Shown here piece by piece: positions 1-64,000 of a stretch of DNA of 64,000 nucleotides. The translations under genes and the position numbers were made by a program. Source of the DNA: Thermus sp. CCB_US3_UF1. GTDB lineage: Bacteria > Deinococcota > Deinococci > Deinococcales > Thermaceae. How positions within the stretch are numbered: the stretch's first letter is position 1; each line of letters opens with the position of its first letter. Location of the stretch: assembly GCF_000236585.1 (NCBI RefSeq), contig NC_017278.1, positions 62,001 through 126,000 of the forward strand, in the 5' to 3' direction. Below the pieces are notes generated by a model that did not search any database, was not told the DNA's origin, and saw only the letters and a program-made list of their open reading frames with translations.

Positions 1-19
1 CTCTTGCAAGCCTCAGGAC

Positions 20-1192
20 TCAAGCCTGTGGCCTGACGGCGGGCAGGCCAAGGAGGGTCTCCAGGTCCACCACATATCCCCTGCGCTCCTCTTCCAGGAG
101 GTGGCGGTAGATCCCTAAGGTCACATGGGGACTGGCATGCCCCAACCGTTCGCTGACCACCTCCAGGGGGATACCCCGGGAAAGGGCCAGGCTAGCCCAG
201 GTGTGCCTGAGGTCGTGGACCCGGACTTTCCCCAGTCCTGCCCTCTGGGCTAGACGGCGGAGGTAGTGGTTGAAGGCATCGGGGTCAAAGGGCTTGTTGC
301 CCCCAAAGAGAAAGGCTTCCTCCAGGACTTCCTGAGGCAGGCGCTGAGCTAGCTCCTCCTTCCAGGCCCTGAGGCGGAGGAGAAGGCTTTGGGGCAAGGG
401 GACAACCCTTCGGGCTGTTCGGGTTTTAGGCTGGGTGAAGTCTCCCTTGCCGTTCACCTTGGTCCAACTCCGCCAGACCCGGAGTTCCCCCCTTTCCAGG
501 TCCACGTCCCGCCACTGCAGGGCCAGAGCCTCGCCCCGCCTTAGACCCGTCTCCAGGAGAAGGCGAAGGAGAAGAGCCATCTCCCGGCTCCTTGCCCCAT
601 CCGCAACTTCCAGGAGACGGAGCACCTCCTGGGGCTCCAAGGCCCGGGCTGCCCTTTCCCCTTGGGGCAACCGGAGCCGTATAGCCCCTGCGGGATTGCG
701 GGGGAGGAGTTCCAGTTCGCAAGCCCTCTGGAAGAGGGCCCGGAGCCGGTTCAGGACCTTGCGCACCGTTCTAGGGGCATACCCCTGACGCAACTGGTCC
801 ACGACCCTCTGAACATGTAGGGGCCGCACCTCCTGGAGGCGCATCCTTCCCAAGGGATCATGGGCTGAAGGGTCCTTCAGGGAAGGCAGGGCGTAGACCA
901 ACTCCTGACGAGCCAGCCGGAGGGAGTTGGGTCTCAAGCCTTCCCCTTCCAGCCCCTGGAGGTACCTCTGGGCAAATTGGACCACGGTGACCTGGGAAGG
1001 CTCGGGAAGGAGACCCTGGGCCCTTTCCGCCACCATCTTGGCCAACAGCTCCTCCGCCTCCCGGCGCGTGCGGGCGTACCGGCAGAGCTTCTTCAGCTTC
1101 CCCGTAGCCTCGTCCACCCAACGGAGCTCGGCCACCCACTTTTGGGCTGCCTTGTGGTAGTACGTGGTTCCACCGCCTTTACCCCTGGCCAT
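20..1192 (-). CDS. Tyrosine recombinase (phage-type integrase)
   Basis: Site-specific recombinase expected to insert and excise the element at the left end of the window. Three parts are visible: an N-terminal arm-binding-like region rich in basic and aromatic residues, a SAM-like core-binding domain (about residues 45-125), and a C-terminal catalytic domain. Catalytic residues are Arg in TGLRRGE (about 216), a lysine in the PKTRTARR hairpin, HDLRHTW (about 327), GHAS and the nucleophile Tyr in LGIYRHL (about 360). I start at the ATG at 1192 because AAGGAGG lies 7 bases upstream. A longer frame to 1225 overlaps the preceding gene's stop. It is the last gene of the minus-strand rep-int pair. 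The attachment site must lie at or just beyond base 1, so it is not visible. Confidence 0.93.
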   Translation of the reverse strand: MARGKGGGTTYYHKAAQKWVAELRWVDEATGKLKKLCRYARTRREAEELLAKMVAERAQGLLPEPSQVTVVQFAQRYLQGLEGEGLRPNSLRLARQELVYALPSLKDPSAHDPLGRMRLQEVRPLHVQRVVDQLRQGYAPRTVRKVLNRLRALFQRACELELLPRNPAGAIRLRLPQGERAARALEPQEVLRLLEVADGARSREMALLLRLLLETGLRRGEALALQWRDVDLERGELRVWRSWTKVNGKGDFTQPKTRTARRVVPLPQSLLLRLRAWKEELAQRLPQEVLEEAFLFGGNKPFDPDAFNHYLRRLAQRAGLGKVRVHDLRHTWASLALSRGIPLEVVSERLGHASPHVTLGIYRHLLEEERRGYVVDLETLLGLPAVRPQA

Positions 1193-1221
1193 CCTCCAAC
1201 CTCCTTCGGTCCCTAGCTTGC

Positions 1222-3150
1222 TCACAGCTTTGGAACCCCGCGATCGGATTCTAGCCCTGGCCCGTTTACAGACAGGGCTAAAGGCCTCAGCCTGTTTCCT
1301 CCGGCCAGACGTTCCCTTGCCACGACTGCCTTGGAGAGGGCACCCAACACCGCTTCAAGCAACCCTTGCTCCTTCCTGACCTGAAGGAGCTCCGGGAGAG
1401 GCAGATAAGCAGATCCCTTGGAGACCTTGTTGCCAGAGGCATCGGGGTGGAAAAAGCCTACCTCCACCCTCTGGATGACACCCGCCCGCTTGAGTAACCC
1501 TAGGGCCTCGGACACCGTTCGCTTGGATACCCTGTACCTCTTGGCCGTGGCATTGTACCCTATGCGGGCAACCCCAAAGAGGGAGGCTTTCTCCAGAACT
1601 TCCGCGCTGATCAAAAGGGCGAGCCGGACGGTGGAGGAGGAAAGGCCTAGGTCCCGAGCCCAAGCCCCTAGGCGGTCGGGGTTTGTCTCTAGAAAGCTCT
1701 GCACCTCTTGGAGCAGACCACCCCCTAAAACCCCCTCCAAAAAGTCGTGCCAACACACCTCTCTCCTGGTCCTGGCTCTCTGGTAGGTCCTGCGAATCCC
1801 ATAGAGCCGCTTGCTCTTTTCCTCGTCCCCTTGCAGCAGGTGCTGGACCTCTTGGATGAACACTTCCTCGGGGATCCCCTGCCGGGCAGCAAAACCAGCT
1901 AGACCTAGGATCAGATTCTGCCGACTTCCCTTGACGTAACCCAAGGAAGCAGAAGAGATTAGCCGCCTTAAACCCTCCAGGGTTCCCTGCTCCAGCCAGC
2001 CTTCCTCCGGGAATACAGGGTTCACTTTATCTCCCCTGCGCAAGGCATAGTAATCTTCCGAAGAAAGGGGGTAGCTTCGATCCTGGGACCCTGGCGGAAG
2101 GGCGTCCGGGCTTTTAGCTCGAGCGGACTTGCTGGACGATTCCCCCAGCGGGGCTTTGTCCCTTTTCGCATGGGGGAGAACGGAGGCCCTTGCCCTGAAC
2201 GGGGCCTTTGGCTGAGTCTTATTAGGGAATTCTAGCCTCTGGGAAACCTGGTCCCACGAGTTTAGTCTTTCCTCCAAGAACCGAACCATAGGGCCAAGGG
2301 GTGAGGGATACCCAAACTCGACATGCTTTAGACCATCCCCCAGACAGCGCAAGGGCAACAATAGGAACCTACCGGGGCCACTTTCCCTCGTAGGATAGGC
2401 CACCACTTCCTTAACCGAGTCCCTAGGGAAATGCCGCAGGGCTAACTTCCTGAGAAATTGACCGAGCTGATAGGCCCTTTTCAGGGGGACTGTCTTGCGA
2501 AAAAGAAAGTACAGGTGAACCTGTCCGCTGAAGGAAGAGCCGTAAAAACCCCAGAGCCCAAGGGAGTCCCGTACCTCAGCCAGGAACCCCACCACCTGCG
2601 CCCTGAAGGCTTCTAGGGGACAGTCCACGTCCAACGCCACCACGCGGGTCCCATATCTCGGCATCCACCAGGATCCGACCCGCTTCCCCCTACGAGAAAC
2701 CGCATGATCTGTGCCCACCAGGAGGACCCCAAGCTCAAAGTGAAGGTAGAGCGCCAGGAGCACCTCAGTCCGACTGAGCCCCTCCAGGACAGAAAACACC
2801 CTCTTGTCCGGGGATGCCAAAAGCAAACAGCGTTGAGGTAGGCTAAACAACGCCCTAAGCCGAGCCAGTAACCGCCTAACCCTCTTCACCCTCAAGAGCT
2901 CAGCCCAAGCTTCCAGATGAGGACAGGGTTGGGAGAGTTTCTTGATGTAGTGGTAAAGGTAGCGATATTCACTGGGCAGATCCCCCGTGCACTGACCCCA
3001 CTCGCCTTGCTGAATGTCCCCGCCCTTCTGCTGGTCATCCTGCAGAGCACCAGGGACACAGGAAGCATCACCCTGCAGACTGGATGCGACACCTGAGTCC
3101 GAGGAACGGCTTAGGCAACTGCAATTTATGCAACCTGCATAGTGTACCAA
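1222..3150 (-). CDS. Replication protein of an integrated element, AEP primase-like
   Basis: Large protein directly upstream of the integrase, probably the initiator/primase of the mobile element. The middle third carries a pattern typical of archaeo-eukaryotic primases: a hydrophobic strand ending ALDVDCP (about residue 172, the DxD motif), then SFSGQVHLYF (about 207, the SxH motif), then an arginine and LLLPLR region. The C-terminus has a winged-helix-like segment (AKRYRVSKRTVSEALGLLKRAG, about 540). The frame opens with a GTG at 3168, but a TTG at 3150 has AGGAGG five bases upstream and is preferred. The first 40 residues are cysteine- and serine-rich and unconvincing, so the start is uncertain. 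Function is inferred from motifs and context; no close family member is recognised with certainty. Confidence 0.55.
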   Translation of the reverse strand: MVHYAGCINCSCLSRSSDSGVASSLQGDASCVPGALQDDQQKGGDIQQGEWGQCTGDLPSEYRYLYHYIKKLSQPCPHLEAWAELLRVKRVRRLLARLRALFSLPQRCLLLASPDKRVFSVLEGLSRTEVLLALYLHFELGVLLVGTDHAVSRRGKRVGSWWMPRYGTRVVALDVDCPLEAFRAQVVGFLAEVRDSLGLWGFYGSSFSGQVHLYFLFRKTVPLKRAYQLGQFLRKLALRHFPRDSVKEVVAYPTRESGPGRFLLLPLRCLGDGLKHVEFGYPSPLGPMVRFLEERLNSWDQVSQRLEFPNKTQPKAPFRARASVLPHAKRDKAPLGESSSKSARAKSPDALPPGSQDRSYPLSSEDYYALRRGDKVNPVFPEEGWLEQGTLEGLRRLISSASLGYVKGSRQNLILGLAGFAARQGIPEEVFIQEVQHLLQGDEEKSKRLYGIRRTYQRARTRREVCWHDFLEGVLGGGLLQEVQSFLETNPDRLGAWARDLGLSSSTVRLALLISAEVLEKASLFGVARIGYNATAKRYRVSKRTVSEALGLLKRAGVIQRVEVGFFHPDASGNKVSKGSAYLPLPELLQVRKEQGLLEAVLGALSKAVVARERLAGGNRLRPLALSVNGPGLESDRGVPKL

Positions 3151-3194
3151 TGACACCTCCTGCTCCACCTAAGGACATCGTTTCTTCCACTGGC

Positions 3195-3377
3195 TCAGAG
3201 CTTCTTGATCTGACCCCGCTTGATCTGTTCCAGGACCTCCCGGGGTACCAACCACCGACGTCCGAGCTTGATGCCAAGCTGCCGAGCAATCTTATAGGCC
3301 GTGTCACGTCCAATCAGGTCCTCACCTAGCTCTTCTCTTAGGTCCTTTACACTTAGTAGAACCTTCTCCCTACCCAT
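3195..3377 (-). CDS. Excisionase-like helix-turn-helix protein
   Basis: Sixty-residue basic protein with a MerR/excisionase-type fold: an N-terminal LLSVKDLREELG helix, RDTAYKIARQLGIKLGRRWLVPREVLEQI as helix-turn-helix plus wing, and a lysine-rich tail. This matches the excisionase-family DNA-binding layout, in which a substrate-recognition helix is followed by a strand beginning GRRW. It lies upstream of the replication gene on the same strand, so it may be Xis, a repressor, or a copy-control protein. The gap to the divergent zinc-finger gene holds a repeated octamer that could be its operator. Confidence 0.6.
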   Translation of the reverse strand: MGREKVLLSVKDLREELGEDLIGRDTAYKIARQLGIKLGRRWLVPREVLEQIKRGQIKKL

Positions 3378-3419
3378 ACATGGTTAATTTAAGAGTTTTT
3401 GGGCGCTTTGTCAACATCT

Positions 3420-3438
3420 TATCCGTTCACTATCCGTT
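3420..3438. repeat. Direct octamer repeat in divergent intergenic region
   Basis: TATCCGTT occurs twice, at 3420-3427 and 3431-3438, one helical turn apart. It lies in the divergent gap between the excisionase-like gene and the zinc-finger gene. The spacing suits a dimeric DNA-binding protein, possibly the small HTH protein next to it. Confidence 0.4.
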
Positions 3439-3546
3439 GCAAGCCCAACGGCCCCATATCACCCCTTGATGCAATGGGGGACCATTCTTCTGGGGAGGCT
3501 CTATAGGATACCCAAAACCTGCTTGCTTGTGTCTTCAGCTAGGGTT

Positions 3547-4785
3547 ATGATTCCCCTTGTGCACTCCGAGTTAAAGATTGCGCTTACCGTTCTGCCCGTA
3601 CCCGTCCTTCAGGACGTGGTCTGGGCAGAAAGGCCTGAGGACATACCCCCCTGGGACTGGACCCGTGGGTACTCGCCCGTACAGCCCCTTTCCAGGTTTG
3701 GGGAGGACTACGACCTGGACACCCCTGAGGAGGAGGTTGACCGGGATCATCCACTGCCCTCTTGGCTCAAGTTGACAAAGTTCTACCCCCGGCTGGTGCG
3801 GAAGTGGGCGTCCAGTGATATCTGGGAACCCAGCCCAGAGTCCAACCTGCCGCCCAAGGCTTCTGTATCCCCCCTAGAGGCCTTCCAGAGGGTGTACAGG
3901 GCCCTACAACAGGACCAAGACCCCTTGCAGCCCGATAGCCTCACCCGCAAGACGATAGGGGAGATGGCCCGGAAGGCGGGTATCCTGTCCTCGTTCGAAC
4001 CGGACTGGAGGCTTTCGGGTGAGGGGGTCTGGGGGAGGTTTTCTGGGGCAAACAGCCTTCTCAGGGACGACAGCCTATGGGCTTGGGTTGAGGCCGCCTA
4101 CTTCTTCCAGACCGTCCGTCTGGCTTTAAAGCTCCGTGAGGAGAGTAACCTGCCCCCGAAACCGATCCTGCAGAGAGTGATTCAAGAATTGGGCTTCCCA
4201 CTTGAGGTCTTGGAGGAGAATGGCCAGGCAGGGGTGGAGCTTCGCGTCCGTCCAGCCGGTGATCCCTTGGAGGGCGCAAAGCGCAGGGGTCTAGACATCG
4301 CCCTAGAGTACTTGGGGAGAGGCAGAAGCCTGAGGGTTTCTGGCCTGGAGAATGTGCTACGTGAGGAAGCTACCCGACACGTGGTCCTAGAGCCCGTGTC
4401 CAAGTTCGAGACCCACACGCCTATAAGGGCTCCTCGGATACCTCTGGCTCTCCTCAAGAAGAGGTCCGAGCAGGTGAGGAAGCAGAGTCAGTTGGATGAG
4501 TCCTGGAAGGAGTGGGCCCAGGAACTCCGAGAGATTTGGGAGGAGTGGGTGCAGTCGGAGCAGGAGGGGCAGAACCGGCGTGCGCAGTCAGCTGCCCATT
4601 ACTTTGGTTTTATGAGCCTCATTGACCTCGGCCTGCTCCAGCTGCTGAGACGGGACTATGTGGCCTGCGAGTGGTGCGGGAAGGTCTTCTCGCCCCGGCG
4701 GAGGGATACACGCTACTGTAGCGATGTCTGCAGGATGAAGGCTTGGAGGAACCAAAGGGCAAGCAGCAAACACAAAGTGGAGTGA
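3547..4785 (+). CDS. Zinc-finger protein of unknown function (CGNR-like C-terminus)
   Basis: About 412 residues. The final 40 residues form a recognisable zinc-binding module: CEWCGKVFSPRRRDTRYCSDVC followed by RMKAWRNQR, the layout of the CGNR/ABATE-type fingers common in Actinobacteria and Deinococcus-Thermus. The rest has no motif I recognise. It contains acidic and proline-rich stretches and a long charged helix region before the finger. The reading frame is open back to 3466. The ATG at 3547 is chosen because the extra 27 residues look non-coding, but neither start has a good ribosome site. It diverges from the excisionase-like gene and is probably cargo or a regulator of the integrated element. 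Confidence 0.6.
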   Translation: MIPLVHSELKIALTVLPVPVLQDVVWAERPEDIPPWDWTRGYSPVQPLSRFGEDYDLDTPEEEVDRDHPLPSWLKLTKFYPRLVRKWASSDIWEPSPESNLPPKASVSPLEAFQRVYRALQQDQDPLQPDSLTRKTIGEMARKAGILSSFEPDWRLSGEGVWGRFSGANSLLRDDSLWAWVEAAYFFQTVRLALKLREESNLPPKPILQRVIQELGFPLEVLEENGQAGVELRVRPAGDPLEGAKRRGLDIALEYLGRGRSLRVSGLENVLREEATRHVVLEPVSKFETHTPIRAPRIPLALLKKRSEQVRKQSQLDESWKEWAQELREIWEEWVQSEQEGQNRRAQSAAHYFGFMSLIDLGLLQLLRRDYVACEWCGKVFSPRRRDTRYCSDVCRMKAWRNQRASSKHKVE

Positions 4786-4988
4786 GGAGAGCTGGCTAGG
4801 GCTTCCCTTGGAAAGAGAGCCCCTCGGTCCTGTTAATGGGGGTTGCAGTTGGCGGGACTCTCTATCCCTGACGGCAGCTACACCTCTTTGTAAAGCCTGT
4901 GGGTTCGCTATACCAAAGTCCCTTGAGACAAGGCTTCTGGGAACGGAGGTACATCAAAAGAGCTGACTCCAAATGCCCTGGATCCCTT

Positions 4989-5169
4989 GGTTCAGCCCGC
5001 CCCTGCTTTCGGGTTCAACCCTCTTCCCACATATCATGAGAGAATGGTGAGCGGATGGGTAGGCAAATGAAGAGGGGGGCCGGCTGAACCTTAGTTATAG
5101 GAGTAGTAAAAGGCTGAACCCAAATTCCTTTTCTCTTCAGGATGGGCTAGATAGGGTTTGGGTTCACCC
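4989..5169. repeat. Cluster of five 9-bp iteron-like repeats
   Basis: GGTTCAGCC at 4989, GGTTCAACC at 5012, the inverse GGCTGAACC at 5082 and 5112, and GGTTCACCC at 5161. The five copies fall within 181 bases of a 400-base stretch (4786-5185) that holds no convincing gene. The first two are 23 bases apart in direct orientation, and the next two are 30 apart and inverted. The cluster lies between the element's genes and a broken winged-helix gene. It could be a replication origin for the AEP-like protein or an operator array. The rest of 4786-5185 shows nothing I can identify. Confidence 0.5.
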
Positions 5170-5185
5170 AAGGAGTGATGCAAGC

Positions 5186-5449
5186 CTAGGTGTCCGCTTC
5201 GGGGTTGGCCAGGATGAGGACTTCTGGACTGCCCCTGCCCTTCAGGGTCGTCTTGGTCCTTACCATCCCCTCTTGCCTCAGGCTGGCCAGAACCCGCTTC
5301 ACGGTGGATTGGGAGGCAATACTCTTCTCCACCACCTCCCTAACCAGTTCCCTGCGGGGAACTCCTTCTGTGCCCGCCTGGGCGGGCTGACGGAGGATGT
5401 AGGCTTTGGCTACGGTGGAAGCCCTATCCTCCCTCTAACTCTTAGGCAT
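5186..5449 (-). pseudogene. Winged-helix regulator fragment with early stop
   Basis: Reading from an ATG at 5449, the frame gives Met-Pro-Lys-Ser, then an amber stop at 5435-5437, then 82 codons of good coding sequence to a stop at 5186. The downstream part is a clear winged helix: VPRRELVREVVEKSIASQST is the recognition region, followed by VKRVLASLRQEGMV and a wing ending KGRGSPEVLILANPEADT. No ATG, GTG or TTG lies between the amber codon and the recognition helix. The gene is therefore either inactivated by one nonsense change or uses an unusual start. It resembles the DNA-binding tails of plasmid replication or repressor proteins and sits beside the iteron-like repeats. Confidence 0.55.
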
Positions 5450-5518
5450 ATGACGATCTTGTCTAACTAGTTTGCCAGATCCAGATTTAGCCGTGAGATA
5501 GCATATGCGGGCAGCTCA

Positions 5519-6689
5519 GTACACGTCAAAACGTGGGACCACCCCTTTAGGATGGACCTGCGCCCACGTGGATGGGCAGGTACCCATAGGAGGTGGTCCC
5601 CATGGAACAGCTTACCCCACTCATCAACGCCTTGAAGCGATACTGGAAGGCCGACCTCAGGCGCCTCACCTTCCTGGCCGCCCTGGTGATGGCTCTGGTC
5701 ACCGCCCGCACCACAAGCGGCCCCAGACTCGCTCTTTCCCTCGGCTCCATAGCCAGCCCTGACCCCCGCTCCGCCTACCGAAGGTTCCAGCGGTTCTTGG
5801 CCTGGCCGGGGCTGGACGGGGAGGGCTATGCCCGCTTCATCTTCGCCCTCCTCCGACCCCAAGGGCTCCTCCTGGTCATGGACCGGACCGAGTGGGAGCT
5901 GGGGAAGAGCAAGGTCAACCTCCTGATGCTGGCCTTCCTGTACCAAGGCCTGGCCGTCCCCCTGTTCTGGAGCTTCCTTCCCCACGACGGCAACTCCTCC
6001 ACCCCCGAACGCATCGCCCTGATGGAGAGGGCCTTGGCTTTCCTGAGGGCCCACTTCCCCCACCTCCGGGTGGAGGGGTTCCTGGCGGATCGGGAGTTCA
6101 TAGGGGAGGCGTGGTTCCGGTACCTGGAGGAGAAGGGCATCCCCCGGTGCATCCGAATCAAGGCCAACACCCGGATGTGGCGGTTGGGCTCGGGCCCTCG
6201 GGCCTGGGAGCTCTTTGCCTCCCTGAAGGTGGGAGAGAGCCGGGTGCCCAGGCGGCGGTACTGGGTCTACGGGCGGCGCATGTGGGTGGTGGGGTTGCGC
6301 CTTGGGGTCCGGGAGTGGCTGATTGTGGCTACGGACCTGGACCCTCACCGGGTGCTGGAGGTGTACGGGCTCAGGTGGGGGATAGAGCGGCTCTTTGGGG
6401 CCCTGAAGGGGCGGGGATTTGACCTGGAGGCCACGCACGTGACGCGGGGGGAGAGGCTTTCGCGGCTTTTGGTCCCCTTGAGCCTGGCCTTCGTGTGGGC
6501 GTTTCGGACGGGGCTTGTGCTGCACCGGGTGCGTCCGGTGAGGCCCAAGAAGCACGGGAGGCTGGGACAGAGCCTCTTCCGGGCGGGGCTGGACCTGCTC
6601 ACCCTTTGGGCGCTTGCCCTCTGGGGTGCAGGGGGAGGAAGGCGCGGAAGTCCCTTGGGGTTATGCCCTATGGAGGTTTTGACGTGTAC
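5519..6689 (+). mobile_element. IS4-family insertion sequence, 1171 bp
   Basis: Bounded by perfect 14-bp terminal inverted repeats, GTACACGTCAAAAC at 5519-5532 and its complement at 6676-6689. It contains one transposase gene. I see no convincing target duplication: the left flank ends GCAGCTCA and the right flank begins ATAGAGCC. The two ends may therefore have been separated by later recombination. The right end is only 20 bases from the stop codon of the large helicase, so the element has landed at the very 3' end of the defence operon without breaking it. Confidence 0.88.
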
Positions 6690-6693
6690 ATAG
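5602..6693 (+). CDS. IS4-family DDE transposase
   Basis: About 363 residues with an RNase-H-type DDE core. The first Asp is in LLVMDRTEW, the second in GFLADREFIG, and the Glu is in YGLRWGIERLFGALKGRG, the YREK-like signature of IS4 transposases. I take the ATG at 5602 because AGGAGGT (5588-5594) lies 7 bases upstream; the frame is open to a GTG at 5593. The coding sequence reads through the right inverted repeat. Its stop codon (6691-6693) lies just outside the element, so the last codons depend on the host flank. The protein appears intact. Confidence 0.9.
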   Translation: MEQLTPLINALKRYWKADLRRLTFLAALVMALVTARTTSGPRLALSLGSIASPDPRSAYRRFQRFLAWPGLDGEGYARFIFALLRPQGLLLVMDRTEWELGKSKVNLLMLAFLYQGLAVPLFWSFLPHDGNSSTPERIALMERALAFLRAHFPHLRVEGFLADREFIGEAWFRYLEEKGIPRCIRIKANTRMWRLGSGPRAWELFASLKVGESRVPRRRYWVYGRRMWVVGLRLGVREWLIVATDLDPHRVLEVYGLRWGIERLFGALKGRGFDLEATHVTRGERLSRLLVPLSLAFVWAFRTGLVLHRVRPVRPKKHGRLGQSLFRAGLDLLTLWALALWGAGGGRRGSPLGLCPMEVLTCT

Positions 6694-6709
6694 AGCCAGT
6701 GCTTTGAAT

Positions 6710-9700
6710 TCAAGGGTGCTCTTTAGAGCTGGCTAGGCCCTCACCTCGCAAGTACCCCAGCACCTCATCAGGGGTTGTATAGGGGCGCACCACCAGCCCC
6801 AGGCCCTCGAGGCCCTCTGGGACCAGATGCTTTTCCCCCCAACGAGCTACGCTTTGCCCCACCACCCGACCTTCCACCACCAAATCCTCCCCCACCTCGT
6901 CGGGGGGAGGGAATCCGGCCTTCCGCAAGGCTTCCAGGAGGGGGCGGTACCCAGGAAGGACCAATGCCAAAGCCTCTTCCCAACTAAGGCCTCCGCCCCT
7001 TCTCCCCAGGTGGAGCCCTAACTCCTCAAAGCCCTTTTCCCAATCCTCCCCCTCGCGGAAAACCAAAAAGGGTACCCCAAGCAGGGTAAGACGCCTGCGG
7101 ATCTCCCTATCCTGTTCCTGTCGCCTTGGGTCCAGGTGGGGCGGGCCGTCCACGTAAATCCCCAGTCCCCTCGCATAGAAGAAGTCAAAGCGGGTGTAGG
7201 TGTCCCCGAGGGCGTAGGTATACTGCACCTCATCGGGGAGGGGTAAGCCGCGCTCGTGGCAGGCTTGAAGCCAACGCCGCTCCAGTTCGCTTTGGCAGCG
7301 GGCCTGAAGCTCCTGCAGGCGGCTTGGGGCTGGTAGGTCCTCAAATACCGTGCTCTGGAGTTCCGTGAAGAAATCCTGGACCAACCGTCGGTCCAGCAGG
7401 GCATGATCCACCTGGTTGCTGTAGTCCATTAGGCAGTCGTAGCATGCCCGCTCGCAGGCCTTTTCCTCACCATGGTGCATGAGGCGCAAAGCGGTGCGGG
7501 CCAGTTCCTGCAGGGGGTGAGACTCCTCCCTCGAGGGCCACTCCGCCAAAGCGGCGAGGGCCCCAAGCCCCCCTTCCTGCCCCTCCACCAAGACCACCCG
7601 GTAAGGCACCTGGGGGTTTGAGATGGGTTGGAGAAAGCCGAAAAGCTCATCTTCCGCCAGCTCCAAGACCACCAAAGCCGCCTTGCGGAAAGCCGCCAGG
7701 AGGCTTTTGTAAAAGGAAAGCCTCTCCCCATCCCCTATCCCTAGGGGAGCAGGAACTTCCAGGGCGAGAACGTCGCTTTCGGCACGCGCCTCGAGGACAA
7801 TCCCCCGCTTTAGGTCTTCCGGTTTGCCCCCCACGGGGCACCGCCCTTCCCTATCCTCCCTCCACGGATGCTCCTCCAGCTCCTTTCCGGTGAGCAGGAA
7901 ACGGCGGCACCGTTGGCAGTAGACAAACCCTTCTTGCAGGGGGTTTTCCTCTTCCTCGTCCAGGAGCCAGGCCCGAAGGCCCTTGTTCATGGCCACCACT
8001 TCGGCGTTGTGCTCGTAAAGCAGGCGGAATGACCCACCCTGCAGCGCCCGGGGAGCCTTGGGGCGCCAGTCCCACTCCACCTCGTAGCCCATGCGGACCC
8101 GATCCTCTTCCTCGCTGGTGATGCGCCGCCGGGGAAGCCCGGTAAGGATGGGAGGGGCGAGGAGGCGGACGTTCGGAAGGGTGGCGCTCAGATCCTTACC
8201 GCAGGCGCGGCACCGGTCCCCCTGGGCTTCCACGTGCCCACAGGTGCAGCGTTTAGCGGTGCGGAAGGCTTCCTCCTTGGGCAAAACCGCAAGCCGGTCC
8301 AGCCGATAGCGGCGGGCACCGAAATAAACGCTGTTCCCCGGAGCGAACTCCGTAAGGGCGATGAAGCTGGGGCGCTCCAGGCGCTCCACTTCCCCACCCG
8401 GGGTGATGAGTTCAGCCCAGGTGGTTACCCGGCCAAAAGCATAGTTGGGGAGAAAGCCCCGGGCAGCCAGATAGCCCCGCAGGTCCAGATCCACCAGGTA
8501 GCGGCGTTGTTTGTCCGCCCGCGTGGCCTCGGCCTGAATCTCCTCTCGGTTGGGGTGCCTGGGCCCCATGTGCTGGAGGCGGGTCATGAACTCGGTGTAG
8601 CGGGCCTGGGCATCGTGGTACTCCTCCCGCCAGGAGTTGAGCTCGGCATCCAGCTCAGCCACAAAGCCTTCCACCGTGGAGCGGACCACCTCCTGGGTGA
8701 ACCAGGGGAATGAGGCCATCTCCCGCCTGAAAGCCTCTCCCACCGCCTGCAGGATGGCGCCTTGATGGGTGGAGATTCCCTGCTCTAAAGCCGCCCTGAA
8801 ACCAGCCCTTAGGGGGTAAAGGTGGGTATGGTCCTCATAGTCCACGGCCTCGCCCACCTTGCCAGGCAGGGAGAAGCCCCACTGGGCTAGGATTTCCAGG
8901 ACCAGGGCCCGTAGATGGGCCTTGACCAGGCGGGGGTTATCCAGCAGGAAACGGGGAGCCTGGACCGAACCCCGAACCATGCGTTCAGGGAAGCGGTAGA
9001 AGTACTGATCGTGGCCCATGGCCCCAGCAAAAGCCTGGATGAGGGCGGGTTGGCCTTTCCGCCCTGCCCGGCCCGAGCGCTGGGCGTAGTTGGCAGGGGA
9101 AGGGGGGATATTGCGCAGGAATACCGAGGAAAGGGCGCCGATATCTATGCCCATCTCCAGGGTAGGGGTAGCCACCAAGACGCTCAAAGGGTCCTCGGGG
9201 TTGCGGAAGCGCTCCTCCAACCGGCGGCGCTCCTCCCCGGATACCTGGGCAGAGTGGGCGCGGGCCTCGAGGGGGAGGGGAAAACGTCGTTTCTCGTAAA
9301 GGGTTTCGTAGAAGGGGTGGACCCGCCGCTCTTCCAGGGCTTGGCTAGGGTACTCAGGGGAGATGCGCAGGGCGTAAAGGGGGCCGGTATAGCCGCTTCT
9401 TGGGCAAAGAAGGTAATCGCCCCCGGTCTTTTCCAGCAGGATGGCGCTGGGGTTCAGGGCCAGGCCCGAAACCTTGTTCCGCCCCCATGAGGGAAGCTCC
9501 CAGGCCACCAGGACCCGCCGATCCTTGAGCGCCCGCACCACCCGGCGTAGGCGAGCGGCGGCCTCTTCCCATGGCAGGTTTAGGGCCCCCATGGTCCACT
9601 GCTCAAAGAGGCTTGGCCGCCGCCGGTCGCCGTAAAGGCGCAAGGTTTGCCCGAAACGGGGTGCCTGGGAGGCACGGACCTCGAGGAGAATAGACCCCCC

Positions 9701-12256
9701 CATGGGCTCAGCAAAAACCTCGTGCACAAAAGCGAAAAGCTTTTCCTCCACCCTGAAGCGAAAACTGATTGGGTTAAGGAGCTCGTGGAAGATGGCCCCC
9801 CGGCGGCGCATGAGGTCCAAAAGCCCCGTGAGGTAATCCCTAAGGACTTCCTCGGGTACCGAAAGCCCTTCCCAGATGCCCCTATCCTGCAGGAGTTCTT
9901 CCAGGTGGCGGTAGCGGTAGCGGATAAGCCCCGCCGCCTCGAGGTTCTTGAGGTTGGGCTGGGTGTTGCGGCCCGCCTCCAAGACCGCCACCAGGGAAAG
10001 GAGGTCCCGAAAAGCCACTCCTTCGGGGGCGTGCTCCTCGTAGAGGGGACGCATCTCCGCCCGGGGATCGCTCCGGGCCCAGGCCTGGTACACCTGTCCC
10101 CCAAGCTCCGAGAGGTAGGCCGGGCCCTGGGCTAGGATCTCCATCACCGTTTGCCGGAAAAGCACTTTTCGGAAAAGGTCTTGGAAGTGTCCAGCTTGGA
10201 ACTCAGCATCTTGGCGGTTATCGGTGAAAACGATGATCTTCTGCTCCTCACGCGGGAAGGTGCCCAGGGTGGAGAGCAAGAGAAGGTCGGTGGCGGTGGA
10301 GCGGCCCACCAGGCCGAAGGCGGCCAGCTTCCGGATCTCGTTACCCTGGCGGGTGTAGGACACCTGGCAGGTGGGGCAGAACTGGAATGGGAAAGGGAGA
10401 ATGGCCACAGGCACGCCCTCTTCTGCAGGCGTGCCCGTGTAGGGATCCAGGACGCGGTTTTGGGGCAGGAGCCTGCGACGGTCCCGCTTTACCTCGCCGC
10501 TTTCGTCTAGCCAGGATTCCGGCAGGGGTTCCCGGTCGGGAACCCAAGCACCTGGCCGCAGATAGCGTATTTCGCCCCGGAATAACTCCAGGAAGGATGG
10601 ACCTGGCAGAAACTGTCCCTTCTCCTCACGGGCTATCAGGTATTCCTGGCCGCAGTTGCGGCAGAAAACCACGGGATAAGCGGGCTTACCGTGGAGGTGT
10701 TTTTCCCCTTTGAGGGAAAGGCCCTCGAGGTCCAAAGTGGCGGTGAGGTCCGGAGCTTGGGCGTAGAAGGCGTGGATGCGGGGAACCAGGTACCCCGTGG
10801 CCGCCCCCACCCGCAGGGCCAAGGCCACCTCCGCCCGGGCCTGGTCTTGGGAAATGCCTTCTTCATGGGAAAGTTTTTTCGCTAGCTCGCTTAAGGTATG
10901 GGGTTCCTCCAGGGCTTTTTCCAAAAACACCAGGGCTCGCCGCACCCGGGTTTCCCCATCGGGCCGGGCGGAAAGGGCTTCACGCAGCTCCTCGGGAAGG
11001 TGGCTTAGGTCCAAGGGGGGCGGCTCTTCCAGGTGCTCGCCGATAACCCTGGCCACGGAGGTGCCAAAAAGGTTTTCTGCAAAGCGCCGAATGGCCTCTA
11101 CTCCTCGGTCCACCGTGGCCGAGGTGCCGATGACCTGGAGGGTTTCTGTGGTGCCTGTGTGCTGCTTGAGGCGGCGGATGAGGAAGGCCACGTCCGCCCC
11201 CCTAAGGCCGGCATAGGTGTGAACCTCGTCCAGAACCAGGTAGCGGAGCACACCCCGGTGCTCCGGGGGGAAAAGGGTGCGGTCCTCGCCCCGGGTGAGG
11301 AGGAGCTCCAGCTGCACGTAGTTGGTCATGAGGATGTCCGGAGGGTCCTGCCGGATTTCCTCTCGGCTTAGTACCTCGGCGTCGCTTACGAACCTTTCCT
11401 GTAGGAGCCGCTCCCGCAAGGCCTGGCCGTCCTGCTTGGTATAAGGCGTTTCCCCATTATAAAGGGCGATACGCAGGCCAGACCCGTGAAGCCGCAGGGC
11501 GAAATCCCGGTACTGGGAGTTGGCCAAAGCGTTCATGGGGTAGACGATGACCGCCTTGATGCCGGGCCGCTTTGCCGTCAAGGCGTAGGCGAAGATGGGC
11601 ATACCGAAAGCCAGGCTCTTGCCTGAACCTGTCCCCGTGGCCACCACGAAGCTTTCCCCAGCCAGGGCTGCCCGTAGGGCTTCCTCCTGGTGAAGGTAGG
11701 GGTGGAAGGGGGTGGGATCTTGGAGGTCCTCGGGGTTTTTACGGAGAAGGGGACGGATGCTCGGGGGCAAAAGCCCTTCTTGGATGAGGGCCTCCAGGCT
11801 TTTGCCCAGGCGGTAACGGCGTTTTTGCGCCACGAAGGGCTCACGCCAAAGCAGGTCCTCCTCCTCTATTCCCTGCCGCAGGAGGTCGGCGATGGCGGGA
11901 TTTCTGGGGTTTACGAAACTTTCAGCGTATCCACGAAAGCTGTTTTGAATGGCCTCTAGCTGGCGGAAAGGGTCCCGCACGCTTCCGCGCTCGGCTAACC
12001 TCACCAGGGGAAGGCCCATCCGGGAGGCAACCCAGGAGCGTAAGGCCTCCGCCATGCTGGCAAGGCCCAGCCGGCGACTAAGCTCCTCGGGGGAAAGGTT
12101 TAGGTGAAAAAGGGGTTGGAGGAGGCCCTCGAGGTCCTGCGGATGGGCGTCGGGTACCGCAGACCAGTCCAAGCTTTCCCCCTGCACCACCCGGGGCAGT
12201 ACCTGGCTAAACCAACGCTCAGGGCGGAGGTCTTCTGGCCGTAACGCTAAGCCCAT
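6710..12256 (-). CDS. DruE-like giant DEAD helicase with DUF1998 and nuclease-like tail
   Basis: An 1848-residue superfamily-2 helicase. Visible elements are HQEEAL (Q-motif-like, about 190), Walker [10 protein letters not shown] (206-214), a DEVH box (about 343), GTSAT (about 385) and [10 protein letters not shown] motif VI (about 1062). A DUF1998-type cysteine cluster, [15 protein letters not shown], sits near 1605. After it, residues 1685-1760 contain [16 protein letters not shown] and [13 protein letters not shown], which read like a Vsr/DUF559 PD-(D/E)XK nuclease. Helicases of this size with DUF1998 are hallmarks of Druantia (DruE), and a split version (DrmA/DrmB) occurs in DISARM. It is the last gene of a minus-strand operon, 52 bases after the Argonaute-like gene. 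The start has no obvious Shine-Dalgarno. Likely an antiphage DNA translocase/nuclease. Confidence 0.85.
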
Positions 12257-12308
12257 AGCGCTAGTCTAAGCGACAAACCCGGTGAAGGAGGTGCAAATCC
12301 TTCATTGG

Positions 12309-14306
12309 TCATCTTTCAAGCGAGTATGTTTGTCCCATCTCCCGGGGAGGCTGCAGCCGATCCCAGGGCACTTTTTCTTCCACGCTTAAGGGGAGTTTTC
12401 CAGGATGGTATAAGCCCCCTGTGGGCTTGGTGAGCCAGTAAACCTGCTTTAGGGCTTCCTCTAGGGTAAGGTTTCCTTGGATTACCTCTACCCGCAAGGC
12501 GGTAGGCCAGCCAGGGTAGCCAGGGTGGGCCAAGAGGTAAGCCACTTCTGGAGTGGCGCGGAAAAAGGTACCAAGAGGCAGATTTTTCTGGGAGAAACGC
12601 AGGTCCGAGAGTTCCAGGCGAACCACGGGCTCATGTGTCCAGTCCATAACCTCTTCTAGTTGGCGGTCGTTGCCCATGAAGTGCACCACGAAGGCACGAG
12701 GGAGGATTTCCTCTGGCGGAAAACCTTTCCCCTTGCCCAACACGAAACCCTCTGGACCTATCAACCGCCAGAGGAACCCATCCTCTTGGGTAGCCCGAAG
12801 GCCTAGCACATGTTGCCCAAGGTCTTTCAGGGCATAGGGCACAGTGGTACGAAACTTGCCCACCAAGAGGTCATAGGCGAGAGATAGCACCTTGGTGGGA
12901 CTTCCCAAGGTGTCGGGATTAACCACCTGATTCGCAGCTTTGGGGAAGTACTTCTTGAGTTGTTTCAACAGTCGTCCTAGGGCGTATCTCCCCACCTCAG
13001 GGGGGGCCAGGATAAAGTTGACCTCGTTCTCGCCGCTGGACCCAGGGTTTGGACTGCCCTGTATTTCTCCCGTGGTGGGGTCGTAGCGAAGGGAAGGTTG
13101 AGCAACCTGGATGCTGGTTCCGAATTGCTTGAGGGCCTGCACAAGAGAATAGCCATCCTTTGCGTGACCCTTTGCGTGGCCAAACCGCTGCAGGATCTCT
13201 AAGCCTTCCCGGGAGTTTTTCAAGCGATGGGGCTCCACCAGGTGGTAGAGCAACAGATGCCTTGGAGATATGCCCACGGTGACCTTATGCTCCAGGTGCC
13301 CTGACCGCTGAGGGGGCTTTCCCCGGCGCTTGGTTTCCACATGGAAGCTAGGTTTTTTCGTGACCTTTTGGGTAAATGCGACCTCGGGTGTATCGGGCAA
13401 GATGGGACGAAGGCTTATCTTGGAAGGAGCGTACAGGAAACCCTTAAAGCGCACCTCTTTAGGCTCCGCGGCTAGGCCCTTGGCCATACGTAGGCCTAGG
13501 CCCTCTATTCGGCCTAGGACTTCTTCAGAAAGGGCCAAGGGTTCGGGGACCAGGACCTCAGAGAAAAGGGTGATCTTTTCCAGCAAGTGGGCGAAGTTAA
13601 ACTGGCTCCTTTCAAAGGCTTCTTGCGAGGTGCGGCGCATTTGGCCTTGCTCGCCCACCACCCCCAGCTCCTCCAGGTGGACTGGATGGAGAAGCAAGTG
13701 GCCTCGAGGGTCTGCCGTTTCCCAAAAGGTGCGTTTGCCGGTGTGTAAGTCCAGGGCGTGGAGAGGGTGTTTGGGAGCTTGGGCCTCGAGGTAGGTCACC
13801 AGTTCCACGCTAAGGGCTTCCAGGGGAGCGTCGCTCAAAAGCTGCTTGGAGAGGTCTACCAGGGCGTAAAAAGTACCCAAAAGGTTTACCACCTCCACCT
13901 TGTAAGCTTGGTGTTGCCGGACAGGGAAAGCCTTCCCTTGGAAGGGGCCGGAAAGGAAAACCCCTTCAATCCTTGTCCACTCCTCGGGGTCTATCCATCG
14001 GCTGCCTGTGCGGTAAAAGCCCTTTTGGCTTAAAAGGCGGTTGAGGTGGCTGTTGAAGGCCATGGCCCTCTCCTGAAGCGAGGTGGGCTCAGCCTCGCCC
14101 ACGAAGGGGGCTCTTACCTCTGGGCGCTCCAGGGCGAATATCCAGACCTCATCTCCCCGTTTCTGGGCTATCCAGCCTATGGCTTGAAGGTATTTCAGGA
14201 AACTTTGTGGGTCCCTATGGGCAAAGCGAAATATACGGCCTTCCTGAGGGCTACGCTTCAAAGGGAAGAGGTTGACGTAAAGGGTGGACTTGGTAGATGG
14301 GTTCAT
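12309..14306 (-). CDS. Argonaute-like (PIWI-domain) protein, probably catalytically inactive
   Basis: A 665-residue protein whose length and landmarks match long prokaryotic Argonautes such as TtAgo (685 residues). The N-terminus (STLYVNLFPLK) resembles TtAgo's N domain. A MID-like stretch, VNFILAPPE, is followed by ANQVVNPDTL (about 459), as in the guide 5'-end pocket. Then come KVLSLAYDLLVGKF and VPYAL. The C-terminus ends LTLEEALKQVYWLTK with a following LPLSVEE, which parallels TtAgo's PLEALAQQIFHLTR and LPAPLHLAD. Aspartates of the DEDX tetrad appear replaced: VLGLRAT where VGFDAG is expected, VVHFMGN where LLRDGR is expected, and EE for the last Asp. I infer a guide-binding but non-cleaving protein. 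It starts 4 bases after the methyltransferase stop, with AAGGA upstream. The alignment is by eye only. Confidence 0.72.
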   Translation of the reverse strand: MNPSTKSTLYVNLFPLKRSPQEGRIFRFAHRDPQSFLKYLQAIGWIAQKRGDEVWIFALERPEVRAPFVGEAEPTSLQERAMAFNSHLNRLLSQKGFYRTGSRWIDPEEWTRIEGVFLSGPFQGKAFPVRQHQAYKVEVVNLLGTFYALVDLSKQLLSDAPLEALSVELVTYLEAQAPKHPLHALDLHTGKRTFWETADPRGHLLLHPVHLEELGVVGEQGQMRRTSQEAFERSQFNFAHLLEKITLFSEVLVPEPLALSEEVLGRIEGLGLRMAKGLAAEPKEVRFKGFLYAPSKISLRPILPDTPEVAFTQKVTKKPSFHVETKRRGKPPQRSGHLEHKVTVGISPRHLLLYHLVEPHRLKNSREGLEILQRFGHAKGHAKDGYSLVQALKQFGTSIQVAQPSLRYDPTTGEIQGSPNPGSSGENEVNFILAPPEVGRYALGRLLKQLKKYFPKAANQVVNPDTLGSPTKVLSLAYDLLVGKFRTTVPYALKDLGQHVLGLRATQEDGFLWRLIGPEGFVLGKGKGFPPEEILPRAFVVHFMGNDRQLEEVMDWTHEPVVRLELSDLRFSQKNLPLGTFFRATPEVAYLLAHPGYPGWPTALRVEVIQGNLTLEEALKQVYWLTKPTGGLYHPGKLPLSVEEKVPWDRLQPPREMGQTYSLER

Positions 14307-14310
14307 GGCT

Positions 14311-17300
14311 CTATCCTTTCGTGTGAAGCTTGGTCCAGGCCTCTAGGACCAGCCTCCGGGTGCGGTACTCCCCGTAGCGCTTTTCCTCCTTGTCCCGAAG
14401 CACGCGGAAGGTTTCCCCAGGGAAAGAGCTTCTTTCCCGCCGCTTGCGGTATTCCCTCTCGTCCAGGGGGTCCGCCACCTCCTCAATGTCCGAAAGGATA
14501 TCTGCAAGCTCCTTTGGGGTAAGGTCCTGGGGGTCCAGGATGTAGCGGAGCTGCTTGCGGTTTAGGCCATAGAGCCTAGCGTAATAGGCGTCCAGCTCGG
14601 CCCGGAGAAGGGCCCGGCGCCCCTCGTCAAAGCGGAAAGGGGGGAAGGGGTAGGGGCCCTGGACCCAGGGAGGGGGCGCGTCGGGGTGGCCCCCGTTGGC
14701 CTGGTGCTGGGCCAGGAGGGCCTGGCGCAGCTCCGGGCTGGCCTCCTGCCAGACCTCCTGGGCCAGGGGGGCCAGGTCCCAAGCGGTGTAGGTGAGCTCC
14801 AGGACCCGAGGGACGATGAAGAGGAGGTCCTGGGGTCCGTAGGTGGAGGGGGGGAGGACGGGGAACTGCTTCAGCAGGTGGAAGGTAAGGTGTGTCCCAC
14901 CTACTTTTTGGCGAGCAAGGAAGTCCAGAACCAAGTTGTTGAAGGAACTAAGCAAGGCAAGTTGGAGGACAGCTGAATAGGTGCTTTGAATAAGGGGGAC
15001 CGTATGGCCCACTGCTATTCTGGGTATAAACGAGAAAATAACGGTTCGTTCATTAGTAGCGTTGGTGACATCCCTAAACCCCAACAACCACCCCCTCCCC
15101 CACCGCCACGCCTCCTTGCCCCGCTGCCCCCGCCCCTCGAGGCGCCCCTCCACCTCCTCGGCCCGGACCCAGTAGCGGGGCAGGGGGAGGTAAGCAGGGT
15201 CCTGGTGCTCCCCAAGGGTGGTTTCCCGGGTGTCCTCCCCGTCGTAGGTGGCGAAGCGGTGGTCGTAGTGCCAGATGAGCTTGGCCTCGTAGAGGGGCAG
15301 GTAGATCTCCTTCCCCCGCAGGAAGCGGTTGCCCTCCAGGTGGAAGCCCTGGGCCTCGAGGTCGGCCCGGGTGTGGAAGAGGTGGGAGTCGCTGGTCATG
15401 TTGAAAAGCCCCTGGCGGAAGCGTACATTCCAGGGGTTCTCCTCCGGCTCCTCCCGCCAGAGTACGGGCACCTTCTCGTAGATGGCCCGGGTGAGCTCGG
15501 CGTCCTGGCGGGTGCGGAAGACGGGGCAGGTCCTGGTGTTGGGGTTGAGGAGGGCGAAGTCCCGGGGTGCAAGGCGGAACTGGCGCACAGGGTCCTGGGC
15601 CTGGTCGGGCTGGGTGAGGAAGAAGGCCAGGCGGGCGGGTTCCGGGGAAGGGGGGCGGAGGGCGAGGACGGCGAACTTGATGCGGCTGTCTATGCCCGGG
15701 AAGAGCCTCTCCCGATTCTCAAAGTCCAGGAGGGTGGATACCTCCCCCTTTTCCACCAGGTGGGCGAAGAACTCCTTGTTGGAGTCGTCGGTGGCGATGC
15801 CCGTGGGCACGATGAGCCCCACCCGCCCCCGTGGGGAACGGAGGCGGTAGGCCAGCTCGGCGAAATACCGGTAGGTGTTGGCGTCTCCTTTGCTCGTAAG
15901 GGGGAAGCGGTTGGAGTTACGTGCAAACTGGACGGTTGTGCTGATGGAGCGGATATGTTCTTTCCACTTTTCAAAGAGATCGGGGTCTGTTTGTGAAAGC
16001 TTTTCTATGGTCTCCTTACGCTTTTTTCCTGGGAGGGCGGCAATATGGGGAGCTCTTTCAGCAAAGAATTCCTCTTCTTTAGGCTCCATAACCTCCCACG
16101 GCGGGTTCCCAAGGACCACATCAAACCCACCCGCCCTGAAGACCTCGGGGAACTCCAGCCACCAGTGGAAGAAGCGGTGCCGGCGCTTGGCTACCTGGAT
16201 GGCGGCCAGGGTAGGTGGGTTCAGGTAGGAACTTTGGCCAAGTTGCTCCAAAGAAGCCCGGCTTTGTTGCGCAAGCCAGTTGAGCCCTTCGGCGTCGGGA
16301 AGGCGCACCCCAGGAGCTGGGCGAAGGAAGAAGGCGGCTGTCCAGTAGTCGGCGAAAAGCTCCATCTTACGCACTTCCTCGCTTTCGCGCCACGCCTGGT
16401 AGCGGCGCCGCTTTTCCTCCACCTGCTCGGCGCTTTCCTCTTCAAAGTCCAGGAAGGGTGGGCTGGGGGGCGCGAAAAGCAGGGTGCCCCCTCCGGGTCC
16501 GAAGCGCAGGGACTTGCGCACCTCTTTGGGAATGTCCTCCCGGTCGTAAGCCTCTTTGGGTATACCCTTCTCCAGGAAGTCCTGGGGGGCGCCTACCAAG
16601 GAGTTGCCCACCTTTAGGTGGTGGTCTAGGAAGGAAAGGGGTTTGCTCCTATCCGCCGAGGCCACCCATAGGGAAAGTTTGGCCAGCTCCACGGCCATGG
16701 GGTTGAGGTCCACGCCATAAAGGCAACGGGTAGCCACCAGGTGGCGGGCGGCGTAAAGGGCTTCTGGGTCGCCCTTAGACTGACCCCTCACCTCCAGTAG
16801 CTTTTCCGCCAGGTACTCCAGGGCCGAGATGAGGAAAGCCCCGGAACCCATGGCCGGATCCACTACCTTGATGGACAGGATGGCCTCTTCCTGGCGCTCA
16901 GGGTCATCCCCCGCTGCTTTCAGCCTCTCTTCCACCACGGGGGCCAGGGCCTCCTGCACCACAAGCTGGACCAGCTCCCGGGGAGTGTAGTAACTTCCCG
17001 AAAGCTTTTTATCCAGAAGGTGGCTTTCCAGGGAGTACCGCCCTTCCACCAAACGGGGAGTTAGGGCAAGGATGCCCTCGTAGACGTGGCCGATTTCCTC
17101 CACCTCGAGGTCCCGGTAGTTGATGCGCTCCAGGGCTCCCTCCCGTTCCAAGTGGGTTAGGTGGCGGATGGCCCGCAGGAGCTGGCTGTTGGTGGGGCGC
17201 GGAAGCTCGGGAAAGCGCGCCCGCTCCCCCGGATTGGACACCCCACCCGTGAGGATGCGAAGGTTTTCCGGGGCAAAGAGCTCCCCGTTGAGGGCCGGCA

Positions 17301-18309
17301 CCCCCAAGCGGGCGTCCCCCCGGTAGACCAAGTGGAAGGTGAGCAGGAGCTTTTCCCAAAGGTCCGTGTTCCGGTCTTCCCCGTAGGGGTTATCCCGGGC
17401 CGCCCGCTCCCTCAAGGCGGAGATGCTGTACTCCCGTTCGTAAACCCAAGAAAGCTCGCCCCCGGTGGGGATAAGGCCCCGGCTTTCGGCGTAAAGCAGG
17501 AAGAGGATGCGGTACACCAGGCGCAACAGCTCGGCATGGTAGGCCGCAAGCCTCTCCGGATCGTTTAGCTCTTGCCGCAGGGACTCGTTCAGGAAGGCGT
17601 TGCCCAGGATCTCCAGGGCCTCCACCACTCCCTTGCGCAAAGCGTCCCGGGCCCGGATACCCGTCTGCCGGGCCGTCTCATAGTAACGCTCCAGGGGAGT
17701 CTTCCCGTCCTTACCCTTCTGGAAGCGGCTTGGCGATAGGAGGAGCAAGAGGATTTGAAACTCCCGCAAAGCCTGCTCACGCGGCGCCTCAAAAAGCTCC
17801 ACCAAGTTGAAGGCCACGTATCCAGGCAGGGATACATGGTAATACTTGCGAAGGAGCCGCACCTCCCAGGGGGCTGCCACCACACCCCAGTCCTGGTGGG
17901 GGTGGGCGTTTAGGTAGCCCTGGACCAAGCCTTGGGGGCTTTTTTCCCGGCGGTTGGGTCGTAGGTCCAGCTCCCCCGCCACCAGATGAAGGGGGGGGGC
18001 TTCTTCCCCATCCCATCCCCGGTGGCTTATGGGGAAGGCCTGCTCACCCACCACCAGATGGCTCCGGTTGTACACGGGCTGGAAGCCCAGGGCGCGGAAA
18101 AGGGGAAGGAGCCAGGATTCCCGGGCCCGGGAGGTATCCCTTAGTTCATAAAGGGGCTTGTGGCGCTCGTAAAGGTTAAGGAGGAGGTAGAAGCGGTTTC
18201 GCAGCTCCTCCGGGGTTAGGGAAAGTTCCTTTAGGGCCTCAGGATGGCCCAAGGTTTGCAAAAACTCCTCGGTGAAAATCCCACCGGAAAGGCGAATGGC
18301 ATGGAACAT
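14311..18309 (-). CDS. PglX/DrmMI-like N6-adenine DNA methyltransferase
   Basis: A 1332-residue class I methyltransferase of the Eco57I/PglX kind (COG1002). SGSYYTPRELV lies near 440, the SAM-binding motif DPAMGSGAF near 486, GVDLNPMAVELAK near 530, and the catalytic motif NPPWE near 734. Target-recognition sequence probably follows, and the C-terminus is a charged helical region. Such proteins modify host DNA in BREX and class 1 DISARM. Here it pairs with the DrmD-like helicase upstream (11-base gap, AAGGAGG before the ATG) and the Argonaute-like gene downstream (4-base gap), so translation is probably coupled. Near codon 105 the gene carries a run of nine identical bases, a candidate switch point. 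It appears intact in this copy. Confidence 0.88.
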   Translation of the reverse strand: MFHAIRLSGGIFTEEFLQTLGHPEALKELSLTPEELRNRFYLLLNLYERHKPLYELRDTSRARESWLLPLFRALGFQPVYNRSHLVVGEQAFPISHRGWDGEEAPPLHLVAGELDLRPNRREKSPQGLVQGYLNAHPHQDWGVVAAPWEVRLLRKYYHVSLPGYVAFNLVELFEAPREQALREFQILLLLLSPSRFQKGKDGKTPLERYYETARQTGIRARDALRKGVVEALEILGNAFLNESLRQELNDPERLAAYHAELLRLVYRILFLLYAESRGLIPTGGELSWVYEREYSISALRERAARDNPYGEDRNTDLWEKLLLTFHLVYRGDARLGVPALNGELFAPENLRILTGGVSNPGERARFPELPRPTNSQLLRAIRHLTHLEREGALERINYRDLEVEEIGHVYEGILALTPRLVEGRYSLESHLLDKKLSGSYYTPRELVQLVVQEALAPVVEERLKAAGDDPERQEEAILSIKVVDPAMGSGAFLISALEYLAEKLLEVRGQSKGDPEALYAARHLVATRCLYGVDLNPMAVELAKLSLWVASADRSKPLSFLDHHLKVGNSLVGAPQDFLEKGIPKEAYDREDIPKEVRKSLRFGPGGGTLLFAPPSPPFLDFEEESAEQVEEKRRRYQAWRESEEVRKMELFADYWTAAFFLRPAPGVRLPDAEGLNWLAQQSRASLEQLGQSSYLNPPTLAAIQVAKRRHRFFHWWLEFPEVFRAGGFDVVLGNPPWEVMEPKEEEFFAERAPHIAALPGKKRKETIEKLSQTDPDLFEKWKEHIRSISTTVQFARNSNRFPLTSKGDANTYRYFAELAYRLRSPRGRVGLIVPTGIATDDSNKEFFAHLVEKGEVSTLLDFENRERLFPGIDSRIKFAVLALRPPSPEPARLAFFLTQPDQAQDPVRQFRLAPRDFALLNPNTRTCPVFRTRQDAELTRAIYEKVPVLWREEPEENPWNVRFRQGLFNMTSDSHLFHTRADLEAQGFHLEGNRFLRGKEIYLPLYEAKLIWHYDHRFATYDGEDTRETTLGEHQDPAYLPLPRYWVRAEEVEGRLEGRGQRGKEAWRWGRGWLLGFRDVTNATNERTVIFSFIPRIAVGHTVPLIQSTYSAVLQLALLSSFNNLVLDFLARQKVGGTHLTFHLLKQFPVLPPSTYGPQDLLFIVPRVLELTYTAWDLAPLAQEVWQEASPELRQALLAQHQANGGHPDAPPPWVQGPYPFPPFRFDEGRRALLRAELDAYYARLYGLNRKQLRYILDPQDLTPKELADILSDIEEVADPLDEREYRKRRERSSFPGETFRVLRDKEEKRYGEYRTRRLVLEAWTKLHTKG
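17991..17999. repeat. Nine-base G/C homopolymer inside the methyltransferase gene
   Basis: Nine consecutive G on the plus strand, encoding Ala-Pro-Pro on the minus strand in frame. Adding or losing one base would truncate the methyltransferase near residue 105 of 1332. Confidence 0.9.
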
Positions 18310-18320
18310 GCGCCACCTCC

Positions 18321-21077
18321 TTAGCGCAAGGCTGCTGGGGCCAACAGGGTGATGGCCAAAAGCTCGTGCCCCAGAAGCTCCAACCGGTCTAGCTCGCGAA
18401 AGGCTTCGGGAAGCGTTCCGTAGGCGCGCTCCAAGTCTCGTTTGAGGGCTTCCCGTTCCGCTTTCAGACGGGCTAGGGCCTCCTCGGCTCCCCGGCGGCC
18501 TAGGGCCTCGAGGGGGGTTCGCAAGGCATCCGCCGCCAACAGTTGGGCCTGCTCCCGGCTAAGGGCCGGCGCTGCCTTTAGGCGGGCTCGCCAGAGGGCT
18601 TCGGCCTCCTTGGGTGGCACCTCGGCGCCATCCAAAAGGCGAAGGGCGCGCCGGTAGAGGGTTTCCAGTACCTCACCCCCGGGGCCCAAAAACCGGGCCC
18701 GGAAATGGTAAAAGGCTACAGGTGGCGTGCCCAAAGGCGCCCGCAAGGCCAGAAGAGCGGTCCGCGCCCCGTCCAAATCCCGGTAGGCCCGGTAGCGTAG
18801 GTAAGACACCAGGTGCTCCACCAAGGGGTGGGATAGGTCCAGCACCTCCACCCCTAGGGGAGCCTCCGGGTCAAAGCTAAAGGGTCCGAACCTAGCCGGA
18901 AGGCCAGGCACGGCCTCTCCTGCATCCCGCTCGGCGGTGTAGGGGTCCTCTCCCCAAACGCGCCAGCCCAGGTAGCGGAGGCCGTCCAGGACAAACCCTT
19001 CCAGGGCCTTGGGGTTTCCTGCCCGCTCCAAGGCTTGCTGCAGACGCTTTTCCACGTCCGGCAGGCTAAACTCACTATGCCCGTAAAAGCCTTCCTGGAC
19101 TGCGCGCCTGGCCCCTTCCAGCTCCCGGTCCTCCACCTCGGCAAAGAGGGAGGCTTGTAGACGGCGCTCCTGCCGCCAGTCTTGCTTCCAGAGGGCCTCG
19201 AGGCGCTCCCTCAAGTAGGCTTCCTCTCCGAAGAAGGCCGGGACCACCCCAAGTTCCCGCCGAATCCGCTCGGCCTTCTCCAAAAGCAAGTGGAAAACCG
19301 CCACGTCAAAGGATTGCTCGTAGTAAAAAGTACGGATCCGCACCCTTGGTTCGGGCTGGCCGAAGCGGTCAATGCGGCCATTGCGCTGCTCAAGGCGGTT
19401 GGGGTTCCAAGGAAGGTCGTAATGGATGAGCTGGGCGGCGTAGTGTTGCAGGTTGAGCCCTTCGGAAAACACATCGGTGGCTATAAGAAGGGCAGGGCTT
19501 TCCTGAGCAAAGGCCTTTAGCACCTCATCCCGGTCCTCCTCGCTCATCTCCCCATGCACGGCAAAGACGGGATAGGGCAGGTTCGGGCCCAGCTTCTCCA
19601 CCAGGTACTCCAGGGTATCGCGGTAGCGGGTAAAGAGTAAGGTCCGCCCTTTACCGAAAAGGAAAGGTTGGGTGAGCAGATCCCGAAGCCTTTCCAGCTT
19701 GCTATCCTTACGCCATCCTTTTAGGTATCGGAGAAGTGTCTCCAAATAGCCCTTTTCCGCTTGGGCGCGGGCCCGGTCGGCCAGGCTGAGCTCGAGGCCC
19801 ACCTCTGCTTCCTCGGGCAAAAGTCGGTCTGGGGTTGTGTCAAAAAGGGCGGCCTCCTCTTCCCCTGTGATCCCTTGCCCTTCGGTAAGGAGATTTTCCA
19901 AAAGGCCCTTGCGGCGCTCCAGGCTTCTTTCCAGCGCCCGAGGGGAACTGGTGGCCCGGCGCATGAGGTGCATGGCCAGCCAGCGACCGAGCACCGGAAC
20001 CTTGGCGGGGTCCGGATCGTACACCTCGGCCTGGTAGCGGCGCACCGCCTCAAAAAGCTCCAGTTCCGCCCGGTTTGGGTTCACGGCCTCTTCCTTGGTC
20101 TCCCGTTCGGGGAAGGGGCTTTTTTTCCCTTCTTTGCGGAACCACTCCTCCACATCCTTCCTGCGCCGCTGCACCACGTGCTTTTTGGCCACCTCTCGGT
20201 CCAACGTCCCGTTTTTAAAAAGCCCTAGGCCCAAGGCATCCAAGTGCTCTAGAAGGCTATAAAAGCTTTCGGTGTAACCATTGTGGGGCGTGGCCGTGAG
20301 GAGAAGCAGATGGGGTACCCGGCGGGCCAGTTCCCGCACCAAACGGTAGCGTTCCATCTGCTTACCCTTCTCCGTGGGCGGGCGGGCGGCCATGTGGGCC
20401 TCGTCCACCAAAAGCAGGTCAAAATCTTGCAAAAGCACCAGCTGCCGCACATCGCCCTGCTTGGCGTAGTCCACGCTGGCAATGATGCGGTCAAAGTGTG
20501 CCCAGGGATTGGCCCCCGGCGGAAGGGTTCGGGCCAGCCGTTTGAGATTGGGGCCGGAAAGCACCGCGAAGTCCAAGTGGAAGAAGCGCCGCAAGGCCTC
20601 CTGCCATTGGCCGAGCAAGTGGGCAGGGGCCAGGATCAACACCCGGCGCGCCTTGTTGCGCAAAAGGAGTTCCTTGATGATAAGGCCCGCTTCCACGGTC
20701 TTGCCAAGGCCCACGTCGTCGGCGATGAGGAGGCGCACCTTGGGCTGCCGCAAGGCCATGAGAAGCGGCACAAGCTGGTAGTTGGCAGGGACCACCCGGG
20801 AGCGTTGCAGGGCTAGGAAGGGCGCATCGGCGTGGAGCGTGGCCAGGTCCAGGGCCTGGAGGAGGAGATCGTGCAGCGCCGGGTCCCCTGGCCGCTCAGG
20901 GGGGAGGCCCAGGGTGGTCAGCTCCAAGGCCTCTCCCTCCAGGGGTAGATAGAAAAGGGTTTCCTCCTCGGAGTCCACCGTCCTGGCCACAAGCACATCT
21001 CCCTGCCGCCGCTCTAAGCGGAAATCACGGCCTCGGGCGCGAAAAAGGGCCCCGGGTTGGAGCATGTCCACGTTCAT
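18321..21077 (-). CDS. DrmD-like SNF2-family helicase
   Basis: A 918-residue HepA/SNF2 ATPase (COG0553). Walker A is ADDVGLGKTVEAG (about 125), the DEAH box is in LLVDEAHMAARPP (about 226), LLLTATPHNG is motif III, and QRNGRIDRFGQ is motif VI (about 567). The C-terminal third is a charged helical region with no other domain I recognise. In class 1 DISARM this type of helicase is DrmD and is followed by the adenine methyltransferase DrmMI, exactly as here. AGGAGG lies before the ATG. It is the first gene of the core four-gene defence unit and lies 44 bases downstream of an unknown gene on the same strand. Confidence 0.88.
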   Translation of the reverse strand: MNVDMLQPGALFRARGRDFRLERRQGDVLVARTVDSEEETLFYLPLEGEALELTTLGLPPERPGDPALHDLLLQALDLATLHADAPFLALQRSRVVPANYQLVPLLMALRQPKVRLLIADDVGLGKTVEAGLIIKELLLRNKARRVLILAPAHLLGQWQEALRRFFHLDFAVLSGPNLKRLARTLPPGANPWAHFDRIIASVDYAKQGDVRQLVLLQDFDLLLVDEAHMAARPPTEKGKQMERYRLVRELARRVPHLLLLTATPHNGYTESFYSLLEHLDALGLGLFKNGTLDREVAKKHVVQRRRKDVEEWFRKEGKKSPFPERETKEEAVNPNRAELELFEAVRRYQAEVYDPDPAKVPVLGRWLAMHLMRRATSSPRALERSLERRKGLLENLLTEGQGITGEEEAALFDTTPDRLLPEEAEVGLELSLADRARAQAEKGYLETLLRYLKGWRKDSKLERLRDLLTQPFLFGKGRTLLFTRYRDTLEYLVEKLGPNLPYPVFAVHGEMSEEDRDEVLKAFAQESPALLIATDVFSEGLNLQHYAAQLIHYDLPWNPNRLEQRNGRIDRFGQPEPRVRIRTFYYEQSFDVAVFHLLLEKAERIRRELGVVPAFFGEEAYLRERLEALWKQDWRQERRLQASLFAEVEDRELEGARRAVQEGFYGHSEFSLPDVEKRLQQALERAGNPKALEGFVLDGLRYLGWRVWGEDPYTAERDAGEAVPGLPARFGPFSFDPEAPLGVEVLDLSHPLVEHLVSYLRYRAYRDLDGARTALLALRAPLGTPPVAFYHFRARFLGPGGEVLETLYRRALRLLDGAEVPPKEAEALWRARLKAAPALSREQAQLLAADALRTPLEALGRRGAEEALARLKAEREALKRDLERAYGTLPEAFRELDRLELLGHELLAITLLAPAALR

Positions 21078-21121
21078 CCCAAGTCCTCCTTAGTCAAGCT
21101 ACCCAGGACCTACCCAGTCCA

Positions 21122-21916
21122 TCAATCCCGTTTTTTCAGAGGGAAAAGGTCTGCCTCTGCTTTGGGGGTGGGGTTACCCCATGTGGCCTCAAAGAAAAAG
21201 CCATGCTCTGCTCTGGCAAGCTCAGAGGGGGTCAACAAGGGTCTGATCAGATGCATCTCCAGCGCCCTTGCGGGGGTATAGGTGATGATTTTGTACCGGT
21301 TTCCCGGCTCCAGCTGGTCCTCCGATTCCTTTAGGAATCTTTGCACAAGTTTCACCACCGCTTCCAGAGAAGGAGCCGGCTCTAGAACCTTTGCATCGCT
21401 CAGTATCTCCCACGTGTAGTCCCAAAACCCAGAAGGGCGGTACACCCGAACTAGAGCAATCCCTAGTATATCGCCCTTCACGGCTACTATTTCGCCCTTA
21501 AGCCCCCACTTGTTCCCTCTGAGCTCTACGGGGACATAGGTCCTAACGGAATAGATCCTCACCTCACCAATGGCTTCAAACCCCTTCTCCTCCGGTTTTG
21601 GATGAAGGCAGTAAAGCTTGAGGTTTACCATGGGGGGGCGTTCAAAGGAGCAGTACTGTCCAATATTCTCAACGAATGGTAAGGCAGCTTCTAGGATATA
21701 TTCCTCGTAGGTTTTGCTGTCTGCGATTTTTCTTGGCTCCCCTTTCGGCAAGCTATCAGAATGGCCCACGACAAGGGGAACTTCTCTCCCATAGCCGAGG
21801 GCTTCCGCCTTCTCCCTTACCTCTTGGTAATCCGGAGCTACTACAACCACCTCGAGGCCCTGATGGCTCACGAGGAGGCGCCCATCAGACAAGTTTTCTA
21901 CCAGTTTCAAGCTCAT
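21122..21916 (-). CDS. Unknown protein upstream of the defence helicase
   Basis: About 264 residues. I do not recognise a family. It has a short alternating beta pattern at the start (SLKLVENLSDGRLLVSHQGLEVVVV), a central region with LYCLHP and IYSVRTYVPVELRG strands, and a helical segment LEAVVKLVQRFLKESED before the C-terminus. There is no signal peptide or membrane segment. The frame opens at 21964, but that overlaps the preceding small gene; the ATG at 21916 has a GGGGG run upstream and gives the more protein-like start. It sits between the rsr-ybjN genes and the DrmD-like gene in one orientation, so it may be an accessory part of either unit. Confidence 0.65.
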   Translation of the reverse strand: MSLKLVENLSDGRLLVSHQGLEVVVVAPDYQEVREKAEALGYGREVPLVVGHSDSLPKGEPRKIADSKTYEEYILEAALPFVENIGQYCSFERPPMVNLKLYCLHPKPEEKGFEAIGEVRIYSVRTYVPVELRGNKWGLKGEIVAVKGDILGIALVRVYRPSGFWDYTWEILSDAKVLEPAPSLEAVVKLVQRFLKESEDQLEPGNRYKIITYTPARALEMHLIRPLLTPSELARAEHGFFFEATWGNPTPKAEADLFPLKKRD

Positions 21917-21941
21917 GGTGCCCCCTACCGCTTGTCGTCCC

Positions 21942-22211
21942 TCATTCCTCAGGTCCCAGCTCATACTCCCCCGTGTAGGGGTTCTGCCGAGGCTCCCAGC
22001 CCTCGGGGACGGCCTCGTAGCGCCCCGTATAGGGGTTCCACCGGTCCACCAGCCCCTCCCCCCGCTTGCGGTAGCGGCGGGTAAAGGGGGTGTAGTCCGT
22101 CTCCCGCTGCCTCCCGAACTCGTACCCCCCCTCGTACTCGTTCTGCACCGGCTCCTGGTCCTTCTCGGCGTACTCGTACCTCCCCGTGTAGGGGTTGTAC
22201 CGGATGGGCAT
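21942..22211 (-). CDS. Small Tyr/Pro-rich repeat protein (NPYTGRYE repeats)
   Basis: About 89 residues with three near-identical motifs: YNPYTGRYEYA near the start, WNPYTGRYEAV in the middle and QNPYTGEYEL near the end. Glutamate-, arginine- and glutamine-rich spacers separate them. The protein is strongly aromatic and charged and has no hydrophobic core segment, so it is probably extended or disordered. I choose the ATG at 22211, with AGGAGG about 6 bases upstream. It lies 16 bases after the YbjN-like gene and overlaps the next unknown frame only if that gene uses its earlier start. The function is unknown; the repeat pattern suggests a multivalent binding tail, for RNA or protein. Confidence 0.7.
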   Translation of the reverse strand: MPIRYNPYTGRYEYAEKDQEPVQNEYEGGYEFGRQRETDYTPFTRRYRKRGEGLVDRWNPYTGRYEAVPEGWEPRQNPYTGEYELGPEE

Positions 22212-22227
22212 CCCCCCCACCTCCTCC

Positions 22228-22686
22228 CTACCCCAAAAGGCCCAGCGTCCTAAACAGGTCTTCCAGATCGTCCCCGCCCTCTATCCAGAGGAGAAACTGG
22301 CCAATCCCCGAAAAGGCGGTGGCCAGGAAGTTGCGGAGCTGGGCCTCGGTAACCCCCTCTTCCAGGTCCACATGGTAGTCCAACAAGAGCTCCCCTCCCC
22401 TGACCAAGGCCCGGGGCCAGCGCCTGGTCCCGTTCCACTCGTTGGCCTTGGCCAGGAGCTCCTCGGGCTCCATGGGCGGATGCCCCTTCACCAGGGCGAT
22501 GACGGCCAGGACCTGGTTCGCCGAACCCTGAGGGGCCACGTTCACCAGGGCCATGGGGTTGGCCGAGGGGTCCTTCTTGAAAAGGACCAGGAACTCACCG
22601 TCCTCGTTCACAAGCACCTTGAGCCCCATGGCCTTCAAAGCCCTGCCGATGCGCTCCGCCGTAAGGGGTTCCACGGGTTGGACCAT
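22228..22686 (-). CDS. YbjN-domain protein
   Basis: A 152-residue cytosolic protein with the YbjN/type III secretion chaperone-like fold. LTAERIGRALKAMG is the first helix, LVNEDGEFLVLF the strand pair, and ALVNVAPQGSANQVLAVIALVKG and LLLDYHVDLEEGVTEAQLRNFLATAF the second half. Proteins of this family act as regulators or chaperones; the specific role is unknown. It starts 3 bases after the Rsr stop with GGGAGGTGAGG upstream, so it is certainly co-transcribed with Rsr and may serve it as a partner. Confidence 0.75.
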   Translation of the reverse strand: MVQPVEPLTAERIGRALKAMGLKVLVNEDGEFLVLFKKDPSANPMALVNVAPQGSANQVLAVIALVKGHPPMEPEELLAKANEWNGTRRWPRALVRGGELLLDYHVDLEEGVTEAQLRNFLATAFSGIGQFLLWIEGGDDLEDLFRTLGLLG

Positions 22687-22689
22687 GCC

Positions 22690-24180
22690 TCACCTCCCTT
22701 GTCCTTCCCCTTCTTCCTCTTCCTCCGCCAAGGAAGCCTCGGATACCCTGGCCCTGAGGTGGGCCTTAGGGTCCTGGGCCTCCAGAACCGCCAGGAGCTC
22801 CAAAAGCCGCCCTGAGAACCCCGCCACCCGGCTCACCCCGCCCTCGGGAAAGGCCAGGGGGCCGTAGCCCGCCACGTTCACCACGTGGGCCACCCGGGAA
22901 GGGTCCTCCCCCAGCCAGCGGCGCAAGGGGGTGTAGGCGTCGTCGGCCACCTGCTCGTCGGTGAGGATGACCACCCGTGGGCCTGGGAAGGCGGGGAGGG
23001 TCCTCCTGAGGGCCTCACCCAGGTAGGTTCCACCGCCGCCTGCTTCCAGGAGGTGGCGCACCATCTGGCCCAGGGGGGCATCCGGCCCGTAGGGGAGGGG
23101 GATGGTGTGGCGGTCAAAGCCGTAGAGCTGGCCCCCCGTGGCCCGGTAGAGCAGGGCCCCCAGGGAGGCCGCGGCCAGGGCGTAGGTGGCCTGGCTCCGG
23201 GCGCTTAGGGGTTGGTACATGGACCCGGAAACGTCCACCAGGACCAGGCTCTCCCCCTGGAAGGGCAGGGAGGGAAGGGAGGCTTCCAGGGCCCCTTCCA
23301 GGGCGGAAAGGACCGCCTGGGGATACCCCAGCTCCTCCCCCTGCAGGAGGGCCTGGAGCCACTGGTAGGGGAAGAGCCCCCAACGGGCCACCCTGGGGTC
23401 CCCCAGGCGCTGGGCCAACCACGCCTGGACCCCGGGGTCCTCCAGGAGGCCGTGGCGGTGGAGGTTGTTGAGGTTGCGCACCAGGGCCAGGCCCGAGAGG
23501 TGGGGCAGGGCCTCCCGCCAGGCCTCGGGGGTGCTCCCCTTCCGGGAGAGGATCCTCTCCCAGGTGGGGCGTTCCGCCAAAAGGGTTTCCACCAAGGCCC
23601 GGGCCTCGGGCTGGGCCTCCCGGCCCCGCACCAGCCACTCGTAGACCAGGGCGTGCTCCCGGTCAGGGGCCTTGGGGTGGCAGAGGATCAGGGCGTCCCG
23701 CTGGCGAAAGCCCCGCCCCTCCCAGCGGTACTTGAGGAGGGCCTGGGGACTCATGGCGTTGAGGCGCTGGGCCACGGCCCGCTTCAGGGCCTTGCGGATC
23801 CTCCACCCCTGGGCCCTGGTGTAGGCCAGGGTTTCCAGGTGCTCATCCCCGCGAAGCCATACCCTCTGGGCTGCCCCCTCGGCCACCTCCACCGGCCCCC
23901 ACCAGAAAAGGTGGGCCACCAGGGCGCTGGGACCCGAGCGCAGGCCCAGGACCTGACGGGCATAGGTGGCCAACAGGGCCACGAACTCCGGGTCCTGCTG
24001 GGTGACCTCCGCGGCCAGGGCGGTGAAGCGGGCCTCCCGCTCCTCCGCCCCTTCGTAAAAGAGGTCGCCGGAAAAGAGGCTGCCGGCCACGAGGAGGAGG
24101 AGCTCCCCTTGGGGGCTTGCGGGGAACCCCCTGCCGCCCTGGTGGGTGGGGTGGACACGTGGCCCTGGGTTGAGGGGCAT
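22690..24180 (-). CDS. rsr: Rsr, Ro60-like TROVE/vWA RNA-binding protein
   Basis: A 496-residue bacterial Ro60 orthologue. The N-terminal TROVE module is a HEAT-like helical ring that binds Y RNA and misfolded RNA ends. It contains LFYEGAEEREARFTALAAEV, YARQVLGLRSGPSAL, NAMSPQALLKYRW and LVRNLNNLHRHGL. From about residue 300 follows a von Willebrand A domain with the MIDAS motif LVDVSGSMYQPL and a later TDEQVADD. In Deinococcus, Rsr with Y RNA associates with exoribonucleases during stress and rRNA maturation. The start ATG has AGGAGG 6 bases upstream, preceded by two small hairpins in the leader. It is the first gene of the minus-strand run leading into the defence genes. Confidence 0.87.
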   Translation of the reverse strand: MPLNPGPRVHPTHQGGRGFPASPQGELLLLVAGSLFSGDLFYEGAEEREARFTALAAEVTQQDPEFVALLATYARQVLGLRSGPSALVAHLFWWGPVEVAEGAAQRVWLRGDEHLETLAYTRAQGWRIRKALKRAVAQRLNAMSPQALLKYRWEGRGFRQRDALILCHPKAPDREHALVYEWLVRGREAQPEARALVETLLAERPTWERILSRKGSTPEAWREALPHLSGLALVRNLNNLHRHGLLEDPGVQAWLAQRLGDPRVARWGLFPYQWLQALLQGEELGYPQAVLSALEGALEASLPSLPFQGESLVLVDVSGSMYQPLSARSQATYALAAASLGALLYRATGGQLYGFDRHTIPLPYGPDAPLGQMVRHLLEAGGGGTYLGEALRRTLPAFPGPRVVILTDEQVADDAYTPLRRWLGEDPSRVAHVVNVAGYGPLAFPEGGVSRVAGFSGRLLELLAVLEAQDPKAHLRARVSEASLAEEEEEGEGQGR

Positions 24181-24193
24181 GGGTCACCTCCTG

Positions 24194-24223
24194 GGGCAAA
24201 AGCCCAGAGCCCACGACGGGGCT
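24194..24223 (-). promoter_or_regulatory. Hairpins in the rsr leader
   Basis: Reading toward rsr, AGCCC/GGGCT (24208-24223) and GGGC/GCCC with an AAAA-complement loop (24194-24205) form two adjacent small stems. The second ends just before the AGGAGG ribosome site. They could modulate translation start. Confidence 0.35.
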
Positions 24224-24323
24224 ATAGGGTGGGCCTTTGCGGAACGCTCAGATTATCGGGGGATTTTCACCTTGGCCTGCCTGCCGCCGAACCTTCCGGG
24301 TGTTGAGGGTGCCCGGGGATGTT

Positions 24324-24389
24324 CGCGCCTCGGGTTTGGGTTTCCACCCTTGGCTCAGTCGGCCAGATGACTGAGAAGGAACCGACGCG
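24324..24389 (-). ncRNA. Candidate structured RNA (Y RNA-like) upstream of rsr
   Basis: In the 400-base gap between rsr and the IS256 element, one 66-base segment folds into a long imperfect stem: CGCG-TCGG, CCTT and CTCAGTC pair with GACTGAG, AAGG, CCGA and CGCG, giving about 19 pairs with small bulges, one larger internal loop and an 8-base apical loop. The strongest part is the perfect 7-bp stem at 24354-24375. Bacterial Y RNAs are usually encoded next to rsr and are stems of this kind. The strand is assumed to match rsr. I see no clear tRNA-like module or terminator, so this is only a candidate. The rest of 24224-24580 shows nothing else I can name. Confidence 0.35.
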
Positions 24390-24580
24390 CCGCGCCGCCG
24401 GGCAAGAAGAGAACCTACCACACCCCAAGCTTTCTTGCAAGAGGCCCTGGAAAGGCAAAGGGGAAAAGTGGCCTCCTACAGACATTTTTGCGAATGGGTA
24501 TAGCGTGGACGTGCGTCCCCACTGGGGGCAGCAGTCCGTTCTTCCCCACAACTCGCCTTGGCCAAGACTTGGAACCTCCG

Positions 24581-25836
24581 GTCGTGTAAGGATTTATGTG
24601 TAAGGGTCCGTGTTTAATAGGGGGGCACACCTTAGCACGAGGAGGTGCCCCGTGGACCAGGATACCTTGCGGATCTTGCTGAGGGAAGCGGTGCGGGAGA
24701 CAGTAGCCGAGGTTCTGCAGACGGTTCTGGAGCTGGACCGGACGGCCTTCTTGCAGGTGCACGGAGGCCGCAGGAACGGCTACTACCCCCGCAAGCTGGA
24801 GACCACCTTCGGCCAGGTGGACCTGAAGGTCCCTAGGGATCGGGAATCTCGGTATTACCCGGCTTTCCTTAAGCCCTACGTCCGCCGCCTGGTGGACGTG
24901 GGGGAAGTGGCGGTAGCCCTTTACGCCGCCGGGGTCAGTCAGCGCAAGGCGGCCGAGATACTGAGCCTGCTCTTAGGCCACCGCTACTCCCACGAGACCC
25001 TGAGCGCCCTGACGGACGAGGTCCTGGAGGCGGCAGGAGCCTTCCGCACCCGGCCTTTGCCCGAGGAGATGGCCTTCGTCTACCTGGACGGGCTTTCCCT
25101 AAAGGTCTTCAGGGAAGGAGAAGGGATCGTACGGGAAAGCGTGTATGTGGCCCTGGGCATCGCCCCTAATGGGGAGAGGCGGGTCCTGGGGTTTTGGCTG
25201 TTGCCCACGGAGAGCGCCCTGGGATGGGAGGGGGTCCTGGGGGAGCTTTGGCAGCGGGGCCTGCGGCGGGTATTGCTCTTCATCACCGACGGGCTGCCCG
25301 GGCTTCCTGAAGCGATCCGCAGGGTCTACCCTCAGGCGGAATGGCAGCGGTGCGTGGTGCACGGGGTGCGGTGGAGCCTGTCCCAGGTGCGGGCGCGGGA
25401 CCGGGGCCTGCTGGCGGAGGACCTGAGGCGGGTGTACGGGGCGGAGAGCCGGGAAGAAGCTCTTGGGGCCTTGGAGGAGGTGAAGGCCGCCTGGGGTTCG
25501 CGGTACCCGGGGGTGGTGGGGCTTTGGGTACAGGATTCGGGGGCCTTCCTGCGGTTCTACGGGTACCCCAAGGTGCTTTGGCCGTACCTGCGGAGCACCA
25601 ACCTGATGGAGCGGTTTATCCGGGAAGTGCGGCGGGGGACGAAGGTGCGGGACCACAAGTTTCCTAAGGAAGAGGCGGTGTACAAGCTTCTTTACCTGGA
25701 GTCGGAGAGGCAGGAAGGGAGGTGGGCAGAACGGAAACTAAAGGGGTTCTCGGAGGTGAAGGAGGTGCTGGAGAAGATGCTTCAGGAGCGGTATGCCCCC
25801 CGTACACAGACTCTTACACATAACTCTTGACACGAC
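24581..25836 (+). mobile_element. IS256-family insertion sequence, 1256 bp
   Basis: The ends at 24581-24612 and 25805-25836 are imperfect 32-bp inverted repeats that match at 27 positions. Both begin GTCGTGT and contain TTATGTGTAAG. One mutator-type transposase lies inside. No clear 8-bp target duplication is visible: the flanks are AACCTCCG on the left and CCTGGGGG on the right. The element separates the rsr/defence operon from the CRISPR array and lies only 141 bases from the first CRISPR repeat. Confidence 0.88.
24652..25830 (+). CDS. IS256-family (mutator) transposase
   Basis: About 392 residues with the IS256/mutator DDE layout: the first Asp in FVYLDGLSLKVF, the second in LLFITDGLPGLPEA with the CVVHGVRWSL block after it, and the Glu region in LRSTNLMERFIREVRRGTKVRDHKFP. 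The frame is open to 24610, but GAGGAGGTG lies 5 bases before the GTG at 24652, giving a start MDQDTLRILLREAV. The coding sequence ends inside the right inverted repeat. No frameshift is visible, so the element may be active. Confidence 0.9.
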   Translation: MDQDTLRILLREAVRETVAEVLQTVLELDRTAFLQVHGGRRNGYYPRKLETTFGQVDLKVPRDRESRYYPAFLKPYVRRLVDVGEVAVALYAAGVSQRKAAEILSLLLGHRYSHETLSALTDEVLEAAGAFRTRPLPEEMAFVYLDGLSLKVFREGEGIVRESVYVALGIAPNGERRVLGFWLLPTESALGWEGVLGELWQRGLRRVLLFITDGLPGLPEAIRRVYPQAEWQRCVVHGVRWSLSQVRARDRGLLAEDLRRVYGAESREEALGALEEVKAAWGSRYPGVVGLWVQDSGAFLRFYGYPKVLWPYLRSTNLMERFIREVRRGTKVRDHKFPKEEAVYKLLYLESERQEGRWAERKLKGFSEVKEVLEKMLQERYAPRTQTLTHNS

Positions 25837-25977
25837 CCTGGGGGCGCGTCCGGCTAATGGCCGGAGGGGTTCTTGAAAAGGGTGCTCTTCGAAGCCCTGC
25901 CCTAGGGGACATGGCAATTTTGCCTTTCTCAAGGCTTAGCGGGGGTAAACCGAGGGTTTTTGCTGTGTAGATCATCT

Positions 25978-26187
25978 GTAGTCCCCACGCACGTGGGGAT
26001 GGACCGTTCCGTGCCGCCTCCCATATCTCTCCCGCCTTGTAGTCCCCACGCACGTGGGGATGGACCGGCATCTTTCGCGAACATGGGCGGCGCCCCCCGT
26101 AGTCCCCACGCACGTGGGGATGGACCCGGGAGGGCCTCGTTCAAAACTTCCCTCCCCTCGTAGTCCCCACGCACGTGGGGATGGACC
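25978..26187 (+). CRISPR. Short CRISPR array, four type I-E-like repeats
   Basis: Four identical 28-bp repeats start at 25978, 26039, 26099 and 26160. They begin GTAGTCCCCACG, contain the palindrome CCCCACG/CGTGGGG and end GATGGACC. The three spacers are 33, 32 and 33 bases (26006-26038, 26067-26098, 26127-26159). The repeat layout matches Thermus type I-E arrays and sets the direction as plus, with the leader on the 25837-25977 side. Absence of any decay in the last repeat suggests a young or trimmed array. No cas gene is present in the window, so the array would depend on Cas proteins encoded elsewhere. Confidence 0.93.
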
Positions 26188-26223
26188 GCTATTCGGAAAG
26201 GCAAAAGGTTACCACAACCCTGG

Positions 26224-26418
26224 TCAACCCCTTTGAAGGGCCATCAACCCCGGACACTTTGGGAGCCGAAATAGAAACCCTACACCGTACCGAAAATCCC
26301 CATCAAGGGGGAAAGGACTATCCCTGATAGCTTGATGAGATCGTGTCTCCTCGTGCTCCGCCAAGCACCGGATGGCCTCCAGGTCCTTCTCGGTCAAGTT
26401 CATGCTGACCTGCTTCAC
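26224..26418 (-). CDS. Possible ribbon-helix-helix protein, truncated
   Basis: A 64-codon frame whose first half, KQVSMNLTEKDLEAIRCLAEHEETRS followed by HQAIRD, matches the strand-helix-turn-helix pattern of ribbon-helix-helix antitoxins or regulators. The second half is not protein-like and runs up to the CRISPR array. A GTG at 26418 with AAGGAAG, or the ATG at 26403, could start it. I infer the remnant of a small regulator whose 3' end was replaced. No toxin partner is seen. The rest of 26188-26549 holds only a hairpin. Confidence 0.35.
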   Translation of the reverse strand: MKQVSMNLTEKDLEAIRCLAEHEETRSHQAIRDSPFPLDGDFRYGVGFLFRLPKCPGLMALQRG

Positions 26419-26525
26419 CTTCCTTCATCCCCTTCCCCCCTCCAAGCCTGACGGGCGTGTCGCCGTGTGGATATTAGGCACATGCAGTATGTCCTAAAAG
26501 CACCCATCTGGCGAGGGGTGCCCCT

Positions 26526-26542
26526 GGGGGCATCTTGCCCCC
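26526..26542. terminator. Hairpin downstream of the PLD/ATPase gene
   Basis: GGGGGCA and TGCCCCC pair perfectly around a three-base loop, 7 bases beyond the stop codon of the minus-strand gene. There is no T-run, so it is a weak terminator candidate or an mRNA 3'-end stabiliser. Confidence 0.45.
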
Positions 26543-26549
26543 ACCGGGT

Positions 26550-28415
26550 CTAGCCCCAGACCCTACGCCACCAGGGCCTTCCTTCCCCAATGGCTTCCAG
26601 GAACTCCCGCTTTTTGAGAAGGAAAGCCTGCCCGTTCCCGCTGAAGCCGTTGTCGAAGGCCTGAAGAGGTACCAGGAAGCCAGCCTTCTCCTTATCCACC
26701 ACGAAGCAGGGGATCGGCCTTCCCGTGGCGATGTCTGGGGCCTGGATTTCCCGGAAGATCTCCCTCTGTGTGTGGTACAGGTTCCGCCAGCGGGCGAGGA
26801 GGTGGGCCCGGTAGTCCCCCTTAGGACCCTCCGGAACGGAAAGCCCCATCCCCCGGAGGAAGCGCCGGGCAGGAGCCAAGGGGTCGTTCCCCTGCAAGAG
26901 GGAGGCCAGCTCGTCGGAGGTGGGAAAGGCCTCCTGCAGGAAGCGGAGGAAAAGGTCAGGGCGGATGGCCTTGAGGTGATCTTCTAGATCAGCGGAGCCC
27001 ATCCCTTGGGGGAGGTGCTCGAAGGGGATGAACCAGGCCCGCCGCAGGATCTGCTCTTCGCTTCGGAAATGCTCCAGATTGGAGGTGAGGATCAGGGCCC
27101 GTCGTACCCCAGGGTCATCCCCTACCCCCTTTACCACCTGGGCCAGGCGGTTCTCCTCGGTGAGGTGCCGCGGCGGCACCTCGTCGATGGGCAAGGGGGC
27201 CCTCTCCTCTAGGTAGAGGTGGGCCTCCACGGTAGCCCCCTTGCTCCGGCCCGTCTCTTCTACCTGCCGATAGTGGCGAAAGGAAATGCCCCACGTAGCA
27301 GCGATGGCCCGGAGAATGGTGGTCTTGCCCGCTCCTGCCCGGCCCACCAAGAGGGCCACGATGGGGAAGCGGGTGGGGCTGCGCCCCTGCCGCCCTGCTT
27401 CCTCGCGCAGGAGGGGCAGGTAGGAGGAAGCGAAGCCGTACACTAGGGCTTCTCCTACGGCTTCGGCAAGGGAAGGGGAACCCCTCCTCGCTCCCTCCAG
27501 GAGGGCAGAAAGGGCCCGCAGGGTGGCCTCTACCCCCTGGGGGTCGGGGGAGAGGTCTTTGGCCAGGAGGCCTCGGTAGCGGGGTCCATCCGGAGCATAC
27601 TCCAGCACGGGCACCTCCCTCAGGGCCCGCTCCACGAGACTTTGCAGGTAGGTCTCCTTGCCCCTCAAGCGGACGAGGTCCTCCGCTTTCCGCATCTCCC
27701 AGGTAAGCTCCTTCAGCGCCCTAAGCTCCGCTTCCTTTTCCCGCTCCGTCCGGTCCACCAGGGGCTTATGGGGGAGGAGGTTCACCACTACGATCCCCTT
27801 GGCCTCGGCCACCGCCCGCCTAACCTCCTCGGGGGGGAGGGCTGTGGGCATGAGGAGGAGGCTCTTCCCCTCCAAGCGTTTCCGCTCCCGCTCACCTAGG
27901 AGAGGCCTAGCCCGCTCCCTCTCCCCCTCGTACCAAGAAAGAAAGGCCTGGTAGACCTCGAGGCGGTCGGAAAAAGCGGCGATCTCCCCCTGGACCCCAC
28001 TCCAAGCGCTCTGGGAAAGGTTGAGGCTACCGAGGATCGTCCGCACCCCCTTGGGGCCTTCCAGGAGATAGAGCTTGGCGTGGCTATTGGGGAGGAAGCG
28101 CACCTCGAGGCGCCGCTTGGTCCCCATGAGGACCAGGAGGCTTTGGGCCTCCTCCCACAGGGCGGCCAGAGCGCTTGCTGCAGCGTGCCCTTCCTCCAGG
28201 CCAAGGAGGAGTTCCACCTCCTCCAGGGGGGCAAGGAGCTCGGCCAGCCCCTTGAGGCTGGCGGAGAAGGAGATGGCCCGAAGCTTCGTGTACCCCAGGA
28301 GGAGCTCCATTGGGGAGCACTCCAGGGCACGCCCCTCGTCCAGGGAAAAGACAATCCCCAGCCGCTCCCTGAGGGGTTCGGAGAAAAGGGGGGTTGAGGG
28401 CATTTCCCGATCCAC
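26550..28415 (-). CDS. Phospholipase-D-like nuclease fused to a P-loop ATPase
   Basis: A 621-residue two-domain protein. The N-terminal third has a PLD/HKD signature, NSHAKLYLLEG followed by ILGSLNLSQSAWSG (about residues 108-135), as in PLD-family nucleases. Only one HKD copy is visible, so it would work as a dimer. After a charged linker, residues 350-480 form an ATPase: Walker A VGRAGAGKTT, a Walker B-like PLPIDEVP, and LILTSNLEHF like a sensor. Single-gene nuclease-ATPase fusions beside CRISPR and helicase islands are often antiphage. A TATAAT at 28424-28429 lies 8 bases before the GTG at 28415, which suggests a leaderless mRNA; an ATG at 28403 is the alternative. I do not recognise a named family. 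Confidence 0.75.
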   Translation of the reverse strand: MDREMPSTPLFSEPLRERLGIVFSLDEGRALECSPMELLLGYTKLRAISFSASLKGLAELLAPLEEVELLLGLEEGHAAASALAALWEEAQSLLVLMGTKRRLEVRFLPNSHAKLYLLEGPKGVRTILGSLNLSQSAWSGVQGEIAAFSDRLEVYQAFLSWYEGERERARPLLGERERKRLEGKSLLLMPTALPPEEVRRAVAEAKGIVVVNLLPHKPLVDRTEREKEAELRALKELTWEMRKAEDLVRLRGKETYLQSLVERALREVPVLEYAPDGPRYRGLLAKDLSPDPQGVEATLRALSALLEGARRGSPSLAEAVGEALVYGFASSYLPLLREEAGRQGRSPTRFPIVALLVGRAGAGKTTILRAIAATWGISFRHYRQVEETGRSKGATVEAHLYLEERAPLPIDEVPPRHLTEENRLAQVVKGVGDDPGVRRALILTSNLEHFRSEEQILRRAWFIPFEHLPQGMGSADLEDHLKAIRPDLFLRFLQEAFPTSDELASLLQGNDPLAPARRFLRGMGLSVPEGPKGDYRAHLLARWRNLYHTQREIFREIQAPDIATGRPIPCFVVDKEKAGFLVPLQAFDNGFSGNGQAFLLKKREFLEAIGEGRPWWRRVWG

Positions 28416-28669
28416 TTGGAACCATTATACTAAAAACGCCTCGAGCACCCCTTCAAGAGGGAATAAAGGGGAAGGTGGCCGACGGTGGTAGGCAAGGGAA
28501 AGGGCCACCGTCCTTCCGCCGGTAGATGGGGGGAAGCATCAAGGGCCCATTGCCCCTTTCGCAGATGCACGCTAGGCCAATTTCCTACTCCGAACAATTT
28601 GGATGCAGCCACACAGGATTTGCAGCAGGAATCTGTTCTTCCTTTTGGGTATTCCCTTACAATAAAGGC

Positions 28670-28813
28670 ATGACCATAGACCCAGAGTTTGTTCGGGGCT
28701 TGGACTACTGGAAAAAATGGCTTTGGGTCATCTCCGTTACTCTTGGCTATGCCCTTGTGGTCTGGGGAGGAATGGAACTGAGCCGCTGGCTGGAAGAGCG
28801 AGGCCAGCCTTAG
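28670..28813 (+). CDS. Small single-pass membrane protein
   Basis: A 47-residue frame: MTIDPEFVRGLDYWKK, then a hydrophobic helix LWVISVTLGYALVVWGG, then MELSRWLEERGQP. A TACAAT element at 28658-28663 lies 6 bases before the ATG, the same leaderless layout seen at the MerR and IclR genes here, which supports expression. It diverges from the nuclease-ATPase gene. It could be an inner-membrane partner or a holin-like or toxin peptide; nothing identifies which. Confidence 0.42.
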   Translation: MTIDPEFVRGLDYWKKWLWVISVTLGYALVVWGGMELSRWLEERGQP

Positions 28814-29238
28814 TCCCTGCGGACGGAACGCCCCCAGCACCCAAGGGATGGAGCCGGGGCAAAGGCGTTCTCCTTCGCATGGGGCTTGCTGAGGAAATGA
28901 GCAGGTGGGCTAGGGGTTTTCCCTCACCGGCTCAAGCCCCCTCGTATTCCTCACCCCCAACCCACAGCCTGCTGGCCCAGGCCATCCGTAGAGGTGAGGG
29001 TAATGTCCTGTGCCCCCATCGCCCGGCCTCTTCCGCTCCGCCATGGGCAACCCTGCCAAAGGGGGTGCCCATCCACCCTGTCCCGGGTAGGGAAGGGTTC
29101 TCATTCCAGAGCGCCCGCGGCTCCAAAGAGGCTCCGTGTCCCTTCGCCCTCCGCCTGGTCCCTAGGGGTGAGGCATGCTCAGAGGGGAGGAGCTGGCCGC
29201 CTGCCCTTAAGGCGAGGGTGCTCTGGTCCCTTAGAGCT
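28814..29238. other. Intergenic stretch with no recognisable gene
   Basis: About 425 bases between the small membrane protein frame and the terminator of the first liv operon. Open frames here are short and not protein-like. I see no promoter, repeat or RNA fold worth naming. It marks the junction between the accessory half and the catabolic half. Confidence 0.5.
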
Positions 29239-29288
29239 GGCCTGGGCTGAAAGGGTGCGGACTAGGGGTTTCACCTGCACCCCAGGCC
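29239..29288 (-). terminator. Bipartite stem downstream of livF
   Basis: GGCCTGGG (29239-29246) plus GGGTGC (29253-29258) pair with GCAC (29277-29280) plus CCCAGGCC (29281-29288). The stem lies 6 bases beyond the livF stop. No T-run follows. It is a likely end of the first liv transcript. Confidence 0.5.
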
Positions 29289-29294
29289 CGGCCC

Positions 29295-29981
29295 TTACAA
29301 GGAAAGCAGGGCTGCCACCTCCTCCCGGTGCATCAGCTCGCCCATGGGGCCCGAAAGCCGGATCTCTCCCGTCTCCAGAACATAAGCCCGATCGGCCACC
29401 CTGCCCGTGAAGCGTAGGTTCTGCTCGGCTAGGAGGATAGGCATCCCTTCCCGTTTCAGCTCCAAGAGCAGCCGGGCAATTTCTTCTACGATCAGGGGGG
29501 CCAGGCCCTCAGTGGGCTCATCCAAGAGCAGGAAACGGGGGTTGGTCATCAGGGTACGGGCGAGGGTGAGCATCTGTTGCTCCCCACCCGAAAGCAGGCC
29601 TCCCCGGCGGTTTTCTATCTCCTGAAGACGGGGGAGAAGCCCGTAGACGCGGTCCAAGGTCCATGGGCCAGGCCGATGGGCGATAAGGAGGTTCTCCCGC
29701 ACGGTAAGCTCGGGGAAGATCCGCCGATCGTCAGGCACATAGCCAAGGCCAAGCTGCGCGCGAAGGAAGGGAGGCATTCGGGCCAGATCCTGGTCGCGGT
29801 AGACCACCCTACCCCCTTGGCTTCGCACCAAACCCATGATGCCCTTAAGGGTGGTGGTCTTCCCGGCCCCGTTGCGCCCTAGGAGGGCCACCACCTCCCC
29901 TTCCCGGACTTCCAGATCCAGACCGTGTAGAACGGGTATGCCCCCGTACCCCGCCCGGAATCCCTCCAGTCGGAGGCTCAT
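29295..29981 (-). CDS. livF: ABC transporter ATP-binding protein LivF (first set)
   Basis: A 228-residue ATPase of a branched-chain-amino-acid-type (HAAT) importer. Walker A GRNGAGKTT lies near 36, the signature LLSGGEQQML near 130, Walker B FLLLDEPTEGL near 152, and an H-loop-equivalent ends in AEQNL. It would pair with LivG to energise the LivHM membrane pair at the inner face of the membrane. The start overlaps the LivG stop by 4 bases. It is the last gene of a seven-gene minus-strand operon that also encodes a CoA ligase and an SDR. The substrate is therefore more likely an organic or aromatic acid than an amino acid. Confidence 0.9.
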   Translation of the reverse strand: MSLRLEGFRAGYGGIPVLHGLDLEVREGEVVALLGRNGAGKTTTLKGIMGLVRSQGGRVVYRDQDLARMPPFLRAQLGLGYVPDDRRIFPELTVRENLLIAHRPGPWTLDRVYGLLPRLQEIENRRGGLLSGGEQQMLTLARTLMTNPRFLLLDEPTEGLAPLIVEEIARLLLELKREGMPILLAEQNLRFTGRVADRAYVLETGEIRLSGPMGELMHREEVAALLSL

Positions 29982-30724
29982 GCCCCACCTCCCAGGAAGG
30001 CTTGGCGAACCTTCTGATCCTTCTGGATTTCCTCTGGGGTGCCTTCGGCTAGGACTTGGCCCTGATGCAGCACGGTGATCCTATCCGCCAGGGCCAAGAC
30101 CGCCTCCGTATCGTGCTCTGTGAAGAGGAGGGTAATGCCTTCTTGGCGCAGGAGGCCCCGGATGAACTCCACCATCTGCTTGCGCTCGGCACGGGAAAGG
30201 CCTGCCAAGGGCTCATCCAAGAGAAGGAGCTTGGGACGGGCCACCAAGGCAATGGCCACATCCAGGCGCTTCAGGTCTCCGAGGGGGAGCTCTGAAACCG
30301 GGCGATGAGCATAACCCCCGAGGCCCACCTTGACCAGGGCCTCTCTAGCCTGTTCCCAAGCCCCAGGAAAAGCCTTCAGGGGTTGGAGGGTAAAGGTCCG
30401 GCCTTCGTACCCCAAACGGGCCAAGACCACGGCCTCCAAAACGGTAAACGAGGAAAAGGGCTGGGCCCTTTGGAAGGAGATGGCGATCCCCTTCCGGGCC
30501 ACCCTAGAGGTGGGCCAACCGGTGATCTCCTCTCCCCGGAACCGGACGCGGCCCGCATCCGGCCGGATGCGCCCCGTGATCACGTTGAAGAGGGTGGTCT
30601 TCCCTGCCCCGTTGGGCCCCACCAGGGCATGAAAGGTACCCTCCGCCACCGAGAGGGAAACCGAAGCCAGGGCAAGAAAACCTCCAAAGGATTTATACAC
30701 TCCCTCAACCTCGAGGAGCCCCAC
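29978..30724 (-). CDS. livG: ABC transporter ATP-binding protein LivG (first set)
   Basis: About 248 residues. Walker A is GPNGAGKTT, Walker B LLLLDEPLAGLS, and the switch His is in LFTEHDTEAV. The signature motif is LPLGDLKR rather than LSGGQ, an unusual but still helical-start form also suggested in the second LivG of this window (LSQGELKR). The frame continues upstream of the start, but the GTG at 30724, overlapping the end of LivM, fits the family length and has a GGTGGAG stretch before it. It belongs to the first liv operon. Confidence 0.88.
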   Translation of the reverse strand: MGLLEVEGVYKSFGGFLALASVSLSVAEGTFHALVGPNGAGKTTLFNVITGRIRPDAGRVRFRGEEITGWPTSRVARKGIAISFQRAQPFSSFTVLEAVVLARLGYEGRTFTLQPLKAFPGAWEQAREALVKVGLGGYAHRPVSELPLGDLKRLDVAIALVARPKLLLLDEPLAGLSRAERKQMVEFIRGLLRQEGITLLFTEHDTEAVLALADRITVLHQGQVLAEGTPEEIQKDQKVRQAFLGGGA

Positions 30725-31637
30725 GCTCCACCCCCAGGGAAATCCCCCTCCCAAGCCTGGCCCAGACCCCTGCAAGGCCCCGGGGGAAAAAGAGGACCAT
30801 CAGGAGGAGCAACAACCCCAAGAAGAAGGGCCAGTACTCCGTCTGGGCCTGGACCAAAACCCGAAGAAAAAGAAAGGCCGCAGCCCCTACCGCAGGCCCC
30901 AGGAAGACCCCACTTCCCCCCAGGATGGTGGAGATGATGGCCTCCGCCGAGCGCGTCCAGAAAAGGTAGTCAGGGAAAACGGAGCGCTGCAAGGCCCCCT
31001 GGAGGGCCCCAGCCACGCCGGAAATGGCACCCGCAAGGGCGAAGGCCAGGAGGAGGTGCCGGAACCCGTCCAAGCCCACCGCCTCGGCCCGCGCCCGGTT
31101 GTCCCGGAGGGCCCGAAGGGCGTAGCCGAAAGGGGAGCGCTCCAAGGAGGCCAAAAGGCCCACCAGGAGGCCAAAGAGCCCTAGGGTGAGGTAGTAAAAG
31201 GGCAGGCTCTCCCCCCAAGGCCCCGCCGGCCTCAGGTCGGTAATGCCGTTATCCCCACCCGTGAACGCGTACCACTTGTGGGCCACCGCATACAAAAGTT
31301 GGGCAAAGGCCAGGGTCAGCATGGTGAAGTAGATGCGGGTAAGGCGGAGGCTCAGGAAGCCCACCAGAAAAGCAGCCGCACCTCCAAGAAGGAAGGCCAG
31401 GGGTAAGGTGGCGAGAAAGGACCATCCCGAGCGGGCCATCAGAAGGGCCATGGCGTAGGCCCCTACCCCGAAAAAGGCCGCCTGGCCAAAGGAAAGGAGG
31501 CCAGCCTGGTGGAAGAGCAGGTTAAAGGCCATGGCGTAAAGCCCCAGGATAAGGGCCTCGCTGAGGAGTTTAAGCCCGTACTCCCCCAGGAAGGGACCGA
31601 GAAGGGCGAGGCATAGGACCAGGAGACCCAGCCTCAT
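30705..31637 (-). CDS. livM: ABC transporter permease LivM (first set)
   Basis: About 310 residues with roughly nine membrane helices. It has the LivM motif region FGYALRALRDNRARAEAVGLD, the coupling loop that contacts the ATPases, followed by ISGVAGALQGAL. I choose the ATG at 31637, where ATGA overlaps the LivH stop; an earlier in-frame codon at 31673 would overlap LivH by 40 bases. It forms the transmembrane pore with LivH. Confidence 0.88.
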   Translation of the reverse strand: MRLGLLVLCLALLGPFLGEYGLKLLSEALILGLYAMAFNLLFHQAGLLSFGQAAFFGVGAYAMALLMARSGWSFLATLPLAFLLGGAAAFLVGFLSLRLTRIYFTMLTLAFAQLLYAVAHKWYAFTGGDNGITDLRPAGPWGESLPFYYLTLGLFGLLVGLLASLERSPFGYALRALRDNRARAEAVGLDGFRHLLLAFALAGAISGVAGALQGALQRSVFPDYLFWTRSAEAIISTILGGSGVFLGPAVGAAAFLFLRVLVQAQTEYWPFFLGLLLLLMVLFFPRGLAGVWARLGRGISLGVERGAPRG

Positions 31638-32515
31638 GTTCTCACCGCCGGAGGACGCCCTAGAAGGCCCCAAGGCCTAAGGAGGAGAACCAAGGCCATC
31701 AGGGCAAAGGGGAAAACCATGGCCATCTCGGGAAGGAGGAGGATGCCAAAGGCCTGGAGGAGACCGATAAGAACTGCCCCCAGCAGGGCTCCCCAGACGC
31801 TGCCCAAGCCGCCGATGACCACCACGATGAAGGCGTTTATCACAGCATCCACGGCCATGCCCGGGGTGGCCGCTTGGAGGGGCACCAAGGCCGCCCCACC
31901 CAGGGCAGCCAGGGCGATGCCCAGGGCGAAGATGGCCGTATAGAGCAGGGGGACATTGACCCCCAGGGCCTCGAGCATCTCCCGGTCCTGGGTGGCCGCC
32001 CGCACCCAGGTTCCCAAGCGTGTTCGGTACAAAAAGGCCCATAGGCCAAGGGCGGAAAGCCCCGCCAAGGCCAGGAGGAAAAGGTAGTAGCTGGGAAAGG
32101 GGGCACCCAGGAGGAAAAGGGGGCTGGAGAAAAGCGGGGGCAAGGGAAACGAGCGGTAACCCGCCCCGAAGGCCAGACGCACCAGGTCCTCCAGAATGAG
32201 GAGGAGGGCATAGGTCAGGAGGATCTGGTACTCCTCGGGCCTGGGATAAATCGGGCGGATAAGGAGGCGTTCCACCAAAGCCCCCACCACCAGCCCCGCG
32301 GCCAAGACCAGGAACAGGCCAGCCCAGAACCCCTCCGCTTGGCCCCGGGTGAAGGCGAAGAGCAGGTAAGCGCCCAGCATGTAGAAGGAGCCATGGGCGA
32401 AGTTCACGATGCCCATGGCCCCGAAGATAAGGGAAAGCCCTACGGAGAGGAGGAAGAGGGTGCTGGCGTAGGCCAGGCCTGTGAGGAGCTGTAGGAGGAG
32501 GAAACTCAGGTCCAT
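31634..32515 (-). CDS. livH: ABC transporter permease LivH (first set)
   Basis: A 293-residue permease with about eight helices, an N-terminal LLTGLAYASTLFLLSVGLSLIFGAMGIVNFAHGSFYMLGAY block typical of LivH, and the EAA-like coupling region TWVRAATQDREMLEALGVN. It follows the solute-binding protein gene with a 3-base gap, so expression is coupled. Substrate specificity cannot be read from it. Confidence 0.9.
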   Translation of the reverse strand: MDLSFLLLQLLTGLAYASTLFLLSVGLSLIFGAMGIVNFAHGSFYMLGAYLLFAFTRGQAEGFWAGLFLVLAAGLVVGALVERLLIRPIYPRPEEYQILLTYALLLILEDLVRLAFGAGYRSFPLPPLFSSPLFLLGAPFPSYYLFLLALAGLSALGLWAFLYRTRLGTWVRAATQDREMLEALGVNVPLLYTAIFALGIALAALGGAALVPLQAATPGMAVDAVINAFIVVVIGGLGSVWGALLGAVLIGLLQAFGILLLPEMAMVFPFALMALVLLLRPWGLLGRPPAVRT

Positions 32516-32518
32516 GGC

Positions 32519-33715
32519 CTACCGCTTGCACTGGGTGGGGTAGACGGTATCGGAGGCAGGAACAATCCGCATTCGCTCTAGGATGGCGAAGGGGTACTCG
32601 GGGCTATGCTTGGTGTACCCCCAGACCAGGCTCTCGAAAACCTGGTGATCCTCAGGACGCATGCGTTTCCTGCCCTCCGGGGCCTCGTAGACCAGACCGC
32701 CATCGGCCTCAAAAGCCTTGCGAATGGCCTCGGCCTGGGTGGAGCGGGCCTTCTGGATGGCCAGGGCCAACATCTGCATCCCCGCGTAGGCCTCTTGGGC
32801 GTTGTAGCTGGGGTACTCGCCAAAGCGCTTCCGGTAGGCCTCCACAAAGGCCCTGTTCCGCTCCGCGTTGGGGTAGAGGAACCAGTAACGGGCAGAGACC
32901 AGTAGCCCCTCCGGGGTTTCCTTGCCCAGGGGGGCGAGAACCTCAAGGGCCGCCCCCACAGGGTTCACAAAGTACCGCACTTGGTTGAAGAAGCCGAAGG
33001 CCTTAGCCTGCCGGGCGAAGATCACCATGTCCCCCGCCCACAGGGTGGAGAAAACCCCTTCCGGACGGGCCCGCATCAGGGCGGTGATGAAGCTGGCGTA
33101 GTCGGTGGAGCCAAAGCGGGGCCACTGCTCGCTCACCACCTCCACGTCGGGGCGGAGCTGCCTGAGGCGGGCAATGAAGTCCTGCCAGGAAACCCGCCCG
33201 AACTCGTAATCCGGGCCGATGTTGGCCCAGCGCTTCACTGGAAGGGTCGCGGCCAGGGCCGCCGCGGCCCAGGCATCCATACGGGCATTGTTGGAGGTGC
33301 GGAAAACGTAAGGACGGCACTGCTCCGTGAGGGTAGGGGTGGCCGCGTGGGTCACCACCAAGGGGATCTTGTACTCGTCGGTCAGGGGGGCCACCGCCAG
33401 GGCCACGGAGCTGGAGTCGATGCCGAAGAGGAAGTCTACCTTCTCCTGGAGAACGAGGCGCCGGGCCTCCCGCACCCCCACCTCAGGGTTGCCCTGGTCG
33501 TCCACCACAAGGAGCTGCAGGGGTCGGCCCAGTACCCCCCCGCGGGCGTTGATCTCCTCCACGGCCAGCTGGGCCCCTTGGGAACCCGATTTGCCGTACC
33601 CGGCAAAGTTGCCGCTCAGGATAAACAGGGCTCCGATCTTGATGGGCTGTTGCCCCTGGGCCAGTACCAGGCCCGCCAGGAGGCCGAACGCCAGGATCCA
33701 CCGCCAAGCCTTCAT
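32519..33715 (-). CDS. Periplasmic solute-binding protein LivK-type (first set)
   Basis: A 398-residue type I periplasmic binding protein. MKAWRWILAFGLLAGLVLAQ is a Sec signal peptide. QQPIKIGALFILSGNFAGYGKSG is the usual first strand and binding loop, and GIDSSSVALAVAPLTDEYKIP and FSTLWAGDMVIFARQAKAFG are conserved lobes. It is longer than amino acid receptors, and its operon has a PaaK-type ligase and SDR, so an aromatic or short organic acid is the likely ligand. The SDR gene lies just upstream with a 10-base gap. Confidence 0.85.
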   Translation of the reverse strand: MKAWRWILAFGLLAGLVLAQGQQPIKIGALFILSGNFAGYGKSGSQGAQLAVEEINARGGVLGRPLQLLVVDDQGNPEVGVREARRLVLQEKVDFLFGIDSSSVALAVAPLTDEYKIPLVVTHAATPTLTEQCRPYVFRTSNNARMDAWAAAALAATLPVKRWANIGPDYEFGRVSWQDFIARLRQLRPDVEVVSEQWPRFGSTDYASFITALMRARPEGVFSTLWAGDMVIFARQAKAFGFFNQVRYFVNPVGAALEVLAPLGKETPEGLLVSARYWFLYPNAERNRAFVEAYRKRFGEYPSYNAQEAYAGMQMLALAIQKARSTQAEAIRKAFEADGGLVYEAPEGRKRMRPEDHQVFESLVWGYTKHSPEYPFAILERMRIVPASDTVYPTQCKR

Positions 33716-33725
33716 ACTTCACCTC

Positions 33726-34457
33726 CTACCGTGCACCCACGCCGCCATCCACGGCGTAGAAGCCGCCCGTCAGGTAAGCGTTTTCCGGCTCCAACAGGAA
33801 GGCCACCATTCTGGCCACCTCCTCGGGCCGGGCCATGCGCCCCAAGGGGATCTCCCTCAGGAGGGCTGGACCCAGGTGGGGATGTTCCCTCAGGCCCTGG
33901 GTCATCTCTGTTTCCGTCCAGCCCGGGGCCACCAGGTTCACCCGGATACCCCGCTCCGCCCAGTCCAGGGCCAAGGCCCGGGTAAGCCCCCAAAGCCCCG
34001 CCTTGGAGGCGGTATAGGCGGCCAACCGCCCCCCGCCCCGGAAGCCCAGGACCGAACCCACTAGGACCACGCTGCCCTCCCCCACCAGGCGCTGGGCGAA
34101 GGCCTGGGCAGCCACAAAGGCCCCCGTAAGGTTCACCGCCAGCACCTCATCCCAGACCTCCAGGGAAAGGCGCTCAGCCCGGGTGAAGGCCGGGCTGGTA
34201 CCCGCGTTGTAGACCAGGCCGTAAAGCCCCACATCCCGGGCGAAGCCCGCCACCGCCTCCACCAAGTCCTCCCGGCGGCGCACGTCCACCGCTTTGCCCC
34301 AAGCCCCAAGCTCCGTGGCCACGGCCCGCACCCGTTCCGGGTCCCGGCCGGTGAGACCCAGCCTGGCCCCTCGGCGGGCCAGCTCTTGGGCCACGGCCAG
34401 GCCGATGCCTCGGGTAGCCCCTATCACCAGGACGGGCCGACCTTCAAGCCTGGGCAT
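33726..34457 (-). CDS. Short-chain dehydrogenase/reductase
   Basis: A 243-residue SDR. The cofactor motif is VLVIGATRGIGLAVA, NAG occurs in VYNAGTSPAF, the active site is AYTASKAGLWGL (YxxxK), and the C-terminal YLTGGFYAVDGG closes the fold. It is probably an NAD(P)-dependent 3-hydroxyacyl-CoA or alcohol dehydrogenase. It overlaps the ligase gene by 14 bases and lies between ligase and transporter, so it should act on the acid imported by this operon. Confidence 0.85.
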   Translation of the reverse strand: MPRLEGRPVLVIGATRGIGLAVAQELARRGARLGLTGRDPERVRAVATELGAWGKAVDVRRREDLVEAVAGFARDVGLYGLVYNAGTSPAFTRAERLSLEVWDEVLAVNLTGAFVAAQAFAQRLVGEGSVVLVGSVLGFRGGGRLAAYTASKAGLWGLTRALALDWAERGIRVNLVAPGWTETEMTQGLREHPHLGPALLREIPLGRMARPEEVARMVAFLLEPENAYLTGGFYAVDGGVGAR

Positions 34458-35736
34458 GCCGCACCACCCGCTTGGCCTTGAAGGCCGTCCGTTCCAAGGT
34501 GCCGGGAGCCTCGAGGCGGACCTCCGGCGTGACCCCTAGGGCAGCCTTGAGGCTTTGCCGAAGGGCTTCCACCAGCCCCTCCCCTACCCCGGGGTGGGCC
34601 ATCTCCACCACCACCGTGACCCCCTGCACCAGACCGCCCGCCTCCCAAACCTCTATGCGGTACTCGCCGGCTAGCTCGGGAAAGCGGCGCACCACCTCCT
34701 CCACCTGACCGGGATAGAACTTGGCCCCCCGGTAGACCACCAGGTCGTCCACCCGGCCCAGGATCCCCCCCACGGCCCGGAGGTGGGTCCGGCCGCAGGG
34801 GCAAGGTTCCTTGGTAAGACGGGCCAGATCCCCGGTATAGTAGCGCACCAGGGGTGTAGCCTCCCGGGTGAGGTGGGTGAGGACCAGCACCCCTACCTCC
34901 CCTTCGGGGAGGGGTTCTTGGCTTTCCGGGTCCACCACCTCCACCAGGTAATGGTCTTCGGCGAAGTGGAGCCCGGCCTTGGCCTGACACTCCCCGGCAA
35001 AGGTGGGGCCCATCTCCGCCAGGCCATAAAAGTCATAGGCCTGGAGACTGAGGGCTTCCTCCAGGCGGCGGCGGGTGGAAGGATTCTCCGTCCCCGCCTC
35101 CCCCCCAAAGGCCCCAATCCGCAAGGGGCTCTCCAAGCCTCGAGCCCGAAGGGCCTCCCCAAGGTAGAGGCCGAAGGAGGGGGTGGCGGTGAGGGCCCGG
35201 GGCCGGAACCGCTCCATGAGTTCCAGATGGCGTTCCGTCTGGCCCGCACCCACGGGGAGAACGAATAGGCCCATGGCCCTGGCCGCGTAGTGGACGGCCA
35301 AGCCCGCCACCCAAAGGCCGTAGCTGAATCCGTTCAGGAGGATATCCCCTGGGCGCAGCCCATATCCATAGAGCACCCGGGCAGTTACCTGGGTGATGTT
35401 TTCCACATCCCCCTCGCTCCAGACCGTGCCCACGGGGAAGCCCGTGGTACCGCTGCTAGGGTGGTATTCCCGCCAGCTTTGCGCCTCCACCCCCGTGTAG
35501 CGGCCTAGGGGGGGATGGGCCTGCTGCTCCGCCCGAAGTTCGGCCTTGGTGACCAGGGGCAAGCGGCTCAGGTCTTCCAGGTGGCGCAACTCCAGGTTCA
35601 CGCCTGCCCACTTCTCGCGGAAAAAGGCGCTTGTCCGCCAGAGCCGCTCCACCTGCTGACGTAGGCGCTCCAACTGAAGACTTTCCAGCTGAGGACGGGG
35701 CAGGGTCTCCACCTCCGGTTCCCAAAAGGCCCGCAT
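34444..35736 (-). CDS. PaaK-family acyl/aryl-CoA ligase
   Basis: A 430-residue AMP-forming ligase with the length and motifs of phenylacetate-CoA ligase: SSGTTGFPVGTVW (P-loop), FYGLAEMGP, YYTGDLARLT, a PCPCGRTH stretch and GRVDDLVVYRGAKFYPGQVEE (C-terminal core). It activates a carboxylic acid to its CoA thioester using ATP. The exact acid cannot be read. It is the first gene of the liv-type operon behind a strong TTGACA/TATAGT promoter. An in-frame codon at 35802 would overlap that promoter, so the ATG at 35736, with AGGGGG upstream, is used. Confidence 0.85.
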   Translation of the reverse strand: MRAFWEPEVETLPRPQLESLQLERLRQQVERLWRTSAFFREKWAGVNLELRHLEDLSRLPLVTKAELRAEQQAHPPLGRYTGVEAQSWREYHPSSGTTGFPVGTVWSEGDVENITQVTARVLYGYGLRPGDILLNGFSYGLWVAGLAVHYAARAMGLFVLPVGAGQTERHLELMERFRPRALTATPSFGLYLGEALRARGLESPLRIGAFGGEAGTENPSTRRRLEEALSLQAYDFYGLAEMGPTFAGECQAKAGLHFAEDHYLVEVVDPESQEPLPEGEVGVLVLTHLTREATPLVRYYTGDLARLTKEPCPCGRTHLRAVGGILGRVDDLVVYRGAKFYPGQVEEVVRRFPELAGEYRIEVWEAGGLVQGVTVVVEMAHPGVGEGLVEALRQSLKAALGVTPEVRLEAPGTLERTAFKAKRVVRHAQA

Positions 35737-35757
35737 CGGTTTCCCCCTAAGCTTTGA

Positions 35758-35790
35758 GGCTACTATAGCCATTTGGACTATACCTGTCAA
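35758..35790 (-). promoter_or_regulatory. Sigma-70-type promoter of the first liv operon, with MerR-type operator
   Basis: The complement reads TTGACA (35785-35790), a 17-base spacer, then TATAGT (35762-35767). Superimposed are the palindrome GGCTACTATAGCC (35758-35770) and GGACTATACC (35775-35784). These related inverted motifs suggest binding by the divergent MerR-type regulator. Confidence 0.7.
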
Positions 35791-35824
35791 GAGCGCACAC
35801 AAATGTACAGCTTGTCCCCTTTAT

Positions 35825-35838
35825 GGTATAGTAGCCCC
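35825..35838 (+). promoter_or_regulatory. Leaderless promoter of the MerR gene, containing a third operator copy
   Basis: GGTATAGTAGCC (35825-35836) contains a -10 element TATAGT that ends 6 bases before the ATG at 35839. The mRNA would begin at or next to the start codon. The same sequence is the inverse of the GGCTACTATA motif at the divergent promoter, so autoregulation is likely. No clear -35 box is seen. Confidence 0.6.
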
Positions 35839-36378
35839 ATGGCCCAGTCCACCATCCCCTCCCTCTACACCCTGAGCGACCTAGCCCGGGAAAGCGGGGT
35901 GTCCCGCCGCATCCTGCAGCACTACGCCCACCTGGGCCTTCTGGAACCTGGGGCCCTCACCCAAGGAGGACGCAAGCTCTATACGGGCTTTGCCCTATAC
36001 CTCATCCAGGACATTCAGGACCTCAACCAGCTGGGCTTTACCCTGGAAGAAATCCGCAAAATCATGGCCCTGAAGAAGGTCATTTTCCACCCAGACGGCA
36101 CCTACCGGGAAGACTGGAGGCGGGAGGAGATCCCCCTCACCCAGGAGGAGCTTTGGGCCATGTGGGCGAAAACGGGGGAGGTGCTTTCCAGCATGGAGCG
36201 CCAGGAGCGGATGATCCGGCGCTTCCACCGCTTCTTAACCAAGCACTTCGCCCCCAAGGAGGTGCGGGATGGACTTCGGTCTGGACCGGGAGACGGAGGC
36301 GCTCAAGGAGCGGGTGCGGGCCTTCCTGGAGGAGGCGGTGATCCCCAGGGAGGGGGAGGCGGCCAGGAACCTGGATAG
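35839..36378 (+). CDS. MerR-family transcriptional regulator
   Basis: About 179 residues. The N-terminal winged helix, YTLSDLARESGVSRRILQHYAHLGLLEP, followed by GGRKLYTGFALYLIQDIQDLNQLGFTLEEI, is typical of MerR. It probably controls the divergent liv-ligase operon and its own downstream genes. The last 35 residues are Gly-rich and arise from the reading frame that overlaps the start of the acyl-CoA dehydrogenase gene by 110 bases. That tail looks like translated antisense-of-frame sequence, and the functional protein may effectively end near residue 143. No metal-binding cysteines are seen, so the effector is probably an acyl-CoA or organic ligand. Confidence 0.82.
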   Translation: MAQSTIPSLYTLSDLARESGVSRRILQHYAHLGLLEPGALTQGGRKLYTGFALYLIQDIQDLNQLGFTLEEIRKIMALKKVIFHPDGTYREDWRREEIPLTQEELWAMWAKTGEVLSSMERQERMIRRFHRFLTKHFAPKEVRDGLRSGPGDGGAQGAGAGLPGGGGDPQGGGGGQEPG

Positions 36379-37429
36379 CCTCGAGGCCATCGCCAAGGAG
36401 CTCCAGGGGGAGGCCAAAAGGCGGGGGCTCTTCCTGCCCCACATGCCCAAGGCCCTAGGGGGGCTTGGCCTCACCTGGACCCAGCTGGCCGTGGTCCTGG
36501 AGGAGGCAGGCCGGAGCCTTCTAGGCCCCAAGGCCCTGAACGCCTCGGCCCCCGACGAGGGGAACATGCACCTTCTGGAGAAGGTGGGAAGCGAAGCGCA
36601 GAAGCGGCGCTACCTCCACCCCCTCCTGGAGGGGGAGATCCGCAGCGCCTTCGCCATGACCGAGCCCATGGGGGCCGGGGCCGACCCTAGCCTCCTCAAG
36701 GCCACCGCCCGGCGCAAGGGGAGGGGGTTTGTCCTCGAGGGGCGGAAGTGGTTCATCACCGGGGCGGAGGGGGCGGCCTTTTTCATCGTCCTGGCCCGGG
36801 CCGAGGAAGGGCCCACCCTGTTCCTGGTGGACCGGGAAAACCCGGGGCTGAAGCTGGTCCGCACCATCCCCACCATGGACCACTGGTCCATCGGCGGGCA
36901 CGGGGAGCTGGTCCTGGAAGGGTGCGAGGTGGGGGAAGAGGCCGTCTTGGGGGAGGTGGGCCAGGGCTTCGCCTACGCCGAGCTCCGCCTGGACCCGGCC
37001 CGGCTCACCCACTGCATGCGCTGGCTGGGGGTGGGGGTGAGGGCCACGGAGCTGGCCCAGGCCTACGCCCTACAGCGCGACTCCTTCGGCAAGAAGCTGG
37101 CCGAGCACCAGGGGGTGCAGTTCATGATCGCCGACAGCCACATGGAGCTCCACGCCGCCCGGCTCATGGTCTGGCACGCCGCCTGGAAGCTGGACCGGGG
37201 GGAAAGGATCCGCCACGAGGCCTCCATGGCCAAGGTCTTCGTGGCCGAGGCCGTGGGGCGGGCCGTGGACCGGGCGGTGCAGATCACGGGGGGCCTGGGG
37301 ATCAGCGAGGACATCCCCCTCTCCATCTTCTACCGGGAGGTACGGCCCTTCCGCATCTACGATGGGCCTAGCGAGGTCCACCGGGCCTCCATCGGCAAGC
37401 GGGCCCTCTACAAGGGTTTGCGGCCATGA
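36269..37429 (+). CDS. Acyl-CoA dehydrogenase, ACAD10/11-like
   Basis: A 386-residue flavin-dependent acyl-CoA dehydrogenase. FAMTEPMGAGADPS is the flavin/substrate loop, WFITGAEGAAFFIVLA follows, and RDSFGKKLAEHQGVQFMIADS lies in the helical domain. The C-terminal FRIYDGPSEVHRASIGKRAL is a close match to the ACAD10/11 type. AAGGAGG precedes the ATG. It overlaps the next gene, an APH-family kinase, by 4 bases. That pairing is the hallmark of ACAD10/11 and LvaAC-type 4-hydroxyacyl-CoA catabolism, in which the kinase phosphorylates the hydroxyl and this enzyme eliminates it. I infer that role here. Confidence 0.9.
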   Translation: MDFGLDRETEALKERVRAFLEEAVIPREGEAARNLDSLEAIAKELQGEAKRRGLFLPHMPKALGGLGLTWTQLAVVLEEAGRSLLGPKALNASAPDEGNMHLLEKVGSEAQKRRYLHPLLEGEIRSAFAMTEPMGAGADPSLLKATARRKGRGFVLEGRKWFITGAEGAAFFIVLARAEEGPTLFLVDRENPGLKLVRTIPTMDHWSIGGHGELVLEGCEVGEEAVLGEVGQGFAYAELRLDPARLTHCMRWLGVGVRATELAQAYALQRDSFGKKLAEHQGVQFMIADSHMELHAARLMVWHAAWKLDRGERIRHEASMAKVFVAEAVGRAVDRAVQITGGLGISEDIPLSIFYREVRPFRIYDGPSEVHRASIGKRALYKGLRP

Positions 37430-38406
37430 GGGAAGCCCTGGAAGCGGCCTTTCGGGAACTCTTTGGCCCTGGGGAGCTGGTGGCCCTCAGGCGGATCCCC
37501 GGCGGGGCCTCCAAGGAGGCCTGGGCCCTGGACTACCGCGCGGGAGGGCGGGTCTATCCCCTCTTCCTCCGCCGGGCGGGGGGCGGGGTGATCCAACGGC
37601 GCACCCTGGCCCTGGCCACAGAGTTCCGCCTCCTGGAACTAGCCCACGCCCACGGGGTCAAGGTGGCCCGCCCCCTCTGGTACTTCCCCGACCTCGAGGG
37701 TCGCGAGGCCTTCCTCATGGAAAGGCTAGAGGGGGAGTCCATCGGCACCCGGGTGGTCCGCCGCCCGGAGTACCAGCGGGCGCGGGAAACCCTCCCCAGG
37801 GCCATGGCCGAGGAGCTGGCCCGTATCCACCGGATCCCCCTAGAAGAACTGCCCCCCCTCCCCGGCCCCGGGGGGAAGCCCGCCCACCTCTGGATCCTGG
37901 AGGAGCTCTACGGAGACCTGGACGCCCTGGGGGAGGCCCACCCCGCCCTGGAATGGGGCCTCCGCTGGCTCCAGAACCACCCCCCAAGGCCCCTTCCCCC
38001 CGTCCTGGTCCACGGGGACTTCCGGGTGGGCAACCTCATGGTGGACGGGGAGGGGCTGGTGGCCGTCCTGGACTGGGAGTTCGCCCACCTGGGGGACCCC
38101 CGGGAGGACCTGGCCTGGCCCCTGGTGCGGGCCTGGCGCTTCGGGGAGGACCAGAGGCGGCTAGGGGGCCTGGGGGAGGTGGGGCCCTTCCTGGAGCGGT
38201 ACAACGCCCTCACCGGCGGGGAGATCGCCGAGGAGGAGCTCTTCTGGTGGGAGGTTCTGGGCAACGTGCGCTGGGGCCTGGGGGCGCTGAACCAGGCCCG
38301 GCGGCACCTCAAGGGGGAGGAGAGGAGCGTGGAGCTGGCCGTCCTGGGCCGGCTGGCGGCGGAGATGGAGTACGAGGTCCTCTACCTTTTGGAGAAACAT
38401 GGATAG
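37426..38406 (+). CDS. APH-family kinase (LvaA/ACAD10-type phosphotransferase)
   Basis: A 326-residue protein kinase-like phosphotransferase. The catalytic loop is VLVHGDFRVGNLMV (HGDxxxxN) and the metal-binding motif is VLDWEFAHLGDPREDLAW. The N-lobe carries PGGASKEAWALD. It lacks features of antibiotic-resistance APHs. In the levulinate pathway LvaA phosphorylates 4-hydroxyvaleryl-CoA with a small partner protein (LvaB), whose DUF6285-like homologue is encoded next here. It overlaps its neighbours at both ends, so the three proteins are probably made in step. Confidence 0.85.
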   Translation: MREALEAAFRELFGPGELVALRRIPGGASKEAWALDYRAGGRVYPLFLRRAGGGVIQRRTLALATEFRLLELAHAHGVKVARPLWYFPDLEGREAFLMERLEGESIGTRVVRRPEYQRARETLPRAMAEELARIHRIPLEELPPLPGPGGKPAHLWILEELYGDLDALGEAHPALEWGLRWLQNHPPRPLPPVLVHGDFRVGNLMVDGEGLVAVLDWEFAHLGDPREDLAWPLVRAWRFGEDQRRLGGLGEVGPFLERYNALTGGEIAEEELFWWEVLGNVRWGLGALNQARRHLKGEERSVELAVLGRLAAEMEYEVLYLLEKHG

Positions 38407-38749
38407 GCCCAACCTGGACGAGCTTCTGGAGGCGGTGGCGGAGTTTTTGAAGGGGGAGGTTCTCCCCACCCTCGAGGACCCCAGGCTCCACTTCCAGGCC
38501 CTGGTGGCCCTCAACGCCCTGGGGATCGCCCGCCGGGAGGTGGCCCTGGGGAAGGCCCTGGAGGCGGAGGACCTCGGGGAGCTGGGGCGGCTTCTGGGCC
38601 GGGAAGGGGATCGGGAAGGGCTTCTTAGGGAGCTTGCCCAAAGGATCCGGCAGGGGGAGGCCCCCGAGGGGACCTTTTCCTTCCTGAAAGCCCACGTGGC
38701 CCGGAAGCTCCGGATCGCCAGCCCCAAGCACCTGGAGCGCTACCCGTGA
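38399..38749 (+). CDS. DUF6285 protein, kinase partner (LvaB-like)
   Basis: A 116-residue helical protein that starts with NLDELLEAVAEFLKGEVLP, then has LHFQALVALNALGIARREVALGK and a C-terminal FSFLKAHVARKLRIASPKHL. This matches DUF6285, a family usually encoded directly after APH-like kinases. The levulinate LvaB protein is the characterised example I know of, and it is needed for LvaA activity; the identity with DUF6285 is from memory. It overlaps the kinase gene by 8 bases. Confidence 0.75.
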   Translation: MDRPNLDELLEAVAEFLKGEVLPTLEDPRLHFQALVALNALGIARREVALGKALEAEDLGELGRLLGREGDREGLLRELAQRIRQGEAPEGTFSFLKAHVARKLRIASPKHLERYP

Positions 38750-39393
38750 GGCGCAGGCTCCTCCTCCTGCGGCACGGGGAGGTGGACTACTTCCCTGGGG
38801 GGCGGCCCATACCCCCGGAAGGGGCCGGCCTCACCCCCAGGGGCCGGGCCCAGGCCGAGGCCGTGGGCCAGCTCCTTAGGGAGGTGCCCTTGGACCTGGC
38901 GGTGCACACCGGCCTGCCCCGCACGGAGGAGACCCTGCGGATCGTCCTGGGGGGGCGGGAGGTGCCCGTGGAGGCCTGGCCCGAGTTCCAGGAGATCCGC
39001 CCCGGCCGGCTCAGGGACCTCCCCGACCCCGAACGGGCCTTCCGGGAGGCCTTCCACCCCCAGGACCTCTCCGAGCGCTTCCTGGGCGGGGAGGGCTACG
39101 GGGAGTTCCTGGACCGGGTCCTGCCCGCCTACGGGCGGCTTTTGGCCCGGCCCTGGGACACCCTCCTCCTGGTGGCCCACGGCGGGGTGATCCGGGCCCT
39201 CCTCTCCTATGCCCTCACGGGCCAGCGGGGGTTCTTGCCCCTCGAGGTCCACCCCTGCGGCCTTTCCGTCCTGGACCTGGGGGACAGGCCCCTCCTGCGC
39301 CTGCACAACCTCACCCCCTACGAGCTCCTGCCCCAGACCCGCCTCTCCACCATGGAGGCCCTCTGGCGGGCTTACCTGGGGGAGGGGGGCTAG
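38746..39393 (+). CDS. Histidine phosphatase family protein
   Basis: A 215-residue phosphoglycerate-mutase-like phosphatase with LLLLRHGEVDYFPGG (the phospho-accepting RHG) and a second His in LLVAHGGVIRAL. A GTG at 38746 overlaps the DUF6285 stop. Its place at the end of a kinase/dehydrogenase operon suggests it removes phosphate from a phospho-acyl intermediate or side product; this is inference. It converges with a TAXI receptor gene with a 4-base overlap of the ends. Confidence 0.82.
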   Translation: MRRRLLLLRHGEVDYFPGGRPIPPEGAGLTPRGRAQAEAVGQLLREVPLDLAVHTGLPRTEETLRIVLGGREVPVEAWPEFQEIRPGRLRDLPDPERAFREAFHPQDLSERFLGGEGYGEFLDRVLPAYGRLLARPWDTLLLVAHGGVIRALLSYALTGQRGFLPLEVHPCGLSVLDLGDRPLLRLHNLTPYELLPQTRLSTMEALWRAYLGEGG

Positions 39394-40373
39394 CGCCAGA
39401 CCCCCCTTTCGCGGAAGTAGCGCACCGCCCCCTCGTGGTAGGGGATCCGGCCGCCGCGGGAGCGGACGGCGTTCTCCAGGGTGGTGTCCCGGGCCGGGGC
39501 CACGGCGGCGTGGAGGGTGGGAAGGTTTTCAAACACGGTCTTCACCATGGTGTAGGCCACCTCCTCGGGCAGGCTGGCAGGGCACACAAAGACGTTCCAG
39601 AAGGTGAGGGTAGGGGTATCGTACCGGGTGTTGTACACCCCCTTGGGGACCACCCCGGTGTCCACCACCCCGGGGAAGCGGCGCTGGAGCATCTGCACCG
39701 CGGTGCTCTGGGGTACCAGGGGAACGAGGAAAAGGCGCTTCCCCCTACGGGCGAGACTCCCGGAAAGCTCCAGGATGCTCCCCGTAGGGAGGCCTCCGGA
39801 CCAGAAAAAGGCGTCCAGGGTGCCCTCCGCCAGCATCTGGGCACTTTCGGCTACCCGGGTCCGCTCCCACTTGGCGAAGTGGGTCCGGGGGTCAAACCCC
39901 GGAAGGGCGGCCGACATGAGGATTCGGGCCTCGTACTCGATGATCCCTCCCGCCACCTCCGTGGAAACCCGCTTCCCCTTCAGGTCCTGGAGGACGCGGA
40001 TCCCGCTGTCCTCGGTGGTGACCACGTGGAAATAGTTGGGGTACATGGTGAAGAGGATTCGCACCGGGGCGGGCTTGCCCTGGAAGCGCTCCTCGCCCTG
40101 GTAGGCCAAAAGGGCGGCGTCGGGCAGGGCGGTCCCACAGTAGTACACCCCCCGGGCAGGGTCGGTGCGGTCGCGCAGGAGCATGAGGTTCTCCATGGAA
40201 CCACCCGACTGCATGGCCTGGGCCTGTACGGCCCCGCCCTTGTTGAGGAGCTCGGCCACGGCGGTGCCGTAGTAGAAGTACACGCCCCCCACGCCTCCAG
40301 TACCGATGAGCACCTGGGGCTTCTGGGCCAAGGCTAGGCCGAGGAACAGCCACAACCAGACCGTCCGGCGCAT
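39390..40373 (-). CDS. TAXI-type TRAP solute receptor (minus strand)
   Basis: About 327 residues. The signal peptide MRRTVWLWLFLGLALAQ is followed by VLIGTGGVGGVYFYYGTAVAELLNKGG, the TAXI-family binding lobe, then a region with LKGKRVSTEVAGGI. It would capture an organic acid in the periplasm for a TRAP permease. GGAGGACAAGC precedes the chosen ATG at 40373; an earlier codon at 40424 lacks a signal peptide. It has no permease gene of its own, so it may share the fused permease encoded at 41676. Confidence 0.87.
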   Translation of the reverse strand: MRRTVWLWLFLGLALAQKPQVLIGTGGVGGVYFYYGTAVAELLNKGGAVQAQAMQSGGSMENLMLLRDRTDPARGVYYCGTALPDAALLAYQGEERFQGKPAPVRILFTMYPNYFHVVTTEDSGIRVLQDLKGKRVSTEVAGGIIEYEARILMSAALPGFDPRTHFAKWERTRVAESAQMLAEGTLDAFFWSGGLPTGSILELSGSLARRGKRLFLVPLVPQSTAVQMLQRRFPGVVDTGVVPKGVYNTRYDTPTLTFWNVFVCPASLPEEVAYTMVKTVFENLPTLHAAVAPARDTTLENAVRSRGGRIPYHEGAVRYFRERGVWR

Positions 40374-40452
40374 GCTTGTCCTCCGGTTGGAGCCAAGCTT
40401 ACCGCAAGCCCAGGACCCGGGCAAGGGGTCCTTGCGGCAAACCTATCCGGGT

Positions 40453-40507
40453 GTTGACGGCAGCGGGGAGGAGGGGCTAACATGGGGCTAACCGAACGGT
40501 CGGTTAG
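40453..40507 (+). promoter_or_regulatory. Promoter with TetR-type palindromic operator (TRAP operon)
   Basis: TTGACG (40453-40458), an 18-base gap and TAACAT form the promoter. CTAACCGAACGGTCGGTTAG (40488-40507) is a near-perfect inverted repeat centred near the predicted start of transcription. It overlaps the AGGAGG ribosome site of the next gene. It matches the operator in front of the TetR gene. Confidence 0.75.
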
Positions 40508-40516
40508 GAGGTCCCT

Positions 40517-41668
40517 ATGGTCCGTTGGGGAGTCGGGTTCCTGGCCCTTTTGGCCCTAGGCGCCTGGGCCCAGGAGGGGTTCCGCTGGCCCAGGCAGATC
40601 CTCTTCGCTTCCACAGAGGTGGGTACCGCCGGTTATTCCCTGCTGGTGGCCTGGTCGGCGGAGTTCACGGCGGCCACCGGGGTGCAGCTGCGCGTATCCC
40701 CCGGAGCCACCCCCACCCTCACCGGGTGGTTGCTGGACGGGCGGGTGGAGTTCGCCTCTGCCCCCTTGACCGTATTGGTGGAGGCCTTGGACGGGGAGGC
40801 GGGTTACCGCCCAGGGCCCTTGCGCGTGGTCTACCCCGCCATCCTGACGCCCTGGGGCCTCATGACCCGGGGGGATAGCCCCTACCGCCGCATCCAGGAC
40901 ATCGGGCCCGGGGTCAGGCTCGCCTGGCCCCCCTTCTCCTATTTCCACCGCATCCTGGACGGCCTCCTGGCCTGCCGCGGCCTCACCCGGGAACAGGCTC
41001 GGCTCGTACCCGTGGCCAACTACAGCGCCAACTCCCGGGTGATCGCCGAGGGGGGGGCCGATATCGCCTTCACCTCCCCTGTTTCCGACGTGAACCTCGA
41101 GGTGGAGGGCAACCCCCGGGGCATCCGCTGGCTTCCCGTACCCACAGCCCAGGAGGACCGCCTCTGCCTGCAGCGCTGGCAGCGGGCTTACCCCCTCCTG
41201 GCCCTGGTGCGCCCCGCGGATGTAGGGGCACAATCCGCCCGTGGGGTACGGATGTTTGTCATCCCCAGCGTGTACTATAGCCGGGCCGACGTGAGCGAGG
41301 ATTTGGTCTACCACCTGGTGAAGTGGCTGGACGAGAACCACACCCTCTACCGGGACAAGCACGCCATGGCCCGTTTCCAGACCTTAGACAGTCTCCGTTT
41401 CCTGGTGGAGAGCATGGGCGTACCCCTTCACCCCGGAACCGTCCGGTATCTAAAGGAAAAAGGGCTTTGGACGGCGGAAATGGAGCGCAAACAGGGAGCA
41501 GCGGTCCGGCTCGTGGACCAGTACGCGACCCTGTACGAGCGGGCGGCCAGCCTGGCCAAGTCCCGGCGCATCCCCACCGACCCCGCCAACGAAGCCTGGC
41601 AGCGCTTCTGGCGGGAGTTCTTGGCGCAGAACAAGGTTCCCCGCTTCTCCGAAGCCTGGAGGCCTTGA
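40517..41668 (+). CDS. TAXI-type TRAP solute receptor (plus strand)
   Basis: A 383-residue receptor with signal peptide GVGFLALLALGAWAQ and a TAXI-like fold: ILFASTEVGTAGYSLLVAWSAEF and AFTSPVSDVNLEVEG lobe segments. It is followed 8 bases later by a fused permease, so together they form a TAXI TRAP transporter. It shares only general architecture with the divergent receptor at 39390, so the two probably bind different ligands. Regulation is expected by the TetR operator upstream. Confidence 0.88.
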   Translation: MVRWGVGFLALLALGAWAQEGFRWPRQILFASTEVGTAGYSLLVAWSAEFTAATGVQLRVSPGATPTLTGWLLDGRVEFASAPLTVLVEALDGEAGYRPGPLRVVYPAILTPWGLMTRGDSPYRRIQDIGPGVRLAWPPFSYFHRILDGLLACRGLTREQARLVPVANYSANSRVIAEGGADIAFTSPVSDVNLEVEGNPRGIRWLPVPTAQEDRLCLQRWQRAYPLLALVRPADVGAQSARGVRMFVIPSVYYSRADVSEDLVYHLVKWLDENHTLYRDKHAMARFQTLDSLRFLVESMGVPLHPGTVRYLKEKGLWTAEMERKQGAAVRLVDQYATLYERAASLAKSRRIPTDPANEAWQRFWREFLAQNKVPRFSEAWRP

Positions 41669-41675
41669 GCCGGCC

Positions 41676-43589
41676 ATGGAAGGCCGCTGGCGCCACCTCC
41701 CTCCCTGGGCCCAGGCCTGGGTAGCCCTCGCCTCCCTCCTGGGTCTAGGCCTGGTCCTCTACTACCTTTTGGGGAGCCCCCTCACGGGAAAGGCCCTTTT
41801 GGATTTCAGCTACTACTGGCTCCTGGTGGCCCTGTTCCTCCCCCTCACCTACCTCCTCTTCCCGGCGAGGGCTGGCGAGGAACGGCCCAGGGGGTATGAC
41901 TACGCCCTGGGTCTGGGAACCCTGGGAACGGGGCTTTTCCTGGCTTGGCATGGCCCCAGCATGGTGGTCAGGCCCTGGACCAACCCAGAGGCCCCCTGGC
42001 AGATCGCCCTGGCCCTCTTCCTCCTGGTGGCGGTTCTGGAAGGGGCAAGGCGGGCGGGAGGCCTAGGCTTTGCCCTCGTAGCCCTCCTCCTGGCCGCCTA
42101 TCCCCTCATAGCCCCTTCCCTGCCCGGCCTCTTCTGGGGCCCTCCCCTCCCTTGGACAGAGGTTTTGGGCTACGCCATCTACTCCACCCAGGGTCTACTC
42201 GGCCTGCCCATGCGCACGGTGGGGGAGCTCCTGGTGGGGTTCCTGATCCTAGCGGCCTTCCTGGTGGCCACGGGAGCGGGGGAGGTCTTCCTCAAGGTGG
42301 CCTCTGCCCTCTTCGGCTGGACCCGGGGCGGAGCGGCCAAGGTGAGCGTGGTGGCCAGCGCCTTTTTCGGTAGCCTAAGCGGCAGCATCCTCTCCAACGT
42401 GGCCGGCACGGGAAGCCTCACCATCCCCGCCATGATCCGCTCGGGGTTCGGCCGGACCTACGCCGCTGGGGTGGAGGCTTGCGCCTCCACGGGCGGGGTG
42501 CTCATGCCCCCGGTGATGGGGGCTGTGGCCTTCGTGATGGCCAGCCTGCTGGGCATCCCCTATGGCCAGGTGGTGGCCGCGGCGGTCATCCCTTCGGCCC
42601 TGTACTACCTTTCCCTTTTCGCCCACGTGGACCTTTACGCGGCCAAGCACGGTCTCAAGGGGCTCCATCGCACCGAACTCCCCCCTTTGGGACCGAGCCT
42701 TCGGGAAGGCCTTCCCTTCCTCCTGGTCCTGGCCCTTTTGGTCTTCGCCTTGCTCTACCTGCGCCTGGAGCGCCTGGCGCCTTTCTACGCCTTGGGGGTC
42801 CTCCTCCTCTTCCTTCTCCTGCAAGGAAAGCTCACCTGGGCCAGCCTCCACCGGGGCCTGGTGGCGGCGGGGGCCTTGATCGGACAGACCCTCGCCCTCA
42901 TCCTCCCCGTGGGCCTGATCCTGGCGGGGCTTCTGGGCACGGGGGTAGCCCCAGCCCTGACGGGGGCCCTGGTCCAGATGGGGCAGGCCAACCTCTACCT
43001 GGTGCTCTTCCTGGGTGTGGCCATCGCCTTCCTCCTGGGGATGGCGGGGGTGATGGTGGCGGCCTACATCCTCCTGGCGGTCACCCTGGCCCCCGCCTTG
43101 GCGCGCCTGGGGGAGTTCGTTCCCCTGGCCGTCCACCTCTTCATCGCCTACTGGTCCATGCTTTCGGCCATCACCCCTCCCGTGGCGGTGGCCGCCTTCC
43201 TGGCCGCCCGGCTGGCCGGGGCTCCGCCCATGGCCGTGGCCTTGGAAGCGGTGAAGCTGGGGCTGGCCATCTACTTTCTCCCCTTCTTCTTCCTCTTTGA
43301 GCCGGCCCTTATCCTCCAAGGGGAGTGGAGCAGCATCCTCTACCACACGGCCTTGGCGGCCCTAGGCCTCCTCCTCCTGGTGGGGGGCCTCGAGGGCCAG
43401 CTGTGGGGCCTAGGCCCCCTCCCCCTTTGGGCGCGGGCCCTCTACGTGGTGGGAGGGATCCTCGTGGCCATTCCCGAGACCCTCTCCAGCCTGCTGGCCA
43501 TCCCGGTCCTGCTGGGCAGCGGCTTGTGGCTTTGGGGACGGGGCAAGGGAAAGAGAACCCCTCCCAGGGGGTTTGAAGAGCGGAGGTGA
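41676..43589 (+). CDS. Fused TRAP transporter permease (DctQM-type)
   Basis: A 637-residue membrane protein with about 16-18 hydrophobic segments. The N-terminal third corresponds to the small four-helix DctQ part, and the rest to the large DctM pore: the block SLSGSILSNVAGTGSLTIPAM and GVEACASTGGVLMPPVMGAVAFV carries the scoop-loop region, followed by LLGMAGVMVAAYILLAVTLAPAL. Fused QM permeases go with TAXI receptors, consistent with the preceding gene. It works as a sodium- or proton-coupled symporter. Confidence 0.9.
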   Translation: MEGRWRHLPPWAQAWVALASLLGLGLVLYYLLGSPLTGKALLDFSYYWLLVALFLPLTYLLFPARAGEERPRGYDYALGLGTLGTGLFLAWHGPSMVVRPWTNPEAPWQIALALFLLVAVLEGARRAGGLGFALVALLLAAYPLIAPSLPGLFWGPPLPWTEVLGYAIYSTQGLLGLPMRTVGELLVGFLILAAFLVATGAGEVFLKVASALFGWTRGGAAKVSVVASAFFGSLSGSILSNVAGTGSLTIPAMIRSGFGRTYAAGVEACASTGGVLMPPVMGAVAFVMASLLGIPYGQVVAAAVIPSALYYLSLFAHVDLYAAKHGLKGLHRTELPPLGPSLREGLPFLLVLALLVFALLYLRLERLAPFYALGVLLLFLLLQGKLTWASLHRGLVAAGALIGQTLALILPVGLILAGLLGTGVAPALTGALVQMGQANLYLVLFLGVAIAFLLGMAGVMVAAYILLAVTLAPALARLGEFVPLAVHLFIAYWSMLSAITPPVAVAAFLAARLAGAPPMAVALEAVKLGLAIYFLPFFFLFEPALILQGEWSSILYHTALAALGLLLLVGGLEGQLWGLGPLPLWARALYVVGGILVAIPETLSSLLAIPVLLGSGLWLWGRGKGKRTPPRGFEERR

Positions 43590-43593
43590 GGCC

Positions 43594-45158
43594 ATGAAGG
43601 CCAGGGAAAGCGCCCACCTGTGGCTCCGGGAGCGGGGAATCCGCTTCGTCTTCGGCAACCCGGGCTCCACCGAGCTCCCCTTCCTCCTGGGCCTGGAGGG
43701 AGCGGCCCGGTACATCCTGGGCCTCCACGAAGGGGTAGCCGTGGCCATGGCCGATGGCTACGCCCAGGCCAGCGGGGAGGTGGCCTTCCTCAATCTCCAC
43801 GCGGCCCCCGGCCTGGGCAACGCCCTCGGGGCCCTGTACACGGCCCTCAAGAACCGCTCCCCCTTGGTGGTCACCGTGGGGGACCAGGACCGCCGGCACC
43901 GCTTCCGGGCCCCCCTGCTCTCCGGGCCTCTGGTGGAGATGGCCAAACCGGTGAGCAAGGCCGCCTGGGAGGTATCCCGGGCCGAGGACCTGCCCGAGGC
44001 CCTGGAGAGGGCCTTCCACCTGGCCCTGACCCCTCCCCGGGGCCCGGTGGTGGTGGCCGTGCCCATGGACGTGTGGGAGGAGGAGGCCCCCCCTCCCCCC
44101 CTCAAGGGCCCTCTCCCCCCGGACCCCCCCAGGGCCTCGAGGGGCTGGCCGAGGCCCTCTCCCAGGCGGAAAACCCCGCCTTGGTCCTGGGGGCCGGGGC
44201 CCACGCCCCTGCGGCCCGCAGGGCCTCCCTCCAGCTGGCCGAGCGCTTGGGCGCCCCCGTTTTCTCCGACCCCATAAGCCCCCGGCACGCCTTCCCCACA
44301 AACCACCCCCTCTACCGGGGGGTGCTTCCCCCCTTGGCGGCCTCCTTGCGGGAACGCCTGGCCCCCTTCGACCTGGTCCTGGTGGCCGGGGCCCCGTGCT
44401 TCCTCCTCTACCCCTATTCCCCCGGCCCCTCCTTTCCCCCTTCCACCCGGGTGGTCCTCCTCACCGAGGACCCCGAGGAGGCAGCCCGGGCCGAGGCCCA
44501 AGAGGTCTACCTGGGGGACGTGGCCCTGGGGCTGCGCTTCCTGGCGGAGGCCGTGCCCCCAGGGGGGCGCCCCTGGCCCGAGCCCCCTCCCTCCCCTCCC
44601 CCACCCCCACCCCGGGGCCCAGGAGGGCTCAACCCCCTTTACGCCGCAGCCCGCCTGGCCCAGGCCCTCCAGGACCGCTTCCTGGTGGACGAGGCCATCT
44701 CCCTAAGCCCTCCCCTCCGCCGGGCCCTGCCCGCCGAGGGGGCAAGGTACCTCCACGGGGCCAGCGGCGGCCTCGGCTTTGCCCCGGGGGCCGCGGTGGG
44801 GGCGGCCCTGGCGGGGGAAAAGGCGGCGGCGGTGGTGGGGGATGGGGCCTTCCTCTTCGCCCCCCAGGCCCTCCACGCCGCCCGGACCTACGGCCTGGAC
44901 GTGGTCTTCGTGGTCCTCAACAACGGGGGTTACGGGATCCTCAAGGGCTTCGGGGAAGCCCTCTACCCTGGGGAGGCCTCGAGGCTCCCCGGCCTTTCCT
45001 TCCCAGGGGTGGACTTTCCCCTTCTGGCCCAGGCCTTTGGGGTGGGGGCGCGGAGGGTGGAAACGCCCGAGGCCCTGGAGGAGGCCCTGGAAAACCTCCC
45101 CCAGGGGCCCTTTCTCCTGGAGGTGGCCCTGGACCCCACGCCCTTAAGGGTGTTTTAG
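43594..45158 (+). pseudogene. Benzoylformate-decarboxylase-like ThDP enzyme, frameshifted
   Basis: The N-terminal half reads GNPGSTELPFLLG, with the ThDP-activating Glu region LHEGVAVAMADGYAQASG and LNLHAAPGLGNALG, in one frame. The second half continues in another frame and contains the Mg/ThDP motif AVVGDGAFLF with VLNNGGYGI. The frame changes at a run of seven C (44124-44130). One additional C would restore a continuous 522-residue protein reading PDPPQGLEGLAEAL. As written, the first part stops soon after, at 44277. It is either a genuine inactivating indel or a sequencing error at the homopolymer. The intact family decarboxylates aryl 2-oxoacids. It follows the TRAP permease with GGAGGTGAG upstream. 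Confidence 0.8.
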
Positions 45159-45162
45159 AGGC

Positions 45163-45213
45163 TTGACGGGGGCAGGGGCTCGGGATAAGGTGGACTTACC
45201 GACCGGTCGGTGA
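45163..45213 (+). promoter_or_regulatory. Promoter and perfect palindromic operator of the TetR gene
   Basis: TTGACG (45163-45168), a 17-base spacer and TAAGGT (45186-45191) precede the 14-bp perfect palindrome ACCGACCGGTCGGT (45198-45211), which sits on the expected transcription start. The TetR protein encoded next is the obvious ligand, so this is autorepression. Confidence 0.8.
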
Positions 45214-45216
45214 GCC

Positions 45217-45798
45217 ATGGTCGTCCCCACCAAAGACCGCATCCTCGAGGAGGCCGCCAAGCTCTTCACCGAGAAGGGCTACGAGGCCACCAGCGTGCAG
45301 GACATCGCCCAGGCGGTGGGCCTGTCCAAGGCCGCCCTTTACCACCACTTCGCGGGCAAGGAGGAGGTCCTCTACGCCATCAGCCTGCAGGCCCTGGAGG
45401 GGCTGGTGCGGGAGGGGGAAAAGGCCCTAGCCCTCCCCGACCCCGCCCAGGCCCTCCTCCGCTTCATGGAGGGGCATGCCCGCTTCTTTGAGGAAAACTA
45501 CCCCTTTTTCGTCACCATGCTCCAGGGCATCAAAAGCCTCTCCCCGGAGCGGCGGGCCCGGACCGTGGCCCTAAGGGACCGGCACGAGGCCAACCTGCGG
45601 GCCATCCTCCGCCGGGGGGTGGCGATGGGGGTCTTCCGTCCCCTGGACGTGGCCCTCACGGGCCGGGCCATCTTCTCCCTCCTCAACTGGATGATCCGCT
45701 GGTTCCGTCCCGGGGGGCCCCTGCGGGCGGAGGAGGTGGCCCGGGGGTACTTTGACCTGATCCTGAGGGGGATAAAGCATGGAGATCCCGGAGCATAA
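45217..45798 (+). CDS. TetR-family transcriptional repressor
   Basis: A 193-residue protein. The N-terminal helix-turn-helix is TSVQDIAQAVGLSKAALYHHFAGKEEVL, and the rest is the helical ligand domain with MIRRWFRPGG near the end. Thermus has several TetR repressors of fatty-acid and phenylacetate genes (for example FadR, PfmR and PaaR types) with acyl-CoA effectors, and this is likely one of that group. It heads the operon of acyl-CoA enzymes to about 52.1 kb and its operator also occurs before the TRAP and second liv operons. It overlaps the next gene's start by 20 bases. Confidence 0.87.
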   Translation: MVVPTKDRILEEAAKLFTEKGYEATSVQDIAQAVGLSKAALYHHFAGKEEVLYAISLQALEGLVREGEKALALPDPAQALLRFMEGHARFFEENYPFFVTMLQGIKSLSPERRARTVALRDRHEANLRAILRRGVAMGVFRPLDVALTGRAIFSLLNWMIRWFRPGGPLRAEEVARGYFDLILRGIKHGDPGA

Positions 45799-46915
45799 GG
45801 AGATCCGCACCCTGGCCCGGCGCTTCCTGGAGGAGGCGGGGCCGGAACTGAAGGCCTACGAGGAGAAGGAGGCCTTCCCCTGGCCCCTGGTGGAGCGGAT
45901 GGGGGCCCTGGGCTTCCTCGGGGTCTTTGTGCCCGAGGAGCTTGGGGGGGCAGGGCTGGACTTCTTCGCTTACCTGGCCCTTTTGGAGGAGATGGGGGGG
46001 TACGCCTCCTTGCGCTCCATCCTTTCCGTGCAGCAGAGCCTGGTCCTCACCCCCCTCCTCGCCTACGGCACCGAGGCGCAGAAGCGCCGCTACGTCCCCC
46101 GGCTGGCCCGGGGAGAGGTCCTGGGGGCGTTTGGCCTCACGGAACCGGGGGCGGGCTCGGATGCGGCGAGCCTCTCCACCCGGGCCCACTGGGACGGGGA
46201 AGCGTACGTTCTGGAGGGGCAGAAGACCTTTATCTCCCATGGGAACGTGGCCCAGGTCTTCCTGATCTTCGCCAAGACCGACCCCGAGGCCGGGGCCAAG
46301 GGGATCACCAGCTTCCTGGTGGAGCGGGAAGACGGGGTGAAGACCGCCCCCCTCAAGGGAAAGCTGGGCCTCCGGGCCGCGGACACGGGGGTGGTCTTCC
46401 TGGACGGGGTGCGGGTGCCCAAGGAGCGGATCCTGGGGCGGGAAGGGGAAGGGTTCAGGATCGCCCTCGCCACCTTGGACACCGGGCGGATCTCCCTGGC
46501 CGCCGGGGCGGTGGGGCTGATGCAGAGGGCCTTGGACCTCTCCCTGGCCTACGTGCGGGAAAGGCGGCAGTTCGGCAAGCCCCTTGCCGGCTTCCAGCTC
46601 ATCCAGGCCCACCTGGCCGAGATGAAGCTGGACCTGGAGGCATCCCGCCTCCTCACCTACCAGGCGGCCTGGAAGAAGGTCAGGGGGGAGCGGTACACCC
46701 TGGAGGCCAGCCTGGCCAAGCTCTACGCCTCCGAGGCCGCCAACCGGGTGGCCTACCGGGCCATCCAGGTCCACGGGGGCTACGGTTTCTTCGAGGAGTA
46801 CGAGGTGGCCCGGCTCTACCGGGACGCCCGGATCCTCACCCTCTACGAGGGGACCAGCGAGGTGCAAAAGCTCCTCATCGGGGCACACCTCACGGGCATG
46901 CGGGCCTTTGCGTAG
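45779..46915 (+). CDS. Acyl-CoA dehydrogenase
   Basis: A 378-residue flavoprotein of the short/medium-chain type. AFGLTEPGAGSDAASL is the flavin loop, KTFISHGNVAQVFLIF follows, RRQFGKPLAGFQLIQAHLAEM lies in the helical domain, and the C-terminal LTLYEGTSEVQKLLIG contains the catalytic Glu. It introduces the 2,3 double bond of an acyl-CoA. It starts inside the end of the TetR gene. Confidence 0.92.
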   Translation: MEIPEHKEIRTLARRFLEEAGPELKAYEEKEAFPWPLVERMGALGFLGVFVPEELGGAGLDFFAYLALLEEMGGYASLRSILSVQQSLVLTPLLAYGTEAQKRRYVPRLARGEVLGAFGLTEPGAGSDAASLSTRAHWDGEAYVLEGQKTFISHGNVAQVFLIFAKTDPEAGAKGITSFLVEREDGVKTAPLKGKLGLRAADTGVVFLDGVRVPKERILGREGEGFRIALATLDTGRISLAAGAVGLMQRALDLSLAYVRERRQFGKPLAGFQLIQAHLAEMKLDLEASRLLTYQAAWKKVRGERYTLEASLAKLYASEAANRVAYRAIQVHGGYGFFEEYEVARLYRDARILTLYEGTSEVQKLLIGAHLTGMRAFA

Positions 46916-46925
46916 GAGGTGGTGT

Positions 46926-48173
46926 ATGCGGTGGGTGCGGTTTTGGGTTTTAGGGTTTCTCCTCCTTGGCCTGGCCTGGGCCCAGGTGCGGGAGGGGGTG
47001 GACCTGGGGGCCCTTGGGGCCTTCAAGGCCCGCCTCGAGGCGGAGGTGGCCCAGGGGAGGCTTCCTGGGGCGGTGTTCCTGGTGGCCCGCAACGGCCAGG
47101 TGGTCTTCCACGAGGCCGTGGGCTATCTGGACCCCCAGGCCAGGACCCCCATGCCCCGGGAGGCCATCTTCCGCATCTACTCCATGACCAAACCCCTCAC
47201 CTCGGTCCTGGCCCTAAGGCTGGTGGAGGAGGGAAGGCTTTTCCTCACCGACCCCATCGCCCTCTACCTGCCCGAGTTCCGGGAGGTCCGGGTGGGGGTG
47301 GAAAGGACGGGGCCCGAGGGGCGGCCCACCCTGGAGCTGGTGGCCGCCCAAAGGCCCATCACCGTCTACGACCTCCTGCGCCACACCTCGGGGATCACCT
47401 ACGGCATCTTCTTCGACTCCCTGGTGAAGCAGGAGTACCGCCGGGTGGGAGCGGACGCCGTGGACCAAACAGCGGAGGAGTTTGTGCGCAAGCTGGCCCA
47501 GCTCCCCTTGCAGTTCCAGCCGGGGACGGTCTGGGAGTACAGCAACTCCACGGACCTCCTGGGCCACCTCCTGGAGCGCCTCACGGGCCGGAGCCTGGCG
47601 GAACTCATGGAGGAAAAGCTCTTCCGGCCCCTGGGCATGGCGGACGCGGGCTTCTCCGTTCCCGAGGCCAAGGCTTCCCGCATCGCCGAGCCCTTCCTCC
47701 AGGACCCCTTCACCCGCCAGCCCACCCCGCCTGCCCTGGAGGTGCGCCGCCCGCCCCGGCGCTTCTCGGGAGGGGCGGGGGCGGTGGCCACGGCCCTGGA
47801 CTACTACCGCTTCCTCCAGGCCCTGCTGAACGGGGGGGAGCTGGGCGGCCAGAGGATCCTCTCCCGCAAGGGGGTGGAGCTCCTGACCCAGGACCACCTG
47901 GGCCCCCTCTACCTCCCCTCCCTAGGGCGGGGAGCGGCCTACCTCCCGGGGCCGGGGTACGGCTTCGGCCTGGGGGTGGCGGTGCGGCTGGCGGACGGGG
48001 GTAGCCCCCTTCCGGGGAGCGCGGGGGACTACAACTGGGGCGGTCTCTTCGGCACCTCCTTCTTCGTGGACCCCAAGGAGCGGCTCATCGGCATCTGGAT
48101 GATGCAAAACCCAGGGGGGCGGGCCTACTACGCCCAGCTTTTCCGGCATGCGGTCTACGCTAGCCTGCGCTGA
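46926..48173 (+). CDS. Secreted serine hydrolase, beta-lactamase/esterase family
   Basis: About 415 residues. The signal peptide MRWVRFWVLGFLLLGLAWAQ is followed by a penicillin-binding-protein-like domain with the SxxK motif in IYSMTKPL and a YxN-like motif in WEYSNST. A late GLFGTSFFVDP replaces the usual KTG triad. This is the class C beta-lactamase/EstB-type esterase family; a true lactamase role is not implied. The ATG at 46926 has AGGAGGTGG upstream. It sits among acyl-CoA genes, so it may hydrolyse an ester outside the membrane to release the acid that is then imported; this is inference. Confidence 0.85.
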   Translation: MRWVRFWVLGFLLLGLAWAQVREGVDLGALGAFKARLEAEVAQGRLPGAVFLVARNGQVVFHEAVGYLDPQARTPMPREAIFRIYSMTKPLTSVLALRLVEEGRLFLTDPIALYLPEFREVRVGVERTGPEGRPTLELVAAQRPITVYDLLRHTSGITYGIFFDSLVKQEYRRVGADAVDQTAEEFVRKLAQLPLQFQPGTVWEYSNSTDLLGHLLERLTGRSLAELMEEKLFRPLGMADAGFSVPEAKASRIAEPFLQDPFTRQPTPPALEVRRPPRRFSGGAGAVATALDYYRFLQALLNGGELGGQRILSRKGVELLTQDHLGPLYLPSLGRGAAYLPGPGYGFGLGVAVRLADGGSPLPGSAGDYNWGGLFGTSFFVDPKERLIGIWMMQNPGGRAYYAQLFRHAVYASLR

Positions 48174-48943
48174 TGGGAAGGCTTGAGGGCAAGGTCATCC
48201 TGGTCACGGGAGCGGCCCACGGCATCGGCCGGGCCGCCCTGGAGCGGTTTGCGGCGGAAGGGGCCCACCTGGTGGCCGTGGACCGGGAGGAGGAGGCCCT
48301 TTTGGAGGCGGTAGCGGCCCTCGAGGCCGAGGCCCTGGCCGTGCCCGCGGACCTGGCCGACCCCCAGGGGGTGGAGGGGGCCTTCGCCGAGGCCCTGGAG
48401 GAGTTTGGCCGCCTGGACGGGGTGGCCCACTTCGCCGGGGTGGCCCACGCCGCCCTCTCCTGGAAGCTCTCCCTGGCGGACTGGGAGCGGGTCCTAGGGG
48501 TCAACCTCACGGGAAGCTTCCTGGTGGCGAGGAAGGCCGGGGAGGTCATGCAGGGGGGAAGCCTGGTGCTCACGGGCTCCGTGGCCGCCCTGGGGGCCTT
48601 GGGCCTCGCCCACTACGCCGCCAGCAAGGCCGCCCTTTTGGGCCTGGTCCGCACCCTGGCCCTGGAGCTGGCCCCCAAGGGGATCCGGGTCAACCTCCTG
48701 GTGCCGGGCCTCATCGAGACCCGGATGACCGCGGGGCTTCCCGAGTGGTCCCGGGCGCAGGAGGTGGAGGCCTCCCCCCTGAAGCGCCCAGGGCGGCCAG
48801 AGGAGGTGGCCCAGGCCGCCCTCTTCCTCCTCTCGGAGGAAAGCGGCTTCATCACCGGCCAGGCCCTCTTCGTGGACGGGGGGCGGTCGGTCCTGGGCCC
48901 CCCCGGCCTTCCCCCAGGGTTCGGCCCCAAGGAGGTGGGATGA
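48173..48943 (+). CDS. Short-chain dehydrogenase/reductase
   Basis: A 256-residue SDR: VILVTGAAHGIGRAAL (cofactor), HFAGVAHAAL, HYAASKAALLGL (YxxxK) and FITGQALFVDGG. It is a probable 3-hydroxyacyl-CoA or 3-oxoacyl dehydrogenase in the pathway of this operon. It starts on the stop of the serine hydrolase gene. Confidence 0.88.
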   Translation: MGRLEGKVILVTGAAHGIGRAALERFAAEGAHLVAVDREEEALLEAVAALEAEALAVPADLADPQGVEGAFAEALEEFGRLDGVAHFAGVAHAALSWKLSLADWERVLGVNLTGSFLVARKAGEVMQGGSLVLTGSVAALGALGLAHYAASKAALLGLVRTLALELAPKGIRVNLLVPGLIETRMTAGLPEWSRAQEVEASPLKRPGRPEEVAQAALFLLSEESGFITGQALFVDGGRSVLGPPGLPPGFGPKEVG

Positions 48944-49386
48944 TGCCCATGTACTTTGAGGACTTTGAGGTAGGCCAGCGGTTCACCACGGCGGGCAGGA
49001 CGGTCACCGAGGCGGATGTGGTCAACTTCGCCGGGGTTTCCGGGGACTACAACCCCATCCACACCGACGCCGAGTTCGCCAAGGATACCCCCTTCGGCCA
49101 GCGCATCGCCCACGGGCTCCTGGCCCTGGCCATGCTCACGGGCCTGCGCCAGCGCACGGGGGTCACGGACGGCACCCTCATCGCCTGGCTGGAGATCCGC
49201 AACTACCGCTTCCTCAAGCCCGTCCTCATCGGGGACACCATCCGCGGGGAGACGGAGATCGTGGAGAAGCGGGAGACCAGCAAGCCCGACCGGGGGATCC
49301 TGGTCCAGCGGGTGCGGGTCCTGAACCAGCGGGGCGAGGTGGTTCAGGAAGGAGAGTTCGTGACCATGGTCCGGAGGCGGCCTTGA
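48940..49386 (+). CDS. MaoC-like (R)-specific enoyl-CoA hydratase
   Basis: A 148-residue hotdog-fold enzyme. VTEADVVNFAGVSGDYNPIHTDAEFA contains the catalytic Asp and His of MaoC/PhaJ hydratases, followed by IAHGLLALAML. It hydrates enoyl-CoA to 3-hydroxyacyl-CoA, which the SDR could oxidise. The ATG overlaps the SDR stop; GGAGGTGGG is its ribosome site. Confidence 0.9.
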   Translation: MMPMYFEDFEVGQRFTTAGRTVTEADVVNFAGVSGDYNPIHTDAEFAKDTPFGQRIAHGLLALAMLTGLRQRTGVTDGTLIAWLEIRNYRFLKPVLIGDTIRGETEIVEKRETSKPDRGILVQRVRVLNQRGEVVQEGEFVTMVRRRP

Positions 49387-49736
49387 GCCCCTTCGCCCGC
49401 TGGTTCCAGGCCGAGGTGGGGCGGCGGGAAGGGGGGGAGGCGGAGCTCCTCCTTGCCGTGCGGGAGGAGTTCCTGCAGGGCCAGGGCCTGGTCCACGGGG
49501 GGATCCTGGCCGCCCTTCTGGATAGCGCCCTGGGCCAGGCGGTGGAGAGCCTGGGGGTGAGGGTGGTCACGGCGGAGCTTTCCGTGAACTACCTAAGGCC
49601 GGTACGGGAAGGGGTCCTGCTGGCCCGGGGCCGGGTGCTCCATGCGGGCAGGAGGCTCTTCCACGCCGTGGGGGAGGTCTTCTCCGAAGGGGAGCGGGTG
49701 GCCTTCGCCAAGGGCACCTTCTACCGGGTGGGCTAG
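49383..49736 (+). CDS. PaaI-type acyl-CoA thioesterase
   Basis: A 117-residue single hotdog domain with QGLVHGGILAALLDSALGQAV, the HGG and Asp-bearing helix of PaaI thioesterases, and VTAELSVNYLRPVREGVLLARG strands. It probably releases CoA from trapped or unusable thioesters. It starts at a TTG overlapping the MaoC stop. Confidence 0.87.
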   Translation: MSPFARWFQAEVGRREGGEAELLLAVREEFLQGQGLVHGGILAALLDSALGQAVESLGVRVVTAELSVNYLRPVREGVLLARGRVLHAGRRLFHAVGEVFSEGERVAFAKGTFYRVG

Positions 49737-49765
49737 GGGTAAGCTGGCCCCAAAAGGAGGCGTAG

Positions 49766-51370
49766 ATGTTCCCGAGCACCATGATGGACGAGGAGCTGAA
49801 CCTCTGGGACTTCCTGGAGCGGGCGGCGGAGCTTTTCCCCAGGAAGGAGGTGGTCTCCCGCCTGCCCACGGGGGAGGTCCACCGTACGGACTACGCCGGG
49901 ATCCACCGGAGGGCGCGGCGGCTCATGGGGGGGCTCAAGGCCCTGGGGGTGGGGGTGGGGGACCGGGTGGCCACCCTGGCCTTCAACGGCTTCCGCCACC
50001 TCGAGGCCTACTTCGCCGTCCCCGGGATGGGGGCGGTGCTCCACACCGCCAACCCCCGCCTGGCCCCCAAGGAGATCGCCTACATCCTGAACCACGCCGA
50101 GGACAAGGTCCTCCTCTTTGACCCCCACCTCCTCCCCCTGGTGGAGGCCCTGCGGCCCGAGCTCAAGACCGTGGCCCACTTCGTGGTCCTGGACAGGGAG
50201 GCCCCCGAGGGGTACCTGGCCTACGAGGCCCTGCTGGGGGAGGAGGTGGACCCCGTGCGGGTGCCGGAGCGGGCCGCCTGCGGCATGGCCTACACCACGG
50301 GCACCACCGGCCTCCCCAAGGGGGTGGTCTACAGCCACCGGGCCCTGGTCCTCCACAGCCTCTCGGCCAGCCTGGCCGACGGCACCGCCCTTTCGGAACG
50401 GGACGTGGTCCTCCCCGTGGTGCCCATGTTTCACGTGAACGCCTGGTGCCTGCCCTACGCCGCCACCCTGGTGGGGGCCAAGCAGGTCCTGCCGGGGCCC
50501 CGGCTGGACCCCGCCTCCCTGGTGGAGCTCTTTGACGGGGAGGGGGTCACCTTCACCGCGGGGGTGCCCACGGTCTGGCTGGCCCTGGCCGACCACCTGG
50601 AGGCCACGGGCCACCGCCTCAAAACCCTGAAGCGCCTGGTGGTGGGGGGAAGCGCCGCCCCCAAGAGCCTCATCGCCCGCCTGGAGCGGATGGGAATCGA
50701 GGTGCGCCAGGGTTACGGCCTCACGGAAACCTCCCCCGTGGTGGTGCAGAACTTCACCAAAAGCCACCTGGAGGGCCTTTCCGAAGAGGAGAAGCTTTCC
50801 CTCAAGGCCAAGACCGGCCTCCCCATCCCCCTGGTCCGCCTTCGGGTGGCCGACGAAGGGGGAAAGCCCGTGCCCAAGGACGGGAAGACCCTGGGGGAGG
50901 TCCAGCTCAGGGGCCCCTGGATCACCCGGGGGTACTACGGGAACGAGGCGGCAAGCCAGCAGGCCCTCACCCCGGACGGCTGGTTCCGCACCGGGGACGT
51001 GGCCGTCTGGGACGAGGAGGGGTACCTGGAGATCAAGGACCGCCTCAAGGACCTGATCAAGTCGGGGGGGGAGTGGATCTCCAGCGTGGACCTGGAGAAC
51101 GCCCTCATGGGCCACCCGGGGGTGAAGGAGGCGGCGGTGGTGGCCATCCCCCACCCCAGGTGGCAGGAGCGCCCCCTGGCGGTGGTGGTGCCCCGGGGGG
51201 AGAGGCCCAAGGAGGAGGAACTCCGGGAACACCTCCTCCGGGCGGGCTTTGCCCGCTGGCAGCTTCCCGACGCCTTCGTCTTTGTGGAGGAGATCCCCAG
51301 GACCAGCGCGGGCAAGTTCCTGAAGCGGGCCCTGAGAGAGCGGTACAAGGACCTTTTTGGAGGTGGCTGA
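49766..51370 (+). CDS. Long/medium-chain fatty acid-CoA ligase (ttLC-FACS-like)
   Basis: A 534-residue AMP-forming ligase. TTGTTGLPKGVVYSHRA is the P-loop, QGYGLTETSPVVVQNF the adenine motif, WFRTGDVAVWDEEGYLEI the hinge, and LIKSGGEWISSVDLENALMGHP the C-terminal domain. Most of its sequence resembles the structurally characterised T. thermophilus long-chain enzyme ttLC-FACS, with changes consistent with an orthologue or close paralogue. It activates fatty acids for the oxidation enzymes of this operon. AGGAGG lies 6 bases before the ATG. Confidence 0.9.
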   Translation: MFPSTMMDEELNLWDFLERAAELFPRKEVVSRLPTGEVHRTDYAGIHRRARRLMGGLKALGVGVGDRVATLAFNGFRHLEAYFAVPGMGAVLHTANPRLAPKEIAYILNHAEDKVLLFDPHLLPLVEALRPELKTVAHFVVLDREAPEGYLAYEALLGEEVDPVRVPERAACGMAYTTGTTGLPKGVVYSHRALVLHSLSASLADGTALSERDVVLPVVPMFHVNAWCLPYAATLVGAKQVLPGPRLDPASLVELFDGEGVTFTAGVPTVWLALADHLEATGHRLKTLKRLVVGGSAAPKSLIARLERMGIEVRQGYGLTETSPVVVQNFTKSHLEGLSEEEKLSLKAKTGLPIPLVRLRVADEGGKPVPKDGKTLGEVQLRGPWITRGYYGNEAASQQALTPDGWFRTGDVAVWDEEGYLEIKDRLKDLIKSGGEWISSVDLENALMGHPGVKEAAVVAIPHPRWQERPLAVVVPRGERPKEEELREHLLRAGFARWQLPDAFVFVEEIPRTSAGKFLKRALRERYKDLFGGG

Positions 51371-52131
51371 TGTTCCTGGAAAGGTTTCGCTTGGACGGCA
51401 AGGCGGCCCTGGTCACCGGGGGGAGCCGGGGCCTGGGCCTCGAGGCCGCCCTGGCCCTGAAGGAGGCCGGGGCCCGGGTGGCGGTGATGGCCCGGCGGGC
51501 GGCCTTCTTTGAGGAGGCGCGGAAGCACCTGGGGGAGGAGGCCCTTTACCTGGAGGGGGACGTGCGGGACGAGGCCCGCCTCGAGGCCATCGTGGCCGAG
51601 GTGGAGGCCCGGCTTGGCCCCCTCACCGTCTTGGTCAACGCTGCCGGGATCAGCTGGGGCGCCCCCTCCCTGGAGATGCCGGTGGAGAAGGTGCGGGAGG
51701 TCCTGGAGGTGAACCTGGTGGGGGCCTTCCTCGCCAGCCGGGCCGCGGCCCGGCCCATGCGGGAAAGGGGGTACGGCAAGATCATCCACATCGCCTCCGT
51801 GGCCGGGCTCAAGGGGGAACCCCCGGAGGTGCTGGACGCGGTGGGCTACTCGGCCTCCAAGGGGGGGCTCATCGCCCTCACCCGGGACCTGGCGGTGAAG
51901 TGGGGGCGGTGGGGCATCCGGGTGAACGCCCTGGCTCCCGGGTTCTTCCCCACCCGGATGACGGAAAAGGTCCTGCCCAAGGCCGAGGCCTACCTCCGGG
52001 CCAGCCTGCCCCTGGGCCGCCCGGGGCAGCCGGGGGAGCTCGGGGGGGCGGTCCTCTTCCTGGCCAGCCCGGCCTCGGACTACGTCACCGGGGCCGTCCT
52101 GCCCGTGGACGGGGGGGCCACGGCCCTCTAG
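51370..52131 (+). CDS. Short-chain dehydrogenase/reductase
   Basis: A 253-residue SDR: AALVTGGSRGLGLEAAL, NAAGISWGA, GYSASKGGLIAL (YxxxK) and VTGAVLPVDGG. Its place directly after the fatty acid-CoA ligase (4-base overlap) suggests a 3-oxoacyl-CoA/gluconate-5-dehydrogenase-like oxidoreductase. It ends the TetR-led operon, with its stop overlapping that of the convergent unknown gene. Confidence 0.87.
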   Translation: MFLERFRLDGKAALVTGGSRGLGLEAALALKEAGARVAVMARRAAFFEEARKHLGEEALYLEGDVRDEARLEAIVAEVEARLGPLTVLVNAAGISWGAPSLEMPVEKVREVLEVNLVGAFLASRAAARPMRERGYGKIIHIASVAGLKGEPPEVLDAVGYSASKGGLIALTRDLAVKWGRWGIRVNALAPGFFPTRMTEKVLPKAEAYLRASLPLGRPGQPGELGGAVLFLASPASDYVTGAVLPVDGGATAL

Positions 52132-52643
52132 TGCAGGAGGGTCTTCCTCTGCCGCTCCTCGCCCTCACCGGACCTCAGGGGGGTGGCGAGCAGGGTCTTC
52201 CACGCTTTGTAGAATTTCCTGCATTCCTTATCCTCCAGGCACGCAAAGGCCACCCGTTGGCAGCCCTTTTGCCAGGCCTCCCCTTCGTCAAGGCCTATCC
52301 CCTCCCCCCACCCCTCCCCCGGCTGGTAGATCTCCAGGGTGTAATCGTCCCGCACGAAGTAGATGTAGTCCACCCACCTCCAGCCCGTGGTCAAGGCATA
52401 CCCGAAGACGGGAGAGGGGGGCGCCATCCCCTTGCCAGGACCCCGGGAAAGCCTGTCCTTCAGGCCCAAGCCGATTAAAACCTGGGCCATGAAGCGTTCC
52501 GGGTCCCAAAAGCCCCGCTCCTCCCGGAAGAGGTCGGTCACCGCCAGCAGAAGGGGTACCACCTCCTCGGGATAACCGTCGGCCTCCTTGTAGATCTTGA
52601 TCCCCTGGTTTCCCTGGGCCAGAATCAGGGCCCGCGTGGGCAT
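52128..52643 (-). CDS. Unknown protein
   Basis: About 171 residues from the ATG of MPTRALILAQGNQGIKIYKEADGYP; an in-frame ATG 15 bases upstream is possible. It has a mixed alpha/beta pattern with WRWVDYIYFVRDDYTLEIYQ in the middle and a basic C-terminus. I do not recognise the family. It contains no signal or membrane segment. It converges with the SDR gene and lies upstream of the second liv operon's end, so nothing in the context fixes its role. Confidence 0.65.
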   Translation of the reverse strand: MPTRALILAQGNQGIKIYKEADGYPEEVVPLLLAVTDLFREERGFWDPERFMAQVLIGLGLKDRLSRGPGKGMAPPSPVFGYALTTGWRWVDYIYFVRDDYTLEIYQPGEGWGEGIGLDEGEAWQKGCQRVAFACLEDKECRKFYKAWKTLLATPLRSGEGEERQRKTLLH

Positions 52644-52730
52644 CGTACCGCTACGCATCCGCTTCCCAGGATAAGCCCCTGGGGGCCTGGGCGAGGGGAT
52701 TATGACCGCCGCGCCAGGGGTCTGGGGGGG

Positions 52731-53460
52731 CTAAAGGCCCAGGTAGGCCCGCTGGAACTGGGGATCCTCCAGGAAGCTTTGCGCGGGGCCGTGGCGCACC
52801 AGGCAGCCGTTGGAGAGGAGGTAGGCCCGGTCGGCCAGGGCCAGGGCCCGGGCCGCCTCCTGCTCCACCAGGAGGACCGTCACCCCCTCCCGGCGCACCC
52901 GGGCGATCTGCTCGAAGACCAGGGCCCGCACCTTGGGGGCCAGGCCCGTGGAGGGCTCGTCCACGGCCAGAAGCTTGGGGCGGGCCATGAGGGCCCGGCC
53001 GATGGCCAGCATCTGCTGCTCCCCCCCGGAGAGGTCCCCTGCCCGCTGCTTCCGCCTTTCCCGGAGGCGGGGGAAAAGCTCGTAGACGAAGGCCAGCTGC
53101 CGCCCCACCTCCCCCTTGGGGAGGAGGAGGCCCCCGGCCAGGAGGTTCTCCTCCACGGTGAGCTCGCGGAAGGGGCGGCGCCTTTCGGGACACAGGACCA
53201 GGCCCAAGCGGGCGATCTGGTGGGGCAAAAGGCCGTCGATGCGCCGTCCCTGAAAGCGCACCTCCCCCTCCAGCCGGATCTCCCCCGCCTTGGTCCCGCG
53301 GTGGAGGCGGGCCTCGAGGCGGACCAGCCCGGAGATGGCCCGGAGGAAGCTGGTCTTGCCGGCCCCGTTGGGCCCCACCAGGCAGACCAGCTCCCCTTCC
53401 CGGACCTCGAGGTCCACGCCAAAGAGGATCTGGGCCTTGCCGTAGAGGAGGGAAAGCCCC

Positions 53461-53474
<14 letters not shown>
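52731..53474 (-). CDS. livF: ABC transporter ATP-binding protein LivF (second set)
   Basis: A 247-residue ATPase: Walker A GPNGAGKTS, signature DLSGGEQQML, Walker B LLAVDEPSTGLAP, and LLVEQEAARAL at the switch His position. There Gln replaces the common His, as is usual for LivF. It overlaps LivG by 14 bases and is the last gene of the second liv operon. Confidence 0.9.
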
Positions 53475-54217
<743 letters not shown>

Positions 54218-54231
<14 letters not shown>

Positions 54232-55879
54232 CCTGCACCTCCTCCCTCAGCTCCCGGCGGGAGACCTTGCCCACGTCCGTCTTGGGGAGCTCCCCGCGGA
54301 ACTCGATCTCCCGGGGGAGCTTGTAAGGGGCCAGGCGCTCGCGGAGAAAGGCCATGAGGTCCTCCTCCGTCACCTTGCCCCGGGCCTCGGCCTCGAGGAC
54401 CACGTAGGCCTTGGGGTAGGCCCCCACCTTGGGGTCGGGCACTCCCACCACCCCGGCCGCCTTGACCAGGGGGTGGGCCCGCAGGGCCTCCTCGATCTCC
54501 CGGGGGAAGACGGGCCGGCCCTTGTACTTGATCATGTCCTTGGCCCGGTCGTAGAAGTGGAAGTACCCCTCCTCGTCCATGCGCACCAGGTCCCCGGTGC
54601 GGAAGAAGCGGAGCCCCCCTCGGGCGAAGAAGCTCCGGGCGTTCTCCTCCTCCCGCCGCCAGTACCCCCGGGTGACGTTGGGCCCGGCCAGGGCCAATTC
54701 CCCCACCTCCCCCACGGGCACCGGCTCCAGGGTGTCCGGGTCCACCACCAGGGCCCGGATGCCCGGCAGGGGGATGCCGAAGGAGCCCCGCTTCACCCGG
54801 TCCCGGGGGTTGATGTGGCTCACGGAAGTGGTCTCGGTCATCCCGTACCCCTCGGCGATCTCCCGGCCCGTCCGGGTGCGGAAGGCCTCCGCCGTGGCCT
54901 CGTGCAGGGTGTCCGCCCCGCTCACCACCACCTCCAGCCGCCCCCAGTCCACCCAGTGGGCCTTGGGGTGGTCCCGCAGGACCTCGTACAGGGAGGGGAC
55001 GCCGAAGAAGTGGGTGGCCCGGTAGCGGACCATGGCCTCCAGGATCCAGTCGGGGTCGGGGGTGGAGAAGACCACGAGCCGGGCCCCGGAGAGGAGGCCC
55101 CCCAGGAGGAGGACCACCTGGCCGTAGATGTGGTAGAAGGGCAGGAAGGCCAGGATGGTGCTCCGCCGGCTGAAGGGGTTGAGGCTCTGGATCATGCGGT
55201 GGGCGGCCAGGATGTTGCCGTGGGTGATCTCCACCCCCTTGGGCAGGCCCGTGGTCCCCCCGGTGTAGGGCAACGCGGCCAGGTCCTCCCCCTGCCTGGG
55301 CTCGGGGGCCGGAAGGGGCGGGGCGCGGAAGAGGTCGCGCCAGGGGTAGACCCCGGGGCCCTGGGGCAGGGGCAGGCTCCGCACCAGAAGCCTCTGCCAG
55401 GGGGGCAGGGCCTCCTTGAGGGGGACCACGATGGTGGCCTCCAGGGCCACCCCGGCCCGGGAGGCGTTTTCCCAAAGGGCGTCCTGGACCACCAGGAAGC
55501 GGGCCCCGGAGTCCTGCAGCTGGTGCCTAAGCTCGTGGGAGGTGTAGAGGGGGCTGACGGGCACCACCACCCCCCCCGCCCAGAGGATGCCCAGGTAGGC
55601 GAGGGCGAACTGGGGGCTGTTGGCCAGGTAAAGCCCCACCCGGTCCCCGGGGCTTAGGCCCAGGGCCTTAAGCCCGGAGGCGAAGCGCTGGATGCCCTCG
55701 AGGAGCTCCCCATAGCGGTAGGCCCGGCCGTAGTAGAAAAGGGCCACCTCCCCCCCGCGGGCGCGGAAGGCCTCCTCCACCCTCTGGCCCACGTGCCCCT
55801 CGGGCGGCTCCACCGCCTCCGGGGTCCCCGGGGGGTAGAAGCGGAGCCAGGGGCGCTCCCAGTACAGGGTTTCCGTCAC
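54218..55879 (-). CDS. AMP-forming acyl-CoA ligase within the second liv operon
   Basis: A 553-residue ligase: LPYTGGTTGLPKGVEITHGN (P-loop), EGYGMTETTSVSHINP, RTGDLVRMDEEGYFHFYDRAKD and YKGRPVFPREIEEALRAHP. It is placed between the LivM permease gene and LivG, so it is translated with the transporter and probably activates the imported acid at once. Start is a GTG at 55879 with GGAGGTGG upstream, overlapping the LivM stop. The family is fatty-acid/4-coumarate-CoA-ligase-like; the specific acid is unknown. Confidence 0.88.
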
Positions 55880-56949
55880 CTTGCCACCTCCTTGGGCCTG
55901 CCCAGGTGGAGCTCCACCCCGCAGGCCCGGCACCGCTTGCGGGTGAAGGCGTTTCTGATCTTGCACCGGGGGCACTCCTCCTCCAGGCGGTCCAGCACCC
56001 CCCGCACCACCCCCTGGGGGAGGAAGCGCATGACCAGGAGGACCAGGAGGGCGAAGGCCAGGGTCCTGAGCTCCTCGGCCAGGCGCAGGACCTCCAGGAG
56101 GGGGAAGAGGAGGAAGGTGCCCGCCACGGGGCCGTAGATGGTGGCGATGCCGCCGAAGACCGTCCAGATCACGGGCTGGATGGAGTTGAAGAGGGAGAGG
56201 CTGTCGGGGCCCGCCACCCGCAGGTAGTGGGCGTGAAGCCCCCCCGCCAGCCCGGCGAAGAAGGCGCTCACGGCGAAGGCCAGGAGCTTGAGGCGCACGG
56301 TGTTCACCCCCACCATGCGCACCGCCATCTCGTCCTCGCGGATGGCGTGGAAGAGGAGGCCTACCCTGGAACCGGAAAGTTTCCATAGGACCAGGATGGA
56401 AGCGAGGAAGAGGAGGACAACCAGGTAGTACTCCTCCAGCCGGCTTCCCCCCAGCCGGGGCAGGCCGGAAAGCCCCAGCTCCCCCCCCGTGAAGCGGGGA
56501 AAGAGGAAGATGAGGCCCAGGGCGATGATGGGAAAGGCCAGGGTGACCAGGGAGAGGTAGGGCCCCCTCACCCTTAAGGAGGGAAGGCCCACCAGGACAC
56601 CGGCCAGGGTGGCCAAGAGGGCCCCCAAGGGGATGGTGAGGCCCGGGGGCAGGCCCAGTTCCCGGCCCAGGATGGCGGAGGCGTAGCCGGAGATGCCGAA
56701 GAAGAAGGCGTGCCCCAGGCTGACCTGGCCCGTGTACCCCGAGAGGAGGTCCCAGCTTGCGGCGTAGAGGGCGAAGATGGCCGTGAGGGTCAGGACCCGG
56801 AGCCAGTAGGGGTCCTGGCTGAAGAGGGGGAAGAGGAGGAGGAAGAGGGCGAAGGCCAGGGCGAGGGTGCGCCCCGGCAAGGCCAGGACCTCGTGCCGCA
56901 GGTAGAGGAGGGCCCAGGGAAGGGACCAGAGGCGCAAGGGGCCGGTCAT
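55876..56949 (-). CDS. livM: ABC transporter permease LivM with C-terminal zinc ribbon (second set)
   Basis: A 357-residue permease. Nine or so helices with SGYTGQVSLGHAFFFGISGYASA and the coupling loop FHAIREDEMAVRMVGVN follow the LivM pattern. At the C-terminus, after the last helix, lies EECPRCKIRNAFTRKRCRACGVELHLG: a CPxC...CxxC zinc ribbon not normal for LivM. It begins by overlapping LivH by 4 bases. The ribbon would lie in the cytoplasm beside the ATPases and the ligase. Confidence 0.87.
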   Translation of the reverse strand: MTGPLRLWSLPWALLYLRHEVLALPGRTLALAFALFLLLFPLFSQDPYWLRVLTLTAIFALYAASWDLLSGYTGQVSLGHAFFFGISGYASAILGRELGLPPGLTIPLGALLATLAGVLVGLPSLRVRGPYLSLVTLAFPIIALGLIFLFPRFTGGELGLSGLPRLGGSRLEEYYLVVLLFLASILVLWKLSGSRVGLLFHAIREDEMAVRMVGVNTVRLKLLAFAVSAFFAGLAGGLHAHYLRVAGPDSLSLFNSIQPVIWTVFGGIATIYGPVAGTFLLFPLLEVLRLAEELRTLAFALLVLLVMRFLPQGVVRGVLDRLEEECPRCKIRNAFTRKRCRACGVELHLGRPKEVAR

Positions 56950-57809
56950 CGCTCCTCCGCAAAGGCCGCCCCGAAAAGCCCCTCGGGGCGGAGGACCAGG
57001 ACCAGGACCAGGATCAGGAGGGCCACGGCGGTGCGCAGGAAGGCCCCCCCGGGGAGGAGGTTCACCACCAGGACCTCGGCGAAGGCCAGGATCACCGCCC
57101 CCAGGAGGGCTCCCGGGAGGCTCCCCAAGCCCCCCAGGACCACGGCCGCCAGGACCACCAGGAGGGGGGCGTTCCACATGTGGGGCTCCAGGGTGGCCAT
57201 GGGGGCCACGGCCAGCCCGGCCAGGGCCGCCAGGAGGGCCCCCAGGCCCACGGCCCAGTACCCGGCCCGGGAGAGGCTGATCCCCAGAAGCTCCGCCGCC
57301 TCCTGGTCCTGGGCGGCGGCCCGGATGCCGAGCCCCAGGCGGGTGCCCTTGAGGAGGGCCCAGGCCAGGAGGAGGACCAGGCCGGCGAAGAAGAGGGCCA
57401 GGAGGGCCTGCTGGGCCACCCGCACCCCCAGGACCTCGAGGAAGCCCGGCAAGAGGGCGGGCACCGAGCGGAAGTGGCCGCCGAAGAGGAGGAGGATCCC
57501 CTCCTGCAGGAGGAGGGCCAGGACGATGGTGACGATGAGGACGGTGGCCTCGTACTCCTTCAGGGGCTCCAGGAGGAGCCAGTAGGCCAGGAGGGCCAGT
57601 CCCAGGACCAAGAGGGCCGAGAGCAAGGCCGCAGGGGCAAAGCCAAGAAGCCCCAGGAAGAAGAAGAGGGCGTAGGCCGCGGCCATGTAGAAGGCGGTGT
57701 GGGCCAGGTTCAGGATGCGGGCCACCCCGTAGGTGAGGGCGAAGCCCAGGGCCAGCATCCCGTAGATGCCGCTCAGGACCAGGCCGTTGACCAGGATGGC
57801 GGCCAGCAT
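56946..57809 (-). CDS. livH: ABC transporter permease LivH (second set)
   Basis: A 287-residue permease: ILVNGLVLSGIYGMLALGFALTYGVARILNLAHTAFYMAAAY and the coupling loop LGIRAAAQDQEAAELLGIS. It follows the receptor gene directly, and its stop overlaps the LivM start. It forms the membrane channel with LivM. Confidence 0.9.
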   Translation of the reverse strand: MLAAILVNGLVLSGIYGMLALGFALTYGVARILNLAHTAFYMAAAYALFFFLGLLGFAPAALLSALLVLGLALLAYWLLLEPLKEYEATVLIVTIVLALLLQEGILLLFGGHFRSVPALLPGFLEVLGVRVAQQALLALFFAGLVLLLAWALLKGTRLGLGIRAAAQDQEAAELLGISLSRAGYWAVGLGALLAALAGLAVAPMATLEPHMWNAPLLVVLAAVVLGGLGSLPGALLGAVILAFAEVLVVNLLPGGAFLRTAVALLILVLVLVLRPEGLFGAAFAEER

Positions 57810-59105
57810 CTACCGCCTCCAGGCCTCCACCACCCAGGGGGGAAGCTGGTAGGGCCGCACCCCCGCGTAGCTCACCACCTGGTTCCCCACCCGCCACTGC
57901 CGGGGCCAGAAGGCCTGCATCCGCCCCTCGATCCACTGCACCCCCAGGCCGGTGGTGTAGCCCGGGCCCCAGGTGACGTCGTGGGTGCGGTCAAAGACCA
58001 GGCGGCCGGAGGGGCCCACGTAGTCCGTGGCCTCGAGGGCCCGCACCACCGCGTCCGCCGCCGTGGTCCCCGCCCGCTGCAGGGCGTCGGCCAGGATGTA
58101 GAGGGCCGCGTAGGCCCCGCTGGCGGTGTAGATGGGGAACTGGCGGAAGCGGGCCTGGAAGTTGGCGATGAAGGGGATGGTCTTGGGGGTGATGGCCACG
58201 CTGGGGGCCAGGGTGTTGAGGGTGGCCACGTAGGCCCCCAGGTTGTCCGTGGCCTTGAGCCAGGTTTCCTGCTGGGCCTCCACGTTGATGCCCACGGGGG
58301 CAGCGGGGATCTTCAGGCGGCCCCAGTCCCGCCCGAAGGGCACCCCCACCGGCCCCGAGAGGACGGTGAAGATCACCTGGGCCCCCGCCCGCTGGATGGC
58401 GGTGAGCTCGGGGGTCACGTCCGTGGCCGTGGCCGAGGGGCGCCAGGTGCCCACCACCTCGCTGGCGTAGCCCTGGGGGGCAGGGGCGGCGATGAGGCGG
58501 CTGGCCGTCTCCACCAGGGGGTCGGCCCAGGCGGCCCGCTCGGCTAGGATGGCCACCTTGGGCCGCTCCACCCGCAGGTCCCGGCGCACGGCCTGGATCA
58601 CCTCCCCCAGGAGGAGGAGGGAGGTGCGGGCCAGGTCGCTGGACTTGGTGGGGCTTACCCGGAAGAGGTACTTGAAGCGGTCGTAGTTCCGGTCCACCCG
58701 GCCGGCCAGGATCCCGTCCAGGGCCGCGCCGGTGATGAGGTAGACCTTGCGGTAGTCCGCGGCCACCTCGGTCATGGCCAGCACCGCCTCGCTGCGGAAC
58801 CCGCCCACGAGGAAGTCCACCCGCTGGGCGGTGATGGCCCGCTCCACCGCGGTGGCCGCGTCGGTGACGCTGGTCATCTCGTTGGTGTCCACCCGCACCA
58901 GCTCGATGCGGTAGCGCTGGTTGCCCACCGCAATGCCTCCGGCACGGTTCAGCTCCTCGGCCGCCAGGGTGGCCCCGTGCCAGGTGTGCTCCCCCTGCAC
59001 GAAGGCCATGGGACCCAGGATGCCGATGCGCAGGGTCTGGGCCGCCGCGGGGCCAGCCAGGGCGAGGGCCAGGGCCAAAAGGGCCAACCACCTATGGTGC
59101 GCCAT
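57810..59105 (-). CDS. Solute-binding protein LivK-type (second set)
   Basis: About 431 residues with signal peptide WLALLALALALAGPAAAQ. TLRIGILGPMAFVQGEHTWHGATLAAEELNRAGG is the type I binding-protein lobe, and DFLVGGFRSEAVLAMTEVAADYRK follows. It is unlike the first receptor, so a different ligand is expected, for example an acid activated by the downstream ligase. The ATG at 59105 has GGGGAGGTGG upstream; the frame is open to 59183, beyond the promoter. Confidence 0.87.
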   Translation of the reverse strand: MAHHRWLALLALALALAGPAAAQTLRIGILGPMAFVQGEHTWHGATLAAEELNRAGGIAVGNQRYRIELVRVDTNEMTSVTDAATAVERAITAQRVDFLVGGFRSEAVLAMTEVAADYRKVYLITGAALDGILAGRVDRNYDRFKYLFRVSPTKSSDLARTSLLLLGEVIQAVRRDLRVERPKVAILAERAAWADPLVETASRLIAAPAPQGYASEVVGTWRPSATATDVTPELTAIQRAGAQVIFTVLSGPVGVPFGRDWGRLKIPAAPVGINVEAQQETWLKATDNLGAYVATLNTLAPSVAITPKTIPFIANFQARFRQFPIYTASGAYAALYILADALQRAGTTAADAVVRALEATDYVGPSGRLVFDRTHDVTWGPGYTTGLGVQWIEGRMQAFWPRQWRVGNQVVSYAGVRPYQLPPWVVEAWRR

Positions 59106-59131
59106 CTCCGCCACCTCCCCTTCGGGTGCGT

Positions 59132-59183
59132 TTACCGGACGGTCGGTTAGGTTCAAGGTAACCCCCGGGCCCTTCCTTGTCAA
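59132..59183 (-). promoter_or_regulatory. Promoter with TetR-type operator (second liv operon)
   Basis: On the minus strand TTGACA (59178-59183), a 17-base spacer and TACCTT (59155-59160) precede TAACCGACCGTCCGGTAA (59132-59149), a near-perfect version of the TetR operator placed at the expected transcription start. This is the same arrangement as at 40453 and 45163. Confidence 0.78.
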
Positions 59184-59237
59184 GGAGGTTTAGCCCCTTC
59201 CCCCTCAGGGCCGGCGCGAAGGGGTTAGGATGGGGGC

Positions 59238-59855
59238 ATGCTGGACCCCGTGGAGGCCCTGGCCCGCTTCCGCCTCCTGCCCCTTCTCACCCTCCGGGGA
59301 GGCGAGGACCTCGAGGCCCTGGGCCAGGCCCTGCTGGAGGAGGGCCTGCCCCTTTTGGAGGTCACCCTGCGCACCCCGGAAGGGCTCCAGGCCCTCCCCC
59401 GCCTGGCGGCCCAGGGGCTGGTGGTGGGGGCGGGGACGGTGCGCAGCCAAGACCAGGCGGCCAAGGCCCTAGCGGCGGGGGCGGCCTTCCTGGTCTCCCC
59501 CGCCCTGGTGGAGGAGGTGGCCCACCTGGCCCAGGAGCGCCAGGTGCCCTACTTCCCGGGGGTCCTGACCCCGGGGGAGGTGGAGCGGGCCCTGGGCCTG
59601 GGGCTTAGGGACCTTAAGTTCTTCCCCGCCAAGGCCTTCCACGCCCCCCAGGTCCTCCGGGCCTACGCCGAGGTCTTCCCCGAGGCCCGCTTCATCCCCA
59701 CCGGGGGCCTCCGGGAGGAGGACCTGCCCCAGTACGCCCCCCTCCCCAACCTCCTGGCCTGCGGGGGAAGCTGGCTCCTGGAGGGGAGCCCCGCCGAGGT
59801 GCGCCGCCGGCTCCGGGCGGCCAAGGCCCTCCTCACCCCCCAAGCTCCCGGCTGA
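59238..59855 (+). CDS. eda: KDPG/KHG aldolase (2-dehydro-3-deoxyphosphogluconate aldolase)
   Basis: A 205-residue class I aldolase barrel. LPLLEVTLRTPEGLQAL contains the catalytic Glu, VVGAGTVRSQDQA follows, LKFFPAKAFHAPQVL carries the Schiff-base Lys (FFPAK), and FIPTGGLREEDLPQY is the phosphate site. It cleaves KDPG (or KHG) to pyruvate and glyceraldehyde-3-phosphate (or glyoxylate). Beside an IclR regulator, a TRAP importer and an SDR, it indicates sugar-acid catabolism. The gene converges with iclR with a 23-base overlap of the ends. Confidence 0.92.
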   Translation: MLDPVEALARFRLLPLLTLRGGEDLEALGQALLEEGLPLLEVTLRTPEGLQALPRLAAQGLVVGAGTVRSQDQAAKALAAGAAFLVSPALVEEVAHLAQERQVPYFPGVLTPGEVERALGLGLRDLKFFPAKAFHAPQVLRAYAEVFPEARFIPTGGLREEDLPQYAPLPNLLACGGSWLLEGSPAEVRRRLRAAKALLTPQAPG

Positions 59856-60609
59856 TGCGCCGCGCCGCCTCCTGCACCAGGCGGGCCACCTCGGGGATCC
59901 GGGCCTCGTCCAGGTATAGGGCGGCGGTGGACACGCTCACCGCGGCCACAGGTTCCCCCTGGCCGTTGAGGATGGGGGCGGCCACGCACCGCACCCCGGG
60001 CTCGTTCTCCTCCAGGTCCACCGCGTAGCCCCGGGCCCGGGTGGCCTCGAGCTCGGCGGCGAAGGCCGGCCAGTCCCCTAGGGTCTTGGCGGTGCGCCGC
60101 AGCCCGGGGACAAAGGCCTGCCGCCAGCGCTCCGGGGGGGACCAGGCCAAAAGGGCCTTGCCCAAGGCGGTGGACTGGGCGGGAAAGCGGGCGCCGATCT
60201 GGCTGGCCAGCTGGAGCTCGCGGCGGCCCGGGACCTTGTCGATGTAGACCACCTCTTGGCCCTCGAGGATCCCCAGGTGCACGGTCTCCTGGGTGGCATC
60301 CCGCAGGGCCTCCAGGTGGGGCCGGGCCAGGGTGGGCAGGTGAAGCTGCCCGTAGGCCTTGAACCCCAGGCGGATGAGCTTGGGGCCCAGCCAGTACCCC
60401 TTCCGGGGCTCGTGCCGCAGGTAGCCCGCCCGGGCCAGGGAGGCCAGGATGCGGTAGGCGGTGCTCCGGCTCAGGCCCAGGGCCTGGGCCAGGCCCTGGA
60501 GGTCATGGACGCCCTCGGCCACCTTTTCCAGGAGCTGCAGGCCGCGCAGGAGGGTCTGGGTGCCGCTTGCCTCCGCGGTTTCCGTCTCGTGCCGGGGTAG
60601 GCGGGCCAT
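59833..60609 (-). CDS. IclR-family regulator
   Basis: About 258 residues. The N-terminal winged helix is LLEKVAEGVHDLQGLAQALGLSRSTAYRILASLARAG. The effector domain contains LRDATQETVHLGILEGQEVVYIDKV and GVRCVAAPILNGQGEPVAAVSVS. IclR members of this kind (KdgR-type) respond to sugar-acid intermediates such as 2-keto-3-deoxygluconate. I choose the ATG at 60609: TATAAT lies 7 bases before it, indicating a leaderless mRNA; the frame is open to 60696. It probably controls the divergent TRAP operon. Confidence 0.87.
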   Translation of the reverse strand: MARLPRHETETAEASGTQTLLRGLQLLEKVAEGVHDLQGLAQALGLSRSTAYRILASLARAGYLRHEPRKGYWLGPKLIRLGFKAYGQLHLPTLARPHLEALRDATQETVHLGILEGQEVVYIDKVPGRRELQLASQIGARFPAQSTALGKALLAWSPPERWRQAFVPGLRRTAKTLGDWPAFAAELEATRARGYAVDLEENEPGVRCVAAPILNGQGEPVAAVSVSTAALYLDEARIPEVARLVQEAARRISRELGG

Positions 60610-60612
60610 CGG

Positions 60613-60680
60613 TCCCATTATATGGGAAATCCTTCCCGCAGGGCCAGGTATTGACACTATGTGGGAACAAGGAGTATATA
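60613..60680. promoter_or_regulatory. Divergent iclR/dctP promoters with IclR-type palindrome
   Basis: TCCCATTATATGGGA (60613-60627) is a perfect palindrome overlapping the iclR -10 element TATAAT (60617-60622 on the minus strand). On the plus strand TTGACA (60651-60656), 18 bases and TATATA (60675-60680) form the TRAP promoter. TATGTGGGA inside that spacer repeats the half-site. One protein bound here could control both directions. Confidence 0.65.
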
Positions 60681-60706
60681 TTGGGACGAAAGGCAAGGTG
60701 AGGCCA

Positions 60707-61669
60707 ATGAAACGATGGTGGGCGGTTGTATCGGCTTTGGCCCTGGGGGTGGGCCTGGCCCAGACCTATACCCTGCGCTACAACCACGTCCTGGGGCCCA
60801 ACCACCCCTACCACGCCGGGCTCCAGGCCTGGGCGGAGCGGGTGGCCCAGCGGACCAACGGCGACCTGCGGATCCTGGTCTTCCACAGCGCCCAGCTGGG
60901 CATTGAGGAGGACATCATCGAGCAGCTGCGGCAGGGGGTGCCCCTGGGCCAGAACACGGACGGGGCCCGCCTGGGCAACTACGTGCGGGAGCTGGGGGTC
61001 TTCAACGGCCCCTACTTTGTGGACGATTATGCGGCCGTGGAGCGCCTGGCCCGCCTGCCCGTGGTCCAGGGGTGGGTGGAGCGCCTGGCCCAGCAGTACG
61101 GGATCCGCGTCCTCTGCTTCAACTGGGTCCAGGGCTACCGCCACTTCATGACCAACCGGCCCGTGCGCCGGCCCGAGGACCTGCGGGGCCTCAGGATCCG
61201 CACCCCCCCGGCCCCGGTGTGGCAGGAGTCCGTGCGGGCCCTGGGGGCCACCCCCGTGGCCCTGCCCTTTGGGGAGATCTACTCGGCCCTGCAGCAGCGG
61301 GCCATCGACGGGGTGGAGCTCGTTTACGCCAACGTGCCCGACATGAGCCTGTGGGAGGTCCTGCGCTACATCAACGAGACCAAGCACTTCCTCCTCATCA
61401 ACTTCCAGATCGTGGGCGAGGCCTGGTACCAGCGGCTGCCCGCCAACTACCGCCAGATCCTGCGGGAGGAGTGCGCGCGGGCCGGGCGGGAAACCTCGCA
61501 ACGCATCGCCGCCGAGGAGGAGCGCATCAAGCAGCTGGCGCAGCAGCGGGGGATGACCATCGTGAGCGACGTGGACCTGGCCGCCTTCCGGCGGGCGGCG
61601 GAGGCCGCCTACCAACGCCTGGGACTCAGGACGGTCCGGGACGCCCTGTACCAGGCCCTGAAGCGGTAA
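60707..61669 (+). CDS. dctP: TRAP solute receptor DctP
   Basis: A 320-residue periplasmic receptor with signal peptide WWAVVSALALGVGLAQ. YTLRYNHVLGPNHPYHAGLQAWAERV starts the fold, and LRGLRIRTPPAPVWQESVRALGATPVALPFGEIYSALQQRAIDGVE contains the binding-site Arg that pairs with the substrate carboxylate in DctP proteins. It should bind a sugar acid such as a hexuronate or hexonate. AAGGTGAGG precedes the ATG. A strong hairpin follows the stop before the permease genes. Confidence 0.9.
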   Translation: MKRWWAVVSALALGVGLAQTYTLRYNHVLGPNHPYHAGLQAWAERVAQRTNGDLRILVFHSAQLGIEEDIIEQLRQGVPLGQNTDGARLGNYVRELGVFNGPYFVDDYAAVERLARLPVVQGWVERLAQQYGIRVLCFNWVQGYRHFMTNRPVRRPEDLRGLRIRTPPAPVWQESVRALGATPVALPFGEIYSALQQRAIDGVELVYANVPDMSLWEVLRYINETKHFLLINFQIVGEAWYQRLPANYRQILREECARAGRETSQRIAAEEERIKQLAQQRGMTIVSDVDLAAFRRAAEAAYQRLGLRTVRDALYQALKR

Positions 61670-61673
61670 GCCG

Positions 61674-61695
61674 GGGCCCCCGGGTCCGGGGGCCC
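61674..61695 (+). terminator. Strong GC hairpin between dctP and dctQ
   Basis: GGGCCCCCG and CGGGGGCCC (9 bp each) enclose a four-base loop. There is no T-run. Such intercistronic stems often let the receptor mRNA accumulate over the permease mRNA. Confidence 0.6.
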
Positions 61696-61706
61696 TCCCC
61701 TCTGCC

Positions 61707-62168
61707 ATGAAAGGACTCCTGAACACCCTGCACCGCGTGGAGGAAGCCCTGGCCAAGGGCTTCCTCCTCACCTCCACCCTGGTGGTCTTCCTGGGAGGGG
61801 TGGGCCGCTTCCTCGGCCACCCCCTGGACTGGTCCATGGACCTGGCCACCTTCTGCTTCGCCTGGGCGGTCTTCCTGGGGGGCGACCTGGCCCTGAAGGC
61901 CGAGCGGCACGTGGCCGTGGAGAACCTGGTGCGGCTCCTTCCCCCTGGAGGGCGCCGCTGGATTCTGGCCCTGGTGTGGGGTGCGGTGGCCCTCTTCCTG
62001 CTGGTGCTCCTGGTCTACAGCCTCCAGGCGGCCTACCAGACCCGCTTCCGCAGCTTCCAAGGCATCCCCGGCTTCAGCTACAGCTGGGTGACCCTGAGCG
62101 TGGCCCTGGGGAGCCTCCTCATGTTCCTCACCGCCTTGGGCAAGCTGCGCGCCGCCTTCTCGAGGTAA
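61707..62168 (+). CDS. dctQ: TRAP small permease DctQ
   Basis: A 153-residue protein with four membrane helices. FLGGVGRFLGHPLDWSMDLATFCFAWAVFLGGDLALKAERHVAVENL contains the conserved DctQ region, and the last helix is LGSLLMFLTALGKLRAA. It links the receptor to the large DctM channel. It lies 37 bases after dctP across the hairpin. Confidence 0.9.
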   Translation: MKGLLNTLHRVEEALAKGFLLTSTLVVFLGGVGRFLGHPLDWSMDLATFCFAWAVFLGGDLALKAERHVAVENLVRLLPPGGRRWILALVWGAVALFLLVLLVYSLQAAYQTRFRSFQGIPGFSYSWVTLSVALGSLLMFLTALGKLRAAFSR

Positions 62169-62171
62169 CCC

Positions 62172-63446
62172 ATGCTCTTGAGCTTCGCCGTCTTCTTGCT
62201 CCTCCTCCTTTTGGGCATGCCTGTGGTTTTCGCCATCGGCATCGGCGGGCTGGTCTTCTTCCTGACCCAGCCGGGGTTGCAGCTCACCATGCCGGTCCAG
62301 CTGGCCCTGGCGGAAACCCAGAACTTCTCCCTTTTGGCCATCCCCACCTTCATCCTGGCCAGCAACCTGATGAACGAGCTGGGGGTCACCCGCAGGCTCC
62401 TCCAGTTCGCCTACGTGCTCACCGGTTTCCTGCGCGGGGGGCTGGCCCAGGTGAGCGTCCTCATGGGCTTCCTCATGGGAGGGGTTTCGGGGTCGGCCAT
62501 CGCCGACGCCACCATGCAGGCCAGGCTCTTGGGGCCGGAAATGGTCCGCAAAGGGTACCCCCGCGGGTTCATCGCCGCCCTGCAGGGGTTCTCCGGCCTC
62601 CTGGCCGTGGCCATCCCCCCCAGCATCGGCCTGATCCTCTACGGGAGCATCGGCCAGGTCTCCATCGGCCAGCTCTTCGCCGGGGGCATCGGGGTAGGGG
62701 TGCTGATGGCCCTGAGCTACATGCTCACCGTGGCCTTTCTGGCGCGCCGCCAGGGGTACGCCCCCGAGGCCTCGGCTCCCCCCAAGGCCCGTGAGGTCTG
62801 GCAGGCCTTGCGGCAGAGTTTCTGGGCGGTCCTCTTCCCCTTTTTGCTCCTGGCCAGCCTGCGCTTTGGGGTCTTCGTGCCCTCGGAGGTGGGGGCGGCG
62901 GCGGTGGTCTACGCCCTCTTCGTGGGCCTGGTCTACCGGGAGCTCAGCCTGGAGCGCCTCGGCCGGGCCCTCTCCCACTCGGTGCGGGACGTGGGCATGG
63001 TGGCCCTCCTCATCTCCATGGCCGCCGTTCTGGGCTACGGGATGAAGTGGGAGATGGTGCCCCAGCAGGTTTCGGGGTTTCTGCTGGAGGCGATCCAGAA
63101 CCCCCAGGTGGCCCTCCTCCTCATCCTGATCACCCTCCTTCTCCTGGGCACGGTGCTGGACTCCACGGTGATGATCATCCTCCTCACCCCCATCCTGGTT
63201 CCGGCGGCCAAGGCCCTGGGGATCGATCTGGTCTACTTCGGCGTGCTCATGGTCCTGACCTGCGCGGTGGGCCTCCTCACCCCCCCGGTGGGCCTTTCCA
63301 TGTACTCGGTCTGCTCGGTGATGGGGTGTGGGATTGGGGAGTACGTGCGGGAGGGGTGGCCCCTCTTCCTGGCCACCCTTTGGGTCCTCCTTCTGGCCTA
63401 CCTCTTCCCCGGGGTGGTCCTCTTCCTGCCCCGGCTGCTCTTCTAA
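62172..63446 (+). CDS. dctM: TRAP large permease DctM
   Basis: A 424-residue protein with about 11-12 membrane helices. The block FLMGGVSGSAIADATMQARLLGPEMVRKGY is the scoop-loop/sodium site region typical of DctM, and LLILITLLLLGTVLDSTVMIILLTPILVPAAKALGID the second half. It provides the sodium-coupled translocation path. The 3-base gap after dctQ indicates coupling. Confidence 0.92.
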   Translation: MLLSFAVFLLLLLLGMPVVFAIGIGGLVFFLTQPGLQLTMPVQLALAETQNFSLLAIPTFILASNLMNELGVTRRLLQFAYVLTGFLRGGLAQVSVLMGFLMGGVSGSAIADATMQARLLGPEMVRKGYPRGFIAALQGFSGLLAVAIPPSIGLILYGSIGQVSIGQLFAGGIGVGVLMALSYMLTVAFLARRQGYAPEASAPPKAREVWQALRQSFWAVLFPFLLLASLRFGVFVPSEVGAAAVVYALFVGLVYRELSLERLGRALSHSVRDVGMVALLISMAAVLGYGMKWEMVPQQVSGFLLEAIQNPQVALLLILITLLLLGTVLDSTVMIILLTPILVPAAKALGIDLVYFGVLMVLTCAVGLLTPPVGLSMYSVCSVMGCGIGEYVREGWPLFLATLWVLLLAYLFPGVVLFLPRLLF

Positions 63447-63458
63447 GGGGGTAAAGGG

Positions 63459-64000
63459 ATGCGGCTTAAGGGCAAACGCGCGCTGGTGATCGCGGCGGGA
63501 CAGGGGATCGGGCGGGCCATCGCCCTGGCCTTCCGGGACGAGGGGGCCGAGGTCCTCGGGGCCACCCTGCACCCGGAGAAGCTGGAGGGGGTGGTGCCGG
63601 CGGTGCGCTTGGACGCCCGGGACAAAGGGGCCCTCCAGGCCCTCATCGGGGGGATGGCGCACCTGGACGTCCTGGTGAACGCCCAAGGGGTGGTGCCCGT
63701 GGGGGGGGTCCTCGAGGCCACGGACGAGGCCTGGGAGGAGGCCTTCCGCCTCAACGCCCAAAGCGTCTTCTGGGCCATGCAGGCCGCCCTACCCAAGATG
63801 GCGGCCCAAGGGGGCGGGAGCATCATCAACATCGCCTCCGTGGCCGCCTTCAAGGCGGTGCCCCAGCGCTTCGTCTACAGCGCCACCAAGGCCGCGGTGG
63901 TGGCCATGACCAGGGCAGCGGCCCTGGAGTTCGCCCCCCAGGGGGTGCGGGTCAACGCCATCTGCCCCGGCACCGTGGACACCCCCTCCCTGAGGGAGCG
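63459..64000 (+). CDS. Short-chain dehydrogenase (BDH2/2-keto-3-deoxy-L-fuconate dehydrogenase-like), partial
   Basis: The first 180 residues are present and the gene runs off the window. ALVIAAGQGIGRAIAL binds NAD, LDVLVNAQGVVPVGG and GGSIINIASVAAF follow, VYSATKAAVVAM holds the YxxxK motif, and NAICPGTVDTPSLRER ends the visible part. That last motif is nearly the same as in human BDH2/DHRS6 and bacterial 2-keto-3-deoxy-L-fuconate dehydrogenases. With the aldolase and IclR regulator, the substrate is probably a keto-deoxy sugar acid or hydroxy acid. GGGG lies before the ATG, 12 bases after the dctM stop. Confidence 0.85.
   Translation, partial: MRLKGKRALVIAAGQGIGRAIALAFRDEGAEVLGATLHPEKLEGVVPAVRLDARDKGALQALIGGMAHLDVLVNAQGVVPVGGVLEATDEAWEEAFRLNAQSVFWAMQAALPKMAAQGGGSIINIASVAAFKAVPQRFVYSATKAAVVAMTRAAALEFAPQGVRVNAICPGTVDTPSLRE

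Follow-up and report, generated by a model that had tools for sequence, protein, structure and literature searches.

A putative Argonaute-free AgaP-family protein of Thermus, joining a single-HKD PLD nuclease to an SF3-like AAA+ ATPase module in one chain

The window, as the whole 64,000-nucleotide stretch of DNA analysed here is called, contains on its minus strand a gene whose product we take, at a rough probability of 0.62, to be an AgaP-family protein from a bacterium, free of Argonaute, in which a single-HKD PLD nuclease is joined to an SF3-like AAA+ ATPase, and which would act on its own as an ATP-dependent nuclease directed at extrachromosomal DNA. AgaP is the Argonaute-associated PLD nuclease of the haloarchaeal APAP (pAgo-AgaP) systems described in 2024 (PMC11442185). 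The open reading frame of 621 residues that an earlier note had drawn at 26550-28415 proved to be real, and the combination of one HKD motif (H112xK114 and G129SxN132) with a Walker-type ATPase (Walker A 358-365, Walker B 407-412) in a single protein was likewise confirmed. The gene and its parts are located as follows.

26550..28415, minus strand: PLD-ATPase (AgaP-like) gene, 621 codons, 621 aa, GTG start; alternative ATG at codon 5 (28401-28403)
27900..28346, minus strand: N-terminal PLD/HKD nuclease domain, residues ~24-172 (structure matches Z 12.7-8.7; profile E=2.3e-25)
28020..28082, minus strand: HKD catalytic motif H112xK114 ... G129SxN132 (conservation, 23 homologues)
26976..27560, minus strand: putative SF3-like AAA+ ATPase module, residues ~286-480 (profile-profile comparisons)
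27321..27344, minus strand: Walker A, G358RAGAGKT365 (family alignment)
27180..27197, minus strand: Walker B, P407LPIDE412 (family alignment)
27078..27089, minus strand: sensor or SF3 motif C-like L443TSN446, TSN being residues 444-446 (family alignment)
27039..27041, minus strand: Arg459, arginine-finger candidate (invariant, 23/23)
26559..26975, minus strand: conserved C-terminal module, residues ~481-619 (retained in the internally deleted copies of Meiothermus luteus and Thermus G007)
28424..28429, minus strand: TATAAT, -10-like hexamer, 8 nt upstream of the GTG

The nuclease part carries a single HKD-type motif (H112-A-K114-(x4)-E119, followed by G129-S130-L-N132) in which Glu replaces the usual Asp and the HxK-GSxN spacing is 17, and the one Walker A of the protein is canonical. 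Comparison with the full-length orthologue of Thermus composti (64% identity) gave an overall dN/dS of 0.32, with values of 0.29 for the PLD part, 0.61 for the linker, 0.23 for the ATPase and 0.29 for the C-terminal part. From these values, both catalytic parts are kept under purifying selection, the ATPase most strictly, and the gene is more than a chance reading frame. In the full-length alignment of 23 members, H112, G129, S130, N132, G363, K364, P407, R459, P569 and the start Met are invariant, and K114, L133 and G358 are conserved in 22; invariance in the family is nearly confined to the two active sites. Against this background it is very improbable that the gene is a decaying relic with no present function, as its many frameshifted, deleted or IS-split relatives might suggest, since the window copy is full length, has every catalytic residue in place as well as a -10-like element, and its dN/dS against the T. 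composti orthologue is well below 1. The position of the TATAAT hexamer would suit a possible leaderless start; a sigma-70 scan upstream of the gene found no full promoter and no -35 element.

The assignment to the AgaP family is based on profile comparisons. Alignments of the Thermus group (A1) and of 11 haloarchaeal AgaP-like proteins (A4), built separately, matched in hhalign over 494 columns (99.3%, E=2.5e-20), with the parts in the same order. When one joint alignment was split into its bacterial and haloarchaeal rows, the resulting profiles also matched half by half, the PLD halves over 141 columns (E=2.3e-25) and the ATPase and C-terminal parts over 342 columns (E=4e-33). The weight is placed on these comparisons because some of the tblastn steps by which relatives were reached were weak (E ~1e-3 to 1e-6), and they argue strongly for homology with AgaP that is co-linear across both halves. 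The experimentally tested NpAgaP of Natrinema pellirubrum can be recognised as the open reading frame L055:5001-7154, because its catalytic residues (H105, K107, G157, S158 and N160) fall at the positions reported (PMC11442185); this frame, which is split in the annotation of the plasmid record, also carries G447ESNGGK453. The window protein has the features of the AgaP family, namely HxK and GSxN in a PLD domain at the N-terminus, and full-length, co-linear homology to the haloarchaeal proteins. As in AgaP, a P-loop ATPase-like module comes after the single-HKD PLD domain, and a conserved C-terminal module after that. A named relative with such a domain order, of which the earlier note recognised none, thus does exist, although its ATPase half went unrecognised in the AgaP paper.

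Several differences with respect to AgaP were observed. The window gene has no adjoining pAgo, identity is ~20%, the Walker A ends in the canonical GKT instead of the GKG or GKD of the haloarchaeal copies, and the HxK-GSxN spacing is short and canonical, in contrast with the split motif of NpAgaP. Two features of APAP systems are thus absent, an ago gene in an operon with agaP and the split motif with ~50 residues between HxK and GSxN. The latter is an insert limited to the NpAgaP subclade in the 23-member alignment, the ordinary spacing being present in three Ago-adjacent haloarchaeal copies and in every bacterial copy aligned. Since bacterial and haloarchaeal members share only ~15-23% identity, function may have shifted between them. 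At Walker A, GK[S/T] is present in all bacterial copies and is replaced by GKG or GKD in all the haloarchaeal ones aligned, so that AgaP itself may not depend on ATP hydrolysis. The words 'ATPase', 'Walker' and 'AAA' do not occur in the main text of the AgaP paper (PMC11442185), so that the ATPase half is a feature of AgaP that the paper leaves unmentioned.

A closer look at the nuclease half was obtained from an AlphaFold model built on four sequences (pLDDT 52 overall, ~40-80 in the PLD region), which folds this half only; a single-sequence model reached a pLDDT of 37. Residues ~24-172 of the model match SauUSI (Z 12.7), NucT (12.0), Nuc (11.7), NgoAVII R (11.4), Zucchini (~10) and BfiI (8.7), so that the PLD fold resembles those of nucleases, the ATP-dependent restriction enzyme SauUSI among them. 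Single-sequence profile searches, such as the earlier note had proposed for each half, agree with the PLD assignment through weak matches (Pfam PLDc_2, E=0.005; RE_NgoFVII in 9 of 10 relatives); for the ATPase half they returned assorted generic P-loop models at ~346-376. The PLD-type restriction enzymes BfiI, NgoAVII R and SauUSI, which share the PLD nuclease fold and of which SauUSI is likewise ATP-dependent, rely on a DNA-reading domain of the B3-like kind or on an SF2 helicase, whereas the window protein has an SF3-like AAA+ module, no recognisable target-reading domain and no methylase partner. Tdp1 structures are also among the fold matches and some haloarchaeal members are annotated as tyrosyl-DNA phosphodiesterases, which would point to a DNA-repair enzyme of the Tdp1 kind; such a role is hardly credible for a patchy, mobile and often broken family with one HKD motif instead of two, when Tdp1 has no ATPase and NpAgaP is toxic and plasmid-curing.

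The ATPase half would, judging from sequence profiles only, be an SF3-like AAA+ module. In hhalign, SF3/DUF5906-type proteins matched the family profile at 90-92% over 121-142 columns that span Walker A, Walker B, motif C and the arginine, whereas the match of an ABC ATPase control was confined to the P-loop (22-25 columns) and SF2 helicases, used as a second control, gave no match (0.6%). Walker A, Walker B, TSN and Arg459 follow each other in the order that the matched SF3/DUF5906-type proteins also show. Profile searches of the PDB with this half gave general P-loop and AAA+ matches only, and most of it has a pLDDT <40 in AlphaFold.

Comparison with other defence systems left AgaP as the closer relative. 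No full-length family for the window protein was found by profile searches in NCBIfam, PADLOC or PHROGs, the libraries matching fragments only. The DISARM component DrmC, to which the earlier note had compared the protein, and ZacB of Azaca are also PLD-type components of defence systems, but neither an ATPase fusion nor partner genes were seen. The DrmC profile did not match the window protein, and that of ZacB matched weakly (E=0.0012) over only 33 residues around the HKD motif, with the partners ZacA and ZacC absent beside the gene. BrxL-HKD of type 1 BREX likewise unites an AAA+ ATPase and an HKD DNase in one protein, but in the reverse order (an MCM-type ATPase, then a C-terminal HKD) and within a BREX operon (PMC12839542); no BREX profile matched the window protein. 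Membership of DISARM DrmC, Azaca ZacB, PtuA or BREX was rejected, as only P-loop or HKD-motif fragments match.

The family is sparsely distributed. Matches were found in four genomes of the genus Thermus and in 6 of 111 genomes of the phylum, and a contig scan by short patterns found only T. composti and M. luteus. Beyond the phylum, the first tblastn round reached plasmids of Aquifex, Acetobacter, Komagataeibacter and Limosilactobacillus, and the following rounds Arcobacter, Athalassotoga, Ligilactobacillus, Lactobacillus and ~19 haloarchaeal plasmids; this spread is a lower bound, genomes outside the phylum having been reached through plasmid records only. The bacterial relatives, mostly plasmid-borne, belong to at least six phyla and are single genes, often broken. 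Thus, the copy on Aquifex ece1 has two frameshifts, those of T. oshimai JL-2 and K. xylinus are interrupted by transposases, that of T. thermophilus JL-18 breaks off after residue 262 next to a transposase, that of Thermus G007 has an internal deletion and a frameshift, and copy 1 of K. oboediens has a shifted C-terminus. In L. salivarius the copy of LPM01 is split and that of strain 2D is intact. The M. luteus copy has lost the whole ATPase by an in-frame deletion. Any single break could be a sequencing error, and the pattern is as expected for a costly or toxic gene. The remaining PLD and C-terminal protein of M. luteus (L018:9208-10383) lies beside a DNA-methyltransferase-like gene and could be either a functional short form or a remnant.

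Another reading has to be weighed here, in which the protein would be a plasmid-competition or addiction nuclease, mainly a weapon or stabiliser that plasmids use against other replicons and that the Thermus chromosome has captured. Nearly all distant relatives are plasmid-borne, several of them near rep or par genes (the Arcobacter copy lies 250 bp from parA, that of L. salivarius near rep and those of Komagataeibacter near repA and a relaxase), and some stand among toxin-antitoxin genes. However, the plasmid collection was the only broad set searched by protein, which biases this estimate of habitat, there is no consistent antitoxin partner, and the window copy is chromosomal, so that we consider this reading unlikely. 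A viral habitat was also rejected: five scans of viral contigs yielded one distant relative only, broken by several frameshifts and stops, tblastn against 50,697 phage records gave no match and PHROGs nothing useful.

The relation to Argonaute differs between haloarchaea and bacteria. A pAgo (Piwi) gene directly precedes the homologue in Natrinema zhouii, Salinigranum, Natrarchaeobaculum and Halomontanus, and in Salinirubellus and N. pellirubrum the homologue lies just beyond the Piwi gene. Piwi genes share the replicon in seven haloarchaeal plasmid records and are beside or close to the homologue in six of them (6/12 haloarchaeal copies), whereas a same-replicon search found none on the 13 records with a bacterial copy; there is none within the 64-kb window either. 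In the family tree, whose deep branches are weakly supported, Ago-adjacency has changed at least 3-4 times within the haloarchaea, where it is scattered, and no bacterial member shows it. The link between PLD nucleases and pAgo was reported in haloarchaea and as absent from other microbial genomes (PMC11442185), and the main text of the 2009 pAgo survey makes no mention of PLD (PMC2743648). In three haloarchaeal plasmids (L038, L051 and L052) the AgaP is a very close relative of NpAgaP and the replicon lacks a pAgo; the usual position of pAgo is occupied by an oppositely oriented gene of 375 aa, which has a weak match to a DNA polymerase B exonuclease in L051 and could be a substitute partner.

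The source genome does encode one pAgo, a TtAgo-like long-A protein of 661 aa (G000:C2:242691-244673) some 152 kb from the window gene, with an apparently intact DEDD tetrad. The open frame in which it lies runs for 1121 codons, well past the pAgo-like part, and its Pfam Piwi score is below the cut-off. This unlinked pAgo might recruit and restrain the window protein in trans, as NpAgo does with NpAgaP, the toxicity of which is suppressed by its pAgo (PMC11442185). Such an arrangement seems improbable in view of the distribution of both genes: the Thermus pAgo query, which finds pAgo in 8 of 27 Thermus genomes, found none in T. composti (G015) or in G016, both with intact PLD-ATPase genes, six of the eight pAgo-bearing genomes have no PLD-ATPase gene, G007 combines a pAgo with a broken copy, and the bacterial records are, as noted, devoid of Piwi. 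Dependence on pAgo in Thermus was therefore rejected, carriage of the PLD-ATPase gene not tracking that of pAgo. The description of the gene as 'stand-alone' in the earlier note is in keeping with the four Thermus copies, which lie in four different neighbourhoods, and with the two Thermus genomes that have an intact copy and no pAgo.

Returning to the reading preferred here, the autonomy, substrate and motor role of the window protein are what we infer. The protein probably forms a multimer, because in single-HKD PLD nucleases each active site is built from two chains, as in the dimeric Nuc and BfiI with a single HKD motif in each chain, and because AAA+/SF3 ATPases work as rings. The multimer would load on, or track along, extrachromosomal or replicating DNA (plasmid or phage), and ATP turnover would bring the PLD domains together or free them for cutting. 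In bacteria the ATPase half may take over the holding and the target selection that pAgo performs in haloarchaea. Loss of the incoming plasmid or phage DNA would be the usual result. The price, toxicity on any failure of control, would account for the numerous broken copies. NpAgaP alone is toxic through its HKD residues and restrained by NpAgo; together with its pAgo, and again through the HKD residues, it is required for plasmid loss and strengthens immunity against a ssDNA virus with no abortive infection (PMC11442185). The autonomy of the bacterial proteins is not assured, because NpAgaP by itself is toxic and the APAP pair conferred no immunity in E. coli (PMC11442185). It may tentatively be proposed, at somewhat less than even odds, that the AgaP proteins are fundamentally autonomous, ATP-driven motor nucleases (PLD plus SF3-like AAA+) which, carried by plasmids through bacteria and archaea, recognise extrachromosomal or replicating DNA and destroy it with no guide, and that the haloarchaea coupled them to Argonaute only later, as a refinement.

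An orphan protein is now tied to an experimentally tested immune nuclease, and the AgaP-type family is not limited to haloarchaea or to Argonaute loci. The existence of an Argonaute-free relative suggests that such a nuclease can fight foreign DNA in the absence of an Argonaute guide. How APAP distinguishes plasmid from chromosome was left open (PMC11442185), and the answer may lie in the ATPase half. A thermophilic homologue may also bypass the failed expression of the salt-adapted proteins.

A defence role would fit the protein by analogy with AgaP, the nearest experimentally studied relative, which restricts plasmids and aids against virus through its HKD residues; an ARMADA/DISARM-like operon also lies 5.5 kb away, with DrmD- and DrmMI-like genes and a DruE-like helicase. 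In gene content this four-gene operon (6710-21077) resembles an ARMADA-type defence system (PMC12458937).

18321-21077, minus strand: DrmD/BrxHII-like SNF2 helicase
14311-18309, minus strand: DrmMI/PglX-like methyltransferase
12309-14306, minus strand: 665-aa protein with no assigned role
6710-12256, minus strand: DruE/YprA-like helicase

The CRISPR array and IS that had been noticed beside the gene are both present, a four-repeat array at 25978-26187, 362 bp from the 3' end of the open reading frame, and beyond it an IS256/Mutator-type element at 24580-25837. The four Thermus copies have no neighbour in common, that of T. composti lying downstream of a 137-aa glycerol-kinase-like fragment; no consistent partner gene was seen near the bacterial copies in the neighbourhoods compared, and a search with the flank for an empty insertion site gave scattered matches only. 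A tyrosine recombinase/phage integrase (20-1225, minus strand) lies at the edge of the island, and an IS4-type transposase at 5593-6693. A Ro60/TROVE-vWA homologue (Rsr-like, 22690-24180, minus strand, a distant match only) is followed by a YbjN-family gene (22228-22686) and by a short protein in which NPYTG motifs recur (21942-22220). Among the relatives, the PLD-ATPase gene of a Halobaculum plasmid (L024 8229-14996) adjoins Mre11/Rad50/NurA/HerA-like genes, and that of Aquifex ece1 (L019 5335-6954) adjoins a split HerA/DUF87-like gene.
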